Virus record (IMG/VR): IMGVR_UViG_3300008114_000012
Location: 62,001-126,000 of that record
DNA: 64,000 bases
Direction: 5' to 3' (one strand)
Source of the DNA: a virus
Part shown: piece after piece, positions 1 to 64,000 of the stretch
How positions within the stretch are numbered: the first letter of the stretch is position 1
How the letters are laid out: each line of letters opens with the position of its first letter
Position numbers and translations under genes: made by a program
Notes under the pieces: generated by a model
The model's database searches: none
Told to the model about the DNA's origin: nothing
The model's input: only the letters and a program-made list of their open reading frames with translations

Positions 1-2
1 AT

Positions 3-899
3 CTCGATGATGTGTTAAATGAGGATTATCGTCACCCTATCCCTATGGGAATACCGGGTATCGACAGATTGTTGAAAGGAGGTTTGGCCAAAGGAGAATT
101 GGGAGTTATATTAGCACCCACGGGAGTTGGTAAATCAACTTTCTTAACCAAAATAGCAAACCATTCATTTAACTTGGGATATAACGTACTTCAAATATTT
201 TTCGAGGATAACCCAAAAATTATCCAACGTAAGCATATTACTTTATGGACAAAGGTCCATCCTGATGAGTTGTCAAATAAGAAAGACGAGGTGATGGATA
301 AGGTTCGTGAAGTACAAAGTAAAATGGAAAATAAACTTATACTTAAAAAGTTACCTTCAGATACTTTGACAATGCTTCAAATCAAAAATCAACTTCGTAA
401 GATGATTGCAGATGGTTTAAAGTTGGATATGGTAGTTTTGGATTATATCGATTGTATTGTACCAGATAAGAATTTGGGTGATGAATGGAAGAGTGAAGGT
501 TCAGTTATGAGAGGATTTGAGGCGATGTGTCACGAATTAAATCTTGTGGGATGGACCGCTACTCAAGGTAATAGAAGTTCTATCTCCTCTGAAGTTGTAA
601 CCACGGACCAAATGGGAGGTTCTATCAAGAAGGCACAGGTTGGTCACGTTATTATATCGGTGGCGAAAACCTTACAACAAAAGGAGATGAAACTTGCAAC
701 TATTGCCATTACTAAATCAAGAATTGGTGACGATGGTATTGTGTTCGAAAACTGTAAGTTCGATAATGGTATGTTAGAGATTGACACTGAAAGTTCAGTA
801 ACATTCTTGGGACTTGAAGAACAGAAAGAAGAAAACAACAGGCAGCGAATTAAAGATTTGCTTGAAAAAAGAAAACAAAGAGAACAACAAAATAATTAA
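3..899 (+). CDS. Replicative DNA helicase, DnaB/T4 gp41-like (5' end missing)
   Basis: This is the C-terminal ATPase part of a DnaB-family hexameric helicase, which unwinds duplex DNA at the phage fork. The frame is open to the window's left edge, so the GTG at 12 is internal and the true start lies outside. A Walker A motif (APTGVGKST) lies near residue 37 counted from that GTG. A Walker B-like stretch (VVLDYID) follows near 143, and [10 protein letters not shown] near 181 matches the sensor region of RecA/DnaB folds. The C-terminal tail is charged ([19 protein letters not shown]). Nearly 300 residues are visible, against about 450 or more for a full DnaB. The gene ends five bases before nrdB. 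A RecA/KaiC-like ATPase is the alternative, but the DnaB reading fits better. Confidence 0.75.
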
Positions 900-904
900 T
901 TAAT

Positions 905-1852
905 ATGGAGAAGATTTTAGTAGAAAACCCAAATAGGTTTGTAATATTTCCTATCGAGCATAACGATATTTGGGAGTTTTATAAAATGCACCAAGCCGCA
1001 TTTTGGACGGCTGAAGAGGTAGATTTGTCAGGTGACATCAGAGACTGGCAAAATCTATCCGAAAATGAACAATACTTCGTTAAGAATGTTTTATCATTCT
1101 TTGCGGCATCTGACGGTATTGTTAATGAAAACTTAGCGGAGAACTTCTATCGTGAAGTTCAGTATCCCGAAGCAAAATTTTTCTACGGGATTCAATTAGC
1201 TATGGAAAATATCCACAGTTTGATGTATTCACTTTTGATTGACACCTATGTTTCAAATCCAAAAGAGAAAGACGAGTGTTTTCATGCTATTGACAGATTA
1301 CCTGCGGTACAAAAGAAAGCAAAATGGGCTTTGGAATGGATTACAAATGCATCCTTTCAGGAAAGGTTAGTTGCCTTTGCGGCGGTTGAAGGTATATTCT
1401 TTTCGGGGTCGTTTTGCTCAATATTTTGGTTGAAATCAAGAGGACTGATGCAGGGTTTGTGTAACGCAAACTCACTTATCTTTAAAGATGAAAATCTACA
1501 TTGTGACTTCGCAATTCATTTGTTAAACAATCACGTAGAAAACAAACCAAGTGAAAAAAGAATTAAAGAAATTCTATTGTCAGCTTTGGAGATTGAAAAA
1601 GAATTTATTACAGAATCATTACCAGTTTCACTTATTGGTATGAATTCAAATCTAATGAAGCAATACCTTGAATTTGTAGTTGATGGACTACTCGTTAAGT
1701 TTGGTTGTAAGAAACATTTTAATGTTGAACAACCATTTAAATTTATGGAGCAGATTGCAGTAGAAACAAAGGGTAATTTCTTTGAATCTAGAACTGTTGA
1801 ATATCAAAAAGCAAAGTTGAATGAAACTTTGTCCTTTACCGACGACTTTTAA
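905..1852 (+). CDS. nrdB: Ribonucleoside-diphosphate reductase class I, beta subunit (R2)
   Basis: R2 carries the diiron-tyrosyl radical cofactor that starts ribonucleotide reduction and works with NrdA encoded just downstream. At 315 aa it is near the usual short phage or bacterial R2 length. Visible ligand motifs are an acidic residue in [11 protein letters not shown], then ENIHSLMY, which gives the E-x2-H ligands and the radical tyrosine at the E+7 position. [11 protein letters not shown] (Glu) and KDENLHCDF (E-x2-H) supply the rest. All metal ligands expected of an active class Ia-type enzyme seem to be present. The start ATG follows an AT-rich, Shine-Dalgarno-free leader. Function is highly confident from the motif set and the pairing with nrdA. 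Confidence 0.95.
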
Positions 1853-1871
1853 TTTGTTATTTTTATAAACT

Positions 1872-4304
1872 ATGATGTCACTAAAAATTAAGAAACGTAG
1901 TGGAGACGATGCGTCGTTTAACCCACAGAAAATTTACAATAGAATTAAGCGAGCTGCTAAAGGTTTGAATGTTAATTCTGATGAGATTTTTATTAAGGTA
2001 ATCACTTCAGTACCAACTGAAGGCGAGATTACCACAAAAGAATTGGACAAATTGGTCTATGAAATAGCAGCTGCTTATACTGGTAGTCACCATGATTATT
2101 CTCGTCTTGCTTCATCGGTGGCAATTTCTGCTTATCATAAAGAAACTAGCCCAAGTTTCTCAAATACAATGCATACATTACACGTTGATGGTATTATTAA
2201 TGATAAGTTGATGGAAACCATTGAATTATACGGACCAAGTAACATTGATGAGGTTATCAATCACGATAATGATTATAACTTTGACTACTTCGCTTGGAGG
2301 TCACTACAAGAAATGTATCTGTTAAAGTTACCAAGTGGTGAAACTGTTGAAAGACCACAACATATGTATATGCGTGTGGCTCTTTGGGTGACAAAGTCAT
2401 TTGAACAGGCGGTGGAATATTACAAGTCCTTGTCAAGCCAACTTATATCACCGGCAACTCCTATTATGATTAACGCCGGTACAAAAGTACCACAACTTGC
2501 CTCTTGTGTTCTTCATTATAACGATTCTGACTCAAGAGAAGGTCTTTTGAATACAATGAGAGATATCTCAACTTATTCATCTGACGCCGCTGGTATCGGA
2601 CTTTCAATGTCAAACATTCGTAGTAAGGAAAGTCGTATTTCATCATCAGGTGGATACGCAGGAGGACTTCTGAAGTATCTAAAGATTGTTAATGAATCAC
2701 TTCGCTTCTTCAATCAACAAGGTCGTCGTCCTGGCTCCGCGGCAATTTATCTTGAGCCTTGGCATAAAGACATTTTTGACCTTTTAGATATTAAAAAGAA
2801 TACCGGTGCTGAAGAATTGAGGGCTCGAGATTTATTCACGGCTCTTTGGTTACCTGATAACTTCATGAAAGCTGTTAAAGAGAATGATGATTGGTATTTG
2901 TTCTGTCCTAATGACATCACAAAGTCAGGATTAAAGCCACTACAAGAATGTTTTGGAACAGAATATGATGAAAATTATAATAAGGCGGTTAATATGGGCC
3001 TTGGTAAAAAAGTTAAAGCCCAAGAAGTTTGGTCAAAAATTATTGAATCTCAAATTGAAACTGGAGTACCATATCTGTGTTCTAAAGATAACGCCAACAA
3101 AAAGACCAATCACCAAAACATTGGTGTTATTAAACAATCAAACCTTTGTAATGAGATTTACCAATATACTGATGAAAATACAACAGCAATTTGTACATTG
3201 TCTTCAATGGTATTGAAGAACTTTGTTAAAGATGGAGAATTCAATCACCAACTTTTATATGAAGAAACTCGCAAAGTAGTAAGAGCTCTAAACAAAGTTG
3301 TTGATATTAATAGCTACTCAACAGAAAAAGGACGTAAGGGCGGTTTAGAACAGAGAGCAATTGCTATAGGTACTCAAGGACTTGCCGACGTATTCTATTT
3401 GATGGATTATATTTTTACGTCAGAAGAAGCTCGTAAGCTTAATAAAGAAATTTTTGAAACAATTTATTTTGCGTCGGTAACTGAAAGTTGCTCTCTCTGT
3501 AAGTCAGGAGAATACAAACCCTACAATTATTTCAACGACTCACCAATGTCAAAAGGAGTATTTCAATTCGATATGTGGGGATTAACTGAGTCTGAACTTT
3601 CAGGAAGGTGGAACTGGAATTCATTAAAAGAAGAAGTTAAAGATTATGGAGTTTGTAACTCTCTATTCACGGCTCAAATGCCTGTGGCGTCATCGGCAAA
3701 AATTACAGGGTCGTATGAAATGACAGAACCGGCTCACTCGGCTATTTTTAACAGACGAGTTGTTGGGGGAGAAATCATGATTGTTAATAAGTATTTGATT
3801 AACGACTTTGAAAAGTTGGGTATTTGGTGTGAAGACCTAAAGAATGAGATAATTTTAAACGAAGGGTCCATTCAAGGTATTAACTTCAATAATTACCTTG
3901 ACCCCGAAGACAGACAATACAACAAAAAAGTTAAAAGAATTGAACACTTAATCCCAAAGTATAAAACAATTTGGGAAATATCTCAAAAAGAATTGATTGA
4001 GATGGCATCAGACAGAGGACCATTTATTGACCAATCACAGTCAATGAATATCTACATGGGAAATCCATCTTTGTCAAAGATTTCATCATCACATTTTTAT
4101 AGTTGGGAAAGGGGATTGAAAACACTTTGTTACTATGTTAGAACAAAGGCGATTTCAACAGGGGCTAAACACTTGGCAGTTGATATATCAAAAACAACAA
4201 AACCAAATGTAACACCTGAACCACCAAAGGTTGATTATAGTAGTATGAATTTACCACCAAAACCAGCGAACTCCGATTTCGAATGTTTCGGATGTTCATC
4301 ATAG
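1872..4304 (+). CDS. nrdA: Ribonucleoside-diphosphate reductase class I, alpha subunit (R1)
   Basis: This is the catalytic subunit that reduces NDPs to dNDPs. The N-terminal 95 residues form an ATP-cone (KIKKRSGDDASFNPQKIY), so allosteric activity control is likely kept. The first redox cysteine is in QLASCVLHYNDS. The active-site N-x-C-x-E motif is NLCNEI near residue 423, and the second redox cysteine is in ICTLSS. The C terminus FECFGCSS provides the flexible cysteine pair that passes reducing equivalents from thioredoxin or glutaredoxin. At 810 aa it is full length. It lies 19 bp after nrdB and an intrinsic terminator follows directly, so nrdBA end a transcription unit. Confidence 0.96.
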   Translation: MMSLKIKKRSGDDASFNPQKIYNRIKRAAKGLNVNSDEIFIKVITSVPTEGEITTKELDKLVYEIAAAYTGSHHDYSRLASSVAISAYHKETSPSFSNTMHTLHVDGIINDKLMETIELYGPSNIDEVINHDNDYNFDYFAWRSLQEMYLLKLPSGETVERPQHMYMRVALWVTKSFEQAVEYYKSLSSQLISPATPIMINAGTKVPQLASCVLHYNDSDSREGLLNTMRDISTYSSDAAGIGLSMSNIRSKESRISSSGGYAGGLLKYLKIVNESLRFFNQQGRRPGSAAIYLEPWHKDIFDLLDIKKNTGAEELRARDLFTALWLPDNFMKAVKENDDWYLFCPNDITKSGLKPLQECFGTEYDENYNKAVNMGLGKKVKAQEVWSKIIESQIETGVPYLCSKDNANKKTNHQNIGVIKQSNLCNEIYQYTDENTTAICTLSSMVLKNFVKDGEFNHQLLYEETRKVVRALNKVVDINSYSTEKGRKGGLEQRAIAIGTQGLADVFYLMDYIFTSEEARKLNKEIFETIYFASVTESCSLCKSGEYKPYNYFNDSPMSKGVFQFDMWGLTESELSGRWNWNSLKEEVKDYGVCNSLFTAQMPVASSAKITGSYEMTEPAHSAIFNRRVVGGEIMIVNKYLINDFEKLGIWCEDLKNEIILNEGSIQGINFNNYLDPEDRQYNKKVKRIEHLIPKYKTIWEISQKELIEMASDRGPFIDQSQSMNIYMGNPSLSKISSSHFYSWERGLKTLCYYVRTKAISTGAKHLAVDISKTTKPNVTPEPPKVDYSSMNLPPKPANSDFECFGCSS

Positions 4305-4308
4305 TACA

Positions 4309-4340
4309 AAATCCCGAGAAATCGGGATTTTTTATTTTAG
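4309..4340 (+). terminator. Intrinsic terminator after nrdA
   Basis: A 9-bp perfect stem, AAATCCCGA pairing with TCGGGATTT, encloses a 4-base GAAA loop at 4318-4321. It is followed by a T-rich tract (TTTATTTTAG). It sits four bases after the nrdA stop codon and separates the nucleotide-metabolism genes from the structural block. Confidence 0.9.
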
Positions 4341-4341
4341 A

Positions 4342-4349
4342 TATTTATA
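4342..4349 (+). promoter_or_regulatory. TATTTATA motif, candidate late promoter
   Basis: A perfect TATTTATA ends three bases before the ATG at 4353, directly after the nrdA terminator. The same octamer recurs in front of other structural genes. If it works as a -10 element, the transcript would start at or next to the AUG (leaderless). Motif recurrence is seen; promoter function is inferred. Confidence 0.4.
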
Positions 4350-4352
4350 GTT

Positions 4353-4976
4353 ATGGCAGTTTATAATGAGAACATAGAGTTGTTTAAATGTTTAGTGAGG
4401 GTTTCTCACTTTACTAAAAATCCTGAAGATGATAATAAGTTTCATAAAGCCTATGCTTTCGCGATACAATCAATTGCCGGTAAAATTTTAACATTTCACG
4501 TAATGACCGATTATGGTATGATGAGGTCACGAGTACCAATCTCTGAAATATTCTTAAAAGAACCCACCAATGACATACCTTTTCATTTTAAACAATTATG
4601 GGATTGTTTTTCAGAGAATGTAACGGTAACCACGTATGAATATTTATATGAAAAACGCTGTGAAGTTGTTTTAAGGGATGGGTCAAAAATTTGGGCAACT
4701 TATTTAATGACGGTTGATTGGTATAGAAATCCATATTCGGACGAACCTTCGGATTATAAGTGTGGGCACATACTTATTGCCGATGACGGTTACTTATTAT
4801 GCCAACCAAATAATAGAATTTATTGGAGAGACTCAAATTGGGTAACAAATAAGTTTCCGATAGAACCAAAAAAAATAAAAGTTGATACCGAATTACCTTC
4901 TGTTGAAACTTTATCAGATAGGTGGGTTGCGGAAGATGGTGATAGTTACTACTATAATATAAAACAAACGGACTAG
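4353..4976 (+). CDS. Hypothetical protein at head of structural block
   Basis: I do not recognise a family for this 207-aa soluble protein. It has no signal peptide or membrane helix, and it is rich in aromatic residues, especially Tyr and Trp (for example MTVDWYRNPYSDEP and NNRIYWRDSNW). It is the first gene after the nrdA terminator and sits immediately upstream of the gp25-like wedge gene. It is therefore probably a baseplate- or tail-associated component, or a late-expressed accessory protein. The ATG at 4353 is preceded by TATTTATA and has no Shine-Dalgarno sequence. The protein could equally be unrelated to the virion; context is the only guide. Confidence 0.6.
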   Translation: MAVYNENIELFKCLVRVSHFTKNPEDDNKFHKAYAFAIQSIAGKILTFHVMTDYGMMRSRVPISEIFLKEPTNDIPFHFKQLWDCFSENVTVTTYEYLYEKRCEVVLRDGSKIWATYLMTVDWYRNPYSDEPSDYKCGHILIADDGYLLCQPNNRIYWRDSNWVTNKFPIEPKKIKVDTELPSVETLSDRWVAEDGDSYYYNIKQTD

Positions 4977-4984
4977 TATTTATA
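4977..4984 (+). promoter_or_regulatory. TATTTATA motif before gp25-like gene
   Basis: A perfect TATTTATA begins one base after the previous gene's TAG stop and ends four bases before the ATG at 4989. The arrangement matches the copies at 4342 and 26568. It is a candidate phage late promoter of leaderless type. Confidence 0.4.
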
Positions 4985-4988
4985 TTAA

Positions 4989-5447
4989 ATGGCTTTAGGT
5001 AATACATACGGTATAAATTTTCCTTTTGCGGATTCGCAGACTGGTAAGTATCTGTTTTTAACTCAAACCGCAGATGAGGAAATTAGAACTGATTTAATTC
5101 ACCTTCTTTTAACAAGAAAAGGTACTAGATATTTTTTACCTGATTTTGGAACAAGATTATATGAATTTATTTTTGAGCCATTAGATGGACCAACTTTTTC
5201 TGAAATAGAGGCGGAAATCCGTGAGTCGGTACAAGAATATTTACCTAATCTAACAATCACTCAAATTTCTGTTAAAGCGGCGTCTGAAGGTGAAGAAGGA
5301 AAGGGTGAATACGTAAATGATGATGGGCAGAAAGTTTATAGAGTACCGGGTATTGGTCAAATGGAGCATACCGCGGTTGTAAGAATTGACTACACAATTA
5401 CAGATAGTGTTTTTAATAGTAGTGATTTTGTTATAATTAATATTTAA
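4989..5447 (+). CDS. Baseplate wedge protein, T4 gp25-like
   Basis: This is a 152-aa member of the gpW/gp25 family. Gp25 forms part of the inner baseplate wedge and joins the sheath-tube start to the wedge. Recognisable features are the N-terminal GINFPFADSQTGKYLFLTQT segment and the family core IRTDLIHLLLTRKGTRYFLPDFGTRLYEFIFEP. The stretch EIEAEIRESVQEYLPNLTI, which is typical of the family's helical end, follows that core. The family normally has about 130 residues. The extra length is a loop around residues 98-120 (EGEEGKGEYVNDDGQKVY). The gp6-like gene follows after six bases, the same order as in many myoviruses. Confidence 0.88.
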   Translation: MALGNTYGINFPFADSQTGKYLFLTQTADEEIRTDLIHLLLTRKGTRYFLPDFGTRLYEFIFEPLDGPTFSEIEAEIRESVQEYLPNLTITQISVKAASEGEEGKGEYVNDDGQKVYRVPGIGQMEHTAVVRIDYTITDSVFNSSDFVIINI

Positions 5448-5453
5448 TAGTAC

Positions 5454-7292
5454 ATGGCAAATAAGAAAATATCATATACCACCAGGGATTTTGAAGCAAT
5501 AAGGACCGAACTTATTAATTTTACAAGAACGTATTACCCCGACCTCATTGACAATGTTAATGACGCTGCCGTGTTTTCGGTATTGTTGGATTTGAACGCT
5601 GCGGTAACCGACAACCTCCACTTCAACATAGATAGAAGTATTCAAGAAACAGTATTACAATACGCTCAACAGAGGTCATCAATATATAATATTGCCAGAA
5701 CTTACGGTTTAAAGGTACCAGGACAAAGACCATCAGTTGCGTTAGTTGATTTATCAATTACGGTACCGGCATTCGGAGATAAAGAAGATTTGAGATATTG
5801 CGGTATATTAAGAAGAGGGTCACAAGTTAATGGCGCCGGACAAGTTTTTGAAACTGTATATGACATTGATTTTTCTTCAGCGGTTAATGCTGAAGGTGCA
5901 TCAAACAGGTTGGTAATACCAAATTTTGATTCAAATAATATCCTTATTAATTATACAATCACTAAAAGAGAGACAGTTGTTAACGGTATTACAAAAGTAT
6001 TTAAGAAGGTTATTACACCAAATGATGTGAAACCTTTTTATGAAGTTTTTTTACCTGAAAAAAATGTGTTAGGAGTTACAAGTGTTTTATTAAAAGATGG
6101 AACACAGTATGCAAGTGTACCATCTACCCAAGAATTTTTAGGTTTAGATAATAGATGGTATGAAGTACAAGCACTTGCTCAAGATAGAGTTTTTGTTGAA
6201 GACCCAACTAAAACCGCCGACTCACCTGGTATTAAAGTAGGAAAATATATCACAACTTCTAATAAGTTTATTACCGAATTTACACCTGAAGGTTATATGA
6301 AAATGACCTTTGGAGGAGGAAGTCAATCTGCTGATGAACAATTAAGAGAATTTGCGAGAAACGGGATGAAGTTGGATTTGTATAAATATTCAAACAACTT
6401 TGCTTTGGGTAGTACGTTAAAGTCAAATACAACATTGTTCGTTCAGTATAGAATTGGAGGGGGATTAAGTAGTAATGTCGGTGTTAATGTAATAACACAA
6501 ATAGGAACGGTTTCTTTTTACGTAAATGGTCCATCTTCTTCAGTTAATACGAGTGTTGTTAATTCATTAAAATGTAACAATGTGACGGCGGCCATAGGTG
6601 GTGCGAATATACCAACGGTTGAAGAGGTTAGAAATTTAGTAGGATTTAATTTTGCTGCTCAAAACAGAGCAGTGACTGTAAATGACTATGATTCAATCAT
6701 AAGAACAATGCCGTCACAATTCGGGGCACCGGCTAAAGTGGCGATTACCGAAGAAAATAATAAAATTAAAATTCAAATGTTGGCTTACGATGAGACAGGT
6801 AATCTAACCGAGGTCATCTCAAATACTTTGAAAAATAATGTTGCTAATTATTTGTCTAATTACAGAATGTTGAATGATTACATATCAGTTATGTCGGCAA
6901 ATGTGGTTGACCTTTCAATAATAATTGAAGTTGTATTAGATAGTAGTCAAAATCAAGGAGCTTTAATATCTCAAGTGATTAATATTGTAACAAACTTCTT
7001 TAGTCCATTGAACAGACAGATGGGTGAGAATGTTTATGTTTCAGAATTGAGAAGACAAATTCAGAATGAAAATGGGGTTATTACATTAGCGAATATTACA
7101 TTCTATAATTTGGTTGGAGGTCAATATTCCTCATCTCAAACTTCACAAAGATACTCTGACCCTGAAACAAGACAAATTGAATTAATTGACGATACTTTAT
7201 TTGCGGAACCAAACCAAACTTACCAAATTAGATTTCCCGGTAAGGACATAACAGTTAGAGTAAAGAACTTTAAGTCAGTCAATTTTTCTTGA
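5454..7292 (+). CDS. Baseplate wedge protein, T4 gp6/baseplate J-like
   Basis: This 612-aa protein matches the gp6/baseplate_J family, whose dimers form the ring of the wedge inner core. The N terminus has the family pattern YTTRDFEAIRTELINFTRTY followed by VNDAAVFSVLLDLNAAVTDNL and a helical stretch through ARTYGLKVPGQRPS. The C-terminal half contains RAVTVNDYDSIIRTMPSQFG, a conserved baseplate J feature, and then beta-rich domains. It lies directly after the gp25-like gene, the expected neighbour. T4 gp6 is about 660 aa, so the length fits. Confidence 0.88.
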   Translation: MANKKISYTTRDFEAIRTELINFTRTYYPDLIDNVNDAAVFSVLLDLNAAVTDNLHFNIDRSIQETVLQYAQQRSSIYNIARTYGLKVPGQRPSVALVDLSITVPAFGDKEDLRYCGILRRGSQVNGAGQVFETVYDIDFSSAVNAEGASNRLVIPNFDSNNILINYTITKRETVVNGITKVFKKVITPNDVKPFYEVFLPEKNVLGVTSVLLKDGTQYASVPSTQEFLGLDNRWYEVQALAQDRVFVEDPTKTADSPGIKVGKYITTSNKFITEFTPEGYMKMTFGGGSQSADEQLREFARNGMKLDLYKYSNNFALGSTLKSNTTLFVQYRIGGGLSSNVGVNVITQIGTVSFYVNGPSSSVNTSVVNSLKCNNVTAAIGGANIPTVEEVRNLVGFNFAAQNRAVTVNDYDSIIRTMPSQFGAPAKVAITEENNKIKIQMLAYDETGNLTEVISNTLKNNVANYLSNYRMLNDYISVMSANVVDLSIIIEVVLDSSQNQGALISQVINIVTNFFSPLNRQMGENVYVSELRRQIQNENGVITLANITFYNLVGGQYSSSQTSQRYSDPETRQIELIDDTLFAEPNQTYQIRFPGKDITVRVKNFKSVNFS

Positions 7293-7342
7293 TAATTTAT
7301 TTTATTAGTATCTCCTCTATCTTTTGAAAATAGACAATAAAC

Positions 7343-7350
7343 TATTTATT
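7343..7350 (+). promoter_or_regulatory. TATTTATT, near-match of late motif
   Basis: In the 74-bp gap between the gp6-like gene and the 1846-aa gene, TATTTATT lies 16 bases before the ATG at 7367. It differs from TATTTATA at the last base. The rest of the gap is AT-rich, with a TATCTTTTG at about 7318-7326 that loosely resembles a Bacteroidota -7 box. No terminator is seen. Confidence 0.25.
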
Positions 7351-7366
7351 AAAAAATAGAGTAGTA

Positions 7367-10300
7367 ATGCCAAAATCATATAGGATTAGGACGGAAGTCG
7401 GAAAAGACAAATCAATAAAGGTACAGTTAGAACAAGACTTTGAATCCTTAGAAATATTATCACTCAAGATATTACAAAGTGACATTTATAATCGAGTTTG
7501 TGCTGATTATGGTGTTGTTATTGGTAGAATAACCGCAAATAATGGATTGGGGTTACCTAACTGTAAAGTATCTGTATTTATCCCACTAACCACAGAAGAC
7601 GAAGAAAATCCTGTAATATCTGAACTATATCCATACAAAACATTGGATGATGTTAATGACGATGGGTATCGATATAATTTATTACCATATACAAAGTCTC
7701 ACGGAGGTCACACACCAACAGGTACATTCCCATCAAGAAACGACGTACTTACAAATCCTACTCTTATAGAAGTTTATGATAAGTATTATAAATTCACGGC
7801 TAAAACAAATGATAGTGGTGACTTTATGTTGTTTGGTGTGCCACTTGGAAGTCAGACTATTCACGTTGATATTGATTTATCAGACATTGGAGAATTTTCT
7901 TTGTCACCACAAGATTTAATAAGATTGGGGATTGCGACAGAAAATCAAATATCAGGGGTTAGATTCAATTCATCAAATACTTTAGATACCTTACCACAAC
8001 TTTTAAGTTTTAATAGAGTAATTGAAGTGTATCCATTGTGGGGACAACCTGAAATTTGTGAATTAGGTATTACAAGAACGGATTTTGATTTATCAAAAGA
8101 GGCGGGAATTCAGTTGTTACCGGCGGCTATTTTTATGGGGTCAATTATATCTAACCAAGATAAAAGAGCGGTCAAAAGAAAATGTAAAGTTAATAGAAAG
8201 TTAGGTAATTTGTGTCAATTAATTGCCGGTCCTGGAATTATTTTGGCAATAAGACAAACAATAGGAGTTGATAGTGATGGTTATCCTGTGCTTGAAGAAT
8301 ATCAGTTAGAAGATGGTGGGCAAGTTATTGATGATAATGGAGCATGGTTGATAGATGTGCCGATGAATTTGGATTTTGTATATACAAATGAATTTGGAGA
8401 ACGAACCTTTTCTAACGACCCTAAAGTGGGGGTTCCCACAAGAGCAAGGTATAGATTCAAAGTGGACTGGGCTCAACCTGCAACAATAGGAAAGATTAAA
8501 AGAGCTTCTTTTTTAGTTCCTAATATTAAGGAATGGGGATGGGATGACTATCAGACTGTCGTAACCATAGGAGGACCCACCACTATTACATCAACTCCTG
8601 ACCCAGACAATGACCCATATGCTTTCTATCCATCAACAGAAATTAAATGTAACGCACCTAACCCAACAACTGACTACAATGACAATAGATTCAAAATGGT
8701 TAAAGCTTCATATGCTTTCAGCGTAAATTGGAGAGATTATGGTCTTACTGACTCTGCCAATAATCTAACATCAATTGGACAGAGAATGGTTCAAGAAGCG
8801 GTTGATTGTATAGATAGATTTTATGAAATGAGGTATAATAAAGTTTATACTGTTTCTGAATTAATATCCGAATACAGGTCAAATTCGGGTGTTAAAAAAT
8901 TTATATCTGTTAGAGATATCTTGGATGAAACTTGTGAAAGTACGAATAGTCCATTTCCGGCTAATGATGCCCAATTTCAGTTTGATTTGTTGTATCTTTT
9001 GATGTCAATATTGGCTCTTATTGCTAAACCTATATTAACAATATTAATCTTCATTGCCCATATAGTTGCTTGGGCAATTTGTAAAATAAAGGACTTTATT
9101 TGTGGATTAAAACAAATGATTTGTAGTTCAAATGTACTTAGGGGTTTTGGTAATTGGAGATGTAATAAATGGACGGGTAAATGTAATGAATGGAATGATA
9201 AGTGTGAAAACCAAGGTATTAATTTACCCTTATTGACTTATCCTGATTGTGAATTGTGTGAATGTACTCAAAGTGATGGTCCGAATCAAATATCTAGTAA
9301 TTTGGCAACTCCATCAACAATACCACCTGGCTCAACTAACAGTCTACCACAAACTTTATCAACTAACTATCAACTAGGAACGACTACTACCATACCGGAA
9401 TTATTTAATATTATAACATTAGATAACCCCACAAATTTTGCTTGTTCTGATGGTGATGGGGAGACAGAAAGTACTACAAAACGCACATTTACCCAAAGCA
9501 TTCCTTATTCAGAAAAAATGAATTTGTTTAACACAAAAGCGAAGTTTTTTGATGAGGACCCAACAGACCCGACTATAAATCCTGGAGGTGGTGTAAATAG
9601 GATTAAAGTATCTTTTAATGTAAATGCCACGGCTAATGCTGGTAAATTTCACTTTGATAATGTATTTGCTATGGTTATGCCTCCATTACCTCCTGATGAT
9701 GGAATAGGGGAGAACCCTCAAGTTGTGGGACAGGGTGACTTGATAAGGTTTTCTAAAACACAACCTTCTACTGACCCAAATTTAATATACTATTCTAGTC
9801 AAACAATATCAGGTTATAATCAATTTGGAAGTAGAGGGATAACAGGAGTTACCGACCCAAGTTGGGTATCGGGTTCAAATCCTGATGATGCCGCCCAACA
9901 AGGGTATAGTTTTAATAAAACTATTACATATGCTAATCATAAAATTAACCCAACTACAGGACCTGAACAAGCGGCAAAAACAGTTGACTATGAAATTTTT
10001 GGCTCCGAAGAAAGTTTAGGGGCTCAAAGATTTGGGTTTGACGATGAATATTTTCAAGTAATATACACTGGAACTGTTGGGACTTTTTTAATTCAAGCGG
10101 CGAGTGAGGGTACGAGCCCTAATAGTTTTGCTCACAGATTTTTGAATGGGGGGATGTATTTTGTAACTAACACATATGAAAATAGTCTTTTTTCACCAAA
10201 CTTATCAACACCTTGCTCTATGCCGCCTTCATCACCGCCAGAAATATGTGCGGATGTAAATGTCATTTCTCAGGCCACTGAAATCAAGAGGCCCATGGAC

Positions 10301-12907
10301 GTATTACCCGATTATTCAGATTATAGGGTTGTTTTCATGGTTAGAGGGGTTGACCCTCATTCTACTAAAGTTATGTGTAAATACGACCTAAGTGCTCTTT
10401 TTGGGGAAACGCTTACTGACGATGGGTTCTTTAATTTGACTAGAACTGAACAATTTATGGCGTACCAAAATATACCGATACAACCCACAATGAGAACTGT
10501 TAAACATAATTTAACTAATTCATATAATTCTGACCCCTATAGCGGTAATGATTTATTTTATGATACGTTTGGATTTACTCCTGACCCTGTGCAATTTACA
10601 CCCTTCAATAGTCTAAAACCATTATATTATTCTGCATTAGATTCTACTAATCCGGCTGGTGCTGATTTAGATGCTTATAATGATGTTACTGTTAGTAATT
10701 TTAGTGATGCTACGAGTAATCAAGATATAATAAAGATTGATGATTTAAACAACTATAATAAAGAGTCATGGTTTGATATAACATCTAATTATGGGGATAA
10801 TAAACCCGATTTTGCAACATATGATACATCAGTTGCTAGCGGGGACAATGATAATGAGTTTAATACTTTTGTAAACGGAAGAAATAGAGGGTATTTTAAG
10901 GGAGAAATTGTTGAGGGAGGTTCTTTATTATATATACCGGAATCAACTAACCCAATGACGTTTGACTACTCAAATGCATTCCTTTCTCCACCCCCTGATG
11001 ATATAGGATGTAGAATGTTACAACATTATTATTATGGGGCTAGATTTTCATCTCCGTCATTGGGTGTTTATATTGACTTACAACCTGGAGGTAGTGGTAG
11101 AAAATTTGTTATGAGGTCAGACAGATTACCTGTTTCAGACACACCTGAAGACACTAACCCAAATGGCACAACAAATGCCGGACAACCCGAGGTATCGTTA
11201 CCTCCGACTAACGCACTACCTACAACAACCCTTTCTATGATTGGGTTTAACAATCCCCAATTAGACATATCAATCATTCCTTTAGATGGTGAAGTGCCGG
11301 CAATTGTCCCACCACCGGTATCGTCTAATCAAGCAGATAATATTGAAAACCAACAAGATACGGAAAATACCCCAATTTCAAATATCGCTGGAAGTTTTAG
11401 TTGTGATGGAGTTGTGCCTCTTGAATGTTACGATGTTAATAGTGCTGGTGAAGTTTTTGTCCAGCCTGTTACACACCCATGTTTTACAAATAATTGTTGT
11501 AATGGTGATAGTGAATCAAAATGTTATGGGTGTGATGGAGATAAAATAATGGCTTATGGATGTTATAAGCTAATAACCGACCCTTGGAAATCAAGAAAGA
11601 CTGATAAGTATCTTATGAATGAGTGGTTATTAAGACTCAGAATTAGTTTTGCCGCTTGTAGAAACGTTTGGGGTCACATGTTTACAAATCAATGGGTGAA
11701 CGGAACGTTATTTGCGTATCCGTTGCAAGTACAAACAAGATATACAAGTCCTGGTGAAGATATACCAACATATGATGCGAATGGAAACATTACAAACGGA
11801 ACCATAGGACCTAATCAGCCGTACTCTTGCTATTGTACTCACTTGGCTTACTTTGATTATCAGAATAATAATTTTTATTATCGTGTAACACCTTATAGTG
11901 AAACCACTGGATATATCGGTAGAACTAGTGACAAAACAATTAGAGGCCGAGATTTAGATGGTAATAGAAGAATTTTGGGTAACCCAACAACAATGATGGA
12001 TTTGGGACCTAGAAATGATTACATGGATGAATTATCATATAGTGATGAATTTCAAGGGTATGTTGTGGATAGACTTGACTCTACAACTTTTCAAGATGTC
12101 GACGAATTATTAAATTTATTCATAATTCAAAGATTAGTATCCGCAAGTATACGAGATATAATAAAAACATCGGCTAAGGCGGGTGCAAATAATGACCCCG
12201 TTAAAAAATATTTTAGTAGAGATAATCTTAAAGTTGATGGTGACTACGCTCAAATGTTGGCAATTAATTCACAATTAGGAGTGATTGCTTTTGACACTGG
12301 TTTATACACTGACCCTAATGATATATTCTTTAGTAGGGCGAATTCTGATAAAGGTGTATTTGGAGTATTTTTCTCGGCGGATAGCCAGGTAAGAGATTGG
12401 ATTACCCCAAAAAGAACAATCGTCTCACCTGGCGGTGACCCCATCTTTCCTTGTACTTTTGACGAGAACCCAATCTTTTCACAAGAGATACCAATGTATT
12501 TGTGGCATGTAAAACCAAACTCAAGTGGTGATAGTATTTTTGGTGACCAATTAAATGAGTGGGATACTTTACCAATATCTGCCGGACAATTTAATCACGT
12601 AAAATATCAAAGTATAGACAGACTAAGTACTTCAACACCTTTCGGCTCAAGAACAATGACCCCTAACCAACAAGACAATGAATCTTATTTCAAAGGGTTT
12701 ATATCTAATACTTATAATGACTTAACAGATGCTGCATACCCTTCAGTAGGTAGTGAAACTTATTTTAGTCCTAGAGATATAGGAAATGTTGGTAAAGTTA
12801 ATAATACTGCACCATTTTATTTCTATTTTGGTTTAGTAAAAGGTTCATCGGCGTTTGATAGATTTACAACTAAATGGATTGATGGTAGAAAGAAAAATGT
12901 ATATTAA
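7367..12907 (+). CDS. Large baseplate/tail structural protein with internal hydrophobic segment
   Basis: This 1846-aa protein is unrecognised as a whole but clearly belongs to the tail cluster. Residues about 45-175 resemble a carboxypeptidase-regulatory/SdrD B-like beta-sandwich (GRITANNGLGLPNCKVSVFI, then KTNDSGDFMLFGVPLGSQTI). Residues about 540-575 form a strongly hydrophobic stretch (LLMSILALIAKPILTILIFI and beyond) long enough for one or two membrane helices. A cysteine-rich part follows at about 598-635 (many C-x2-C and C-x5-C spacings), and a second Cys-rich patch lies near 1355-1395 (CCNGDSESKCYGCDGDK). Other parts are polar and beta-rich. A membrane segment inside a baseplate-linked protein hints at insertion into the host envelope, which is inference. 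It is followed after two bases by the next structural gene. Confidence 0.7.
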   Translation: MPKSYRIRTEVGKDKSIKVQLEQDFESLEILSLKILQSDIYNRVCADYGVVIGRITANNGLGLPNCKVSVFIPLTTEDEENPVISELYPYKTLDDVNDDGYRYNLLPYTKSHGGHTPTGTFPSRNDVLTNPTLIEVYDKYYKFTAKTNDSGDFMLFGVPLGSQTIHVDIDLSDIGEFSLSPQDLIRLGIATENQISGVRFNSSNTLDTLPQLLSFNRVIEVYPLWGQPEICELGITRTDFDLSKEAGIQLLPAAIFMGSIISNQDKRAVKRKCKVNRKLGNLCQLIAGPGIILAIRQTIGVDSDGYPVLEEYQLEDGGQVIDDNGAWLIDVPMNLDFVYTNEFGERTFSNDPKVGVPTRARYRFKVDWAQPATIGKIKRASFLVPNIKEWGWDDYQTVVTIGGPTTITSTPDPDNDPYAFYPSTEIKCNAPNPTTDYNDNRFKMVKASYAFSVNWRDYGLTDSANNLTSIGQRMVQEAVDCIDRFYEMRYNKVYTVSELISEYRSNSGVKKFISVRDILDETCESTNSPFPANDAQFQFDLLYLLMSILALIAKPILTILIFIAHIVAWAICKIKDFICGLKQMICSSNVLRGFGNWRCNKWTGKCNEWNDKCENQGINLPLLTYPDCELCECTQSDGPNQISSNLATPSTIPPGSTNSLPQTLSTNYQLGTTTTIPELFNIITLDNPTNFACSDGDGETESTTKRTFTQSIPYSEKMNLFNTKAKFFDEDPTDPTINPGGGVNRIKVSFNVNATANAGKFHFDNVFAMVMPPLPPDDGIGENPQVVGQGDLIRFSKTQPSTDPNLIYYSSQTISGYNQFGSRGITGVTDPSWVSGSNPDDAAQQGYSFNKTITYANHKINPTTGPEQAAKTVDYEIFGSEESLGAQRFGFDDEYFQVIYTGTVGTFLIQAASEGTSPNSFAHRFLNGGMYFVTNTYENSLFSPNLSTPCSMPPSSPPEICADVNVISQATEIKRPMDVLPDYSDYRVVFMVRGVDPHSTKVMCKYDLSALFGETLTDDGFFNLTRTEQFMAYQNIPIQPTMRTVKHNLTNSYNSDPYSGNDLFYDTFGFTPDPVQFTPFNSLKPLYYSALDSTNPAGADLDAYNDVTVSNFSDATSNQDIIKIDDLNNYNKESWFDITSNYGDNKPDFATYDTSVASGDNDNEFNTFVNGRNRGYFKGEIVEGGSLLYIPESTNPMTFDYSNAFLSPPPDDIGCRMLQHYYYGARFSSPSLGVYIDLQPGGSGRKFVMRSDRLPVSDTPEDTNPNGTTNAGQPEVSLPPTNALPTTTLSMIGFNNPQLDISIIPLDGEVPAIVPPPVSSNQADNIENQQDTENTPISNIAGSFSCDGVVPLECYDVNSAGEVFVQPVTHPCFTNNCCNGDSESKCYGCDGDKIMAYGCYKLITDPWKSRKTDKYLMNEWLLRLRISFAACRNVWGHMFTNQWVNGTLFAYPLQVQTRYTSPGEDIPTYDANGNITNGTIGPNQPYSCYCTHLAYFDYQNNNFYYRVTPYSETTGYIGRTSDKTIRGRDLDGNRRILGNPTTMMDLGPRNDYMDELSYSDEFQGYVVDRLDSTTFQDVDELLNLFIIQRLVSASIRDIIKTSAKAGANNDPVKKYFSRDNLKVDGDYAQMLAINSQLGVIAFDTGLYTDPNDIFFSRANSDKGVFGVFFSADSQVRDWITPKRTIVSPGGDPIFPCTFDENPIFSQEIPMYLWHVKPNSSGDSIFGDQLNEWDTLPISAGQFNHVKYQSIDRLSTSTPFGSRTMTPNQQDNESYFKGFISNTYNDLTDAAYPSVGSETYFSPRDIGNVGKVNNTAPFYFYFGLVKGSSAFDRFTTKWIDGRKKNVY

Positions 12908-12909
12908 AG

Positions 12910-14679
12910 ATGGGAAATATTAATGACACACGTATAATATTAGGTTCTTTAAGATATAAATCGGCACCGGATACCGACACAGGATTGAAAGTGCCATTGG
13001 TTCAAAATAATAAGTTATTAATTGAATTTGATAGAAGTGCGAACATAAGTCTTGAACAAGTTTTTAATGACGAAAGACAGAAGTCAACATTTTTTAGACC
13101 TGTTGCTAAATACAGTGTTATATTTCAAAACGCATATTCAGGATACTCATATTATAAACCATTCATTAACAATTTATATTATTTGAATTCTGAACAAGCT
13201 GCCAAAGACGCTTGTGCGGGACTTGCGGTAACATGGATTGGATTACCACAATATAATGAGTTTGATTTTATTCGAAATGATTTTAATCAACCATATTACA
13301 CCCAACCACCAGACCAACATCTTATCTTTAGACCAAAGGATGTTGCGAGATATAATTGGAGTTTTTGTATGACTTATCCTCATGAAAATGATACAACACA
13401 ACCAATGTCGGCAATTTTTTTAATTCCTGGATTATCAGGTAAACAAAGTGTGAGTTGGATTGCTTCGGACGGGATACCATTTGTAATTAAATTGACTACT
13501 ACAAATGGATTGAAAACAATACAGTTATGGTGTCCCATAAAACATAATGTATCACAAGGAGAATTTATTAAATTCAAATCACCATTCAATTTAGGAGGAA
13601 TTGATTTATTTCAAGTGTATTCGATAGGTAACGGTACAGTCGGTAGTGATGAATACGTCATTAATCTTCAAGACCCTGGATTTACTTCAATATCCAGCGG
13701 ATTAAAATCAACATTCAAAAGAGTTGTTTTGAGAGATAATCAAAATGAAACTACTTCTGAATATTATGTAAGAAGACATAAAGTTCTTACCCCACCCAAG
13801 GCGTCGGCTTTAGTTAATTGCGGATATGAACAAAACATATTTAAAACTAGTGCTAAATTAGAAAGAGAACCATATACCCCTAATCAATACGAGAGAATAT
13901 CAACCAAGGAAGGTTCCCAAACTTATACGTTGTCATTTAATAGTGATGTTGATTTAAATAATTTGGTAGATAATCAAGGAAGACCAGTTACTAAATTATA
14001 TTACACGACCGTATGGAGAGGTTATTTTGGTTACACTAAAAGTTTAAAACAGGGTTGGGAATTTAATTTACAACCTGACCCAATATTAAAAACTCCTACA
14101 ACATGGTGGACTGATAGTAATGGATTTTCAGATATTGATATTGCAACCAGTTCGTATACTGTTCCACCACCTTTGGGAACAAGTCCATTGGGGTCACCAT
14201 TTACCTTTACCTATACAAACACCCCAAATGTTGGAGATACATTAGACGGAGATTTTTGTGAATGGAATGATTATGAACAAAAGGAATATGAGATTGCTAC
14301 TTACTACCATAAAATAAGATTTAACAGTGATACTTTTAATACATCATATGGACCACCAAATAATCCATTTGGGTATTATTATCAACCTCACTTTGGTGTA
14401 ACACTACGAGACTACTCTGATTATTTGGAGGAGGGTGATGTGAAAAATACCGTTGGAGTACCTGATTACGCATATTTTTCAGAGAATAGGAATGTATTTG
14501 TTTGGAGAGATTTATACGAATATGGATACATAGATAGCACTGGTATAGGAACAAATTGGCCTTTCATGAATGGAAGACACCATATATATCGAAATATAAC
14601 TTTTAGAATTATACCTGAAGGTACTAATTATAAGGAGTATAATATAACTCAATTAATGGTAATAGATGGGTGCGAATAA
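12910..14679 (+). CDS. Tail/baseplate structural protein (unrecognised family)
   Basis: This 589-aa protein has no signal peptide and no membrane helices, and is rich in aromatic residues and Pro. The N terminus (NDTRIILGSLRYKSAPDTDT) and the repeated Tyr/Phe-rich beta-like stretches are usual for virion components. The start lies two bases after the preceding stop, and the end overlaps the next gene by 14 bases, so it is translated in the same late operon. No enzymatic motif was found. The role is inferred from location between the baseplate wedge genes and the fibre genes. Confidence 0.65.
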   Translation: MGNINDTRIILGSLRYKSAPDTDTGLKVPLVQNNKLLIEFDRSANISLEQVFNDERQKSTFFRPVAKYSVIFQNAYSGYSYYKPFINNLYYLNSEQAAKDACAGLAVTWIGLPQYNEFDFIRNDFNQPYYTQPPDQHLIFRPKDVARYNWSFCMTYPHENDTTQPMSAIFLIPGLSGKQSVSWIASDGIPFVIKLTTTNGLKTIQLWCPIKHNVSQGEFIKFKSPFNLGGIDLFQVYSIGNGTVGSDEYVINLQDPGFTSISSGLKSTFKRVVLRDNQNETTSEYYVRRHKVLTPPKASALVNCGYEQNIFKTSAKLEREPYTPNQYERISTKEGSQTYTLSFNSDVDLNNLVDNQGRPVTKLYYTTVWRGYFGYTKSLKQGWEFNLQPDPILKTPTTWWTDSNGFSDIDIATSSYTVPPPLGTSPLGSPFTFTYTNTPNVGDTLDGDFCEWNDYEQKEYEIATYYHKIRFNSDTFNTSYGPPNNPFGYYYQPHFGVTLRDYSDYLEEGDVKNTVGVPDYAYFSENRNVFVWRDLYEYGYIDSTGIGTNWPFMNGRHHIYRNITFRIIPEGTNYKEYNITQLMVIDGCE

Positions 14680-15448
14680 CAAATATCTTTTTACAATACC
14701 AATCGGAACAAAGTCAATCCAACTTCCTGTTGAATTGAAATTTGATAGCGTTGGTCAGAGTGATAGTATTGAAATATGGGAAAAAAACGCTATTGCTGAA
14801 GTTATTGGACTGGCAAAAGATTTTGATATCCTTAGATTTGCTCACGAAGAATATGGGTCCGACCAACAAACTAGTGTAAACTACAAATTTTATTTTTTTG
14901 ACGAATTAAATTCTGATTGGGTAGACGACTATCAAGCTGAAGGTTTTACCACAGAAGAAAACTACTATATAAGTAATGGATTTGAAAGGTCATTTTTTAA
15001 ACTTGATTTTTATAATACACCCGATAACGCTAATCAAACAATTTATTTTACTGTAATTCTTCCATTACAAACTGGTGAGGAAAATTCTGTGTCAATTAGT
15101 CCTTATCTACCACCCGTGTTAGTTGAGAGACCTGAATTTAAATTAGATTACACTAAAAATAGAGAAGGTTTTTTCTTTTATTGGATGAGAGATAAAAAGT
15201 TTCTCAACTTGGACACTTTCTACATGAGTGCCAAATTCTTCGATGCTAAATTGGGGGTATTCGTAAGAATGATGACAGTTAAACCAAATACTTTACCCGA
15301 CCCAACATCATTTGATACTAAAAAATATTTTTATAGAAAAGTCGTTTTAGATTACGATAACTACACATATAAAATATATAATTCTAGCGGTGCAAGAATA
15401 GGAACAGGGTCACCCATAAATTGGTATGAATATATTAACCCATCATAA
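14666..15448 (+). CDS. Tail/baseplate structural protein (unrecognised family)
   Basis: This 260-aa protein overlaps the upstream gene by 14 bases; the ATG sits in the codons for its last residues (DGCE). Its own TAA shares a base with the next ATG (TAATG), so translational coupling on both sides is likely. The sequence is acidic and aromatic, with beta-type segments (YLFTIPIGTKSIQLPVELKF) and no signal peptide or membrane helix. No family is recognised. Tight coupling suggests stoichiometric assembly with its neighbours. Confidence 0.65.
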   Translation: MGANNKYLFTIPIGTKSIQLPVELKFDSVGQSDSIEIWEKNAIAEVIGLAKDFDILRFAHEEYGSDQQTSVNYKFYFFDELNSDWVDDYQAEGFTTEENYYISNGFERSFFKLDFYNTPDNANQTIYFTVILPLQTGEENSVSISPYLPPVLVERPEFKLDYTKNREGFFFYWMRDKKFLNLDTFYMSAKFFDAKLGVFVRMMTVKPNTLPDPTSFDTKKYFYRKVVLDYDNYTYKIYNSSGARIGTGSPINWYEYINPS

Positions 15449-16596
15449 TGCAAGATAGGATTTATAATATAAGAATATCACCCGAGGTTATCAGTGATAA
15501 AATATTTCCAAAAATATTTTATCAGGATTATGATATCCCTAAAGATAAAAATCCTTGCTGCGATGAACCACCACCACCCCTGACAGGACAAACACCTAAT
15601 ACCGTATACATTTATTCGTCTATGACCGAAATCGTGTCGGCGGATAATGGAAATTCAATTCTCAATATAACGGTACCGATTTTCTTAACCGAAAACACAG
15701 TCGATGTAGGATATTATAGTGTGTTCGACGGTATGGTTACCCAACAGGATACCATGATGAACTTTTTGTTTCAATCATCTGTGGCGGCCCCATACGTCTA
15801 TTCTTTTTACAATACATCAGATAAACAATTCAAGAGATATCTAAAATTTGCTAATTATCAAATTGATTGGGGTGACGGAACACCGACAGAAACTGTTAAT
15901 TCAACGGCTCCTACACCATATGTTCACACATACGCTTCAGATGGTGAGTTTGAGATAAGCATGTCAGGTCTAAGTCCTTGGGGATACAATGTTATAAAGA
16001 AGAAAGTTTTTACACCATATACTGATATTATTGCAGACAACCCAAATGGGGAAGCATTTTTCATACCGGCTGGTGGTAATTGGTCGGCAACACCTATATC
16101 ATATAATTATATAATTCAATATGATGCGGAATGTGAAACAGATAATCCGTGTTGTGAATTTACACCAACTCCGTTTTTGATAACAGGGTATACCACATCT
16201 TCCTTATCATTAGTTGAACTTTATGGACCAACAAAATATAGAATTGACCAAAAAATAACAGGGGCATCAGGAACGGTTGCGGTTTTCAAGGGAGTAGCCG
16301 CAAACAATTCATTTACCGCATATACCATAAACGATATAGAATATAGAGATTACCCAGATGGTAAAACTACATTCAGTGTTTATTCATCAGGATGTACTGA
16401 CTTTTTAGTTTGTTCTGCAATAACAAAGGATGAAGCGTTAATGAATGTTGTAAGCGAACCCGAAATACTTTCAAACGTATTTATCGAAAGAGGTAAGAAT
16501 ACCGCACTTGAACAAATACAAAGATTAGGTGAGATTGCAACATTTGGTGATTTAAGAAACTATGGGTACAGCTACTTTACTATAAAAACACAATAA
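15448..16596 (+). CDS. Structural protein with PKD domain
   Basis: This is a 382-aa protein. Residues about 135-190 show a PKD-type beta-sandwich: the hallmark YQIDWGDGTPTETVN is followed by TPYVHTYASDGEFEISMSGL. PKD domains are common in surface adhesins and in phage tail or capsid decorations, where they mediate protein or sugar contacts. The N terminus has a Cys-Cys and Pro-rich patch (CCDEPPPPLTG), and a second patch (ETDNPCCEFTPTPF) follows the PKD domain. The C-terminal part (SNVFIERGKNTALEQIQRLG) is helical and may be the virion anchor. The start overlaps the previous stop by one base. Confidence 0.75.
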   Translation: MQDRIYNIRISPEVISDKIFPKIFYQDYDIPKDKNPCCDEPPPPLTGQTPNTVYIYSSMTEIVSADNGNSILNITVPIFLTENTVDVGYYSVFDGMVTQQDTMMNFLFQSSVAAPYVYSFYNTSDKQFKRYLKFANYQIDWGDGTPTETVNSTAPTPYVHTYASDGEFEISMSGLSPWGYNVIKKKVFTPYTDIIADNPNGEAFFIPAGGNWSATPISYNYIIQYDAECETDNPCCEFTPTPFLITGYTTSSLSLVELYGPTKYRIDQKITGASGTVAVFKGVAANNSFTAYTINDIEYRDYPDGKTTFSVYSSGCTDFLVCSAITKDEALMNVVSEPEILSNVFIERGKNTALEQIQRLGEIATFGDLRNYGYSYFTIKTQ

Positions 16597-16613
16597 TAAA
16601 AACCAACTTTTCA

Positions 16614-16621
16614 TATTTATG
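16614..16621 (+). promoter_or_regulatory. TATTTATG, near-match of late motif
   Basis: Inside the 50-bp gap between two structural genes, TATTTATG is followed by an A-rich leader and the ATG at 16647, 25 bases downstream. It is one base away from the TATTTATA octamer. Confidence 0.25.
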
Positions 16622-16646
16622 TATAAGGGTTAAAAAATAAAATAAT

Positions 16647-17555
16647 ATGGCAACAGGAACATATGGTACAATAAGACCGGCAGACGTTAGTCCCGAGGAT
16701 GTTGAGATAATTTTGAATTATACTCCATCTAGAGACGAAACTGACAATTTTATATTAACTAAATTAGATTCAGGTGCAATTCTAAAACCATACTTTTGTA
16801 ATGATGATACTGGTGGTAACGCTGGCATAGAAATATTGGGTGGGTTATATAATCTAACTTTACCTGCCGACACATTTAATAAGTTGGGAATTTATACCAT
16901 TTTTGTAAGACCCACTCAAATTAGAACAACTATTTTGGATTGTGGTGTTTTATCCGCATTACCGAACGTGAGAGGGTTAGTTATTGATTTAAATTCTGTA
17001 CCATCGGAGTATAGAAATAAATTCGTTGACCAAGGATTGGTCGGTTTTAGAATTGAGTATCTCAATTCAGATGGAACCAAAATACCTAACTTTTTCAGAA
17101 TTATTACATCGTCATTCTTTTGTGAACCTGTTATTCAAAACCTAACAAACACATCACAAAAGGCGATAAGATATCGTTATACAGATACAAATACAAATTT
17201 GATTTTTTGCACCCTAACACCATCATCATCACCAACAAATAAGCCAAACGCCATTCCTTATATTGGACAACCAAATCAAAATATTATAATAACCAATACA
17301 TTCTTTAATCCAATAACTTTGGATGTGGAGATTGCAGAACATGACTTCTCTACTCTTGCAATTGCTCTATTTGGTAATCAGACCAAATCTATTGATGATG
17401 GAATTTACACAATGTACGACACATCTAATAACATTTACAAACAATACAACCTATATGAAGTACGTGACCAATTCAATGAGTTATTGTTTGAGGTTAGGGA
17501 AGACAGAGGAGATAATATTGATTTTAGTAAAAACTTCACAAATATAACATCTTAA
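16647..17555 (+). CDS. Tail structural protein (unrecognised family)
   Basis: This 302-aa protein has a beta-rich composition and no membrane segment. It begins ATGTYGTIRPADVSPEDVEI. A short patch of Ser/Pro (TPSSSPTNKPNAIPYIGQP) resembles a miniature linker of the kind that expands in the downstream fibre genes. The TAA stop shares a base with the ATG of the 1001-aa gene (TAATG), indicating coupled translation. Position suggests an adaptor between baseplate and fibre proteins. No family was recognised. Confidence 0.6.
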   Translation: MATGTYGTIRPADVSPEDVEIILNYTPSRDETDNFILTKLDSGAILKPYFCNDDTGGNAGIEILGGLYNLTLPADTFNKLGIYTIFVRPTQIRTTILDCGVLSALPNVRGLVIDLNSVPSEYRNKFVDQGLVGFRIEYLNSDGTKIPNFFRIITSSFFCEPVIQNLTNTSQKAIRYRYTDTNTNLIFCTLTPSSSPTNKPNAIPYIGQPNQNIIITNTFFNPITLDVEIAEHDFSTLAIALFGNQTKSIDDGIYTMYDTSNNIYKQYNLYEVRDQFNELLFEVREDRGDNIDFSKNFTNITS

Positions 17556-20500
17556 TGGCGATAAAGAAATTTACTTGTCCCCCTCAGGCTTCAGGCCAGG
17601 GTAGTTTTTCTGACAATCTCGTAGGTTTTCAACTAACCACGGGAGGAGGGTTAACGCAAGCAAATTTCGAGTTCTCAACAGGGGTCGTAGAAAAAGTTAA
17701 TAGAACATTTAATACCGGTACATTTTCAGACCCAGTTAGTTTGGACTCACTTGGTATCGGGTCAGTAAATCAATCAAAGTTAATATTTGAGAATAACTTT
17801 AAGGTTTATCCTAATTTTGATTTATCTCAAATTACAAATTTTGTTCAGTATGGTTCGATGTCTAAAAGGATGTCGGCATCTATAACAACGGTTATTAGTA
17901 AGTTCCCCGCGGGTATTGAAGTTAATAAACTTGGTATGGACTACACCAAGGGTGCGACGGCTTACAATATTGTATATTACCCAATCGATGACCAAAGTAG
18001 TATGGAGATATCCGTTGCTAAAATGGCTAACCCATTTGGTGTTGATTTTACAGTAAACGCAACACGTAATTTACAGTTAAAGGAAGTTCAGGTATCACCA
18101 CTCAGGAACATGACGGTTGAATATATTAATTATTCATTGTATGTTAATGGTGTTGGATACAACATCAAAAGAATTATTCCTACAGATAGTTTATCAACAG
18201 GGGTATTAAAAATATATGTTGAGGGAAGACCGTTCAGTGGGGTTACTGATGTTAGTGATACTCTTATAATAAGACCGAACGACCAACAAGTCTCAAAAGT
18301 ATTCAACGAAGATTTAGACGAGGTTGAAAATTTTCTATTAAACAGAAATCTTACTCCGATTTATACTGCTGCATTTAAGATACCACTTGAGGCTGATGAT
18401 GGAAGATTTTATGTTGCAACACAAAATATAAGTTGGCCTTTAGATGGAAGATGGAATTTGGATATCAGAACGCCTAATTTTACAAACTATATTGAAAAGA
18501 TAGGTGAAGCTAGTGAGAATTTTGATGGATACTTGACCAACTTGGTAAGTAGATTTTTAGTGACAGGGGCATTTAAAGACTTTGATACACAAGGACAAAA
18601 AGTTGAAAAAATATTACAAATTTTTGGTAGAAGTTTCGATGATACTAAAAAGTACATAACCGCTTTAGGGTTTATGAATTCCGTAAATTATAACACCGGA
18701 AATGATATACCTTCACAACTTTTAAAGAATTTAGCTCAAACTTTAGGGTTTAACACTGACATATCACCAATAACTAATTCAGACTTTTTAAGTTCGGTTT
18801 TCGGACAAAAAAACAATGATAAATCTAGCTTTGCGGGAGTCTCAATACAACAAACACCCGATGAGTTAAATTATCAATATTATAGAAATTTATGTCTAAA
18901 CGCGGCTTTTCTATTCAAATCAAAGGGTACTCGTAAATCAATTGAGGTATTGATGAGATTGATTGGGGCTCCCGATGCTCTTGTTGATTTTAATGAATAT
19001 GTTTATGTTGCGGACCAAAAGATTAAATTAAGTCAATTTGATAAAAAGTTTGCTCTTATATCGGGTGGTACTTATTTGGAACAGGTCGCGGTTTTAGACC
19101 CGACAGATGTGTTCTCAATATTCGGGGTTAAATATACAGGGTTTACCACCAATTTTATTATTGATGATGTTAATATAGGGATAGGTGCTTATCCGATTGA
19201 CGAACAAGGATATCCGATTGCTCCTAATGACACAGAAAATTACTTCTTTCAGATTGGTAGTGGTTGGTTTGAATCGACGCCAAAACATAGGTCTCCGGCT
19301 CAACCTAATTTAACAACAAGCGTATTCACAGGGGCAAATCCTGACTATCAGACGAGCTTAATCCCATATACATATGGACAAATTTATTTAGATAGATATA
19401 GAAATTTCCCGTATATGAGCATGGGTTTCAAATTGACTCAAATACCCGATAACAATAAGAGTTGGACTGATGCTGAAACTGGACTCAGAGAAAATTTAGA
19501 TGGTAACTTTAACGCTCGTTATTATGTTGATAATGAAAAGTTAGTATTAAATGCCAAGAACATAGACCTATTCATGAATCCTGGACAAGGATTGTTATAT
19601 GATGTGTGGTATATGTCAAGACAATATAATTATCCTATTGCAAACCAAGGACTTGGGTGGGTACAACCTACAAGGTGTAATCCTGACCCTTATACTATGT
19701 ATCCGAGTAGAGATGGGGTCGATTGGACGGTAATTAATCCACAACCAAGACAGAAAACATTTTTTGAATTTGCTCAAACATTTTGGCAGAACACAATCAA
19801 TGTTAGAAACAGACAATATTTTGGAGCATACCCGACTTTAGAATCAATATATTGGAGATACCTAGAATCACAAAAAAATGTGGGAATTGAAAATAACAAC
19901 TTCAATTACCAAAGTATGATGGAGTATGTTCAGGATATGGGGGATTATTGGATTAGACTAGTTGAACAGATGATACCCGCAACAACTTTATGGAATACAG
20001 GTATCAAATATGAAAATTCAATTTTTCACAGACAAAAATATGTTTGGAGAAGACAGGCTGGTTGCCAGATTGTTGCAATACCCTGCAAACCCTGTACCGT
20101 TACGGATAATATATTCACAGATAATTGTCCCGTTCAAACAGCGACTTGTTCCCTATATCCATGGAATCCGAACTCAAGTCAAATACAAAGTTTTGCCGCT
20201 ATATTAGGTAACATTGTAAATAAGTATTTAACCAATAATGGATTGAGTTTAAATCAATGTGTTTCGGATAGTATAAATTCTATTTGGTATGTTGACATCA
20301 GATTACAGGGGATTCAGTTAACGCAGTACCCATTTTTTAATGGAGTTGGTTATAATTTAGATGGATTGAGTTATCCTTCTAATTCGGATTGGTATAACGG
20401 TATAAATGAAGCCCTAATGTCTTTATCTAATTATGGTTATAGTTACTATTTAACAGATACTGATGAAGTTGTAGTGATTAATAATATATGTTCATTGAAC

Positions 20501-20560
20501 AGTAGTGGTATTTTGTTAGAAATAAATGTAGGTATAGAATTTACAATAAGTTGTAATTAA
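17555..20560 (+). CDS. Large baseplate/tail structural protein with KGTR motif
   Basis: This is a 1001-aa structural protein. The central part carries a pattern seen in phage baseplate or tail proteins: a helical region (QLLKNLAQTLGFNTDISPIT), then YYRNLCLNAAFLFKSKGTRK followed by SIEVLMRLIGAP. That LLKSKGTR-x-S-(I/V)-x2-L layout resembles the region of tail proteins that connects to receptor-binding parts. The flanks are beta-rich and Tyr/Trp-rich. The C terminus has a Cys cluster (CKPCTVTDNIFTDNCPVQTATC), possibly a disulfide or metal-stabilised unit. Both gene ends overlap neighbours by one base (TAATG). The exact T4 equivalent is not clear. Confidence 0.68.
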   Translation: MAIKKFTCPPQASGQGSFSDNLVGFQLTTGGGLTQANFEFSTGVVEKVNRTFNTGTFSDPVSLDSLGIGSVNQSKLIFENNFKVYPNFDLSQITNFVQYGSMSKRMSASITTVISKFPAGIEVNKLGMDYTKGATAYNIVYYPIDDQSSMEISVAKMANPFGVDFTVNATRNLQLKEVQVSPLRNMTVEYINYSLYVNGVGYNIKRIIPTDSLSTGVLKIYVEGRPFSGVTDVSDTLIIRPNDQQVSKVFNEDLDEVENFLLNRNLTPIYTAAFKIPLEADDGRFYVATQNISWPLDGRWNLDIRTPNFTNYIEKIGEASENFDGYLTNLVSRFLVTGAFKDFDTQGQKVEKILQIFGRSFDDTKKYITALGFMNSVNYNTGNDIPSQLLKNLAQTLGFNTDISPITNSDFLSSVFGQKNNDKSSFAGVSIQQTPDELNYQYYRNLCLNAAFLFKSKGTRKSIEVLMRLIGAPDALVDFNEYVYVADQKIKLSQFDKKFALISGGTYLEQVAVLDPTDVFSIFGVKYTGFTTNFIIDDVNIGIGAYPIDEQGYPIAPNDTENYFFQIGSGWFESTPKHRSPAQPNLTTSVFTGANPDYQTSLIPYTYGQIYLDRYRNFPYMSMGFKLTQIPDNNKSWTDAETGLRENLDGNFNARYYVDNEKLVLNAKNIDLFMNPGQGLLYDVWYMSRQYNYPIANQGLGWVQPTRCNPDPYTMYPSRDGVDWTVINPQPRQKTFFEFAQTFWQNTINVRNRQYFGAYPTLESIYWRYLESQKNVGIENNNFNYQSMMEYVQDMGDYWIRLVEQMIPATTLWNTGIKYENSIFHRQKYVWRRQAGCQIVAIPCKPCTVTDNIFTDNCPVQTATCSLYPWNPNSSQIQSFAAILGNIVNKYLTNNGLSLNQCVSDSINSIWYVDIRLQGIQLTQYPFFNGVGYNLDGLSYPSNSDWYNGINEALMSLSNYGYSYYLTDTDEVVVINNICSLNSSGILLEINVGIEFTISCN

Positions 20561-23500
20561 TGGCGATATGTAGTTTAACATATAGATTATCAGTGACTGG
20601 CGATTGTACTAACCAAGGTCTTGGGGCGTTCAATCTTCAGGTACAAGGTAGGGCTCCGTTTTTTTACCAATTTTTTTCACCATTTGACGACCCATTACCA
20701 ATCCCTTTTGGGGATGGGGTAAGTGAGTTAACTATAAGTAATCTAACACCAAACACGTATTCATTACAAATCACAGATAGTTGTGTCCCACCCACTAGAC
20801 AAATAGTTAACGTAATAATATCTGATGGAGTATGTGTTTCTTTATTGGACCATGCAAATACAACTTGTGATGCACCAAACGGGTCGATTACCGCAAGAAC
20901 TGATAATAACTTACAATTAACCCAATATTTTTTATATGAAAACACAAGAGGTTATGTTACTTCAGGAGTTTCTTCTTTAGATGATTTTGTTTTCAGAGAT
21001 TTGTCAGGAGGTACTTATTATGTGGTGGTAAATGACGGAGGGGGATGTACAGGTAGGTCTGAAAGTTGTATAATTAAACCCTCAACTCCGTTTGATTACG
21101 GTTTTTACATAGTAAACGATTCACCATGTACAACTAACACCGGTAAAGTATTCGTAACCGGCCTAACGGGAACCGAACCATACACGTATCAATGGAATAC
21201 TGGAAGTATTGAACCTTCGATAACAGGTTTATCAAATGGTAATTATTCTGTCACAGTAGTTGATGCGACAGGATGTAGGAAATCAAAAAATGTTACAGTA
21301 GGTATGGTAAGGGCGATAGGGGTTGCTGAATTGATTACTATCCCACCGTCTTGTTCGGGTAATGATGGTCAAATAACCATAGTAGTTACAGGAGGAACAA
21401 CTCCATATTATTATCTTGGTAGTAATGGACAAAGTTTAATTACTTTTAGCGAAACATTTAGTTTAACTGGAATACCATCTGGTAACTATTCCATTACAAT
21501 CACTGACGCAGCCTTATGTTCTACTAGTATTTCACAAACACTTGTAACCCCAAATGGATTTACTATAGGAAACATTGGAGTTGTTAACTCAACTTGTAAC
21601 AATTCTTCAGGAGCATTGAGCCCCATAACACTAATTGGAGGAAACCCCCCATTTACGTATACTCTTACTTATCCATCGGGTAATTCGATACAGCAAACAG
21701 TAAACGGGAACTCAAATCAGTTTCAAGGACTATCCGCCGGCACATATACACTAACAATTTCAAATGGTCCGTGTACTTTCACAAATACGTATACAATTAA
21801 TAATATTGAAAAATATACCGTAACGACTTCCTCCACAGGAACAACCTGTAATGGTAGTAATGGTAGTATATCTGCAAGAGTATCTTCAGGGTTTACCTTA
21901 CCTTTAAGTTATCAATTAACAGGGCAACCTACAATTAGTAATACATCACAGACCGTAGTCACATTTAACAATTTATTTTCAGGTAGTTACCAATTAACAG
22001 TAACTGACGCTTTACTATGTTCACAAGTACAAAATGTAACGGTAACCGCAGCTGATAGCATTGATTTTTCTATGGCAGGAACCAATCTAAATTTTGGTAA
22101 CGATGGAACAATTCAGGTTTATATAACCGAAGGGCCTGCACCTTATAATATACAATGGAGTGATAATGTTAATGGTCAAACAGGTTTGAATTTAACTAAT
22201 CTTTCAGCCGGAACATATAGTGTTCTTATTACCGATGCTAATGGGTGCCAATTGAGTCATCAATTGACTTTGGTAGGGTATAATAACAGAGGTGGATATG
22301 AAACGTATAACTATTGCCAAACAGAGTTTGTATCAAATGGTTTAACAGTTTTAAAGAGACCCCAAAATATGTTTTTAGAAGGGTTTTACGATTTAACTTC
22401 GGGTGAAACGAACTGTATTTTAAATGAGGCTATTTTTACTGCGGTAATTAGTGTTGATGGGACAGTTGTCGAGCAACCATTTTATACAAGTAACAGTTTA
22501 GGTGACTATCCATCAGACCAATTGTGGTTTAATACGATAGATTCTATTTTAACATCTTTCGATTCAATTGGTAATGTCACCATAGACCCTGCTCAAAATA
22601 GTATAACTCTTCAAAGTAGTTGTACTGATAGTGGATTAAGTTTGAACAGTGCTGAAGTAAGCGTTGATTTCAAAATTTCGTATGACATTTCCTGTGTATG
22701 TAAAGTTATACCAATACCAGGACCTGTATTTAACACATGTGATATGATATATACCGACGCTTCATCCCAAATATATAATTATGTTTTAAGTTCAGATACG
22801 AGCACTTTATTAAGTGTTGATGGATATAATTTTGATACCCCAAGTATTGCCTATACCAATACAAAATTGTGGGCGTACACTACATCAGCCGGTTCAACCT
22901 CAATTAGAGAATGGGATATTACTCTGAATCCATTTACCGCTTTATATAATAGAACAATAACTTTAGGATTTGCGATTGGTAATGCAATAGGAGTTAAATC
23001 AGGTAATATATTAATTACAACAAATGCGGATGTAACACCTAATAGATATATTGAAATAAATGTTTCAGGAATATCTCCTGTTGTTACAAATAAAGTTAAT
23101 TTAGAAAACTTCGAAGAAGTTGTAGGAAGTATAGTTAATGGAAATGACGGAAACTTCTATGTGTTAATTCAAAATAATCTGAATGAACCATTTGTCGATT
23201 ATTACTTAAAAATCGTTAGTACTTTCGATTATTCGACTACATTCACATTGGAATTAACACCTACTATAGTAGGTGTTCCTTCAGGATTATTCTTTAATCC
23301 TGATTTGGTAAATAATTCTATAATTTATTTGGTTGATGATGCTGCTAATATATATCAAGTCACTTTATCCCAACCAAATAGCGTATTATCATATGGTTCT
23401 ATCGGAGGAGCGGTAATAACCCCTAGCTTATATCAAGGTAATAGTTGTTTCACACCAGAATTTGTTTTACCAACATTACCATGTGGACAAAATAGTACAT

Positions 23501-24048
23501 TAGGGTTTATTAACCTGAATAATACAACAGGTGGTTATTTTGTAACAAGAGTTAATTTGGGGTCTGCAACAGGAATTGCAGAATTAACAATACAGGGAAG
23601 TACTAATTCTAGACACCAAATAATTTGGAATGGAAACATAGTTGCTGACTCATTATTCTTGACTGGTGTAAATGATAATGCGGGTTTGAATATTAGTATT
23701 AATGAAATTATACAATACACCCAATTAAATAAATATAATTATACTCCTGGTACCGGTAATGCTACTCAAGTATTCCCTAATTCAGATTGGACCTCAAATG
23801 GAACAATAAATGTTAGCTATACTGCTAATGATGTTGCTCCATTAACTCCGCAAAGATTGTTTGGTTCGGTTGGAAATCAAATAGGGGTTGTGGAGAATTA
23901 CCCGACTCCGGCTTCTTTAGCAAGTGATACTGATATAAAACTTCAGTTTACAAAAACTTTACCAAACCCAACTTACGTTGAAATTGTTACTATTTGTGCG
24001 GCTTTTGCGGGGGGTAATTACGAATTTAATATGAGATGTATAACCTAA
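20560..24048 (+). CDS. Tail fibre/adhesin with SprB-type repeats and a beta-propeller module
   Basis: This 1162-aa protein contains a series of about six SprB-like repeats between residues 60 and 575. Each is about 85 aa with the pattern C-x2-(S/N)(D/N)G-x-(I/A), a central PPYxY or similar, and an ending such as GLSNGNYSVTVVDATGC or LSAGTYSVLITDANGC. SprB repeats are typical of Flavobacterium gliding adhesins. A unique domain (about 585-715) follows. Then comes a propeller-like module (about 726-970) with IAYTNTKLW and REWDITLNPFTALYNR, the same module seen seven times in the giant gene at 39592. The C-terminal 190 residues are beta-rich. No signal peptide is present, as expected for a virion protein. 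It probably forms a host-binding fibre or spike. Confidence 0.78.
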   Translation: MAICSLTYRLSVTGDCTNQGLGAFNLQVQGRAPFFYQFFSPFDDPLPIPFGDGVSELTISNLTPNTYSLQITDSCVPPTRQIVNVIISDGVCVSLLDHANTTCDAPNGSITARTDNNLQLTQYFLYENTRGYVTSGVSSLDDFVFRDLSGGTYYVVVNDGGGCTGRSESCIIKPSTPFDYGFYIVNDSPCTTNTGKVFVTGLTGTEPYTYQWNTGSIEPSITGLSNGNYSVTVVDATGCRKSKNVTVGMVRAIGVAELITIPPSCSGNDGQITIVVTGGTTPYYYLGSNGQSLITFSETFSLTGIPSGNYSITITDAALCSTSISQTLVTPNGFTIGNIGVVNSTCNNSSGALSPITLIGGNPPFTYTLTYPSGNSIQQTVNGNSNQFQGLSAGTYTLTISNGPCTFTNTYTINNIEKYTVTTSSTGTTCNGSNGSISARVSSGFTLPLSYQLTGQPTISNTSQTVVTFNNLFSGSYQLTVTDALLCSQVQNVTVTAADSIDFSMAGTNLNFGNDGTIQVYITEGPAPYNIQWSDNVNGQTGLNLTNLSAGTYSVLITDANGCQLSHQLTLVGYNNRGGYETYNYCQTEFVSNGLTVLKRPQNMFLEGFYDLTSGETNCILNEAIFTAVISVDGTVVEQPFYTSNSLGDYPSDQLWFNTIDSILTSFDSIGNVTIDPAQNSITLQSSCTDSGLSLNSAEVSVDFKISYDISCVCKVIPIPGPVFNTCDMIYTDASSQIYNYVLSSDTSTLLSVDGYNFDTPSIAYTNTKLWAYTTSAGSTSIREWDITLNPFTALYNRTITLGFAIGNAIGVKSGNILITTNADVTPNRYIEINVSGISPVVTNKVNLENFEEVVGSIVNGNDGNFYVLIQNNLNEPFVDYYLKIVSTFDYSTTFTLELTPTIVGVPSGLFFNPDLVNNSIIYLVDDAANIYQVTLSQPNSVLSYGSIGGAVITPSLYQGNSCFTPEFVLPTLPCGQNSTLGFINLNNTTGGYFVTRVNLGSATGIAELTIQGSTNSRHQIIWNGNIVADSLFLTGVNDNAGLNISINEIIQYTQLNKYNYTPGTGNATQVFPNSDWTSNGTINVSYTANDVAPLTPQRLFGSVGNQIGVVENYPTPASLASDTDIKLQFTKTLPNPTYVEIVTICAAFAGGNYEFNMRCIT

Positions 24049-24078
24049 AGAATAAATTAAAAGATTACTTAAAAATAA

Positions 24079-26553
24079 ATGGCTGCTAATTTTTATAATT
24101 TTGAATTTTGTTGTAGTAATTTAGGAACAACCATATCGGCAAATGATATTGGTCAACCAAGTTTTGCGTCAAATCAGGTCTATTTTTTAGAATCATTAAT
24201 TTTGTCAGGATGTGTGAGGGCCATAAGTGTTTCCTCATCCCCAGCAGGTGAAATCATATTAGATGATGCGAATTATACTCTAACCAGTTATAATAGTTGT
24301 TCATTGTGTACAGGGTCAACTGGTGGATGTTTCCCACCTGTGCCAACCCCAACTCCTACAATCTATTATAGTTCAGATACTAGATGTGGTAATGGAATAC
24401 TAAAAAGAAATGAATGTGACCCTATAGTTATATTCCCAATGGGAGTTCAATGTGTTGGTGCAAATCCAACTTTGACGACAATACCTGATGGGTCTTTGTC
24501 ACTAATAATCACAGGTGGAACACCACCTTATACTGTTACGTGGAGTACTGGAGGTAATGGATTACTTCTAACTAATTTAGGTGTTGGGAGCTATAGCTCA
24601 ATTGTTGTGGATTATTATGGTGATTTCACGGCTTATACTACTTGTACTTTAACCGCTCCAACTCCAGTGCCTACAGAAACTAGATTAACCAACACACCAA
24701 CAGTTACACAAACAGTTACGCCGACCCCGGACCCTAGTTATCCTTCATTCTGCTTAACATTGACTAATATTAGGCCACCACAAACAATTAACATGTATTT
24801 TACATATACTGGGGAATTGTTAAACAGTATGCCTCAGTATTTAAGTAATAATAACTATAATATATATTGGTCCACAGACCAAGTCCCTAATAGTTGGGTA
24901 TTAGACGGCACACTAACCCAAGGTAATGTTATAAACTATACAACAGATATCACACCGTTATCAGGGTGGGTATTTTTGGACCCGCAAAATCAAGGGTCTG
25001 TTACAGGTATTTTAGGTGAATGTGCATCTTACGGAAATTTGTGTTTTACTTATAGACAAATCAAAGGTCCTGGTGACCCATTATATGAAGGTGTAATTGA
25101 TTTATTTTATACAGGACAGATTAATGGGTATCCTTCATGGCAATCTTCTGATGGTACGTATATTCTTACTTGGCAAACTACTAATGGAGGTAGATGGGTA
25201 ATTGATTTTACAACAAATCCTAAGTATACTAATCCGACTAATTCAAATCCATCGATACCGCCATTAACAGGATGGCAACAACCTGGTACAACACCACCTA
25301 GTTTTGCAACAATATATGAAGGTAATTGTACTCCAAGTACTACAGTCGGAACAGCATCCCTCAATGGAAGTAATAACAACACAAGCGGTGGGGGAAGTGT
25401 AATCGGAGGAGGACTTGGAGGTAATACTAGCGGTTTAGTTTCTGGAAATAATTTAGGAGGGGCTTTAACAACTAATAATCCATCCACGGGAGATATACCA
25501 TTTAATGATACGGAGGGTAGAGACGGAACTACAACCCTTGGTGGATATCAATGCGAGTGTATTGCGGTTAGAACAATAAGTACTTACCCCGGAATCGCAT
25601 TTTACACAGATTGTGATGGTAATCCCGCACAGATATCTGTACCTGGAGGTATAGGAGTAAATGCGAGAGCTTGTATATGTAGAAGAGTTGGGACAACAGT
25701 AACGGGAGGGGTTATTGAAGAGCCATGTCAAACCGCTCAAAGCGCGGGGGGACAAACTTCAATAACAAATTATTGTTTAGATATTTTGGGAGATTCTTGT
25801 AATCAAAATGTTACAGGTGGAGGAACTCGTAGTGCGGTTACTACCGCAGAAGATACCGGAATAATAAATGACGGTAACATAACTTTTAGGGCTTCAGGAG
25901 GATATCCACCCTACCAGTATTCAATAGACGGAGGATTAACATATAAATCTTCACCACTGTTCAGTAAATTAGGACCTGGCAGTTATAATACAATTATAAA
26001 AGATTCTTCAGGTAATACGTACAGTAATCAGGTTACTTTGTTCGGACCTGTAGGACCTACTATTTACCAAGTATCGCTTGAAACAAGCAACGTAATACCT
26101 AGAAGTGCTTCTAATGTAACTACAAGACAATTTACATCGACTATTAAGGTAACTCCTGATTTACCCGATGGAGTTGTTCTAACTTTTGATTTAATACATA
26201 CGGATACCTTTAGAAGGTCTCCATCATTAACTGCAGCTACTTTAGTTACGAGTAGTTTACTGAAAAAGAATTCATTTAATTACACAGCATCTACGGTGGT
26301 ATCAGATACAGGTACGACTCTAAATACAAATTCAGGTTGCCAACAGAAAGTAATTTATGTAAATAATTTAACAGAAACTTGGACATCTGTAAAATACTCA
26401 AAGACGGACACACTGTCTCTAATTACATCAACTAGTGTAACAAGAAATTCAATAGACAAGTGTTACATAGGAGAATCTATTGATGATTTTACATTAACAA
26501 ATTTAACAATAAGTGGATGTAGTAATTGCGGTGTTTCAAACATTACAGTATAA
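24079..26553 (+). CDS. Tail fibre/adhesin-like structural protein with SprB-like and tandem Trp-rich domains
   Basis: This is an 824-aa protein. Residues about 125-200 form a SprB-like repeat (PDGSLSLIITGGTPPYTVTW, then LGVGSYSSIVVDYYG). A short TP linker follows ([20 protein letters not shown]). Then come two similar domains of about 90 aa, ending SGWVFLDPQNQGSVTGILGEC and TGWQQPGTTPPSFATIYEGNC, an internal duplication. A Gly/Asn/Ser-rich flexible stretch lies near 425-475. A second SprB-like unit (GGYPPYQYSIDGG, GPGSYNTIIKDSSGNTYSNQ) lies near 610-660. The start has the FCCSNLG patch also seen in related phage fibres. It is probably part of the fibre network; the function is not proven. Confidence 0.72.
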   Translation: MAANFYNFEFCCSNLGTTISANDIGQPSFASNQVYFLESLILSGCVRAISVSSSPAGEIILDDANYTLTSYNSCSLCTGSTGGCFPPVPTPTPTIYYSSDTRCGNGILKRNECDPIVIFPMGVQCVGANPTLTTIPDGSLSLIITGGTPPYTVTWSTGGNGLLLTNLGVGSYSSIVVDYYGDFTAYTTCTLTAPTPVPTETRLTNTPTVTQTVTPTPDPSYPSFCLTLTNIRPPQTINMYFTYTGELLNSMPQYLSNNNYNIYWSTDQVPNSWVLDGTLTQGNVINYTTDITPLSGWVFLDPQNQGSVTGILGECASYGNLCFTYRQIKGPGDPLYEGVIDLFYTGQINGYPSWQSSDGTYILTWQTTNGGRWVIDFTTNPKYTNPTNSNPSIPPLTGWQQPGTTPPSFATIYEGNCTPSTTVGTASLNGSNNNTSGGGSVIGGGLGGNTSGLVSGNNLGGALTTNNPSTGDIPFNDTEGRDGTTTLGGYQCECIAVRTISTYPGIAFYTDCDGNPAQISVPGGIGVNARACICRRVGTTVTGGVIEEPCQTAQSAGGQTSITNYCLDILGDSCNQNVTGGGTRSAVTTAEDTGIINDGNITFRASGGYPPYQYSIDGGLTYKSSPLFSKLGPGSYNTIIKDSSGNTYSNQVTLFGPVGPTIYQVSLETSNVIPRSASNVTTRQFTSTIKVTPDLPDGVVLTFDLIHTDTFRRSPSLTAATLVTSSLLKKNSFNYTASTVVSDTGTTLNTNSGCQQKVIYVNNLTETWTSVKYSKTDTLSLITSTSVTRNSIDKCYIGESIDDFTLTNLTISGCSNCGVSNITV

Positions 26554-26567
26554 AAAAAGTTTTTCTA

Positions 26568-26575
26568 TATTTATA
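26568..26575 (+). promoter_or_regulatory. TATTTATA motif before tail gene
   Basis: A perfect TATTTATA ends four bases before the ATG at 26580, in the 26-bp gap after a run of A and T. The spacing is the same as at 4977-4989. It is a candidate late promoter giving a leaderless mRNA. Confidence 0.4.
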
Positions 26576-26579
26576 GACA

Positions 26580-28985
26580 ATGGGATATATACTCAAAAAT
26601 ACGTCAGGATTAATAAATACAAAACTTACTGACGCAGGACGAAAAAAATTATCACAAGGTAAATTCAATATTACCTATTTTCAAATAGGTGATAGTGAAG
26701 TTTCGTACAATGGACTTGAGGATTTTTACAATCAATTTGACACAAATATTCTTGAAGCCGGATTCAACGACCATAATTCTGCCGGAGTACCACAATCAAA
26801 CAAACAGTACGTAAAATACCCTTATTATGTTGATGGTAATGGTGGAAACACCTATGGAATTCCTTACATGGATTCAATAGTAAGTCCTGTGTATAATACG
26901 GCAGTAATGAGAGGATTTTTTAATGCTGATACGTCATTTTTACCAACCTCATGGACTGTTTTAACAAATGGGCAATATGTGGTTAATTCTAACTATGTAT
27001 CAAATATGTCAACTATCAATGGTACTAACACTATTGAGTTAATATATAACGCATGTAACGCTAATACTTTAAGATTACCACAAGCCGGTGATATTGTAAC
27101 TATTTACTACGATGGTGCCGGATTTAATAATTGTGGATGTAATCCGATACAATATCCACCTTCAGCAACTCCTCCACCGTCACCATCGGCGTCAGCTGCG
27201 GTACCCGAACCATTCCCATGTTTAGTTACGCCAACACCTACCCCATCAAACCCACCATGTCCTGAACCAACACCAGTGCCATTATGTCCTCCTGAACCGG
27301 TTGCCACTTGTGAGATGACAATGTCAAGTTGTTATCATATTTTAACTTATAGAATAGTAGAAGTGTGTGGTGGTAGTATAGTTTTAGATAGACCGGCACC
27401 CGATTTTACAGTATTTAATAGTTCATGCTATGCTAGAATATTAATATATCCACCTAACATGACGGAGATATATGATAGTTACACACCACAAGCCCATTGG
27501 AATGATGATGTAATCAATTTTGAATCAATATGTGGTTATGACCAATTTGATGTTAAAATATGGAATATGAATATTCCTTGGTCTGAAGACCCTGCCGGAT
27601 TAATACCTTCTTTATACAAAGGGTATTCCTATTTTAATTCAAGAAGTTATATTGGGTCAAAAGAATTCTTTGGTTATATGTCAACAAGCGGACAAACTGA
27701 TAGTAGTTCAGTTTATTTTTATAATTCATTTGATGATAGGATAACAATTACCCCAGAAGAACAAAAGGCTATTGCAATTGTCCATTACACAAATAAAACC
27801 ATAGATTTATTTTATGGTGAAAAATTTGCAATGGAGTCAATTGACCCTGATAATCCGGTAGAAACCACGGGACAAGCAAGAAACTTCAAAGTACATCTCC
27901 CATGGATTATGTGGCATAAAAATCCTAATTGTTGCCAAGGACAAACATTTTATGTTGACCCCGAAGGATTCGACAATCTAAATTTATTCCAAGTTCATTA
28001 TCTAACGTCTAACAAGAATGAGGATATGAACGACCCTGGCATGAGATATTATCATTTATGGGACACTAATGCGAATGATGATGGATACCCAAGCAGAGTC
28101 GGTAAAGTATTCCCTGACCATAAGTTGGTTATTTTTGACGATGATGAGATAATTGCGGCTATGTCCTATAAATCGAATAGAAACTGGACTTTACCGGCAC
28201 CTAGAATTTCATTAGTTGCACCTAATACTTGTGGTGATGATAATGCGTCAACAACAGGAATATTATCAGGTAGTAATCAAACAATGTATATTACATACAG
28301 ATTTACTAACAATGTTAATTTTACAAATTCATTACACTGTAATTATTATATTAGACAACAAGGACCTAATTTAGATTGTGGTAACCCAATATCACAAAAT
28401 GTGAGTGTAAGATTTGGTCCTGAGTTTCCGTGTTTATCATGTGTAGGGTGCGGCGGCGGATGTGTTATGACATCAGGGTTCTTTGCTGAAAATATTGAAA
28501 TAATCTGTCAAATAGTTGAAGGAAATCAAAGACCAATTCCTGACGAATGGAAAATAATTGATTTTACATCTCAAATAAGTAATACAATTGTAGATGGATG
28601 TATTTTACAAAGTGGATTAACCGCATCTACATTTGTAATCACTCAAGAATTATATGACGCCGCTGATTATTATAATCTCAACGATTATATTCCTATGGTT
28701 AGTTTAAACCCATCTGGTCAAACCTTAAATTTTGGTGATGAGTATTATTTCTATGGTAATATAGAAACGGATATTCAAGCAACCATTTATGAGATGAGGT
28801 ATAAGGTTAATTTGAGTTTCTCTGAATTTTTGGTACCGTCTAATCCTACTTACAATGGTGGTAGTAGTTACATTACCGACATTGGTCTTTACGATAATGA
28901 AAAAAATCTTATGATTATATCGAAAATGCAGTCACCTGTATTAAGACAGGGTATTCAGCAATTTTTGGTAAAATTTGATTTTTAA
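26580..28985 (+). CDS. Tail/baseplate protein with N-terminal LTDAGRKKLSQG/GDSE module
   Basis: This 801-aa structural protein begins MGYILKNTSGLINTKLTDAG, then RKKLSQGKFNITYFQIGDSE. This matches a module seen at the N terminus of many phage tail or baseplate proteins (tail-fibre-like L-T-x2-G-R-x2-L-x2-G, then F-x-(I/F)-GDSE). A Pro-rich Cys-containing linker (PPPSPSASAAVPEPFPC and on to about residue 245) separates it from a large aromatic beta-rich body. Cys clusters near 620-635 (CLSCVGCGGGC) suggest disulfide or metal stabilisation. The C-terminal part ends YDNEKNLMIISKMQSPVLRQ, typical of tail proteins whose last domain reports position on the fibre. This is the last gene of the first structural block. 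Confidence 0.75.
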   Translation: MGYILKNTSGLINTKLTDAGRKKLSQGKFNITYFQIGDSEVSYNGLEDFYNQFDTNILEAGFNDHNSAGVPQSNKQYVKYPYYVDGNGGNTYGIPYMDSIVSPVYNTAVMRGFFNADTSFLPTSWTVLTNGQYVVNSNYVSNMSTINGTNTIELIYNACNANTLRLPQAGDIVTIYYDGAGFNNCGCNPIQYPPSATPPPSPSASAAVPEPFPCLVTPTPTPSNPPCPEPTPVPLCPPEPVATCEMTMSSCYHILTYRIVEVCGGSIVLDRPAPDFTVFNSSCYARILIYPPNMTEIYDSYTPQAHWNDDVINFESICGYDQFDVKIWNMNIPWSEDPAGLIPSLYKGYSYFNSRSYIGSKEFFGYMSTSGQTDSSSVYFYNSFDDRITITPEEQKAIAIVHYTNKTIDLFYGEKFAMESIDPDNPVETTGQARNFKVHLPWIMWHKNPNCCQGQTFYVDPEGFDNLNLFQVHYLTSNKNEDMNDPGMRYYHLWDTNANDDGYPSRVGKVFPDHKLVIFDDDEIIAAMSYKSNRNWTLPAPRISLVAPNTCGDDNASTTGILSGSNQTMYITYRFTNNVNFTNSLHCNYYIRQQGPNLDCGNPISQNVSVRFGPEFPCLSCVGCGGGCVMTSGFFAENIEIICQIVEGNQRPIPDEWKIIDFTSQISNTIVDGCILQSGLTASTFVITQELYDAADYYNLNDYIPMVSLNPSGQTLNFGDEYYFYGNIETDIQATIYEMRYKVNLSFSEFLVPSNPTYNGGSSYITDIGLYDNEKNLMIISKMQSPVLRQGIQQFLVKFDF

Positions 28986-28988
28986 TCT

Positions 28989-29588
28989 ATGAAACAAACA
29001 TTAAAGGAAAGTCCAAAAGTTCTTGGATTAGATGTGAGCACGAAAACAATAGGGTGGGCCTTGTTTGATATTCAGACAAAACAATTACTAGAATTAACTC
29101 ACATATCACCAATTCCTAAACCAAAAGAGGATAATAAAATCAAAGAACTCCTTTTGAAAAGTGAAATTTTCAGAACAAAACTAGAAAAGTATGTAGGTCT
29201 TGGAATTACAAATGTAATTATAGAAGAACCATTATTAAACTCTAATAATGTTTATACCATTCAGACACTTTTAAGATATAACACACTTATAACTAAAGAG
29301 ATATATGATGTGTTAGGTATTGTACCGGAATTTATATCAACATATAATTCACGTAAATCGGCGTTTCCTGAACTAGTTAGACAAAACGACAAAAACAAAT
29401 ACGTCCTATTCGGAGGATATCCTAAAGATTGTGATAAGAAACAAATAATTTGGGACTTGGTGGCCAAGAGAGAACCTCAAATTCAATGGCAATACACAAG
29501 AAACAATACGCTCAAAAAGGAAAATTTTGACCAATCTGATGCGTATTGTTGCGTGTTAGGATATATGAAACAAGAAAGTATTTGGTAA
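28989..29588 (+). CDS. RuvC-like Holliday junction resolvase / RNase H-fold nuclease
   Basis: This 199-aa protein has an RNase H fold of the RuvC type, likely to resolve branched replication or packaging intermediates. Asp15 in VLGLDVSTKTIGWALF is the first catalytic acid, and the Glu pair in NVIIEEPLL (near 80) provides the second. The C-terminal FDQSDAYCCVLGYM (near 183) gives the final Asp. T4 uses endonuclease VII instead, so this is a substitute resolvase. It follows the last tail gene by three bases and meets the leftward lytic transglycosylase tail to tail, with stops at 29588 and 29589 abutting. Confidence 0.82.
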   Translation: MKQTLKESPKVLGLDVSTKTIGWALFDIQTKQLLELTHISPIPKPKEDNKIKELLLKSEIFRTKLEKYVGLGITNVIIEEPLLNSNNVYTIQTLLRYNTLITKEIYDVLGIVPEFISTYNSRKSAFPELVRQNDKNKYVLFGGYPKDCDKKQIIWDLVAKREPQIQWQYTRNNTLKKENFDQSDAYCCVLGYMKQESIW

Positions 29589-30155
29589 TTACCACATTGT
29601 AAAAAGAATAGGGATTTCTTCATCCAAGATAATTGTATCATTATTGGTAACAACATTCTTTGGTTTTACCCAAAAATCTTGGTAATTCTGCACCACTCCA
29701 TTTCTAGCGTATGCGTTGATAACCGGTTTTCCCGTGTTGTATGTTCCCAAAACCTTTTTCCAATCCTTATATTTCTTATAATGTAAAGATAAACACCTCA
29801 TAGACACATATACGTTTAGCTCAATACTATCTTTAAGCTCCTGACGTTTAACAGGAAATCCGGCAAAATAAGAAGCGTATTGTGGCATAATCTGCATGGC
29901 CCCAACCGCACCTGCACTTGAAACTTGTTTATGGTTATAATCTTTATGATGAGGTCCTCGATATCCGGTCTCAATTCTTGCTACGTTGAAAGCAATATGA
30001 ATGGGAATGTTAAATGAGTCGGCGTATAAAATAATTGCCGAATACATTTTTTCGGCATTGTTCTGTGGTTTTGGTTTAATAGGTTTAGTTACCAAAGAGG
30101 CATAAACAATAACAGATAAAAATGTGCCCGCCAATAAATAAGTTAGTTTTTTCAT
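29589..30155 (-). CDS. Secreted lytic transglycosylase (SLT family)
   Basis: This 188-aa protein cleaves the MurNAc-GlcNAc bond of peptidoglycan. An N-terminal hydrophobic signal or anchor (KLTYLLAGTFLSVIVYASLV) is followed by an SLT domain. Glu62 in NVARIETGY is the catalytic acid, GAVGAMQIMP (residues 82-91) is the classic second motif, and TYNTG near 143 is the third. It is the last gene of a leftward four-gene run. The role may be lysis or local wall opening; the export signal argues for action from the periplasm rather than as a virion enzyme. Confidence 0.85.
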   Translation of the reverse strand: MKKLTYLLAGTFLSVIVYASLVTKPIKPKPQNNAEKMYSAIILYADSFNIPIHIAFNVARIETGYRGPHHKDYNHKQVSSAGAVGAMQIMPQYASYFAGFPVKRQELKDSIELNVYVSMRCLSLHYKKYKDWKKVLGTYNTGKPVINAYARNGVVQNYQDFWVKPKNVVTNNDTIILDEEIPILFTMW

Positions 30156-30173
30156 AGTTTTTAGTTTTTAGTG

Positions 30174-31028
30174 TTAAGATAAATATTGTCTAATATCCAT
30201 AGAAAACACCGTATCGAGGACATCTTGGGGTACTCTGAACTCCTCGAAATCGGAATTTTCTTTCAGTAACACAATGATACAACCAAAAATTTTAATATCC
30301 TCATACTTTGACCCTTTTAACATTTCCTTAAGTAACTTTCCATAAAATGGTAGCTGTAAGAAGTAGTGTCCTAACGCATTATCGGGATGTTTTTGAAATG
30401 GGGACTTCATTCTTTTGGTAAATTGGTTCTCCTCAAAATTTTTTGGCTTGTTTGTCTTCCAATCTGTTATGATAATACCAACACTTTTTTTATCCCTACT
30501 TTCAATTAACCAAACTTTATCAGGTTGTCCAGTATATCCAAGACCCGGGTCACCCAAAACAATCTCCGTATCCAAAAGTTCAGCACCTCGTTCTCTCATA
30601 AGTTTGAGGTAATTGGTTCCGGCATTAATCATACTATCCCCCTTTAGTGTTTGAGTAAAATCACACTCAAACATAGGTTCCCTAACCTCCTTGTCATGTC
30701 CAAACATTTCAAGTATTTTTTTCTCCAAGAAAAAATGGACCCTACTACCCATATTGGTTGAGTAATCACCAGCGGCTTTCCACTCGGCAAGTAATCGTTG
30801 TTGCTCAATAATATCACCTTTTGCTTTCTTTAGTGATATCTCCTCTGCGGGAAATTCCTCGTAAAACTTTTTTAATAGTTTAGATACTGAAGGGAAGTCA
30901 CCTTTAATTTCACCACTCAAATCTTTCATAAAGTATTTGTGTTCCTCTTCTATGAAAGTTAAATCAATCTCCTTCCGTCTTTTGTGTAATATTTCCCTTA
31001 TTTCTTCTGATAATTTCTTTAATTCCAT
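30174..31028 (-). CDS. PD-(D/E)XK family nuclease (exonuclease/Cas4-RecB type)
   Basis: This is a 284-aa protein from the preferred ATG at 31028. An upstream ATG at 31064 would add 12 residues and enlarge the overlap with the preceding gene. The start at 31028 is favoured because it has the A-rich leader usual here. The nuclease core shows GYTGQPDKVWLIE (acidic residue), then GIIITDWKTNKP (the D-x-K motif), and later HYFLQLPFYGKLLKEML, which resembles the helix after the QxxxY motif of RecB/Cas4-type nucleases. It probably processes DNA ends for recombination-dependent replication. It lies between the ParB-like gene and the transglycosylase in a leftward operon. Confidence 0.78.
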   Translation of the reverse strand: MELKKLSEEIREILHKRRKEIDLTFIEEEHKYFMKDLSGEIKGDFPSVSKLLKKFYEEFPAEEISLKKAKGDIIEQQRLLAEWKAAGDYSTNMGSRVHFFLEKKILEMFGHDKEVREPMFECDFTQTLKGDSMINAGTNYLKLMRERGAELLDTEIVLGDPGLGYTGQPDKVWLIESRDKKSVGIIITDWKTNKPKNFEENQFTKRMKSPFQKHPDNALGHYFLQLPFYGKLLKEMLKGSKYEDIKIFGCIIVLLKENSDFEEFRVPQDVLDTVFSMDIRQYLS

Positions 31029-31371
31029 TTTTAATTTTTTTTGGCATATACCAAATGCCTTCAATTATTGTCATCAAATCCATTAAGATGTGAGCTAAAC
31101 TGAAAACAATGGCATAATATGTTATTTTATGTACAAGTAGTTTTTCAACGGTTACAATATGGTCATCACCGTAATGTTCCTTCAGTAAATGAACTCTATG
31201 GTGACCATCCATAATTTTATTTTTTCTATCTACTAGTATTCTACCTTTAGTTTCATCAAATTTTTTATTTGATAAATCATCAACCAATTCCGTCTTTGAC
31301 TCATCAAATTCAGTTTTTTTGGTGAATTTCAAATTCCCAACTTTAATCTTACGTTTCCTTGTTAAAAACAT
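30964..31371 (-). CDS. ParB/sulfiredoxin-like domain protein with C-terminal hydrophobic segment
   Basis: This 135-aa protein contains the ParB-N/Srx signature around residues 43-75, GRILVDRKNKIMDGHHRVHL, where DGHHR corresponds to the DGxHR core. ParB-type folds bind nucleotides or act as nucleases. After it comes a hydrophobic stretch (YYAIVFSLAHILMDLMTII), possibly membrane-associated, then a basic tail. The start ATG follows the primase stop directly (TAAATG). The gene overlaps the nuclease start by 65 bases. In phages such proteins are often accessory replication or host-interaction factors; the specific role is unknown. Confidence 0.65.
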   Translation of the reverse strand: MFLTRKRKIKVGNLKFTKKTEFDESKTELVDDLSNKKFDETKGRILVDRKNKIMDGHHRVHLLKEHYGDDHIVTVEKLLVHKITYYAIVFSLAHILMDLMTIIEGIWYMPKKIKNGIKEIIRRNKGNITQKTEGD

Positions 31372-32274
31372 TTAATCTTTAATTTGAACATAATATTCAT
31401 CTATCTGACCCTTCAAATCACACACGTCTTTATCTTTAGGTAGATGAACAATTTTTATTTTTCCGTACAATTTACCACCATTAAGCTCACGGTATAATTT
31501 AACCGCGTTATCATAGGCGTCACCATCCAAAGCGATTATAATATTCTTTTTAACCTTATCATATAGAGTGTTAAACAACAACTCACTCATGTGCTTTCCA
31601 AGCATCGGAATACTGTTAGGTAAGAAAAATCCATCGAACACGCCCTCAACAAGATAGATATCCTTTTTCCAATCTATTAGGTGTTGATTGAAGATTATCT
31701 TATCCTTCTCGGCTTGGGGATTTTTGTATTTGGCTCTCGACTTTGGGTCCCAACTTCTTGCAATATAATAATTCAACTCACCCTCAATATCATATGAAGG
31801 TACGATAACCCTACCGGCATGACTACCGTTATCACAGAACCCTATTGAATACCTTTCGATAATCTCGTCAGTTATTCCTCTAGTTTTCAGGTAATTATAC
31901 GCTTGTTTATATACAGGATAGATTGGGTTAGAATCTTTAAACATAACAAAACTTTCAGGCAATCTTAACTTTTGTTTTGGTTTTTCCTTTGGTTTGGTGT
32001 CCTCAGGTTGAAAAAGTTTGTAGACCTTCTTATGTTTCTTGTTTCCGTAGATGTCAATAAGTTTACCGAGTGAGCCGTGGGTACTATTGGTTTCAGCACA
32101 ACTCCAACATTTATATACGTGTTGTAAGTAATTGATTTCGAGGTTACCTTTGTTTCTCTCTTCGTCACATACGGGGCAATTAAAGGAGATTTGTCCTCGG
32201 TGTTCGTAGTGATGTCTCTCATCACCAAGGATTTCTCTCAATAATTCAACCAATATTTCTTTTTCATCTGACAT
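31372..32274 (-). CDS. DNA primase, DnaG-type (zinc finger plus Toprim)
   Basis: This 300-aa primase makes RNA primers for lagging-strand synthesis and should work with the helicase at the left edge of the window. The N-terminal zinc site is C33-x2-C36 (FNCPVCDEER) and C56-x2-C59 (YKCWSCAE). The Toprim part contains DIYLVEGVFDGFFLP near residue 205 (catalytic Glu) and IIALDGDAYDNA near 245 (metal-binding DxD). It lacks a helicase domain, matching T4 gp61-like separate primases. It heads the leftward run of four genes, with an 86-bp divergent intergenic region upstream. Confidence 0.88.
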   Translation of the reverse strand: MSDEKEILVELLREILGDERHHYEHRGQISFNCPVCDEERNKGNLEINYLQHVYKCWSCAETNSTHGSLGKLIDIYGNKKHKKVYKLFQPEDTKPKEKPKQKLRLPESFVMFKDSNPIYPVYKQAYNYLKTRGITDEIIERYSIGFCDNGSHAGRVIVPSYDIEGELNYYIARSWDPKSRAKYKNPQAEKDKIIFNQHLIDWKKDIYLVEGVFDGFFLPNSIPMLGKHMSELLFNTLYDKVKKNIIIALDGDAYDNAVKLYRELNGGKLYGKIKIVHLPKDKDVCDLKGQIDEYYVQIKD

Positions 32275-32360
32275 CAGGTAAAAATAAGGGATAAATTAGA
32301 TACAATCAACCTTCACAAGTTTTATCAACCTATTATATTTATGAATATAAAAAATTCATA
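32275..32360. promoter_or_regulatory. Divergent intergenic region between primase and fibre cluster
   Basis: These 86 bp separate the leftward primase operon from the rightward fibre genes, so promoters for both directions should lie here. On the plus strand TATTTATG at 32336-32343 (near-match of the late motif) lies 17 bases before the ATG at 32361. On the minus strand I could not find a convincing TAnnTTTG box. The region is AT-rich with no terminator hairpin. Confidence 0.45.
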
Positions 32361-32576
32361 ATGCCAACTGAAGTTATTATCAACGAATTATCAGGTCAAA
32401 GTCCATTTAATATTTATTTATGTGATAACCCAACAACATCTTGTGTGTTTATCGATACAATCACCTCGGCACCTTATAGTTTCGCAATTCCTGATATATT
32501 CAATGGTCAAGTTTCTTTTAACTTAAAAATAACAACAAATGGTGGTTGTGAAACGTTTCAAACATTGAATTTATAA
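32361..32576 (+). CDS. Small Ig-like beta protein, paralogue of fibre N-terminal domain
   Basis: This is a 71-aa protein. Its pattern NELSGQSPFNIYLCDNPTTS, then a hydrophobic strand and TTNGGCETFQTLNL, closely parallels the N-terminal domain of the 1481-aa protein at 34915 ([15 protein letters not shown], later [12 protein letters not shown]). So a domain that caps a giant fibre also exists as a free-standing gene. Only one base separates its stop from the next ATG. It is likely a small structural or adaptor domain that docks fibres to the baseplate; that is inference. Confidence 0.65.
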   Translation: MPTEVIINELSGQSPFNIYLCDNPTTSCVFIDTITSAPYSFAIPDIFNGQVSFNLKITTNGGCETFQTLNL

Positions 32577-32577
32577 C

Positions 32578-34851
32578 ATGGCAGCACCAACAACACCTTG
32601 TGCATATACAACCCTATGCGTCTATGATACAGGATTTCCACAATGGGACGACACCTATACTAGGTCAGGAAGTTATAATGGTAACTACTATTATATAGGT
32701 AATACAAACGGATATGTAATTTTTTTAAGTGATAACGGATGGTGTCTTTCTGATTATATTGATGGACAATGTTTTTTGAGCGGTAAGTCATGTTACAGAA
32801 CTTGTCCTGATTTTTGTGATGATTATTTTACCAACGGAACTTGTCCCCCACCAGAACCCCCACCACCTGTTAACCCTTGTAATATAATTGATTTTGATGC
32901 TATATTCAATTGCGATGTACCATCACCCACACCACCACCTACACCTCAATGTGGTGATAAAATAACAATTTCTGCGACTTCACCAACTTCAACAATTGAA
33001 TTTGAACCTGATACTGATATTGTTTATACTAATCAAGGTACAATATTCCATAGCCCTTTTAATTTTAATGGTACTAGTCCCGGTAATATATATTTGGCGG
33101 TTTCTACAACTCAACCGGTGTGGAAAAGAATTGATTCTACTGATGGGCCATTAAATAGAACTGGATTGTGGACCAATCAACCTAATGATAGACCTTACGA
33201 CACTTGGTTAGGATTTACTGTTTGTATAAATGTTTCTGAAACTAAAACTTATTGGGTTGGATTAGCGGGGGACAATAATTTTAGAATCTCTATTGATGGT
33301 CAAACTATTGTAAATACAATAAGCGGACCTTATGATGGTGATACATTTGCCTTTATTTTTTGGCATGTATATCCAATAACATTAACTGCAGGAGACCATG
33401 TTGTTGAATTATTTGGATTAAATAATGGGGCTTCCGGTGCGTTTGGTTGCGAAATTTATAACAACACTATTGATGAATTGACCGGAGCAACCCAAGTTTC
33501 TGATTTGGATATAATATTCACATCCGCTGGCCAAACAGAGGCGACTATAGTGCAGAATTTATCAGGTCAATATCTGGCCAGTGGATATACATGTCCTGTA
33601 GGATATACTTTTGACCCCTGTACCATTTCATGTTTTACAATTATACCTCCATGTTCCCCAACACCAACTCAAACTCCCACCGCAACAGTATTCTGCCCAT
33701 TATCGGTTAATGCCTCAATTTCGTCTTACACTCCAACACAAACACCAACACCGACCCAAACTCCTACATTACCTGAAACGATTACCCGAGGATGTGGATT
33801 TTTGGGTGACGTTACCTTTAATACTATAAATTCTGTTATAGACTGTCCGGTAAGTTTAGAATTTCAAGATTGTTACAATGGATTAACATATTACACAACT
33901 AATTCACTCTCAAGGCCTGAAGGTGGCACTTTAGAAAAGTTTATGATTTATCAGGCGAATATTGACGGAATAAGAAAGTGTGTTTCTTTCGTCGGTATAA
34001 ACCAAAACATTATAGGAAGTAGTAATGTTACTCTTATCTCTAATTTGATAGGGTATTCTAATTTAGGTGAATGTACTAATTGTTTAGGAATACTTACCCC
34101 GACCCCAACACCAACACCATCAATAACCCCAACAATTACATTAACTTCGTCATCTAATAAACCAGCACCACCGGCACCATCACAAAGCCCAACCGTTACC
34201 CCTTCTAAACAAGTATTATATTATACGTATGAAAGATGTGGTACTTACACAAGAGCTTGTCAACCAATGCCGGCAATCTCAAATCAATCAATAGGTACTG
34301 TATTCAAAGTAGGTAATGCGGGACAATTCGCGAATACTTGTTGGGAGCTAGTTAGTGTAACATCTGTTTGTAATACATCTAACCCTAATTATAATACAAT
34401 CACATATACTACAAACGCATTTTCGATAATCAATAATGTTTTATATACCGACTGTAGTAAGTGCTCATCCAATACACAAACGGCCCCACCCCAACCACCA
34501 CCACCTAGTTTAACGCCTACAAGAACTCCAACACCTACTAAAGCACCACAATCGGCACCAATACAAGCGTGTAAACCCCATACGGTTATAGTATCAACAG
34601 GACCATGTAATATATGTTACCATCCGGCTGTTTCTGCGTTATACCCACTACCTGCCAATACGACTATGTATTCTCCGAGCGACTTTTTAATACCTGGTTC
34701 TCAGTTGTACATAAACTCAACCTGTACAACACCCATACCTCCTTTCCAATACATCAAAGCCCTTTCATCATCAGGAGGTGCAATAACTCCGACTATGATA
34801 TCTTTTGGTGGAGGAATAATAAGTAATTACTCATGTTCGATATGTTATTAG
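32578..34851 (+). CDS. Tail fibre/adhesin protein with PA14/GLEYA-like lectin domain and TP linkers
   Basis: This is a 757-aa protein. The N-terminal 105 residues are Cys- and aromatic-rich and end in a Pro patch (CPPPEPPPPVNPC). Residues about 120-315 resemble a PA14/GLEYA-type carbohydrate-binding domain: KTYWVGLAGDNNFRISIDGQ, then HVYPITLTAGDHVVELFGLN. TP-rich linkers follow ([44 protein letters not shown]). They separate small Cys-containing modules such as CPVSLEFQDCYNGLTYYTTN. The C terminus (CKPHTVIVSTGPCNICYHPA onward) is another Cys-rich module. No signal peptide is present. It probably binds host surface glycans as part of the distal fibre. Confidence 0.7.
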   Translation: MAAPTTPCAYTTLCVYDTGFPQWDDTYTRSGSYNGNYYYIGNTNGYVIFLSDNGWCLSDYIDGQCFLSGKSCYRTCPDFCDDYFTNGTCPPPEPPPPVNPCNIIDFDAIFNCDVPSPTPPPTPQCGDKITISATSPTSTIEFEPDTDIVYTNQGTIFHSPFNFNGTSPGNIYLAVSTTQPVWKRIDSTDGPLNRTGLWTNQPNDRPYDTWLGFTVCINVSETKTYWVGLAGDNNFRISIDGQTIVNTISGPYDGDTFAFIFWHVYPITLTAGDHVVELFGLNNGASGAFGCEIYNNTIDELTGATQVSDLDIIFTSAGQTEATIVQNLSGQYLASGYTCPVGYTFDPCTISCFTIIPPCSPTPTQTPTATVFCPLSVNASISSYTPTQTPTPTQTPTLPETITRGCGFLGDVTFNTINSVIDCPVSLEFQDCYNGLTYYTTNSLSRPEGGTLEKFMIYQANIDGIRKCVSFVGINQNIIGSSNVTLISNLIGYSNLGECTNCLGILTPTPTPTPSITPTITLTSSSNKPAPPAPSQSPTVTPSKQVLYYTYERCGTYTRACQPMPAISNQSIGTVFKVGNAGQFANTCWELVSVTSVCNTSNPNYNTITYTTNAFSIINNVLYTDCSKCSSNTQTAPPQPPPPSLTPTRTPTPTKAPQSAPIQACKPHTVIVSTGPCNICYHPAVSALYPLPANTTMYSPSDFLIPGSQLYINSTCTTPIPPFQYIKALSSSGGAITPTMISFGGGIISNYSCSICY

Positions 34852-34884
34852 AACAAATAAACCAACATAAAACGATTAATTAAT

Positions 34885-34892
34885 TATTTATA
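34885..34892 (+). promoter_or_regulatory. TATTTATA motif before VWA-fibre gene
   Basis: A perfect TATTTATA lies in the 63-bp gap, 22 bases upstream of the ATG at 34915. At this spacing a normal short leader would be produced. Confidence 0.4.
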
Positions 34893-34914
34893 AGAAAACG
34901 TTTGGTAGTTAAAG

Positions 34915-37900
34915 ATGGATACTATAAGTTTATTTAACATATCGGGTGTTAATCCTCCATTCATAATATACATATGTGATATTTACGGCGATAATTGTGT
35001 CGAAGTTGCTATAGTAAATAACTTTGTTCCCCCGATTATTACACTTAATGTCCCTATAGTTTTCCAAGACTCGGCGGCGGTTGGTGTTAAAATAATAACC
35101 GCGGACGGATGTGAAAGATTAGAAACTGTTTTATGTAGTATTATAACCACCCCAACCCCTACAATATCGATAACACCAACGATTACCCCTACAATCACCC
35201 CAACTATTACTGAAACACCTACAATCACCCCAACTATTAGTATTACCCCAACTATTACCCCGACGGTTACTGAAACACTCACACAAACTCCAACCAATAC
35301 ACAAACTCCAACAATAACTAATACGGAGACACCAACTAATACGGTAACACCAACCTTAACCCCAACACCTACGAATAATGGTTGTTTTTGTTACTTTGTT
35401 GATATTACCCAGTTAGATATCAATAGAGCTAGCGGTAATACTGAAACAACTGCAAATGGTGTTGTTAATTTAGTGTATTATGATTGTTCCGAGGGTATTA
35501 TAACCTCTGCAATTACTGGAAGTGGAATTTATTATATCTGTAACAATCCATCGGAAACTATAGATGGGTTTAGTATTCCGGTACTATTGAATTACAGTCA
35601 AAATAATTTTAGTTATAGTAATGTATTCACACCATTATCATTCTCTAGTACGTTTTTTACAGATTATTCAACTTGTTCACAAAGCGGGGATTGTGTTTTG
35701 CCAAGTAGCACCCCAACACCAACTCCAACCCCTACAGTAACTAATAATGGTTGTTTTTGTTATTTTGTTAATATTTCGGCAATTGATTTAGCAAATGCTA
35801 TAAACAATACCAATCCCTCATTTGATGGTGTTGTAAATATTCTATACATAGATTGTAAAGGGGTACTACAAAGACTTACTATATCTTCTCCTGGTATAAC
35901 TGTTATATGTAACAATGTTCAATCTTCTATTAACTCATTCGGAATAGATGTTTATATAACATATTCTAATAACGATGAGTCTTATAATAATAGAAATGAT
36001 ATAATCCAAAGTTTTTATACCACTGATAATACCAATTGTACTGAGGCTTCTTCATGTGTTCCACCAACCCCTACTTCTACTAAAACACCAACCGCCACCC
36101 CAACAGGTACTGCGACGATAACCCCTACAAATACATTAACTCAAACACAAACACCCACTACAACATCAACATCAACGCAAACACCGACCGCAACACCAAG
36201 TCCATTCCCATCAAGAACTCCAAGTAATAGCCCAACACCCACAGTAACACCAACTGTAACACCATCACTAACTGTTTCAGGTTTCCCAACAGAAACGCCA
36301 ACCTCGACCCAAACACCTACCGTTACTCCAACAGTGACCCAAACACCCACTAATACTTTAACATCAACACCAACAGTTACTGAAACCCCGACCAATACTG
36401 TCACACAGACTCTGAGTCCAACTAGTACCGTAACATCAACATCAACTCAAACACAAACTCAAACTCCTACAGAAACAGTTACTAATACCCCTACAGTGAC
36501 TCAAACACAAACTCAAACTGTTACAATCACAGAAAGCCCAACGAATACCCCCACAATAACTGAAAGCCCAACAAATACCCCAACAATCACATCAACTCCT
36601 ACTGAAACATCTACTCCGACATCTACCAATACTAATACTCCGACCAGTACGAGTACATTAACAGTGACCCCAACAACAACTCAAACTGTCGCATCTACTA
36701 ATACACCAACACAGACACCTACCGCAACTGTTACTGAAACTCAAACACCAACGCCAACTAATACTAACACATCAACACCTACTAATACTAACACATCAAC
36801 ACCTACTAATACTGTAACCGTAACTGAAACTAAAACACCAACGCCAACCAAAACACCAATTAATTGTAATTGTATTGAGTTTTTCGCCGCTGCGGGTGGA
36901 GCTGTTATATCTTATAATAAATGTGATGGAACTTCAGTTACTAATTTATTCGTACCTGGAGGGTCTACGGTTAAGGATTGTATTATAAATGAAGAATATA
37001 CAATAACATCTGGTGTAATAGTAACTAATTTTGGTTCATGTATCGACAATTCATGTCCTACTCCGACACCAACACCTACCACCACCGAGACCCCAACAAA
37101 TACGGTAACACCAACTCCGACCACTACTGAAACTCCGACTAGTACAGAGACCCCAACAAATACCGTTACCCCAACTCCGACTATAACAGTCACTCCAACT
37201 AAAACTGAATTTAAACCTCTAAACTTATGGTTTAGTGGTTGTTGTCAACCAGGACAAATCATTCAATTATATGAAGTTCCTGGTGAAATAGGTCAAACCA
37301 TAATTGAAGGAGATGTTTATTATATTGAATCACCACAGTTCAAGGGATGCGCGACTAATATAGCTCAAACTCTAACGGATTTACAATACTTGTATTTGAA
37401 TATTACTAATCAATTCACTTGCCAAGATTGTATAGATTCAAATCCTTGTCCAACATCTACACCTACTCCGACACCAACCGAAACTCCAACTCAAACACCA
37501 ACTCAAACACCAACTACAACTCAAACGCCAACCGAAACAAATACCCCAACAGTAACTCAAACACAAACAAGTACAATCACTAGTACTCCAACAAACACGG
37601 TTACTAATACTCAAACTCAAACAGTTACACAGACAGTGACTGTTACTGAAACGATAACAAGTACTCCTACTCAAACAAATACAACAACTAATACTCCAAC
37701 TCAAACCAGTACAGTTACCAACACATCGACCCCAACATCAACAGAGACATCTACGCCTACGCCAACCAACACTACAACATCTACACCTACAACAACAGAA
37801 ACACCCACACCTACCCCAACACCAACGACAACACAAACACCAACCATAACCTCAACTTCAACACAAACACCAACAGTCACACCAACTAATACTATTACCG

Positions 37901-39360
37901 TTACGCCTTCAACAATATTCTGTGTTGACTGTGTTGAATCAGGTTACACATATGTATTCAGTTGTGCTCCAACACCTTCTATCACTAAAACGCCAAGTGT
38001 TACCCCAACGATAACCTACACACCGACAGTCACCCCAACCAATACAAGTACCCCAACAAAAACACCTACCCCAACTCAAACTAATACTGTAACTGTAACA
38101 ATAACTAAAACTTCGACACCTACAAACACAACAACTGTTACTAACACTACAACACAGACACCAACACCAACTGAAACACCGACCGCAACGGTGACTAGTA
38201 CACAAACACCAACTGTAACAGTTACTAGTACTTCTACACAAACACCAACGAATACTCAAACACCTACTACTACACAAACACCAACCCCATCAATTACTGA
38301 ATATAAGCCATCATTCAGACACTTTAGTGCATGTTGTTCTCCACATATAGTATTCAGAGTTTATGAGATACCTGGATTGACAGCCACAACCATTGTTGAA
38401 GGTAATATTTACTATATTGAGACAGGTGTGTTCAGTGGTTGTGCAACAAGTATTGCCGAAGTATTTACACCAAATAATTATTTGTTTGTTGGTGTGACGG
38501 CCCAAACTGATTGTGATGAATGTACGTTCTCAAATCCATGTCCGACACCAACCCCTACGCAAACCCCTACACAAACAGAAACTCCAACACAAACCCCAAC
38601 ACCGACACAAACTCAAACATCTAGCCCTACTAACACCCCAACTTTAACACCTACCCCAACTAAAACTCCGGCGCCAACTTGTGATTTGATTGTTACTTTG
38701 GTGAATACCGAATCAATTAGTTCAAATACTGAAATTAATATTTGGTATGATGATTCAGGCTCTATGGGGTCTACACGAGCTCCTTTGGAGCAAATGATTG
38801 CACCTGGTGGAATACTTGAAACTTGTTTGATAGGTGTTTATAACAATGATATTACGTTATATAATGAGAGAGTTCAATTCTTCACAATGCAAACTGGCCC
38901 ATTAGGTAATGTAAATGAAAGATTTGTTGCGTGTTTAGCAACTTCGAGAAATGCTGGAAGAGCAGTTGATACTAGCGTTGATTTAGTAATCAATTTGGTT
39001 TTCCAAGACGAGAGTGGTGGAGCGTATGTTACAGGTGGAACTTTTACGCCTACAACTGTATTAGACCCGGATTATGGGACTGACGTTACAACTTTGAGAA
39101 ACCTCTTATCTTCAATTGATTATGGATTAAGAGGTGTTGTATTTGCGGTAATAAATGAGGGACAACCTACCTTCCAAGACTTGGTACAAACAACTTTTGT
39201 AAATGCGGGAATATATTCACCACCTAACAACTTAAGTGATTATTACTTGACCAATTTAAACTACCAATTAGGTATAAACGATGGAGATACTTCGACTTAT
39301 TATTATAATTTGATAATCTCCACACTTAATTCTTTGGGTATCGTAACACCGGGATGTTGA
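34915..39360 (+). CDS. Giant modular fibre/adhesin with Pro/Thr linkers and C-terminal VWA-like domain
   Basis: This is a 1481-aa modular protein. Residues 1-75 are an Ig-like cap shared with the gene at 32361. Two related modules start [12 protein letters not shown] (about 157) and [12 protein letters not shown] (about 280). A smaller CNCIEFF module sits near 651. Two GCC/ACC-type modules, [14 protein letters not shown] (about 766) and [15 protein letters not shown] (about 1130), flank a short [15 protein letters not shown] unit (about 1002). All are joined by mucin-like TPTxTxT linkers. The last 225 residues look like a von Willebrand A domain: [10 protein letters not shown] contains the D-x-S-x-S MIDAS motif (Asp1279, Ser1281, Ser1283), a metal-dependent ligand-binding site. 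No signal peptide is present. It is probably a long receptor-binding fibre. Confidence 0.75.
36757..36814 (+). repeat. 24-bp tandem repeat in Pro/Thr linker
   Basis: ACTAATACTAACACATCAAC plus ACCT occurs twice perfectly (36757-36780 and 36781-36804) and begins a third copy. It encodes an 8-residue TNTNTSTP unit. Perfect identity amid codon-diverse neighbours points to recent slippage or unequal recombination. Confidence 0.85.
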
Positions 39361-39373
39361 TATATATAAAGGG

Positions 39374-39517
39374 ATGCCAACAGCACTAATACAATCGGTA
39401 AATTATGCGGGACAATATGGGGATATAACATTCAATCCCCAAACCGGCGGCACCGCTTTAGTGTTTGCTGTGAATTCAATTTACTTGCACCTACACCGAC
39501 CCCTACCGCAACAATAA
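39374..39517 (+). pseudogene. Probable 5' end of the giant fibre gene, separated by a frameshift
   Basis: ATG at 39374 follows a TATATATAAAGGG leader and encodes 47 residues beginning MPTALIQSVNYAGQYGDITF, then NPQTGGTALVF, before a stop at 39515-39517. This looks like the start of a fibre protein. In the -1 frame the DNA is open from 39370 through 50583, and within the overlap it reads CCEFNLLAPTPTPTATITKT, a Cys patch leading into a TP linker. One extra base near the TTT at 39462-39464 would join the two frames into VFCCEFNLLAPTPT. The cause may be a sequencing or assembly indel, a real mutation, or a programmed -1 shift. No canonical slippery heptamer is obvious. Confidence 0.6.
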
Positions 39518-39591
39518 CTAAAACGCCTACCATAACTCCAACTGAAACTGTAACTCCCACAAAAACACCAACTCCGACAATAACCCCCACA

Positions 39592-42500
39592 ATGACCATG
39601 ACTCCAACCCCATCAACAATATTCTGTGTTGATTGTGTTGAGTCAGGTTATACGTATGTCTTCAGTTGTGCCCCAACTCCATCTATAACAAGAACGCCAA
39701 GTGTTACACCAACAATTACTTATACACCTACTCAAACATCAACTAAAACTCCTACTCAAACACCAACGACGACTCAAACACCAACAATTACCAAGACATC
39801 AACTCAAACACCAACAATTACCAAGACATCAACCCCAACTAGAACGCTTACTCCAACAGGAACTAATCCTCCATCTGTTCCCGAATGTGCGGTAATATTT
39901 AATTCATTACAAAATGTATTTTTCTATGATGTTGACACGGACACTACTACACAACTTATAGTTCCTGACACAGTTGGTTCCGCGACAAATGATATTGCCC
40001 ATACTTCAAGTAAGTTGTGGATGGCTAGTGCCAGTGAGATATACGAATGGGATATTACTTTGAGTCCGTTTACCGCGGTATTTAATCGTGTAATTACATT
40101 ACCATCAGGCATAGGTCCTGGGTTGGGGGCAATTAATAACACAACCTTGATTGCGGTCCAAAGCGGGGGTAATCCAAAACAGGTTGTTTCGGTAAATATT
40201 ACTACAAATACTGCGGTATTTAAAACTCTATTCCCAATGTTGATAAACAGAGGTGTTGCGGGAGATATTATTTTAACAACAACAAATAAGGTTATTATTA
40301 CGACTAACGCGACCGCGGCACCATTCGGACAATTCATAACACAATATAATTTCTTAAATGGTGACCCTGAAGTCGATATTCAATTGAATCCAACCATCAC
40401 CCAGCCTTGGGGCATTTTTCAAGATAATGGTGAAATTTATATCATGGATGGTAACGAAACTAATAATGTATTCCATATTGATAAAAATTATCCGTACACA
40501 ATTACATTAACAGGTGATACAGGATATTCGGTGTATGGGGCTTCTCAATTACCAAATTGTTTAGATGTAAACTTCATACCTCAAATAACACCAACACCAA
40601 CCCAAACACCAACCCAAACTCCTACAACGACCCAAACACCAACAGTAACTGTAACTGAAACAATTACTAATACCCCAACTAATACCCCAACCCCAACTAA
40701 GACACCCGTGTCCTGTGACTGTTTTGAAATAACCGCGGTTGGGAATAATGCGGTTATTGACTATTTTAAATGTGGTAGTGAAGGGGTTTCGGTAAGAAAA
40801 TTAATAGAACCTGCAAGACCATTTAAAGTTTGTTTAGAAAATAGTGGAGTTACTACTCTTTCAGGGGTAACTCAAATTAGTAATTTTGGTCCTTGTATTG
40901 ACGGAGAATGTGCTAGCCCAACCCCAACTCCTACAGTCACCCAAACACCAACAAATACATTAACACCTACAATTACCCCAACAAATACATTAACACCTAC
41001 AATTACCCCAACTGAAACCCAAACTCCCACAATTACCTCAACTAGTACTCAAACCCCAACTAGTACTCAAACTATAACTCCTACACTTACCCAAAGTCCA
41101 ACACCAACAGTAACTCTTACTAATACCGTGACACCAACAATTACTGAAACACCAACAAGTACGGCAACACAAACACCAACAACTACCACAACCCAAACCC
41201 CAACAAGTACAGAAACACCAACCACAACCCAAACTCCAACAAGTACACAAACACCTACCACAACCCAAACTCCAACCACAACCCAAACTCCAACAAATAC
41301 AATGACTGTAACTCCGACTCCGGTTTGTATAGACGGATGTTCAGTTTTATATGTCGATAGTGAATCATTAATTTATTCTTATGACTATAATACAGAAACG
41401 TCTACAGTAATTTTTGACCCCAAGGCAACAGTAAGAGATATTGCTAACACTAGCTCAAGGTTATTCATTACTATCGTAAATAGAATTCAAAGATACAGTT
41501 TTTCAACTTGCCCTGTGAGTGTTACATTAATTGATGAAATAACTAGACTTTTCTTGGGTGATGGTTTATTTGCAATAAATGATACCACATTAATTATAAC
41601 TAGTACACAAGCAATTGGTCAAGAAAACGTACAAGAATTAAACTATATAACAAATACAGTAACCCCTAAATTCTCACTACCAACCGGTTATTCGGTAAGA
41701 GGTGATTTTATTCTAACAACCGGCGGAAAATTCATAGTTTCAATGTTCCAAGGATTGAGTAACTATATTTTACAATATGACTATTCAACTGGTGAACAAG
41801 AAGTTTTATTCCAAGTTTCTCAAATTATTGCCGGATTCTTTGAATTTGGTGGAAATATCTATGCTGTGGATACTTCAGGTATTGTTTATCAAGCAATTTT
41901 AGATTCTCCATGGGGGTTAGTTTCTACAACTTTAGACCCATTAACTTTTACAGGGGTTATTAAAGGTACATCCCAAGAGTTATCGTGTTTACCTACAAAT
42001 TTTAACATAGTAACCCCAACCCCAACTCCTACCCAAACCCCAACTCCTACTGTCACCGTTACCGAAACACCTACTATGACGGTAACTGAAACTCCGACTC
42101 AAACGGAAACTCCGACTCAAACCCCAACCAATACTGAAACACCTACACAAACTTCTACCCCAACACCAACACCTACTTTAGATTGTTTTTGTTACACATT
42201 TGTAAACACCAGTTTATTAGACAAACAAAATGTAAGTGGTAAAGATTGTAATAATATAAATTTTGAGTACTCATTACAAATTTCAGGTTCTGAAGGTGAC
42301 ACCGTAAGTTTATGTGCGTCATCAAGTTTAGTTTTAGACCCATTTATTGCGGTATTCAATAACGGAGTTTGCGAAGGATTTTGTGGCACCTCAACACCAA
42401 CACCAACACCGACAGAGACTCCCACACCAACCATTACTGACACTCCTACACAAACCCCAACAATTACCGAAACAAACACACAAACCCCAACTCAAACTCC

Positions 42501-45500
42501 AACAAACACTGTTACAGAAACATCCACATCAACACCGACCCCAACTCAAACTGAAACACCGACAAATACTGTAACCTCTACTCCAACAAATACAGTAACC
42601 TCTACCCCAACGATAACATCTACATCAACTCAAACTCCAACGGTTACATCAACTCCAACTCCATCAATTACCGAGTACAAGCCAGCTATAAGAACATTTA
42701 GTGGATGTTGTTTCCCATTTGAAATTTTTAAACTTTATGAAATACCTGGATTAACCGCTAACACAATAACTGAAGGTACAGTTTACTACATTGAATCCGG
42801 TGTATTTAGCGGTTGTGCTACAAACATTGCCGAAACATTCACACAAAATAATTATCTATTTGTTAATATTAGTGCCCAAACTAGTTGTAGCGGTTGTTCG
42901 GCATCCTACCCATGCCCGAGCTCAACCCCGACACCTACTGTAACATCAACACCAACAGTTACTCCAACGATTACCTCGACTCCAACGATTACCTCGACCC
43001 CAACTCAAACTGAAACCCCAACTCAAACTGAAACCCCAACTCAGACACAAACTTCAACAGTAACATCAACACCTACAGAAAGCCCAACTTCGACACAAAC
43101 TCAAACTCAGACACAAACTCAAACTGTAACACCAACAAAAACGTCAACCCCAACAAGAACACCTATTGAGTGTGTTTGTTATTCTATAACCAATATAGGT
43201 GAATTTTTTGGTAGTTATAACGGAATTTTATGTAATGGTGGACCTTCAGGAGGAATACCAATAGGTCCTGGTGTAACATTTACCGCATGTTATGCTAAAG
43301 GGTCACTTCAAACTGTGGGAGGTACTTTAACATTTCTTGAGAATGGGTCTTGTGAGAACTCAATACTTTGTCCTACTAGAACTCCGACTCCTACAAGAAC
43401 TGGTACCCCGACCCCGACTCCTACAACTACTGAAACACCTACAAATACCGTAACGCCAACTACGACAACTACTGAAACACCGACTAGTACATCAACACAA
43501 ACACCAAGTGTAACCAACACTATAACATCAACACCTACTCAAACATTGTGTTGTACCTCATGGACACTATATGGAGGTTTAGGTCAATTACTCGATAATG
43601 GATTTGTTATTAAACCTCCTTTGAGGGTAGGGGATGATTTTGCATTGATACCTACAAATGTAGGCTCACCTGGTACTTTAGTTGGTCAAGTTTTGGAACT
43701 AATCAGTGTTAGCCCTCCACTATCGCCCCAATATTTTACAATTTTAACTGCTACGTTTAACCCTATAAATTCGGCCTACTTATTAACATTTACCCCTACT
43801 TTAACAATTAATTTGGGTAGTACCTTCCAGAGTATAATTTATAACATTTATCAGTCAGGAGGTACACAATTCAATGTTTACAATTGTGGAGGGTCTCTTA
43901 CGACTTTGAATTTGAATAACAATGAAATATTGGTCATTCCTTGTTCCTATGATGTTCAGGTTATATCAGGATTCGGGTATGCTGAGTCTGACCCATCATG
44001 TGTATGTGTCACTCAAACTCCAACACCAACATTGACACCTACTGTGACATCAACAATAACTCAAACCCCAACAAATACAGTAACCGTTACTCAATATACT
44101 TGTAATTGTTATTTTATAAATGTGCCAGACATTAGAGATGGAGTAAATTTAGTATTTTTAGATTGTTTGGGTAGTTTGATTTCAATAGCACCAAATAATT
44201 TTGGAAATTATTGTGTTAGAGAAATAATTGATTATGGTTCAGGTACCGCCGAACTTGTAGGACTATGTATAGATGGAAATTGTCCAACACCAACGCCAAC
44301 TCCAACTCAAACCGAAACCCCAACCCCAACTGAAACTCCAACCCAAACAATTACCCAAACTCCAACTGTTACTCAGACCTCGACACCAACTGTTACTCAG
44401 ACCTCGACACCAACTGTTACTATCACGGAATCGGCTACACAAACTCAAACACCAACACCGACTGAAACTCCAACTAATACTTTAACACCGACTGTGACAA
44501 TTACTGAATCTGTTACGCCAACAAGGACATTAACACCAACCAAAACTCAGGCACCATGTTTATCTAGCTGTGATGTGTTGTTATTAGACAATGTCGGTAG
44601 AGTTTATATATACAATTCAGTCACTAACTCTCCACTGTACTTAGGTATTGATGGTCCTGATGGTTCCTTCGATATTGCACATACAAATAACAAAATATGG
44701 TTAAATAGAGGAACTTCATTATATGAATATGATATAATATTATGTCCGTTCTCGGCGACATTCAGCAGAGAAATTTCAGGTTCAACGGCATTTAGTGCTG
44801 GATTATTTGCAATAAATGACACTACTTTAATTGCTAATAATGGAGCGACCCCTTCTTCAATTTTAGAGATTGATGTTTCGACTAATCCTTACACAGTTAC
44901 AACAAAATTCTCTTTATTACCAGGAAGAAGAGTTTCAGGTGATTATGTTCTAACAAATTCAGGTAAGTTAATTGTTAGTAATTTTTCGGGAACAAACCCA
45001 AATGCACCCACTGGTGTTTACATAACACAATATAACTATATAACTTCGGCAACACCCCCTGTAGATAACAATGTTGATATATTAATATCCCCAACAATTG
45101 TATTCCCATATGGGTTATATCAATATGGAGGTGGTTTCTATATTCTGAGTGCGAATGGTACACAATATACTTTAGACCTAAATCCTCCGTACACACTTAC
45201 CGCGGCACCTACAGTTCCTTTACCTCCAAATACAATCAACGCCGCATATTTTGGTGCATCCCAATCCAACGGATGTTTCGACAATAACATAGTACCTGTG
45301 TCACCAACACCAACCTCAACTCCAACCCCGACCCCTACCCCAACTGCAACAATAACACAAACCCCAACTATAACACAGACTTCAACACCTACACCAACAA
45401 TAACTTCTACAGTAACACAGACTCCAACCCAAACTCAAACACCAACTTCAACAATTACTGTTACACCAACTCAAACAAGTACGGTTACATCAACCCCAAC

Positions 45501-48500
45501 TGTTACATCAACCCCGACACCAACCATAACTGAATACAAGCCGGCAATTAGAACGTTTAGTGGATGTTGTTTCCCATTTGAAACCTTTAAGATTTTCGAA
45601 ATACCTGGATTAACCGCAAATTCAATAACTGAAGGCACGGTTTATTACATTGAGTCCGTAGGATTTAGTGGATGTGCGACAAACATTGCAGAGACATTCA
45701 CTCAAAACAATTACCTATTTGTTAACTTGAGTGCTCAAACAAGTTGTAGTGGTTGCTCGACAAATTACCCATGTCCAAGCTCAACACCAACACCTACAGT
45801 TACATCGACTCCTACATTAACGCCAACGCAAACCCAAACACCAACGCAAACCCAAACACCAACTGAGACATCCACTCAAACACCAACTGAGACATCCACT
45901 CAAACACCAACCCAAACTCAAACTTCAACACAAACACCGACTAATACACAAACATCAACCAACACCCCTACCACAACAGTAACACCAACTTTGACACGTA
46001 CTCCTGATACTTGTAATTGCTACACATTCTTTAACATATCAACTTCACAAAGTTTGACTGTAGATTTTATTGATTGTACAGGCTTACAAAACCAAATTAC
46101 AATAAATTACGGAAATAGTGCTCAAGTTTGTGTTAAAAATAATATTTTCTCGGGTACCCCATCAGGGGCTTTAGTATCATTCTTAAATGGTGATTGTACA
46201 AATGGATGTCCGACAACTACCATACAAGCTTGTAACCCATTTGTAGTGAATGGAACAAATAGAATTATTTATACTTATGACCCAATAACTAACACACAAA
46301 TTCCATTACCTATTAATACCGAATCTGTTTCTATATACGATATTGCAACAAATGATAACTATTTATGGATATATGGTAATTTCGCAACATTAGGAAATGG
46401 TATAAAAGAATATTTTATAACAACATCCCCATTTACATCAAGTTTAAATAGATTTATATCGGGTTCTACACTATATCAATCCACAAGAAATGGTTTAGCG
46501 GTTTTAAATAACACCACATTAATAACGGCTTCAGGTACGGCTGGTAATGTGATAGTGAGTTTAAATATTTCATCAAATACTTGGGTTGCAACTCCGTTAT
46601 TTACTTTACCAACAAATAGAGTCCTAAGGGGTGATTTAACTTATACAAACACAGGTAATATTATTGCGTTAACTTATAATAATGTTGCGGGTACCGGGTC
46701 TTTTTTAACACAGTTTGATTTATTTGGTAATCAGGAATTAGAATTCCAAATAGGTAATTCTGTTGAAGGATTTGGTTTGTTCATGTATAATTCACAAATA
46801 TTTACGGTTGCCTCTTCATCGGCGTCTCCCGCTGTAGTTAGAAGAGATTTGAACTTCCCCTATACATCTTTAACAGTAAACAATATGACAATAACAAATG
46901 TTGGGTTTGCCCAACCGTTAAGTTGTTTAAATGTTAATTTCATAGGAGTTACCCGAACACCAACACAAACCCCAACACCTACCCCAACACCTACTACCAC
47001 TAAAACTAATACGCCTACATCAACGCAAACCCAAACCCAAACTCCAACTAGAACCTCAACCCCAACAAACACCCAAACTCCTACTATTACAAGTACCTCC
47101 ACAATTACTCCTACCGTTACAAGAACCGCCACAATTACTCCTACCGTTACAAGAACATCAACGATTACTCCTACCGTTACAAGAACATCAACAATTACTC
47201 CAACAATAACACAAACGGCAACCCAAACGAATACCCCAACAGTAACACAAACGGCAACTGTTACACAAACTGCAACTCAAACTCCTACACCTACCGAAAC
47301 TTCTAATCTGTTTGCTTGTACTTGTTATAATTTCTTCAACACATCAAATAACCAACCCGGAACAGTTACTTATTATAATTGTGATGGGGTATTTAGTTCT
47401 GTAACGGTTAGTGCCACTTCATATGTTCAATTATGTGTTTCAGGTAATTCAACAAATCCATTATACACCGCAACGACCCAAATTACTGCTATAGATGAGT
47501 TAGGTGATTGTACAGTAAGTTGCCCAACAATTAATTTGGATAGTTGTATTTCCTTTTTAGCTGGGGGGCCGGGTAACATCATTCAATCATATGATTTTCA
47601 AACTAATACCACAACTTTTTTACCCATACCAAATAGACCATGGTCAATGCTTGGAATTGCAAATACTTCAAATAAACTTTGGGTTCACGGTACTTATCTT
47701 GGTTTCACCAGTGGAGGTATAAGAGAATGGGATATAACATTTTCACCGTTTAGTGCAACATATAATGGCAGAACTATAAACATACAAAGTAATACTATAT
47801 TACCTAATAGTAATGCATGTGGTTTAGTTGCAATCGATAATTTTAATTTATTAAGTGTGTCAGGTGCTACTGCAGGGTCCCAAAGTGTGGTTAATGTTGA
47901 TATTTCAGATACCATAACCAATAACGCGGTATTTACGAAACTTTTTGATTTACCAAGTAATAGAAGAATATTAACTGATTTAGTTTTTACTCAAACTGGT
48001 AAGATTATAATAATGACCCAAACAACTACCCCTGTCAAAATATTTATTACTCAATATGATATACTTGGAAACATTGAGGTTGATGTTCCATTATTCACAT
48101 CAGGAATAGATGCAAATAGTGGATGGTCTATTTTGATTAATTCTAATAATTTGTATATTGTAAGAGCTACTACTCCTGGAGAAATTTATCAGGTAAACTT
48201 AACTTCACCATATTCGGCAACCTTACTTTCTGAAAGTTTACCAGTTACTGTGACGGACCAATCCCAATCACCAGAGTGTATCACAGTTGAGTTTATACCT
48301 GTTACAAAAACACCGACTCCAACACCTACTAAAACTCCAACACCTACCGTGACTATGACGATAACGCCAACTTCAGGTGCAACAGAAACACGGACTCCGA
48401 CGCCGACTACCACTCAAACTTCAACACCAACAATAACATCTACGATTACTCCGACAATAACGGCAACACCAACAAGAACGGCGACTCAAACACCAACAAT

Positions 48501-50583
48501 AACAAGAACGGCGACTCAAACACCAACAATAACAAGAACGGCGACTCAAACACCGACAATAACAAGAACGGCGACTCAAACACCGACAAGAACTGCGACA
48601 CCAACAAGAACACCAACTAGAACGGCAACAAATACTCCATCGATTACCCCAACCATAAGTATAACTCCAACAATAACCTCAAATTTACCATGTAAATGTT
48701 TTAATTTTTACAATACAAGTGATACGGTAAATGGTACTCTTATATACACTGCTTGTAATTTAACAGTTAGTTCTACAACGGTATCGGCTAATTCATTTGT
48801 ACAATTGTGTGTAAATTTAAGCGGATATAGTGGGTCATCACAAATAACATTTGTTAACCAAGTTGGTTCATGTGTAAATGGTTTTTGTCCTAACATATCT
48901 ATAAATTCTTGTGATTTGTTATCGGTTAAAAAAGAACCTTCTGGTCCGACTAATGGTCTTTGGCAGATTATGAGTATTAGAAACGAAAGTCTTTTGTATT
49001 TGCCGGTTTCTGGTAGAACTGTAGGAACCAACGCTTTAGCGAGAACGTCTAATAAAGTTTGGGTACTAGGATTTTTTACGGCATTAGGTGGTTCTAGAAT
49101 AAGGGAATACTCAATTACCCAAAATCCTTGGTCTGCGGTGGTGACTAATAACTATACATTACCGACAAATTTGCCGTCTGTTATCGACAATGGTATGGCG
49201 GCAATCGATGATGAGAATTTTATTGTTGGGTCCGGAACTGCATTGAATGTTATTGCAAAATTAAATGTTTCAGGTGGAATTTTATCATCTACTAAAATTA
49301 TAGATTTAATATCACCATTTACGGTTTTTGGTGACATGATTTATACTACAACCAATAAAGTCATAGTTGCGGTTAAAAATACAATTAATACTAACATATG
49401 GCAAATTCACCAATATGATGTTAATGGGACTTTTGAACTGGCGGTAGACGTTTCATCTATATCTTTATTTAATTCCGGAATAAATTTCGCGGTAGTTAAT
49501 AACCAATTATATTTATTACCACATAATCAAACATATAATAATTATTATTTAATTAATTTAAATAATCCTTACAATACCACAATTCAGTCGGCTCTTGGAG
49601 GTAGTGCCCCAAATGACGTTGCTCAAAATCCTGAATGTATTAATATTCAGTTTATCCCTTCTACACAGACACCAACACCAACAAGAACAAAAACTCCGAC
49701 ACCAACAAGAACTCCAACAAGAAGTGCAACACCAACAAGAACTCCAACAAGAAGTGCAACACCAACAAGAACACCAACAATAACCATGAGTCCGTCGATT
49801 ACACCAAGTCGAACAGTAACAATGACACCTTCATCTATTGGTATCTATACTCAACCATTGATGGTAAGTTTTTCTGGAACATCTACTGTAATATCAAGAT
49901 ACGATGTAACAACAAATACTATTACAACTTTAGATGTACAAAGTTCCGGTATTTTACCAAATCAAGATATTGCATGTACTCAAAATAAATTTTGGTTATC
50001 AAATCAGGGGTCTGGTAACATAATAAAAGAATATACTTATACCGCGTCACCTTTCAATTATGTGTTGAATAGAACTTTGAATATACCAGTTACATTGACT
50101 GATGGATTAACTGTAAGGACTGTGGGAGGTATTGAATATTTGATTGGATGTACAGGTAATACAACTATTGTTGAAATGGATATATCATCAACAACGGCCA
50201 TAGTTACCGATAAATTTGATTTACCTCTTAACAGAACCATAGGTGCTGATATGATGTATACTAATACTGGAAAATTAATAGTTGCCAACTATTCAGGTGG
50301 TAATACAACAGTCGGATTTATGACGCAGTATAACTATGAAACAAATACTTTAGAGATTGATAGGGCATTACCAACTACTTATGCTGCTGGCGGTCAAAAA
50401 GTTTATTTTGTATCTAATAATAATATCTATAGTACTAGTATCTCTGCTAGTCTTTCGGTTGTTTATCAATGGAATACAGATAGTAATATTAACAATCCAC
50501 TTCCATTACAATCCTTCGAGTTACCACTACTTCGTGGAAGCGCTCAACCACAAGAATTCATAAACATTAATTTCACCTCATAA
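39592..50583 (+). CDS. Giant fibre/adhesin with seven beta-propeller-like modules and Pro/Thr linkers
   Basis: This is a 3663-aa protein from the first in-frame ATG; coding clearly extends upstream (see 39374). Seven modules of about 230-260 aa lie at about residues 95-328, 581-806, 1655-1902, 2213-2450, 2651-2900, 3106-3355 and 3418-3663. They share IAHTSSKLW, (E/R)(E/W)(W/Y)DITLSPFTA, AINDTTLI and a GDxxxTxxGKxI motif. The short periodic strands suggest a beta-propeller. Between them sit small Cys modules (C-x-C-Y/F-x-F type, about 65 aa), two CCFPFE modules and a unique CCTSWTLYG domain near 1320. TP-rich linkers join them all. It lacks a signal peptide. It probably forms a very long flexible fibre for multivalent surface binding. 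Internal 24- and 30-bp repeats show ongoing expansion. Confidence 0.75.
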   Translation: MTMTPTPSTIFCVDCVESGYTYVFSCAPTPSITRTPSVTPTITYTPTQTSTKTPTQTPTTTQTPTITKTSTQTPTITKTSTPTRTLTPTGTNPPSVPECAVIFNSLQNVFFYDVDTDTTTQLIVPDTVGSATNDIAHTSSKLWMASASEIYEWDITLSPFTAVFNRVITLPSGIGPGLGAINNTTLIAVQSGGNPKQVVSVNITTNTAVFKTLFPMLINRGVAGDIILTTTNKVIITTNATAAPFGQFITQYNFLNGDPEVDIQLNPTITQPWGIFQDNGEIYIMDGNETNNVFHIDKNYPYTITLTGDTGYSVYGASQLPNCLDVNFIPQITPTPTQTPTQTPTTTQTPTVTVTETITNTPTNTPTPTKTPVSCDCFEITAVGNNAVIDYFKCGSEGVSVRKLIEPARPFKVCLENSGVTTLSGVTQISNFGPCIDGECASPTPTPTVTQTPTNTLTPTITPTNTLTPTITPTETQTPTITSTSTQTPTSTQTITPTLTQSPTPTVTLTNTVTPTITETPTSTATQTPTTTTTQTPTSTETPTTTQTPTSTQTPTTTQTPTTTQTPTNTMTVTPTPVCIDGCSVLYVDSESLIYSYDYNTETSTVIFDPKATVRDIANTSSRLFITIVNRIQRYSFSTCPVSVTLIDEITRLFLGDGLFAINDTTLIITSTQAIGQENVQELNYITNTVTPKFSLPTGYSVRGDFILTTGGKFIVSMFQGLSNYILQYDYSTGEQEVLFQVSQIIAGFFEFGGNIYAVDTSGIVYQAILDSPWGLVSTTLDPLTFTGVIKGTSQELSCLPTNFNIVTPTPTPTQTPTPTVTVTETPTMTVTETPTQTETPTQTPTNTETPTQTSTPTPTPTLDCFCYTFVNTSLLDKQNVSGKDCNNINFEYSLQISGSEGDTVSLCASSSLVLDPFIAVFNNGVCEGFCGTSTPTPTPTETPTPTITDTPTQTPTITETNTQTPTQTPTNTVTETSTSTPTPTQTETPTNTVTSTPTNTVTSTPTITSTSTQTPTVTSTPTPSITEYKPAIRTFSGCCFPFEIFKLYEIPGLTANTITEGTVYYIESGVFSGCATNIAETFTQNNYLFVNISAQTSCSGCSASYPCPSSTPTPTVTSTPTVTPTITSTPTITSTPTQTETPTQTETPTQTQTSTVTSTPTESPTSTQTQTQTQTQTVTPTKTSTPTRTPIECVCYSITNIGEFFGSYNGILCNGGPSGGIPIGPGVTFTACYAKGSLQTVGGTLTFLENGSCENSILCPTRTPTPTRTGTPTPTPTTTETPTNTVTPTTTTTETPTSTSTQTPSVTNTITSTPTQTLCCTSWTLYGGLGQLLDNGFVIKPPLRVGDDFALIPTNVGSPGTLVGQVLELISVSPPLSPQYFTILTATFNPINSAYLLTFTPTLTINLGSTFQSIIYNIYQSGGTQFNVYNCGGSLTTLNLNNNEILVIPCSYDVQVISGFGYAESDPSCVCVTQTPTPTLTPTVTSTITQTPTNTVTVTQYTCNCYFINVPDIRDGVNLVFLDCLGSLISIAPNNFGNYCVREIIDYGSGTAELVGLCIDGNCPTPTPTPTQTETPTPTETPTQTITQTPTVTQTSTPTVTQTSTPTVTITESATQTQTPTPTETPTNTLTPTVTITESVTPTRTLTPTKTQAPCLSSCDVLLLDNVGRVYIYNSVTNSPLYLGIDGPDGSFDIAHTNNKIWLNRGTSLYEYDIILCPFSATFSREISGSTAFSAGLFAINDTTLIANNGATPSSILEIDVSTNPYTVTTKFSLLPGRRVSGDYVLTNSGKLIVSNFSGTNPNAPTGVYITQYNYITSATPPVDNNVDILISPTIVFPYGLYQYGGGFYILSANGTQYTLDLNPPYTLTAAPTVPLPPNTINAAYFGASQSNGCFDNNIVPVSPTPTSTPTPTPTPTATITQTPTITQTSTPTPTITSTVTQTPTQTQTPTSTITVTPTQTSTVTSTPTVTSTPTPTITEYKPAIRTFSGCCFPFETFKIFEIPGLTANSITEGTVYYIESVGFSGCATNIAETFTQNNYLFVNLSAQTSCSGCSTNYPCPSSTPTPTVTSTPTLTPTQTQTPTQTQTPTETSTQTPTETSTQTPTQTQTSTQTPTNTQTSTNTPTTTVTPTLTRTPDTCNCYTFFNISTSQSLTVDFIDCTGLQNQITINYGNSAQVCVKNNIFSGTPSGALVSFLNGDCTNGCPTTTIQACNPFVVNGTNRIIYTYDPITNTQIPLPINTESVSIYDIATNDNYLWIYGNFATLGNGIKEYFITTSPFTSSLNRFISGSTLYQSTRNGLAVLNNTTLITASGTAGNVIVSLNISSNTWVATPLFTLPTNRVLRGDLTYTNTGNIIALTYNNVAGTGSFLTQFDLFGNQELEFQIGNSVEGFGLFMYNSQIFTVASSSASPAVVRRDLNFPYTSLTVNNMTITNVGFAQPLSCLNVNFIGVTRTPTQTPTPTPTPTTTKTNTPTSTQTQTQTPTRTSTPTNTQTPTITSTSTITPTVTRTATITPTVTRTSTITPTVTRTSTITPTITQTATQTNTPTVTQTATVTQTATQTPTPTETSNLFACTCYNFFNTSNNQPGTVTYYNCDGVFSSVTVSATSYVQLCVSGNSTNPLYTATTQITAIDELGDCTVSCPTINLDSCISFLAGGPGNIIQSYDFQTNTTTFLPIPNRPWSMLGIANTSNKLWVHGTYLGFTSGGIREWDITFSPFSATYNGRTINIQSNTILPNSNACGLVAIDNFNLLSVSGATAGSQSVVNVDISDTITNNAVFTKLFDLPSNRRILTDLVFTQTGKIIIMTQTTTPVKIFITQYDILGNIEVDVPLFTSGIDANSGWSILINSNNLYIVRATTPGEIYQVNLTSPYSATLLSESLPVTVTDQSQSPECITVEFIPVTKTPTPTPTKTPTPTVTMTITPTSGATETRTPTPTTTQTSTPTITSTITPTITATPTRTATQTPTITRTATQTPTITRTATQTPTITRTATQTPTRTATPTRTPTRTATNTPSITPTISITPTITSNLPCKCFNFYNTSDTVNGTLIYTACNLTVSSTTVSANSFVQLCVNLSGYSGSSQITFVNQVGSCVNGFCPNISINSCDLLSVKKEPSGPTNGLWQIMSIRNESLLYLPVSGRTVGTNALARTSNKVWVLGFFTALGGSRIREYSITQNPWSAVVTNNYTLPTNLPSVIDNGMAAIDDENFIVGSGTALNVIAKLNVSGGILSSTKIIDLISPFTVFGDMIYTTTNKVIVAVKNTINTNIWQIHQYDVNGTFELAVDVSSISLFNSGINFAVVNNQLYLLPHNQTYNNYYLINLNNPYNTTIQSALGGSAPNDVAQNPECINIQFIPSTQTPTPTRTKTPTPTRTPTRSATPTRTPTRSATPTRTPTITMSPSITPSRTVTMTPSSIGIYTQPLMVSFSGTSTVISRYDVTTNTITTLDVQSSGILPNQDIACTQNKFWLSNQGSGNIIKEYTYTASPFNYVLNRTLNIPVTLTDGLTVRTVGGIEYLIGCTGNTTIVEMDISSTTAIVTDKFDLPLNRTIGADMMYTNTGKLIVANYSGGNTTVGFMTQYNYETNTLEIDRALPTTYAAGGQKVYFVSNNNIYSTSISASLSVVYQWNTDSNINNPLPLQSFELPLLRGSAQPQEFININFTS
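40951..41010 (+). repeat. 30-bp tandem duplication in linker
   Basis: A 30-bp unit encoding TNTLTPTITP occurs twice, perfectly, at 40951-40980 and 40981-41010. The surrounding linker uses many different Thr and Pro codons, so this pair is a recent duplication. Confidence 0.9.
44368..44415 (+). repeat. 24-bp tandem duplication in linker
   Basis: Two perfect copies of a 24-bp unit (44368-44391 and 44392-44415) encode VTQTSTPT twice; a third partial copy follows. Confidence 0.88.
45861..45908 (+). repeat. 24-bp tandem duplication in linker
   Basis: Two perfect copies of AACTGAGACATCCACTCAAA plus CACC (45861-45884, 45885-45908) encode TETSTQTP units. Just upstream an 18-bp CCAACGCAAACCCAAACA unit is also doubled. 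Confidence 0.88.
47101..47220 (+). repeat. 30-bp tandem repeat array in linker
   Basis: Four 30-bp units (47101, 47131, 47161, 47191) encode TITPTVTRTA/S; the first three are nearly identical and the fourth is diverged. A more distant copy precedes at 47071. Confidence 0.9.
48481..48600 (+). repeat. 30-bp tandem repeat array in linker
   Basis: Units at 48481 and 48511 are identical, 48541 differs by one base, and 48571 is diverged at its end. The encoded unit is ATQTPTITRT. This is the cleanest array in the window. There are no spacers, so it is not a CRISPR. Confidence 0.92.
49701..49770 (+). repeat. 30-bp tandem repeat in last linker
   Basis: Two perfect 30-bp copies (49701-49730, 49731-49760) and ten bases of a third encode TPTRTPTRSA units just before the final propeller-like module. 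Confidence 0.9.
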
Positions 50584-50597
50584 ACCAAACCTAAAAC

Positions 50598-50605
50598 TAT
50601 TTATA
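50598..50605 (+). promoter_or_regulatory. TATTTATA motif before small fibre gene
   Basis: A perfect TATTTATA lies in the 38-bp gap after the giant gene, 16 bases upstream of the ATG at 50622, followed by an A-rich leader. Confidence 0.4.
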
Positions 50606-50621
50606 AATAAAATAAATCACA

Positions 50622-50951
50622 ATGTCATTTTCAGCATTAACATGTATGACTGTAACCGGAGCTTCTTTATCTCCGAACGCAACTATTCAGATTTTTTCTG
50701 ATTATGATAATTTTTCAGTACCGTTTGATTCGGTTCCTCTGTCAGCAATAACAGGAAACCAATGTCCTTTTACTCTTACAGGAATACCGGATTTTACGAC
50801 AGTGATTTTATTAAGAGACCCGGCAACTGCTTGTTGTTTATACGTAACAATTATTTGTTGTGACTATAAACAATTCCAGCATGGACTATGTTTTGAATTT
50901 CAAGATTATCAACCATACTATTTCCAAGACCAATTCCAAGGTGGAGGATAA
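50622..50951 (+). CDS. Small Cys-rich structural protein
   Basis: This is a 109-aa protein with beta-strand-like alternation and cysteine pairs (ATACCLYVTIICCDYKQF). It ends in an aromatic/Gln-rich tail (DYQPYYFQDQFQGGG). Its layout, a hydrophobic strand core with GNQCPFTLTGIPDFTTVILL, resembles the free-standing Ig-like gene at 32361, without clear identity. It lies between the giant fibre gene and two fibre-tip-like genes and may be a fibre cap or connector. No signal peptide is present. Function unknown. Confidence 0.6.
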   Translation: MSFSALTCMTVTGASLSPNATIQIFSDYDNFSVPFDSVPLSAITGNQCPFTLTGIPDFTTVILLRDPATACCLYVTIICCDYKQFQHGLCFEFQDYQPYYFQDQFQGGG

Positions 50952-50969
50952 AATTATAATGTAAATAAC

Positions 50970-52022
50970 ATGTTTTTAACTGACAGACAACAAGCGGTAA
51001 GTGTTCTACCAACTGACTTAATACATATTGTAAAAACAGGTGATACCTCACAAGGAAACCCTGCTGGTTCATCATATAAAGCCGAAATTAATCAAATATT
51101 TGAGCTTACCGCAGGATGTTGTTTAAGCTCCGCAACTTTTAATCAAGGAACAATTACTTTTAATAACGCTTCAGGAGGTACCGCATTTACCGTAACAGGA
51201 TTGTCATTTACTGGAGGTTCAGGTAATTGTATTAATAATTTGTATGTTAATAATATATGGCCATGTTCTGTTAATATTAATGTGCAACCGCAGAGCCAAG
51301 GAAAAGTTTTCTTTGGGGCTTTAAGTGGGGCCAGCGGATTCACAGTTGATTTAGTTACCGATACCACACCGGCTACAAGGTTAGGATTAAATACAAATAC
51401 CCCTGAATATACATTAGACTTTTATAGTTTTGATAGACGAAGTAGATTATTTTATGATGATAGTAATGCGACAACTCCATCTTTACATAGTTTGACATAT
51501 TCAGGAGATTCATCATTATCAATCCAATATGGGGCATTCTCACAAGGAAGTTGGGGTATTGCTCTTACCGCAAGAGGTTTTAATAATCCAGACTATGACT
51601 TTATAGGGGCTCAAGGAGAAACCGCATTGTTTTCATCAACCTATGCTAATGGAATAAACATTATAAGTCAAGTAACCCCTGATGAAACAGTAAGAGCCAC
51701 AGAAGATTATATAAGATTTTATGCCGGTATCAGCCCTGTGGATGCAAATTACCAACCACACGTACATATTCAAGGAAGTGGGGCGACTAGAGGATATATG
51801 GGTATAGGTCAAGGGAATACGAGTCCAACTTCATTGGTCGACATAAGCGGAACGACCGGTTATGACCAATTAAGATTAAGAACGACCTACATACCAACAA
51901 GCGCTTCTGACCCTAATGGTAATGTTGGTGATATTTGTTGGGGTCTTGATGGTGCGACACCTTACATTTATTTGAAAACCAATACTGGTTGGGTAAGAGG
52001 ATTTTTAGGTTCATTCTTCTAA
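50970..52022 (+). CDS. Tail fibre protein, fibre-tip type (paralogue of the next gene)
   Basis: This is a 350-aa protein. The N-terminal 45 residues (LPTDLIHIVKTGDTSQGNPA, then SSYKAEINQIFEL) are a conserved attachment segment shared with the following gene. A Cys-containing beta region (AGCCLSSATF, GGSGNCINNLYVNN, NIWPCSVNINVQP) follows. The C-terminal part contains PHVHIQGSGATRGYMGIGQG, then NTSPTSLVDISGTTGYDQLR and GDICWGLDGATPYIYLKT. That is the usual layout of phage and bacterial fibre ends that precede or replace a chaperone domain. No endosialidase-type peptidase S74 domain is visible. It is probably a receptor-contact fibre subunit. Confidence 0.75.
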   Translation: MFLTDRQQAVSVLPTDLIHIVKTGDTSQGNPAGSSYKAEINQIFELTAGCCLSSATFNQGTITFNNASGGTAFTVTGLSFTGGSGNCINNLYVNNIWPCSVNINVQPQSQGKVFFGALSGASGFTVDLVTDTTPATRLGLNTNTPEYTLDFYSFDRRSRLFYDDSNATTPSLHSLTYSGDSSLSIQYGAFSQGSWGIALTARGFNNPDYDFIGAQGETALFSSTYANGINIISQVTPDETVRATEDYIRFYAGISPVDANYQPHVHIQGSGATRGYMGIGQGNTSPTSLVDISGTTGYDQLRLRTTYIPTSASDPNGNVGDICWGLDGATPYIYLKTNTGWVRGFLGSFF

Positions 52023-52034
52023 TTTAATAAAATT

Positions 52035-53156
52035 ATGGCAATACTAACAGAACAAATAAAGGCTAATACGGTTGAGTTAAATGATATAGTTCATATCGCA
52101 AGAGATGACCAATTCCAAAGTGAAAACGGCTCATCTTATAAAGTAACTATTGCTCAACTTATAGATGCAGAGGCATGTTGTTTGACTGGCGGAGAATATG
52201 TTCCATCGGCCAATACTATAAATTTATTTGGTCAGTCAGGTTCACTGTCATTACAAATACAAAACGTAAGTATTTTTAGCGGAGGGTCTAATAGTTGCAT
52301 AACTAATTTATATCTTAATAACGTACATCCATGTGTCGAAAATATCAATATACAACCGATTGCAATAAACAATGCACGAACTTATTTTGGTAGACTTTCC
52401 GGAATTTCGGGATTTACTGTATTCCACACAACCCAAGCTAACAACAACGAAAACGGAGGTATTTTATTTAACTGTACAAAACTAATTCTAAATACTAATA
52501 CAATTGACACCCCGGTTAGTTTTAGTTTTTTGAGCAAAAATAGAAGGTCTGGTTGGTATTTTTATGATAATTTCTCACAAGGTACTTTTAAAGATGTTCA
52601 GGAGCCATTAATGAATAGCCCCAACAATAGTAACTCAACTGCAATGGCCGTAATAACACCTGGTTTGGATAGTAGTAATAAAGTTGGTGCGGTCATGGGA
52701 ATTGTAGGTCAGTTTGACAATACTTTGGGATATTATGGAGAGGCCTCAGATTCTTTTTTATCGACAACAACACACTCTAATGGTTTGAATATAATATCAA
52801 CAGCGTTAGATGGTACAGGATTTATAAGATTTTATTTGGGATGTGATTATAATTCCTGTGCCGGACCCCAAGAAGATTACCCAACTCCGCATATTCATAT
52901 AGATGGTAATCCGGGTACTAAAGGTTTTATAGGTTTTGGGCTTAAAAATTTATCACCAACTTCATTAGTTGACATTAACGGTGTAAATGCTAATAGACAA
53001 ACTTCTGGATTTCGTAACTTACGATTGAGAACATCTTATACCCCACCAACTTTTGAAATTAATATACCTGTTGGAACTGTGTGTTGGGATAGTGAAGGAA
53101 TTTATATAAAAATTAGTCTTGCGGTTTGGAGAAGATTCGCAATGGCTCCTTGGTAA
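52035..53156 (+). CDS. Tail fibre protein, fibre-tip type (paralogue of the preceding gene)
   Basis: This 373-aa protein is paralogous over its length to the 350-aa protein just upstream. Shared landmarks are ELNDIVHIARDDQFQSENGS then SYKVTIAQLI, GGSNSCITNLYLNNVHPC, FGRLSGISGFTVFHT, THSNGLNIIS, TPHIHIDGNPGTKGFIGFGL, SPTSLVDINGVN and GTVCWDSEGIYIKI. Divergence is greatest in the middle, where contact with receptors would be expected. A tandem pair of this type may give two alternative or hetero-oligomeric fibre tips. It is the last gene of the structural block. Confidence 0.75.
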   Translation: MAILTEQIKANTVELNDIVHIARDDQFQSENGSSYKVTIAQLIDAEACCLTGGEYVPSANTINLFGQSGSLSLQIQNVSIFSGGSNSCITNLYLNNVHPCVENINIQPIAINNARTYFGRLSGISGFTVFHTTQANNNENGGILFNCTKLILNTNTIDTPVSFSFLSKNRRSGWYFYDNFSQGTFKDVQEPLMNSPNNSNSTAMAVITPGLDSSNKVGAVMGIVGQFDNTLGYYGEASDSFLSTTTHSNGLNIISTALDGTGFIRFYLGCDYNSCAGPQEDYPTPHIHIDGNPGTKGFIGFGLKNLSPTSLVDINGVNANRQTSGFRNLRLRTSYTPPTFEINIPVGTVCWDSEGIYIKISLAVWRRFAMAPW

Positions 53157-53158
53157 TA

Positions 53159-53191
53159 TTTGATTATGAAGTTTTTTTCACCTAACTTTTG
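53159..53191 (+). promoter_or_regulatory. Candidate Bacteroidota-type promoter before the replication block
   Basis: TTTG at 53159-53162, 20 bp of spacer, then TAACTTTT at 53183-53190 (TAnnTTTG with the last base changed, and a G next). It precedes the zinc-ribbon gene at 53203 and marks the switch from structural to replication genes. The -7 box also forms the left arm of an AACTTTT/AAAAGTT inverted repeat ending at the ATG. Confidence 0.35.
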
Positions 53192-53202
53192 AAAAAAAAG
53201 TT

Positions 53203-53418
53203 ATGGAAGATTTATCACCAAAAATTGATTTGAAAGGACAACCCACCGAAGTTTGTGAAAGCTGTAGTAATGAATATTTTAAGGAAGTGGTTCTAATCAA
53301 AAGAGTATCAAAACTATACACAGGTAGTTCTGAAGACACTCTTGTTCCTTTTCCCACCTATATGTGTGGTAAATGTGGTCACGTAAATAAAGACTTCGCA
53401 TTGTTTGAAAAAGATTAA
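53203..53418 (+). CDS. Small zinc-ribbon protein
   Basis: This 71-aa protein has two CxxC pairs, CESCSNEYF near residue 18 and MCGKCGHVN near 56. It is a typical zinc ribbon able to bind nucleic acid or protein. It directly precedes the sbcD-like gene, whose ATG follows its stop by one base. Such small ribbons lie next to replication or late-transcription genes in T4-like phages, but I cannot assign one. The leader contains an AT-rich inverted repeat reaching the start codon, which may control translation. Confidence 0.7.
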   Translation: MEDLSPKIDLKGQPTEVCESCSNEYFKEVVLIKRVSKLYTGSSEDTLVPFPTYMCGKCGHVNKDFALFEKD

Positions 53419-53419
53419 C

Positions 53420-54199
53420 ATGATTAAAAAACTAATTCACTTCAGTGACCTACACGTTAGGTTATTCAAAGACCACGACCTGTATCGTAAGATAATGGTT
53501 GATGCGTTTGAGCAATGGGAACAAATCGCTCCTGACCGAATTGTTTTCACTGGTGACCTTGTACATTCTAAAAATCAAATGACACCAGAGCTCGTTGAGT
53601 TTGTTGCTTGGGTGCTGACAGAGTGTTCAAAGATTGCTAAAACAATATTGATACCCGGCAACCACGATTTCCTTGAAAACAATATGGAAAGATTGGATGC
53701 TTTGACACCTGTGGTTGATTCACTTCGTAATGATAATATTATTTATTACAAGAACAGAGGTGTTTATAAAGATGAAAATATTGATTGGTGTGTTTACTCA
53801 CTTATGGACCACAACATACCACCAGACATTGAAAAATCGGATAGGGTAAAGATTGGTTTGTTTCATGGACCGGTACAAGGACTTACTACCAATTTGGGAT
53901 TTAAGTTTGAGGACGGGTTTGAGGCATCTAAATTTGAGGGTTGTGACCTTGTTTTGTGTGGAGACATACATAAGCGTCAGATATTCGATATACCTGGTAA
54001 TAAGAAGGCGTACATGATTGGCTCAACCATTTGTCAGAACTATGGTGAAACAATTACTAAACACGGGTATGGTATTTATGACGTTGAAAAAGATGAATAT
54101 CTCACCGTAGATTTGGTTAATCCAAGACCATTTTTATCATTTAGAATTAACTCATTTGAAGAATTAGAACATGGAACAGAAAAGCTCGTTAATTATTGA
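53420..54199 (+). CDS. SbcD/Mre11-like nuclease subunit (T4 gp47-like)
   Basis: This is a 259-aa calcineurin-like metallophosphoesterase. It partners SbcC (55180) to process DNA ends in recombination-dependent replication and host DNA breakdown. The start is ATG 53420; a TTG upstream would overlap the previous gene without support. Metal-binding motifs appear in order: HFSDLHVRLF (D-x-H), VFTGDLVHSK (GD), LIPGNHDFLEN (GNHD), KIGLFHGPVQG (H) and LVLCGDIHKRQIF (GDxH). The C-terminal DNA-binding and partner-binding part is short, as in phage gp47 proteins. The next gene overlaps its end by 29 bases. Confidence 0.92.
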   Translation: MIKKLIHFSDLHVRLFKDHDLYRKIMVDAFEQWEQIAPDRIVFTGDLVHSKNQMTPELVEFVAWVLTECSKIAKTILIPGNHDFLENNMERLDALTPVVDSLRNDNIIYYKNRGVYKDENIDWCVYSLMDHNIPPDIEKSDRVKIGLFHGPVQGLTTNLGFKFEDGFEASKFEGCDLVLCGDIHKRQIFDIPGNKKAYMIGSTICQNYGETITKHGYGIYDVEKDEYLTVDLVNPRPFLSFRINSFEELEHGTEKLVNY

Positions 54200-54623
54200 G
54201 TTAAGTAATCAAGACCATAATGATTTGATGTCATTCTGTAAATTGAATGACATTGAAATGGTCGATGATTTTGCTAAACTTTGTTTTCGTAAAGGTTATT
54301 ATATAGAGAAGTACGGGTTATTGAATCAAGGACAACTACCTGATATTATCGAGAGAGAACTTGAGAAGAAGGTTATTGTTGAGGATAGTTCTAAAATTGA
54401 AGAACTACAGAATGAGATTTACGTGCTCAAGGGAAAACTTGAAAATCAAAAAGAAGTTGAATGTGGGAAACTTCAACAATCACTCATGGAATTGAATCGA
54501 CAAATTGGTGACAAAAACAAAGAAATAGAAAATTTAAACAAAAAGATAGACGAGCTTGAGAATCTCACAAAAACTTCTTATGCTTTTTATCTAAAAAATT
54601 CAAATATAAAAGAAAGATTATGA
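54171..54623 (+). CDS. Coiled-coil protein between sbcD and sbcC
   Basis: This is a 150-aa protein. The first 65 residues are a small helical fold (SSLIIELSNQDHNDLMSFCK) and the rest (about 75-140) is a charged coiled coil (SSKIEELQNEIYVLKGKLEN). It starts inside sbcD (29-bp overlap) and its end overlaps the following membrane gene by four bases (ATGA type). It may be an accessory to the SbcCD complex, but this is only positional inference. No membrane segment or known domain. Confidence 0.6.
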   Translation: MEQKSSLIIELSNQDHNDLMSFCKLNDIEMVDDFAKLCFRKGYYIEKYGLLNQGQLPDIIERELEKKVIVEDSSKIEELQNEIYVLKGKLENQKEVECGKLQQSLMELNRQIGDKNKEIENLNKKIDELENLTKTSYAFYLKNSNIKERL

Positions 54624-54970
54624 TGACTTATTTAATTGCATGGTTTGTGTTGGCGTACGGATTCACCAACATTATGGTTTATGGTAGTATATTTGCCGGA
54701 ATGAGAAAAAGAATTGAGTTAATTGGAAACTCTCATATTCCCGGTATAGCACCAATTTTTTCATTCATATCTGGCATATTGTCATGTATGATGTGTTGTT
54801 CTACTTGGGTAGGTTTCTTTTTGGGATTGTTCATATTTTCTCCCTCATACTATTTTTTGGGAGCATCGCCTTTCGTATCTTGGTTCTTTGATGGATTGAT
54901 GGCGTCAGGTGCGGTGTGGGCAATCAACAGTGTTATAGAATGGTTTGAAGAAAACCGACCAGCAAAGTAA
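54620..54970 (+). CDS. Small multi-pass membrane protein, DUF1360-like
   Basis: This is a 116-aa protein with about three hydrophobic helices (YLIAWFVLAYGFTNIMVYGS, IFSFISGILSCMMCCSTWVG, then a third before the end). The central CMMCCSTWVG, next to a Trp and Gly, resembles the cysteine motif of DUF1360 membrane proteins found in phages and bacteria. The gene overlaps its upstream neighbour by four bases. Its place in a replication block is unusual; it could modify the host membrane. The family assignment is tentative. Confidence 0.55.
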   Translation: MMTYLIAWFVLAYGFTNIMVYGSIFAGMRKRIELIGNSHIPGIAPIFSFISGILSCMMCCSTWVGFFLGLFIFSPSYYFLGASPFVSWFFDGLMASGAVWAINSVIEWFEENRPAK

Positions 54971-54989
54971 TTTTTAAAATTTATATATT

Positions 54990-55178
54990 ATGCCAAAGTC
55001 AAGAAACAGAAAGAACCACAAACAGAAGGTTCAAAATCGTAACAACATGATTAAAGGAATTCGTCGTAAAATGGAAACCGAATACACCGAAATGCTTTCC
55101 AAGAAATTTGCGGAAATGCAAAGTGAAATGTCGGCAATGACCGAAGTAGAAGAGGCGACTGTTGTGACACAACAATAA
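54990..55178 (+). CDS. Small basic/coiled protein
   Basis: This is a 62-aa protein with a strongly basic N-terminal half (SRNRKNHKQKVQNRNNMIKG) and an amphipathic, Met-rich C-terminal helix (MLSKKFAEMQSEMSAM). It could bind nucleic acid through the basic part. It sits one base before the sbcC start and is probably co-transcribed. No family was recognised; codon use and spacing match neighbours, so it is likely real. Confidence 0.55.
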   Translation: MPKSRNRKNHKQKVQNRNNMIKGIRRKMETEYTEMLSKKFAEMQSEMSAMTEVEEATVVTQQ

Positions 55179-55179
55179 A

Positions 55180-57390
55180 ATGGATTTGTTTAATCCCCCA
55201 CCAAATTTCAACTATAAAAAAATGATTCATAAGTTAGATACTAATTCGCTTGATAATCCATACATACAGGTCGTATGGGAGGATTATGCTGAAAATATCA
55301 CGCAAGAAAAGATAAAAAGCGTAAGACATTATTTTCAAAAGAAGTATCTATCAACAAATGTTAATGTCATAACCAAGACAAAGACATCTGATGAGACCGT
55401 TCAGACAGTTGATATTTCATTCAATGTATTGGATAAGAATTATCAACTTGAATTAATGAAGTCTTTTTTAACTAATAAGGGTAATGATAACCTTTATGAT
55501 GAAATTTATAAGTTGGATGGTATTGTTGATAGTAAGTTGGCGATGGATGACTCTGAAGTAACACCATTCAAACGGTGGTATATCAAAAAAATAGAGTTCT
55601 CTAACTTTCTATCATATGGGGAAAATCAAGTTGTTGATTTCACAAAGTGTGATGGTATCACGGTGATTGAGTCTAACCCACCAAACTTTGGAGGTAAGAC
55701 CGTATTGTCGGTTGACTTGTTATTGTTCCTATTCTTCAATGAGACTACCAAGACATCAAAGGCTGAAGAGGTATTCAATCGTTTCACGGATAAGAACAAG
55801 GTATCTGTCAAAGGTGAAATCATTATTGATGGTGATGAATACATTATTGTTCGTAACATTGAACGTAAGAAGTCTAAAGCTGGTGATTGGAATGTTAAGA
55901 CCGAGCTAGACTTCTTTAAGAAACTATCTGATGGTAGTCTTATGAATTTCACTGGTGAGCAAAGACGTGAGACTGAAACGTTTATCAAGAATTCTATTGG
56001 GTCAAAGGAAGATTTTCTTATGACTATCCTTACAACGGCAACTAATCTTGAGGATTTGATTGACTCTAAACCAACAGCTCGTGGTCAAGTGTTATCACGA
56101 TTTATGGGTCTTGAGTTTCTAAAACGTAAGGAAGACGCTGCGAAGGAAGTGTTCAGTGAGTTTTCAAAATCAATGATTTCAAATGTTCATAATAGTGAGC
56201 AATTGAAAACTGAAATTGAGAATTGTAAAAACGGTATTCAAGAACATAAGAATACCATTGGTGAGAGACAGAGTGAATTAATTGATGTTCAGAACAGAAT
56301 TATCAAAGGTCAAGAATATCGTGATGGGTTGTTAAAGAACAAACACACCGATATTGATAAAGAGATTAGTATGGTACAACCGGCTCAAGTTAAGTCCGAG
56401 ATTGCCGACCTAAACTTCAAGAAAGATGTTGTGGTTAAACAATTATCTGAAGTCAAAGTTGTTGAACCATCCAAGTATTATCACGAAGACAAACACGATA
56501 AAGTTAAAGATGAATACAACAAATCATTTAAACAAATGGTTGAGGTTGAAAGTAAGATTAAATCAATTGAAGAATTAAAGAGTTCTGTTGAAGAATTTGA
56601 TGAATACGAAAAGAATAAACTAGTCAAAGAAAAACTCGACTTGAGCATTGAAAGTTTTGATATGAAAATTGAGAAACTCCATGACAAATTGAAAAAGTAC
56701 GAAGAGGCCCAAGACAAAATTCAAGAAAATACCAAAATTGAAGAACAACTCCTCAAAGCCAATATGAGACTTGACGATTTGGAAAATCAAAAAACGTCAG
56801 TTAATAATGAGTTAACTCGTCTCAACTTTGACATTGAAAAACTTAATGATAAGATTGATAATAACAATAAGATTATTGAGAAGATAAAGCAAGAAGCGGA
56901 GAGAGAAAAAATCTATAAAGTTTATTTGGAGATTTATGGTAAGAACGGAATTTCAAAGATTATCATGAAAACCATGATGCCACTTATCAACTCTGAACTT
57001 CAAAGACTTTTAGAAAACAGTTGTCATTTCAGATTGGAAATTCAAATTAATGAAAAGAATGAGGTTGAATTCATCATGGTTGATAACAATACCCAAGTTG
57101 AAAAACTTATGTCATCAGGGTCAGGGTATGAACGTACAATAGCATCGCTGGCGTTAAGAGCGGTATTAAGTAAGATATGTTCATTACCAAAACCAAATAT
57201 CATAGTTTTTGATGAAGTTTTTGGTAAAATATCTAATGATAATCTTGAAATGGTTTCAGAATTTTTCACAAAAATCAAAGATTATTTTGAAAAAATTTTC
57301 TTAATAACTCACAATCCATTAGTTACCAACTGGTCGGATAATGTTATCAGGATTAGAAAGGAAGAAAATATTAGCTACGTGTCACAATAA
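55180..57390 (+). CDS. SbcC/Rad50-like ATPase (T4 gp46-like) with N-terminal extension
   Basis: This 736-aa SMC-type ATPase is the partner of SbcD. The ATPase starts near residue 132 (RWYIKKIEFSNFLSYGENQ). The Walker A is ESNPPNFGGKT (167-174 for PPNFGGKT), with Pro instead of the first Gly. A coiled coil covers about 340-620. Late motifs are SSGSGYERTIASLALRAVL (signature region) and PNIIVFDEVFGKI (Walker B), then the H-loop LITHNP. About 130 residues precede the ATPase and are not part of the usual family. I see no CxxC zinc hook in the coiled coil. It probably acts with SbcD at DNA ends. Confidence 0.88.
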   Translation: MDLFNPPPNFNYKKMIHKLDTNSLDNPYIQVVWEDYAENITQEKIKSVRHYFQKKYLSTNVNVITKTKTSDETVQTVDISFNVLDKNYQLELMKSFLTNKGNDNLYDEIYKLDGIVDSKLAMDDSEVTPFKRWYIKKIEFSNFLSYGENQVVDFTKCDGITVIESNPPNFGGKTVLSVDLLLFLFFNETTKTSKAEEVFNRFTDKNKVSVKGEIIIDGDEYIIVRNIERKKSKAGDWNVKTELDFFKKLSDGSLMNFTGEQRRETETFIKNSIGSKEDFLMTILTTATNLEDLIDSKPTARGQVLSRFMGLEFLKRKEDAAKEVFSEFSKSMISNVHNSEQLKTEIENCKNGIQEHKNTIGERQSELIDVQNRIIKGQEYRDGLLKNKHTDIDKEISMVQPAQVKSEIADLNFKKDVVVKQLSEVKVVEPSKYYHEDKHDKVKDEYNKSFKQMVEVESKIKSIEELKSSVEEFDEYEKNKLVKEKLDLSIESFDMKIEKLHDKLKKYEEAQDKIQENTKIEEQLLKANMRLDDLENQKTSVNNELTRLNFDIEKLNDKIDNNNKIIEKIKQEAEREKIYKVYLEIYGKNGISKIIMKTMMPLINSELQRLLENSCHFRLEIQINEKNEVEFIMVDNNTQVEKLMSSGSGYERTIASLALRAVLSKICSLPKPNIIVFDEVFGKISNDNLEMVSEFFTKIKDYFEKIFLITHNPLVTNWSDNVIRIRKEENISYVSQ

Positions 57391-57421
57391 TTTGTGTAAT
57401 TGAAAAGTTTGAGTATCTTTG
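57391..57421 (+). promoter_or_regulatory. Bacteroidota sigma-A-type promoter
   Basis: TTTG at 57391-57394, exactly 19 bp, then TATCTTTG at 57414-57421, a full match to the Bacteroidota consensus TTTG-N19-TAnnTTTG. It lies 15 bp upstream of the ATG at 57437 and would let the host polymerase transcribe the sigma-factor operon. It is the best promoter in the window. Confidence 0.8.
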
Positions 57422-57436
57422 TCAAAAATTAATCAT

Positions 57437-57934
57437 ATGAACTACTTATTAATTGTATTCGGAAAAAATATGAACGAAGTGTCGGCAATCGATATTTGCG
57501 AAAAAATTACAGGAGAAGAAAAAATTCATGAGGTACAATACCATGTAACCGATGACTCCATAACAATACTGTTCAAGAGTATTCTGGCCCAAAAGAAACT
57601 ACATCAAATTTTCTCACCAATTTTTGGAGAAAAGAACACAATCTATGTTCTATTAGAAAATGTCAGCGACATAAACTCCGCTAACATGGCTAAAGGAATT
57701 TACCAAATGTTCTTCAATAATGAAGAGGTGAATGAAAATGAAGAAGTGATAGAATTTGAAGAGGAGGAAGAATTTGATATCGATGTTAGTAAATTAAGAG
57801 ACTTATTGAATAAGAAAGTTGAAGAAAAAGAATTAACTTTGGACGAAATCTTGGATAAGATTAATACCCAAGGGATATATTCACTAACAGATAAAGAAAA
57901 AAAACAATTAGATAATTACGCAAACAATATATGA
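57437..57934 (+). CDS. Acidic protein with DUF6576-like C-terminal motif, upstream of sigma factor
   Basis: This is a 165-aa protein from ATG 57437; the TTG at 57419 lies within the promoter -7 box and is rejected. The N-terminal 90 residues are an alpha/beta fold (MNYLLIVFGKNMNEVSAIDI). An acidic run follows (EEEEEFDIDV), then a C-terminal motif TLDEILDKINTQGIYSLTDK followed by EKKQLDNYA. That motif resembles the short DUF6576-type tail common in Bacteroidota proteins. It overlaps the sigma gene by four bases (ATGA). It may regulate the sigma factor or the host polymerase; that is inference from the operon. Confidence 0.65.
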   Translation: MNYLLIVFGKNMNEVSAIDICEKITGEEKIHEVQYHVTDDSITILFKSILAQKKLHQIFSPIFGEKNTIYVLLENVSDINSANMAKGIYQMFFNNEEVNENEEVIEFEEEEEFDIDVSKLRDLLNKKVEEKELTLDEILDKINTQGIYSLTDKEKKQLDNYANNI

Positions 57935-58731
57935 AAGACAAAAACACAGGTATTCCTATTAACCAAGAAGAAATTCAATATTACCTCAAAGACATTCGCA
58001 AAATAAAGGTAATGTCTCCCGAACGTGAGCGTGAGCTCGCCTCAAGAATGTTGTCTGAAAACATTACAGATAAGGAACGTAAAGAAATTGAAAAAGAATT
58101 GTTGATTGGTAACTTACGTTTTGTAATTACCGTGGCCAAACAATATCAGAATCAAGGATTAGATTTCCCTGACCTCATTGCCGAAGGTAACTTGGGTCTT
58201 ATGAAAGCTATCCATAACTTTGATTGGAGTAAAAATCTTCGTTTCATATCATACGCAGTGTGGTGGGTTAAACAATCAATCCTTCAATCTCTTAACGACA
58301 ATGCTCGTACAATCCGACTACCAGTAAATGTTGTACAGGACCTACAACGAGCAAAGAAAGAGGTTGAGTCAAAGGGTGGTAAGTTGGATGAGAAGTTTGA
58401 GATGTTACCTTCGATTATTGACCTTGATATGAATATCAATGAGGAAGGTGATACACTTGTCGATATTATTAAAAATGAAGACGCTGACATGCCTGACGCG
58501 GTATTCAACAACAAAGATGTACTGAAGTCGGAGTTAATCAATCTTCTAAACGTTTTGGACGAACGTGAAAAAGTAATCGTACTTGACTACTTTGGTCTAA
58601 CTGGTACTCCACGAACATTGGAAGATATCGGAACAGATTTTGGTCTTACCAAAGAACGTGTAAGACAAATCAAAGAGAAAGCGTTGAGGAAATTACGAAA
58701 CGAAAGTTCAGTACTTTTCGACTACATGTAA
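57931..58731 (+). CDS. RNA polymerase sigma factor, RpoD-like (sigma-70 family)
   Basis: This 266-aa factor is very like short Bacteroidota primary sigmas. Region 1.2 is EEIQYYLKDIRKIKVMSPER. Region 2 includes LIGNLRFVITVAKQYQNQGL and DLIAEGNLGLMKAIHNFDWS, then FISYAVWWVKQSILQSL (2.3/2.4). Region 3 follows. Region 4 has LDEREKVIVLDYFGLTGTPR then TLEDIGTDFGLTKERVRQIK (the helix-turn-helix). All core domains are present, so it probably redirects the host RNA polymerase to phage promoters. It is driven by a host-type promoter (57391) and closed by a terminator. T4 uses a much smaller late sigma (gp55), so this is a distinct strategy. Confidence 0.93.
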   Translation: MKDKNTGIPINQEEIQYYLKDIRKIKVMSPERERELASRMLSENITDKERKEIEKELLIGNLRFVITVAKQYQNQGLDFPDLIAEGNLGLMKAIHNFDWSKNLRFISYAVWWVKQSILQSLNDNARTIRLPVNVVQDLQRAKKEVESKGGKLDEKFEMLPSIIDLDMNINEEGDTLVDIIKNEDADMPDAVFNNKDVLKSELINLLNVLDEREKVIVLDYFGLTGTPRTLEDIGTDFGLTKERVRQIKEKALRKLRNESSVLFDYM

Positions 58732-58740
58732 AAAATAAAA

Positions 58741-58775
58741 GACCTTCTATTTATTATAATAGAAGGTTTTTTACT
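58741..58775 (+). terminator. Intrinsic terminator after sigma factor gene
   Basis: A 10-bp stem ACCTTCTATT (58742-58751) pairs with AATAGAAGGT (58758-58767), with a six-base loop, and is followed by TTTTTTACTTTT. It lies ten bases after the sigma stop codon. An A-rich stretch on its left side could make it act in both directions. Confidence 0.9.
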
Positions 58776-58792
58776 TTTATAATAAAACTATC

Positions 58793-59089
58793 ATGAAAAA
58801 AGTATTAGAATTTTTAGACGCATGGGGTGTTAGAATTTCAAGTATTCTCATCCTTATTATCTTTTTCAAAACCTGTAGTACTAACACACGTATAGAAAAG
58901 GTTAAAGATGTATCCTTAAAAAATAATGAGAGAATTGACTCTTTGGCTATCGAATTGAGAAAAGAAATCAAAATCGAAGGTTTGGAGGCGGAGAGAAGAA
59001 TGATTCAATCAACCGATAGAGAGTTGATGGATGTTACAAGACAAGAAAGGATTGGTAATATCATCGACAGTTTAAAAACTCGTAAATGA
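58793..59089 (+). CDS. Small membrane-anchored coiled-coil protein
   Basis: This is a 98-aa protein with one N-terminal membrane helix (RISSILILIIFFKTC, about residues 14-28) and a charged, coiled-coil-like remainder (KNNERIDSLAIELRKEIKIE). Its stop overlaps the next gene's start by four bases (ATGA type). The topology resembles small phage inner-membrane proteins such as inner spanin or lysis regulators, but nothing specific is recognised. It follows the sigma terminator, so a new transcription unit starts here. Confidence 0.6.
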   Translation: MKKVLEFLDAWGVRISSILILIIFFKTCSTNTRIEKVKDVSLKNNERIDSLAIELRKEIKIEGLEAERRMIQSTDRELMDVTRQERIGNIIDSLKTRK

Positions 59090-59934
59090 GAAAAATATTT
59101 AACTGGGTTGTAGAACACCCCAACAGAACTATGTTCTTGATACCAATTATATTGGTAGCTATTATCTCAATATCCCACGTCGTTTCTTGGTATGACATAG
59201 CCAATCCATTTAATTGGGCCATCTACTTATCAATTGCAATTGAGATTGGTGCAATGACGGCTCTTGTTGCTGCAACCAACAAAATTAAAGGAGGGGTTTG
59301 GTTTATGTTTGGGTTGATTACCTTCATTCAAATGATTGGTAATATCTACTTCTCGTTTAAAGAAATTGAGGTTAATGGGGAATTATTCAGGTCTTGGGTT
59401 GAATTAACATCACCTGTATGGGAAGCTCTTGGCTCTGATATGTCTGATATGACATCGGCAAGAAGATGGTTGGCGTTTCTTGAAGGAGGTTTGTTACCTA
59501 TTATATCATTGACATCGCTTCACTTCTTTACAAAATACGATGTTGGGAAAAAAGAAAACAAAATTGGAATTGAAAAGATTGTTGTTGAAAAAACGGTAGA
59601 AGTACCGGTTGAAAAGATTGTCGAGGTGGAGAAAATTGTTGAAGTACCTGTTGATAAGATTGTGGAAGTTGAAAAGATAGTTGAGGTAGAAAGAATAGTC
59701 GAGGTACCCGTTGAAAAGATAGTTGAAGTACCAGTTAGAGACGAGCAATCATACGCACAACTATTATCAAGGATTGCTGAATTAGAAAAAATGCAACCTC
59801 CTGTTGTTGAGAAAATAGTTGAAGTCCCCGTCGAAAAAATAGTTGAGGTGGAGAAGATAGTCGAAGTACCGGTCTATATTGAAAAAGGTAACGATGATGA
59901 TGAAAACTCAAGAAGATTGACCTACTCAAAGTAA
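59086..59934 (+). CDS. Membrane protein with VEKIVEVPVEK repeats
   Basis: This is a 282-aa protein. Four hydrophobic segments lie in the first 150 residues: TMFLIPIILVAIISISHVVS, NWAIYLSIAIEIGAMTALVA, GGVWFMFGLITFIQMIGNIY and LAFLEGGLLPIISLTSLHFF. After KYDVGKKENK comes a long repetitive tail (residues about 160-275) built from EKIVEVPV and EKIVEVEK units, broken by a short non-repeat stretch (RDEQSYAQLLSRIAELEKMQ). The tail is acidic/basic alternating and probably forms an elongated rod in the cytoplasm or periplasm. It may anchor phage complexes to the membrane; the function is unknown. Confidence 0.65.
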   Translation: MRKIFNWVVEHPNRTMFLIPIILVAIISISHVVSWYDIANPFNWAIYLSIAIEIGAMTALVAATNKIKGGVWFMFGLITFIQMIGNIYFSFKEIEVNGELFRSWVELTSPVWEALGSDMSDMTSARRWLAFLEGGLLPIISLTSLHFFTKYDVGKKENKIGIEKIVVEKTVEVPVEKIVEVEKIVEVPVDKIVEVEKIVEVERIVEVPVEKIVEVPVRDEQSYAQLLSRIAELEKMQPPVVEKIVEVPVEKIVEVEKIVEVPVYIEKGNDDDENSRRLTYSK

Positions 59935-59942
59935 AATGACCT

Positions 59943-60545
59943 ATGTTCGAATTAATAAAATACGGAGAGTTTGAAGTAGGGGACCACAACAACAAAATTC
60001 AGATAATATTACTTAATACTTTAAGAGACAAAGAAACGTTTTTGAACTCCGCGAAGTATAGATTTAACGGGAAAAATCAAAAAATACCTAACTACTTAAT
60101 CACTAGGGAAGGTAAGATTATTCAACTATTAGAAAACACTGAAAGTCCTAAATTCTTTTTGGATAAAAAAATAAATCAGAATTCTATTATAGTCTGTTTA
60201 GAAAATTTAGGTTGGTTACAAAAAGAACCTTTAAACGAGAATTACATTAACTGGATTGGAGATATTTATAAAGGTAATGTGTTCGAAAAAAAGTGGAGGG
60301 ATTATTTCTTTTGGGAACCTTATAGTGAAATACAAATCGAAGCGACAGCTTTTATATGTAAAAAATTGTTCGAAGAAATATCCATAAAGAAGCAAGTGGT
60401 AGGACACAATACCAAAATTAATGGAGCCGAGAGAACAGAGGGAGTTTTATGTAGAAGTAATTTCAGTCAAGATTTTACTGACGTAAATCCTTCTTTCGAT
60501 TTTGAACTTTTTTTAAAATATATAGAAGATGAACAATTCACATGA
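59943..60545 (+). CDS. Amidase_2/PGRP-fold protein, possibly degenerate endolysin
   Basis: This is a 200-aa protein with the outline of an N-acetylmuramoyl-L-alanine amidase (T7 lysozyme/PGRP fold). Visible are IPNYLITREGKIIQLLE (the strand usually reading 'YhyvI..dG.i'), NSIIVCLENLGWL, EATAFICKKLFEEI, VVGHNTKINGAERTEGVLCR (a His ligand) and DVNPSFDFELF (the D-P-x-F end). The expected first zinc ligand (the HHTA-type His after the first strand) reads IILLNTLRDK, with no His. So zinc binding and catalysis are doubtful, and it could act only as a peptidoglycan binder. It overlaps the next gene by 17 bases. Confidence 0.65.
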   Translation: MFELIKYGEFEVGDHNNKIQIILLNTLRDKETFLNSAKYRFNGKNQKIPNYLITREGKIIQLLENTESPKFFLDKKINQNSIIVCLENLGWLQKEPLNENYINWIGDIYKGNVFEKKWRDYFFWEPYSEIQIEATAFICKKLFEEISIKKQVVGHNTKINGAERTEGVLCRSNFSQDFTDVNPSFDFELFLKYIEDEQFT

Positions 60546-61146
60546 TGAAATTAAAAAATTACTTCGAGCATCTCGTGAGATGTTGTCTAGTACTGAAGTA
60601 ATTGACGAAACAAATAGAATTAAAAACCAATACGGTATTCTAACTGAACAAGGAGTTAGCTTGGTTGGGGGCGGTAATGTCACTAAAAAACTTAATGTTG
60701 CTAAATCTGTTGAAGATGAAATTGAGGATGACGAACAAGAAATGGACCCATCCAAAGAGGATAAGAAACAGGCTTACAGAATATCAGGAGGTATTTTAGT
60801 ATTACACGGAAAGGACAAGACAGATTTAGAATTGACTACCGACGAGAAAATCGCGTTCCAAGAAACTATGGACGAATTCGTGTCAGAAGTTTCCGATTTA
60901 GTAGATTTCAACAAATTAAATGTATATACAAACAATGTTGAATGGTCAGGTAAAATTATTGATTTTGATATAGAATTTTTCTACTCGATAGGTGAAGAAA
61001 ATGGAATCTATCTAAATGGAGAAATGATTAAAACTGACGAGAAATTTTTGGATTTGATAACAAAACTAAAAACTTATTATGAAAAATTCAAATCTAAATG
61101 GGCTAAAATTTTGGCTTCTCGTAAAAAAACAAAACCTGAAGAATGA
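60529..61146 (+). CDS. Hypothetical acidic protein (possible head-core/virion accessory)
   Basis: This 205-aa soluble protein is not recognised. The first 85 residues are polar and probably disordered, with an acidic stretch (EDEIEDDEQEMDPSKEDKKQ). The remainder looks alpha/beta (YRISGGILVLHGKDKTDLEL) with a helical, lysine-rich end. The N terminus (SHDEIKKLLRASREMLSSTE) is helical. It begins in the last codons of the amidase-like gene and its end overlaps the next by four bases. The composition resembles prohead-core and scaffold-type proteins, but this is only an analogy. Confidence 0.55.
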   Translation: MNNSHDEIKKLLRASREMLSSTEVIDETNRIKNQYGILTEQGVSLVGGGNVTKKLNVAKSVEDEIEDDEQEMDPSKEDKKQAYRISGGILVLHGKDKTDLELTTDEKIAFQETMDEFVSEVSDLVDFNKLNVYTNNVEWSGKIIDFDIEFFYSIGEENGIYLNGEMIKTDEKFLDLITKLKTYYEKFKSKWAKILASRKKTKPEE

Positions 61147-61502
61147 TGAACTTGAAAGATATTATAAGTAATTTACTAATCATCGCAGTTGGTGCTTTGG
61201 TTGTGTATTCATTAATGCTTACTACAGATTTAAGTGTTGATGTTAAATCTTACTATGACAGAGTTGATGGGTTACAGACCAAAATTGATTCTGCTATGGC
61301 GGTCAATCAAAGAATTGACAATAAAATTGCTAAACTCGACTCGGCTATTTTGGTTATTAATAACGAAATACACCTTGTTGATGAAAACATAAACATAATT
61401 AAAACTAGAACAAATGCCAAAGTTTCTGCTGTTGATAATTTTAACTATTCTGAACTTCAAAAGTTTTTCTCAAAAAGATACAACCCAAATAACCCTAAGT
61501 AA
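61143..61502 (+). CDS. Inner-membrane coiled-coil protein, i-spanin-like
   Basis: This is a 119-aa protein with a single N-terminal membrane helix (IISNLLIIAVGALVVYSLML) and a long coiled coil (residues about 40-95). That is the standard topology of an inner-membrane spanin subunit. The next gene starts inside it at 61414 in a different frame, an 89-bp overlap reminiscent of Rz/Rz1 gene pairs. The start at 61143 overlaps the preceding stop by four bases. The spanin role is inferred from topology and gene arrangement, not from sequence identity. Confidence 0.6.
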   Translation: MMNLKDIISNLLIIAVGALVVYSLMLTTDLSVDVKSYYDRVDGLQTKIDSAMAVNQRIDNKIAKLDSAILVINNEIHLVDENINIIKTRTNAKVSAVDNFNYSELQKFFSKRYNPNNPK

Positions 61503-61821
61503 CCAAACTGCCAAGTTAGTTATAAAGGATATTTTAGCCGGTGACGGGTGTAAAGAAGAGCTCGAGCAAACTTACCTAAAGATTGCTAAAATGGAGGAAA
61601 GAGATATCCAAAAGGATAGTGTTATTTATTTCCTTAAAGAAAAGGATTTAAATAATCAAAACATTATAGGTTATAAAGATGGTCAAATAGGACAATTAAG
61701 AGAATTGTCTAAAAATTTAGAAGACGCAATAGAAGACCAAAATGATAAAATAAAATGGTGGAGACGAGGAGCTATTGCTGGAGGAGTTACCACATTACTA
61801 TTATTAATAATTGCTTTTTAA
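61414..61821 (+). CDS. Secreted coiled-coil protein with C-terminal membrane helix, u-spanin-like
   Basis: This is a 135-aa protein with an N-terminal signal-peptide-like segment (MPKFLLLIILTILNFKSFSQ) and a coiled coil. Its C-terminal membrane helix (GAIAGGVTTLLLLIIAF) is preceded by a WWRR sequence. This exported-then-anchored layout resembles unimolecular spanins, which bridge outer and inner membranes. However, there is no lipobox cysteine, so outer-membrane lipid anchoring is not supported. It overlaps the i-spanin-like gene by 89 bp out of frame. The start is chosen because only it gives the signal sequence. Confidence 0.6.
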   Translation: MPKFLLLIILTILNFKSFSQKDTTQITLSNQTAKLVIKDILAGDGCKEELEQTYLKIAKMEERDIQKDSVIYFLKEKDLNNQNIIGYKDGQIGQLRELSKNLEDAIEDQNDKIKWWRRGAIAGGVTTLLLLIIAF

Positions 61822-61822
61822 C

Positions 61823-62068
61823 ATGGCACTTTCAGACACCGATAAAAAACAAATTGAAGTCATGATACGTAAAGAAATCAAAGACTTCATTGGTAGTAAT
61901 ACCATGAGACAATATGAAGACAAACTTATTGACACTATTTCTCGAGAAATCAAAAGAGGAAAGATTGAGGGAGATGTTAAAGAGGTAGTCATAAAAGTAT
62001 TCAGAGAGTTTTACAATTTTATGTGGACTCAAAGAGGATATTGGGAACCAAGATTGAAAAATGCTTAA
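61823..62068 (+). CDS. Small helical phage protein
   Basis: This is an 81-aa protein from the ATG at 61823 (a TTG upstream would begin inside the previous gene). The sequence is helical and charged (SDTDKKQIEVMIRKEIKDFI) with a conserved-looking end (FREFYNFMWTQRGYWEPRLK). It is probably a real gene given its tight packing: the start comes right after the preceding stop, and the end overlaps the next start by eight bases. It resembles small head-assembly accessory proteins in length and position, but nothing specific was recognised. Confidence 0.6.
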   Translation: MALSDTDKKQIEVMIRKEIKDFIGSNTMRQYEDKLIDTISREIKRGKIEGDVKEVVIKVFREFYNFMWTQRGYWEPRLKNA

Positions 62069-63029
62069 AGAAGAAGAAAGTTTTACCAATAGGCTTAAAA
62101 GTGAAATTAATACCCAAGCCGGTAGAAGTGGTGTCGTACATAAGTATGGTAGTGACGCGGTAATGTCAATTAATAAACTTACACAATCTTTAGGTGAGGA
62201 TGAAATGGAAGAGGACTGGTCTGAAAAGTATAAAAAAAGTATTGACTGTAATAACCCAAAAGGATTTAGTCAAAGAGCTCATTGTCAAGGGAGGAAAAAG
62301 AAAATGAAAGAAAATATAACCGAAGCCGAAAGAACATTAATGGCAAGATTGAAAGACTTGGCAAGAAAACACGTCAAGGGTGACTCAAAAGATGCTAACC
62401 GAAAGGAAAAAATACAAAAAATGTTTGACATGTTAGTAAAACAACTTCACAAAGGTACAAAGGTGGAGATGGAACACGACATGGGTAAAGAGGAGGCTCA
62501 AAAAATAGCTTTAGACCATTTGGAGGAATTTCCTGATTATTATACACGTTTAAAAAAGGCGGAGGCGGCTGAAGCCACAGGCTCGGGCTCGGCTGGTGGG
62601 TTTGAGGTCCCCTTATTTTCTGAACCAAAAAAACTTGATAGTATGTTCAAATCAGAACAACCTAAAAAGAAAGTTAAAGGAGGTTTTGTTAATGACGAAA
62701 CCCCCAAGAAGGTCGAGGCTACCGAAGCTACCAGCTCTTCTTCTGTTGGTGCCTATGACGCACCAGGTTTTGAAGATGTTAAAATGAAAGGTAATAATGA
62801 ACGTGGTTCAGGTAGGTCATATAAGAATACACAAATACCTGGTGGAAAATTTGTTAAAGTTAAGGAAAAATGTAAAAAATTTCCTTATTGTAATCAGGGA
62901 GATATTAAAGCTTTGAAAATTTGGGAGAATAAGACACTCCAAAAAGTCATAACAGACATAAGTAAAAAACAGAATATTAGTGAGAGTGTAATCAAAAATA
63001 TTATTGCTTACGAACTAGGATTAATTTAA
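62061..63029 (+). CDS. Virion-associated protein with DUF5661-like segment and repeated EAT..S.G...P.F motif
   Basis: This is a 322-aa protein. Residues about 61-78 (KSIDCNNPKGFSQRAHCQGR) match a motif seen in structural proteins of several T4-like phages. Residues about 125-170 (GTKVEMEHDMGKEEAQKIAL, then DHLEEFPDYYTRLKKAE) look like DUF5661. Two related motifs follow: EATGSGSAGGFEVPLF near 173 and EATSSSSVGAYDAPGF near 222, each in a low-complexity linker. The C terminus (KVITDISKKQNISESVIKNI) is helical. I take it for a head or prohead-core component; motif repetition may mark processing or binding sites. It overlaps the upstream gene by eight bases. Confidence 0.62.
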   Translation: MLKEEESFTNRLKSEINTQAGRSGVVHKYGSDAVMSINKLTQSLGEDEMEEDWSEKYKKSIDCNNPKGFSQRAHCQGRKKKMKENITEAERTLMARLKDLARKHVKGDSKDANRKEKIQKMFDMLVKQLHKGTKVEMEHDMGKEEAQKIALDHLEEFPDYYTRLKKAEAAEATGSGSAGGFEVPLFSEPKKLDSMFKSEQPKKKVKGGFVNDETPKKVEATEATSSSSVGAYDAPGFEDVKMKGNNERGSGRSYKNTQIPGGKFVKVKEKCKKFPYCNQGDIKALKIWENKTLQKVITDISKKQNISESVIKNIIAYELGLI

Positions 63030-63038
63030 TTAAATTGA

Positions 63039-63046
63039 TATTTATA
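63039..63046 (+). promoter_or_regulatory. TATTTATA motif before last gene
   Basis: A perfect TATTTATA lies in the 31-bp gap, 14 bases upstream of the ATG at 63061, followed by an A-rich leader. Confidence 0.4.
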
Positions 63047-63060
63047 TAAAAAAATTAAAG

Positions 63061-64000
63061 ATGAGACAAAAACTTAACGAAACCTATATTAATAGTTTGG
63101 TTGAAAAAATTATCAACGAAACTATCCATGAAAAGGCTGAACAAATCGAAAATATGTTGATGGGTAAGGAGACTGAAGAAGGTAATGCCTTTACAGCAGC
63201 TCTCGCTAAAACTAAAAAAGGAGAAAAATTTAAGGTAGGTGATAATACATTTACCGATACTTCGGATTATAATGAAGGTGAATTGGGTGAGGGTGAAAGT
63301 GTTTGTGAACAATGTGGTGCTAAAGGTCCTATCATGGAAGGAAACATGTGTGAACAGTGTTCAATGAAAGAAGGTGTTTACGAGGAAGAAGATATGGATG
63401 TAATGGATATGGAAGATGATGAGGATGAACAAAACAAAGAGTTTTGTCAATATCAAAAAAGTAAAATCGATAGTGAAGACGATGAAGATGTTAGAAATGA
63501 TATGGTTCAGAGATATGAAGAAAAATGCTCTAGCATGGAAAAGAGCATGAAAGACTTAGCTCGCAGACCAATTAACATGAATGAAAAATTAGTAGGAGGA
63601 CAAAAAAGGTTAGATAAAAACAATAATGGAAGACTTGACTCTGAAGATTTTAAAATGTTGAGAAAAAGTAAAAAAAGTGGTGGCGAAACTAAGGAAATTT
63701 GGGGAGCTTTGGCAGGTGCTGCTGAAGCGGCTTTACCTTATGTGGCTCCGGCGGCAACTGATTGGGCTTTAGACAAAATGTTTGGTGAAAATGTCGAGAA
63801 AAAAAATACAATAACAATGACCGAAGGAGAACTAATTAACTTCATTGAAAAAATTATCAAAGAAGAAAAATTGAAAGCAACTACTAAACATAAAGGATTA
63901 GCGACTTATGAAAAAGCTCACAAAGGTTCAGGTAAAGAGAACGAAGATTATCTAAAGAGTGTCACTAAAAAAATGAAAGACTATTTAAAAGATGGTTCTA
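63061..64000 (+). CDS. Virion/head-core-like protein with zinc knuckle and EF-hand-like loop (3' end missing)
   Basis: The frame is open from ATG 63061 to the end of the window (313 codons visible), so the C terminus lies outside. The start (RQKLNETYINSLVEKIINET) and a later segment (ITMTEGELINFIEKIIKEEK, near 250) are two copies of a short helical unit. A C-x2-C-x11-C-x2-C zinc knuckle (CEQCGAKGPIMEGNMCEQC) lies at about 82-100, followed by a strongly acidic patch. RLDKNNNGRLDSEDFKML near 185 matches an EF-hand calcium loop (D-x-N-x-N-G-x-L-D). It lacks any membrane helix, though an Ala-rich stretch near 215-235 is mildly hydrophobic. It is probably a virion or prohead component. Confidence 0.6.
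   Translation, partial: MRQKLNETYINSLVEKIINETIHEKAEQIENMLMGKETEEGNAFTAALAKTKKGEKFKVGDNTFTDTSDYNEGELGEGESVCEQCGAKGPIMEGNMCEQCSMKEGVYEEEDMDVMDMEDDEDEQNKEFCQYQKSKIDSEDDEDVRNDMVQRYEEKCSSMEKSMKDLARRPINMNEKLVGGQKRLDKNNNGRLDSEDFKMLRKSKKSGGETKEIWGALAGAAEAALPYVAPAATDWALDKMFGENVEKKNTITMTEGELINFIEKIIKEEKLKATTKHKGLATYEKAHKGSGKENEDYLKSVTKKMKDYLKDGS

Follow-up and report, generated by a model that had tools for sequence, protein, structure and literature searches.

Gene and protein organization

The window (the whole 64,000-nucleotide stretch of IMG/VR record IMGVR_UViG_3300008114_000012 analyzed here) carries, on its plus strand and with an ATG start, an open reading frame for a 1481-aa protein. TP-rich linkers make up 46% of this protein and separate an N-terminal module of 74 aa, five Cys modules belonging to three families, and a C-terminal domain. 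An earlier note on this DNA had pointed to long TP linkers and Cys modules ahead of a C-terminal part containing a D-x-S-x-S motif at Asp1279-Ser1283, and both features are indeed there; the motif reads D1279-D-S1281-G-S1283-M. The features of the locus, including those that we predict within the protein, are as follows.

5454..7292, plus strand: baseplate wedge protein, which anchors the tail module (PHROG 219, E 4e-23)
32578..34851, plus strand: TP/Cys protein of 757 aa, upstream in the same gene cluster
34915..39360, plus strand: TP-linker/Cys-module protein of 1481 aa with a predicted C-terminal VWA domain
34915..35136, plus strand: N-terminal module of ~74 aa, candidate virion anchor
35383..36057, plus strand: a pair of related Cys modules at residues 157-260 and 280-381, with a TP linker between them
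36865..37056, plus strand: Cys module (residues 651-714) with a relative at residues 375-440 of the downstream 3663-aa ORF
37222..37449, plus strand: Cys module (residues 770-845), of the family that also includes residues 1134-1209 and occurs twice in the downstream ORF
38314..38541, plus strand: Cys module (residues 1134-1209)
38701..39357, plus strand: predicted VWA-type domain at the extreme C terminus, about residues 1263-1481 (AlphaFold2 model, family alignment, and fold matches)
38749..38763, plus strand: predicted MIDAS motif D1279-x-S1281-x-S1283 at the end of strand 1 (sequence, AlphaFold2 model, and alignment)
38917..38919, plus strand: E1335, at the N terminus of a short helix, in the putative canonical MIDAS Thr slot (conservation and spacing to D1365)
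39007..39012, plus strand: D1365-E1366, directly after strand 4, with D1365 as the putative MIDAS Asp
39592..50583, plus strand: downstream TP/Cys/repeat protein, 3663 aa in the window's reading and about 3.8 k aa in a 322-kb contig

The same coding region occurs in three more IMG/VR contigs besides the window. Since one of these, the 322-kb contig (G020), matches the window at 99.97 to 99.99% across the stretch of the gene, the gene is not an artifact of a single assembly. No signal peptide was seen in the N-terminal module of ~74 aa.

The downstream ORF contains about seven related ~230-aa repeat modules as well as TP linkers, and it has Cys modules in common with the 1481-aa protein; on this sequence evidence, its product is probably a very large fiber protein. 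Its apparent start is doubtful, because the 322-kb contig has 79 extra bases relative to the window in the interval 39455-39592 and opens the gene differently, with MPTALIQSVNYAGQYGDITFNPQTGG. The position read as the start in the window is probably not the real one and would reflect a deletion or an assembly collapse.

A domain family in uncultured phages

The C-terminal 230 aa of the protein gave no Pfam, PHROG, or PDB sequence match. Neither of the Pfam VWA families PF00092 and PF13519 matched any of 13 members of the family described below, even at an E value of 1, and a tblastn search with five members (that of the window and four relatives) against 50,697 described phage records also returned no match. 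Scans of IMG/VR, in turn, recovered 48 relatives and then two more (L112 and L136), for about 50 contigs, and a scan of a genome collection added one relative, a 1575-aa protein in a Verrucomicrobia metagenome-assembled genome (MAG). As judged from these searches, the C-terminal ~215 aa constitute an uncatalogued family found mostly in contigs of uncultured phages. Our family alignment holds 36 members, nearly all of them 29 to 57% identical to its first row. The ORF stops no more than about 17 aa past the domain in 28 of 37 distinct relatives. One large phage contig, the L112 record (G031, 339794 bp), carries two copies of the domain ~31 kb apart.

Genomic context

Because a Gp23 match was found in the 322-kb contig (E 1e-64) and contractile sheath matches were found in both that contig and the window's record, the virus is T4-like, as the earlier note had implied. 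The gene lies downstream of the baseplate genes, which is a tail-module position; the baseplate wedge protein most resembles those of a 484-kb uncultured phage and of Flavobacterium phage immuto. In immuto, tail fiber and tail spike genes lie ~10 kb beyond the baseplate genes, and the window's ORF at 26580 has a weak C-terminal match to immuto gp106, which is encoded two genes before the annotated tail fiber. The N-terminal 134 aa of the 26580 ORF had no match among described phages. Tail genes also accompany several of the relatives: L005 adjoins tail-collar/collagen fiber genes, L042 precedes a tape measure gene by 3.6 kb, and L019 has a tail fiber match nearby.

SprB repeats (Pfam PF13573), together with a Hoc-like stretch, occur in two large neighboring ORFs of the structural cluster (20560-24048 and 24079-26553), and the repeats hint at a Bacteroidetes host. 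Between two blocks of fiber genes lies a transglycosylase-like gene (29589-30155, minus strand), together with exonuclease and primase genes.

Predicted fold

AlphaFold2 was run on the window domain with a 13-row alignment (pTM 0.83) and on the compact relative L042 with an alignment of 36 rows (pLDDT 91.5, pTM 0.88). The window model runs from strand 1 through helices, strand 2, a short helix, strand 4, a helix, strand 5, a helix, and strand 6 to a final helix, and DSSP applied to both models, which were built from different query sequences, gave b1-a-b2-a-b4-a-b5-a-b6-a, the Rossmann-like VWA order. The core on which the VWA call of the earlier note depended is therefore predicted. The antiparallel edge strand 3 of standard VWA domains was not seen in the models.

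The window model matched a viral protein at 27% identity (TMq 0.75) and a protein of Virus NIOZ-UU157 that UniProt names as VWFA (TMq 0.57, probability 1.00); against the PDB it had no significant match. VWA folds lead the PDB list of the L042 model, with integrin beta-2 at the top (probability 0.99, E 1.3e-3, TMq 0.47), the RGLG2 VWA domain second (probability 0.93), and the SpaC pilus adhesin further down (probability 0.72). Since all TM-scores to solved VWA domains stay below 0.5, the domain is a divergent one. A profile comparison of the kind that the earlier note had suggested reached the motif and nothing beyond it: when the family was compared with 28 bacterial VWA domains by HHalign, the alignment took in just the 16-residue D-x-S-x-S stretch, with a probability of 4%. 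Taken as a whole, the models support a VWA-type fold, albeit a divergent one, for the C-terminal domain, and at the level of the fold the VWA call of the earlier note is right.

A predicted MIDAS with glutamate in the threonine slot

The Asp that opens the D-x-S-x-S motif lies at the end of strand 1, with the motif in the loop between strand 1 and helix 1. The motif is kept in 33 of the 36 aligned members, and the acidic residues downstream of it are the same each time, which argues that it is not a chance occurrence. In all 33 of these intact members, E1335, D1365, and E1366 are invariant. The earlier note had called for a check on where the Thr and the Asp of the MIDAS lie. The Asp is where it should be, as D1365 after strand 4; the Thr is not, and its place appears to be taken by E1335, which sits just before the short helix in the window model and at the equivalent place in the L042 model. 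The spacing from E1335 to D1365 across the family is 25 to 41 residues (median, 25), close to the Thr-to-Asp spacing of 28 to 36 in bacterial VWA domains. We considered T1343 as the MIDAS Thr and rejected it on both conservation and spacing: it is Thr in just 20 of the 33 intact members, and its column lies a median of 17 residues from D1365, which is too close. The alignment thus supports the prediction that Glu fills the canonical Thr slot, as it does in integrin beta-I domains, and that the acidic and serine residues form a complete, co-conserved MIDAS-type site; judged by sequence position and DSSP, they are consistent with clustering in space.

Three aligned members (L014, L017, and L036) lack D-x-S-x-S; two of them have the Glu replaced by Asn, and one has lost the Asp. 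That the motif and the Glu/Asp are lost together supports a single functional site. L014, L015, L017, L018, and L036 form a clade of longer proteins (~1200 aa) in which the domain is kept and D-x-S-x-S is lost, and we regard these, from their sequences, as natural metal-less variants.

The phage domain shares with the Pfam VWA families (PF00092 and PF13519) the D-x-S-x-S at the end of strand 1 and the Asp after strand 4, but differs from them in having Glu for Thr and DE for DG, as well as in its lack of a visible strand 3 and of any profile match. The integrin beta-I domain (beta-2; PDB 7usl) is the best solved-structure match of the L042 model and has a D-x-S-x-S plus Glu plus Asp site; however, identity is ~11%, the TM-score is 0.47, the phage domain has fewer strands, and it is found in phages. 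The site of integrin beta-3 comprises Ser121, Ser123, Glu220, and Asp251; the neighboring SyMBS ion shares Glu220, a residue that stabilizes the MIDAS ion (PMC3792891).

Sequence change within the domain

When close relatives are compared as eight disjoint pairs, 29.8% of sites vary in the loops of the presumed metal face, against 19.0% in the loops opposite and 15.7% in helices plus strands (top versus bottom, p=0.003), with loops defined from one model and relatedness not fully controlled. Fastest change in these loops fits a ligand-binding face. Between the window and relative L023, the VWA domain is 70% identical, the Cys modules are 39 to 62% identical, and the N-terminal module is 66% identical. 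Higher conservation of the VWA domain than of the Cys modules would be unusual for a tip that sets host range, and it counts against such a role.

Discussion

Our best explanation, to which we give an even chance, is that the 1481-aa protein is a tail-fiber-like adhesin of this giant aquatic T4-like phage with a divalent-cation-dependent tip. The short N-terminal module would anchor the protein to the virion, and the long TP linkers and Cys modules would act as a flexible, extended shaft that holds the C-terminal VWA-type domain far from the virion. There, a MIDAS of the integrin beta-I type, made up of D1279, S1281, S1283, E1335, and D1365 with Glu in the Thr slot, would hold a divalent cation. 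This cation would in turn bind the host surface through an acidic group, supplied by Asp/Glu of a protein or by an acidic glycan, and bridging of this sort would make adsorption cation dependent. Good support exists for the predicted VWA-type fold, for the five site residues being kept and lost as a set, for the C-terminal position of the domain, for the tail-gene surroundings, and for the metal-face loops changing fastest. We infer the fiber-tip location and receptor binding from the position of the gene, its neighbors, and the evolution of the loops, and we likewise infer metal binding, an acidic ligand, incorporation into the virion, and a role of the domain in host recognition. Against this explanation stand the low TM-scores to solved VWA domains, the lack of a significant PDB match for the window model, the profile alignment limited to the motif, the unseen strand 3, and the clade that is apparently metal-less yet retains the domain.

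The main rival, which we consider unlikely but the most serious of the alternatives, is that the VWA domain serves in assembly or docking. Its MIDAS would then bind an acidic peptide of another tail protein, at a fiber-to-fiber, whisker, or collar joint, and host contact would fall to other modules, such as those of the neighboring 3.7-kaa protein. No domain is better conserved between the window and L023 than the VWA domain, which speaks for docking, as does its persistence without a metal site in L014-L018 and L036. In small marine contigs, moreover, the gene lies between head-completion-like genes and the tape measure, not with distal fibers, and MoxR-linked vWA proteins have been proposed as aids to virion assembly in jumbo phages (PMC7824862). 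However, the domain is at the C-terminal end in most members and the metal-face loops are the ones that change faster, and no MoxR-type ATPase gene was recognized among the window genes scanned.

We hold it improbable that the VWA-like fold is a structural cap alone, in which the acidic and serine residues hold the fold together or coordinate a structural cation buried inside it and have no role toward a ligand. The persistence of metal-less members in one clade would suit a cap, and elsewhere in the domain T, N, M, L, and Y residues are as well conserved as the site itself; the site residues, on the other hand, occupy MIDAS-like loop positions and are both conserved together and lost together. 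Least credible is another Rossmann-like fold (SGNH/GDSL hydrolase, HAD, or caspase-like) with a coincidental DDSGS, since the low-probability Foldseek matches of the models to SGNH hydrolases, caspases, and G proteins are countered by VWA folds ranking top among the PDB matches, by a MIDAS pattern that matches in order and roughly in spacing, and by the lack of any His among the conserved columns, which leaves no SGNH or caspase dyad and led us to reject a hydrolase reading.

A broader and more tentative possibility, which we hold to be a little short of even, is that this uncatalogued family of integrin-beta-I-like MIDAS domains is a mobile receptor-binding tip module common to T4-like, collagen-fiber, and tape-measure-bearing tailed phages of aquatic bacteria. 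Adsorption would proceed through one divalent cation bridging to acidic host groups, with the metal site switched off in some lineages. To our knowledge, the need of many phages for Mg2+ or Ca2+ in adsorption is mostly unexplained at the residue level. The family offers a five-residue prediction for cation-dependent adsorption, with natural metal-less versions for comparison, and may represent a way for phages to grip bacteria. Few phage adhesion folds are known, and the family would contribute another, a VWA/MIDAS module that Pfam and PHROGs miss; with it, unannotated tail proteins of aquatic phages can be named.

What we describe is a predicted integrin-beta-I-like variant of the MIDAS in a phage tail-module protein, for which VWA domains in extracellular contractile injection systems (eCIS) are a precedent. 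In the eBAP4 group of eCIS, VWA domains are associated with the fibers of these phage-tail-derived contractile particles (PMC12923769). Those domains, unlike the phage family, are recognizable by Pfam, and they belong to other fibers, in extracellular injection systems; beyond this catalogue, our literature search found no phage tail fiber with a VWA tip. SpaC (PDB 6m48) is a bacterial surface adhesin among the fold matches, but it is a secreted Gram-positive pilin for which we found no sequence relation to the phage domain. Phages also encode intracellular VWA/MIDAS proteins, namely, CobT, the MoxR-vWA cochaperone, and TerF (PMC8651126, PMC7911831, and PMC7824862); these are described as AAA+ ATPase partners or as cobaltochelatase or Ter components, not as fiber tips.

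The single relative from the genome collection bears on a possible cellular origin of the domain, and a second genome carrying it was not found among 289 genomes of the phylum Verrucomicrobia. The MAG protein (L050, 2208-6935) combines eight Ig-like (He_PIG) matches with the VWA-type domain and an FGE-sulfatase domain, and by eye its hydrophobic N terminus resembles a signal peptide. The adjoining minus-strand ORFs, again by eye, resemble flagellar rod genes.

Follow-up and report, generated by a model that had tools for sequence, protein, structure and literature searches.

Phage receptor-binding proteins built around a single propeller are already known. The nearest working analogue of the protein described here is gp45 of Staphylococcus phage phi11, in which a five-bladed propeller serves as the host-recognition module of the baseplate and is thought to hold GlcNAc (PMC4901313). 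Propellers also occur in other known or suspected phage receptor-binding proteins, namely PRD1 P2, with a single, distorted five-bladed propeller, and phiKZ gp131C, with a single seven-bladed one (PMC4901313). The tentaclins, too, are flexible receptor binders of phages in which beta domains follow one another in a string, and they are defined by an N-terminal C-type lectin and Ig domains (PMC10743442). Within the window, the 64-kb stretch of a 200,114-bp virus record that we analysed, an open reading frame (ORF) at 39592-50583 on the plus strand encodes 3,663 aa and shares the (here predicted) five-bladed propeller with phi11 gp45. Compared by architecture, the two differ: each gp45 chain contributes a single propeller to a compact trimer with a coiled/helical stem, whereas the present chain carries seven diverged propellers together with Thr/Pro linkers and Cys modules. 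No C-type lectin or Ig match to Pfam was found in the giant protein, and the N-terminus of its intact relatives is another domain. We found no published account of a phage chain bearing five to eight diverged propellers, although each ingredient of the protein has a precedent. The initial annotation had called the design unusual among phage fibres, which holds against described phages but not among related freshwater phages, where propellers, Cys modules and Thr/Pro linkers are common. We consider that the protein is probably a virion-borne, very long and flexible adhesin or receptor-binding fibre, presumably attached to the tail or baseplate, of a bS21-clade jumbo myophage of Bacteroidota. 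It would take the known single-propeller binder further, to arrays of five to eight propellers that evolve independently in exchangeable slots, and would let multivalent host recognition in widespread freshwater phages be studied as a natural experiment.

The sequence modules, predicted fold, top-face variability, slot orthology, module turnover and linker repeat variation of this protein were all computed directly. A profile search resolves the chain into seven propellers (B1-B7, about 231-254 aa each), seven small six-Cys modules (CxC1-CxC7), two EYKP modules and one LCC module, joined by more than 1,100 aa of Thr/Pro linker, in the order B1, CxC1, B2, CxC2, EYKP1, CxC3, LCC, CxC4, B3, EYKP2, CxC5-B4, CxC6-B5, CxC7-B6, B7. 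The alternation of propellers with small Cys modules and mucin-like linkers that had been proposed is therefore recovered, with the Cys modules found by profile and the linkers by composition scan. At the level of sequence the picture of beads on a string is borne out, although three Cys modules are fused tightly to propellers instead of floating free.

The propellers, all on the plus strand like the other parts of the chain, lie at 39883-40575 (B1), 41326-42003 (B2, profile match 203 bits), 44554-45291 (B3, 248 bits), 46219-46941 (B4, 239 bits), 47533-48294 (B5, 247 bits), 48898-49653 (B6, 208 bits) and 49840-50574 (B7, C-terminal, 207 bits). Used alone as a query against the genome, B1 matches the six others with E-values from 3.7e-37 to 6.7e-14, as well as copies in other genes, and pairwise identity among the seven is 24-38%, so that their relatedness is far beyond chance. 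The seven copies of a module of about 240 aa announced from the first reading are thus present within the ORF, but they are not all the propellers of the virus: one more lies in the window gene at 20560-24048 and six lie in two genes outside the window. Similarly, the proposed signatures IAHTSSKLW and DITLSPFTA are exact in B1 and only degenerate in the other copies (for example IAHTNNKIW, IATNDNYLW and IACTQNKFW). The module also occurs alone, as indicated by proteins of about 640 aa in other viruses (L135-L145) that have a single propeller and no TPT linkers. No relative of B1 was found in the annotated phage collection, and a weak search with a B5 alignment, using only two short patterns, gave no relative in bacterial and archaeal genomes.

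An AlphaFold2 model of B1 built with 38 modules (pLDDT 95.4, pTM 0.92) predicts 20 strands arranged as five blades of four strands, with the C-terminal strand (219-221) completing blade 1 in a 1+3 closure. Structure prediction of a single module, which had been put forward as the check on blade number, gives five blades in a closed ring, and the tandem model of CxC5 with B4 (pLDDT 94.3, pTM 0.92) agrees with it. The Foldseek matches of the B1 model are propellers throughout. The nearest predicted viral structures are two uncharacterised models from Virus NIOZ-UU157, A0A7S9SU35 (about 1,100 residues; TM 0.83 and 26% identity over the module) and A0A7S9STY0 (about 940 residues). The best solved structures are mostly the six-bladed LRP2, LDLR and LRP6 (TM about 0.5-0.63), and by sequence the family matches solved propellers weakly, mainly the designed Pizza proteins. 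LRP2 and LDLR-type receptors are likewise giant chains that alternate propellers with small Cys-rich modules, but their YWTD propellers have six blades where five are predicted here, and with such TM scores and no sign of homology the resemblance is at most a convergent analogy.

The most conserved residues of the propeller are W46, Q222, Y186, P204 and a pair of Cys, one at each end of the module. The two Cys occur together or not at all with few exceptions (34 modules with both, 3 with neither and 1 with only one; Fisher p=5e-4, on counts that ignore relatedness), and both are missing from the last module of each of the three orthologues, B7 included. From this co-occurrence and joint loss, the pair probably forms a ring-closing disulfide. 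The same conserved positions bear on the idea that some of the propellers degrade glycans instead of binding them. Glycosidases are common among propellers, and a sister fibre gene (L009 19514 to L010 3755), with Thr/Pro linkers and one propeller, carries a reprolysin-type metalloprotease domain (PF13688, E=1.2e-12; HEIGHTHGCSH), so catalytic domains do occur on such fibres. However, the giant fibre has no enzyme family match in Pfam or NCBIfam, and the top conserved residues include no obvious acid pair, which makes an enzymatic role quite improbable in our estimate.

Between the propellers lie the smaller modules. The CxC modules map by profile to 40711-40917 (CxC1), 42181-42393 (CxC2), 43168-43377 (CxC3), 44098-44289 (CxC4), 46009-46215 (CxC5, fused to B4), 47314-47529 (CxC6, fused to B5) and 48688-48894 (CxC7, fused to B6), and the tandem model predicts CxC5 to be almost entirely beta. 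A Pfam match to RseC_MucC, below cut-off and within a Cys stretch, was discarded as chance. The two EYKP modules, at 42673-42918 and 45532-45777, each have 82 aa and are 89% identical to each other, and the LCC module (43546-44031, about 162 aa, identified by profile) has no Pfam match above cut-off. A short element at 39616-39675 is also present in the upstream gene. That gene, a Thr/Pro fibre at 34915-39360, ends in a domain with the motif DDSGSMGS, which resembles a von Willebrand A metal site (putative) and has no Pfam match.

The linkers total about 1,111 residues, of which 48% are Thr and 17% Pro. The composition scan places them at 39679-39864, 40582-40704, 40918-41313 (the longest, 132 aa), 42010-42180, 42394-42672, 42919-43161, 43378-43545, 44032-44097, 44290-44547, 45301-45531, 45778-45999, 46957-47298, 48307-48669 (with 30-bp repeat units, from repeat analysis) and 49660-49830 (Thr/Pro/Arg, with a 30-bp tandem repeat). 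In-frame tandem repeats with units of 12, 18, 24 and 30 bp encode them. Among near-identical contigs the length of the last linker is 57, 67 or 77 aa and so differs by single 30-bp units. At 0.25-0.31 nm per residue, the fully stretched linkers would together span a contour length of about 280-340 nm.

The ORF of 3,663 aa is present in the window contig as first described, but its assigned start is wrong. Aligned with contigs L011 (part of a 322,372-bp record), L012 and L013, which match the window at 99.97-99.99% identity, the window contig lacks 79 bp at 39455/39456. In all three contigs the frame runs unbroken from an ATG (window equivalent 39374) through MPTALIQSVNYAGQYGDITFNPQTGGTVSVGVQLLPFNYVADYVYGVYVVCFSAFSVCCEF into the linker. 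The intact protein has 3,782 aa, and the 99 residues gained at this end contain a conserved N-terminal domain. The remaining 5' part of this domain (MPTALIQSVNYAGQYGDITFNPQTGGT...) is found at 39374-39455 on the plus strand, and the missing 79 bp put the rest of it out of frame. A programmed frameshift at 39374-39592 was dropped as an explanation because the frame of the relatives is continuous and the window carries the deletion, which may have arisen during assembly or be a natural variant. The suspicion that repeat mis-assembly inflates the whole ORF would draw on this deletion, on a linker 60 bp shorter in the window than in near-identical contigs, and on the near-identical contig L124, in which about 20 residues are missing within B4 (window 46314-46374) with the frame kept, as a real variant or an assembly error; yet the same module order recurs, whole or partial, in four further near-identical contigs and the architecture is common to two diverged relatives, so we regard an artefact of this kind as extremely improbable.

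These two diverged orthologues share the N-terminal domain and differ in their modules. The G009 orthologue has 4,033 aa and eight propellers, and the G008 orthologue has 3,407 aa and five propellers, together with an unrelated segment of repeated YSYDGINWS-like motifs at the position of CxC4. In the tree, B1 to B7 each cluster with their positional counterparts in other phages, with the exception of G008 slot 3, and a topology in which the seven form one clade is rejected (p=1e-5). The slots were therefore distinct before the phages split. A replacement of the G008 slot-3 module from elsewhere is only suggestive, since p-AU is 0.059 despite a tree support of 95/84.

The same comparisons identify the top face, here the d-a and b-c loops by the usual propeller convention, as the part that changes fast. 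Identity between slots of one phage is 0.11 on the top face and 0.35 on the bottom, and identity with the same slot in another phage is 0.33 and 0.59, respectively. Across 38 modules the mean loop entropy is 2.73 bits on top against 1.99 on the bottom (p=2e-7), within the seven it is 1.97 against 1.39 (p=7e-6), and loop length also varies more on the top face (p=0.005). The top loops are thus far more variable than the bottom ones. This pattern is consistent with the suggestion that the modules diverge enough for each to bind a different ligand, which would then be slot-specific. Relaxed constraint on the top loops is a possible alternative; propellers in general have more freedom in the loops of this face, so that variability alone is no proof of selection by ligands. 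In a search for a diversity-generating retroelement, no reverse transcriptase was found in G000 or G001.

The phage matches, by its gene content and layout, the bS21-encoding jumbo phages of freshwater Bacteroidota. In the 322-kb near-identical record, bS21 lies on the minus strand (G001:116341-116496, 32.7 bits, over cut-off) between portal and prohead protease; the 200-kb window record gave no bS21 match. The described bS21-encoding freshwater Bacteroidetes phages are defined by the same reverse-strand bS21 within a terminase-portal-protease block and have a similar genome size, and the main text describing them makes no mention of propellers or fibres (PMC9723584). Within the window, the genes at 4989-7292 encode T4-like baseplate wedge proteins, and a sheath gene is present in the same record. 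Two structural-looking genes, at 20560-24048 and 24079-26553, contain SprB repeats (PF13573), the first of them along with its propeller. SprB repeats are known from gliding adhesins of Bacteroidota, and their presence here fits a Bacteroidota host. Relatives of the gene that follows, at 26580-28985, occur in 298 candidate stretches of IMG/VR, and the annotated phage collection holds a relative neither of this gene nor of the one upstream of the giant fibre.

Given the baseplate gene neighbourhood, we infer that the protein is present in virions; the wedge genes and the other fibre-like genes nearby suggest a fibre. The conserved N-terminal domain is N-terminal wherever it is found, including on other proteins (L021, L040), and can be read as the domain that would dock the fibre to the particle, while the lack of a frame for this domain in the window's own copy counts against the fibre reading. 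Multivalent weak binders on flexible linkers would also suit a different role, in which a capsid or neck protein tethers the virion to mucus, exopolysaccharide or particles and so raises host encounter, not receptor choice. The neighbouring gene with SprB repeats and one propeller (20560-24048) matches a Hoc-like head-decoration family marginally, but this match reaches just 1.9e-6 and no stretch passes alone, and the giant fibre gene belongs to a cluster that starts with baseplate wedge genes and is distant from the terminase-portal-protease block. We therefore judge a decoration of the head or neck rather unlikely. In a fibre attached to the tail or baseplate, the Thr/Pro linkers would act as extended spacers, and the display units would be the seven five-bladed propellers and the small Cys-rich beta modules. 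The hypervariable top face of each propeller would meet surface ligands, glycans or surface proteins being the likeliest, and the multiple heads would provide avidity and perhaps several specificities, making the fibre a long-reach multivalent tether. Phages would gain, lose and exchange modules in such a system, and repeat slippage would alter linker length.

The linkers may in addition be glycosylated by the phage itself. At the start of the record, outside the window, a gene (L009 260-1507; G000:260-1507) encodes a glycosyltransferase of PF11397 (E=1e-70, 239 bits against a cut-off of 21) with a DSH motif in QIDSHMRF. We take PF11397 to correspond to CAZy family GT60. GT60 includes the Trypanosoma cruzi enzyme that places alpha-GlcNAc on Thr of mucins (PMC9472816, PMC3769586). 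The glycosyltransferase gene is followed by large genes (L009 1513-8466) that match methyltransferase, TylF and HtrL_YibB families and, marginally, GT25, and downstream of these lies a 2,837-aa fibre with five propellers. The PF11397 gene is common in this phage clade. Of 13 records with a length of at least 100 kb, 12 carry it, and all enzyme-positive long records of that set (15/15) contain a TPTPTPT-coding pattern, for which the reversed-pattern control gives at most 1. Among 50,697 phage records, the enzyme is found only in the jumbo phages XacN1 (Xanthomonas), CM1 and RAS14 (Stenotrophomonas), and cultured jumbo phages thus encode the same PF11397 enzyme; two of these three were tested for the TPT pattern and gave 16 and 6 matches, whereas seven other jumbo phages together yielded a single one. 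Records found through ribonucleotide reductase are useless as a control for this link because they appear to be largely of the same clade. PF11397 genes thus tend to co-occur with Thr/Pro linkers, and studied members of the family start mucin-type Thr glycosylation, which together suggest that the linkers may be modified. In the fullest form of this proposal, the GT60-type GlcNAc-transferase would start O-glycosylation of the linkers, the neighbouring transferases and methyltransferases would lengthen these glycans or cap them, and the linkers, stiffened and coated with glycans, would hold seven lectin-like propellers off the virion as a phage-made mucin. We regard this as doubtful, because 8 of 22 further enzyme-positive records have no pattern match, 42 matches occur in an enzyme-negative fragment, and DNA is often the substrate of phage glycosyltransferases (discussed in PMC12619734). 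DNA modification is an alternative role for the cluster. If the proposal is true, a virus of bacteria would carry out mucin-type Thr glycosylation, which has so far been studied in protists.

Two further genes were seen among the related sequences. The fibre of a relative (L054 13043-19267), with propellers and Thr/Pro linkers, appears by eye to end in DUF285-like repeats (SNVISVSNML...), and a 513-aa ORF at L010 11012-12553 contains an iron/manganese superoxide dismutase domain (PF02777, E=1.9e-40).
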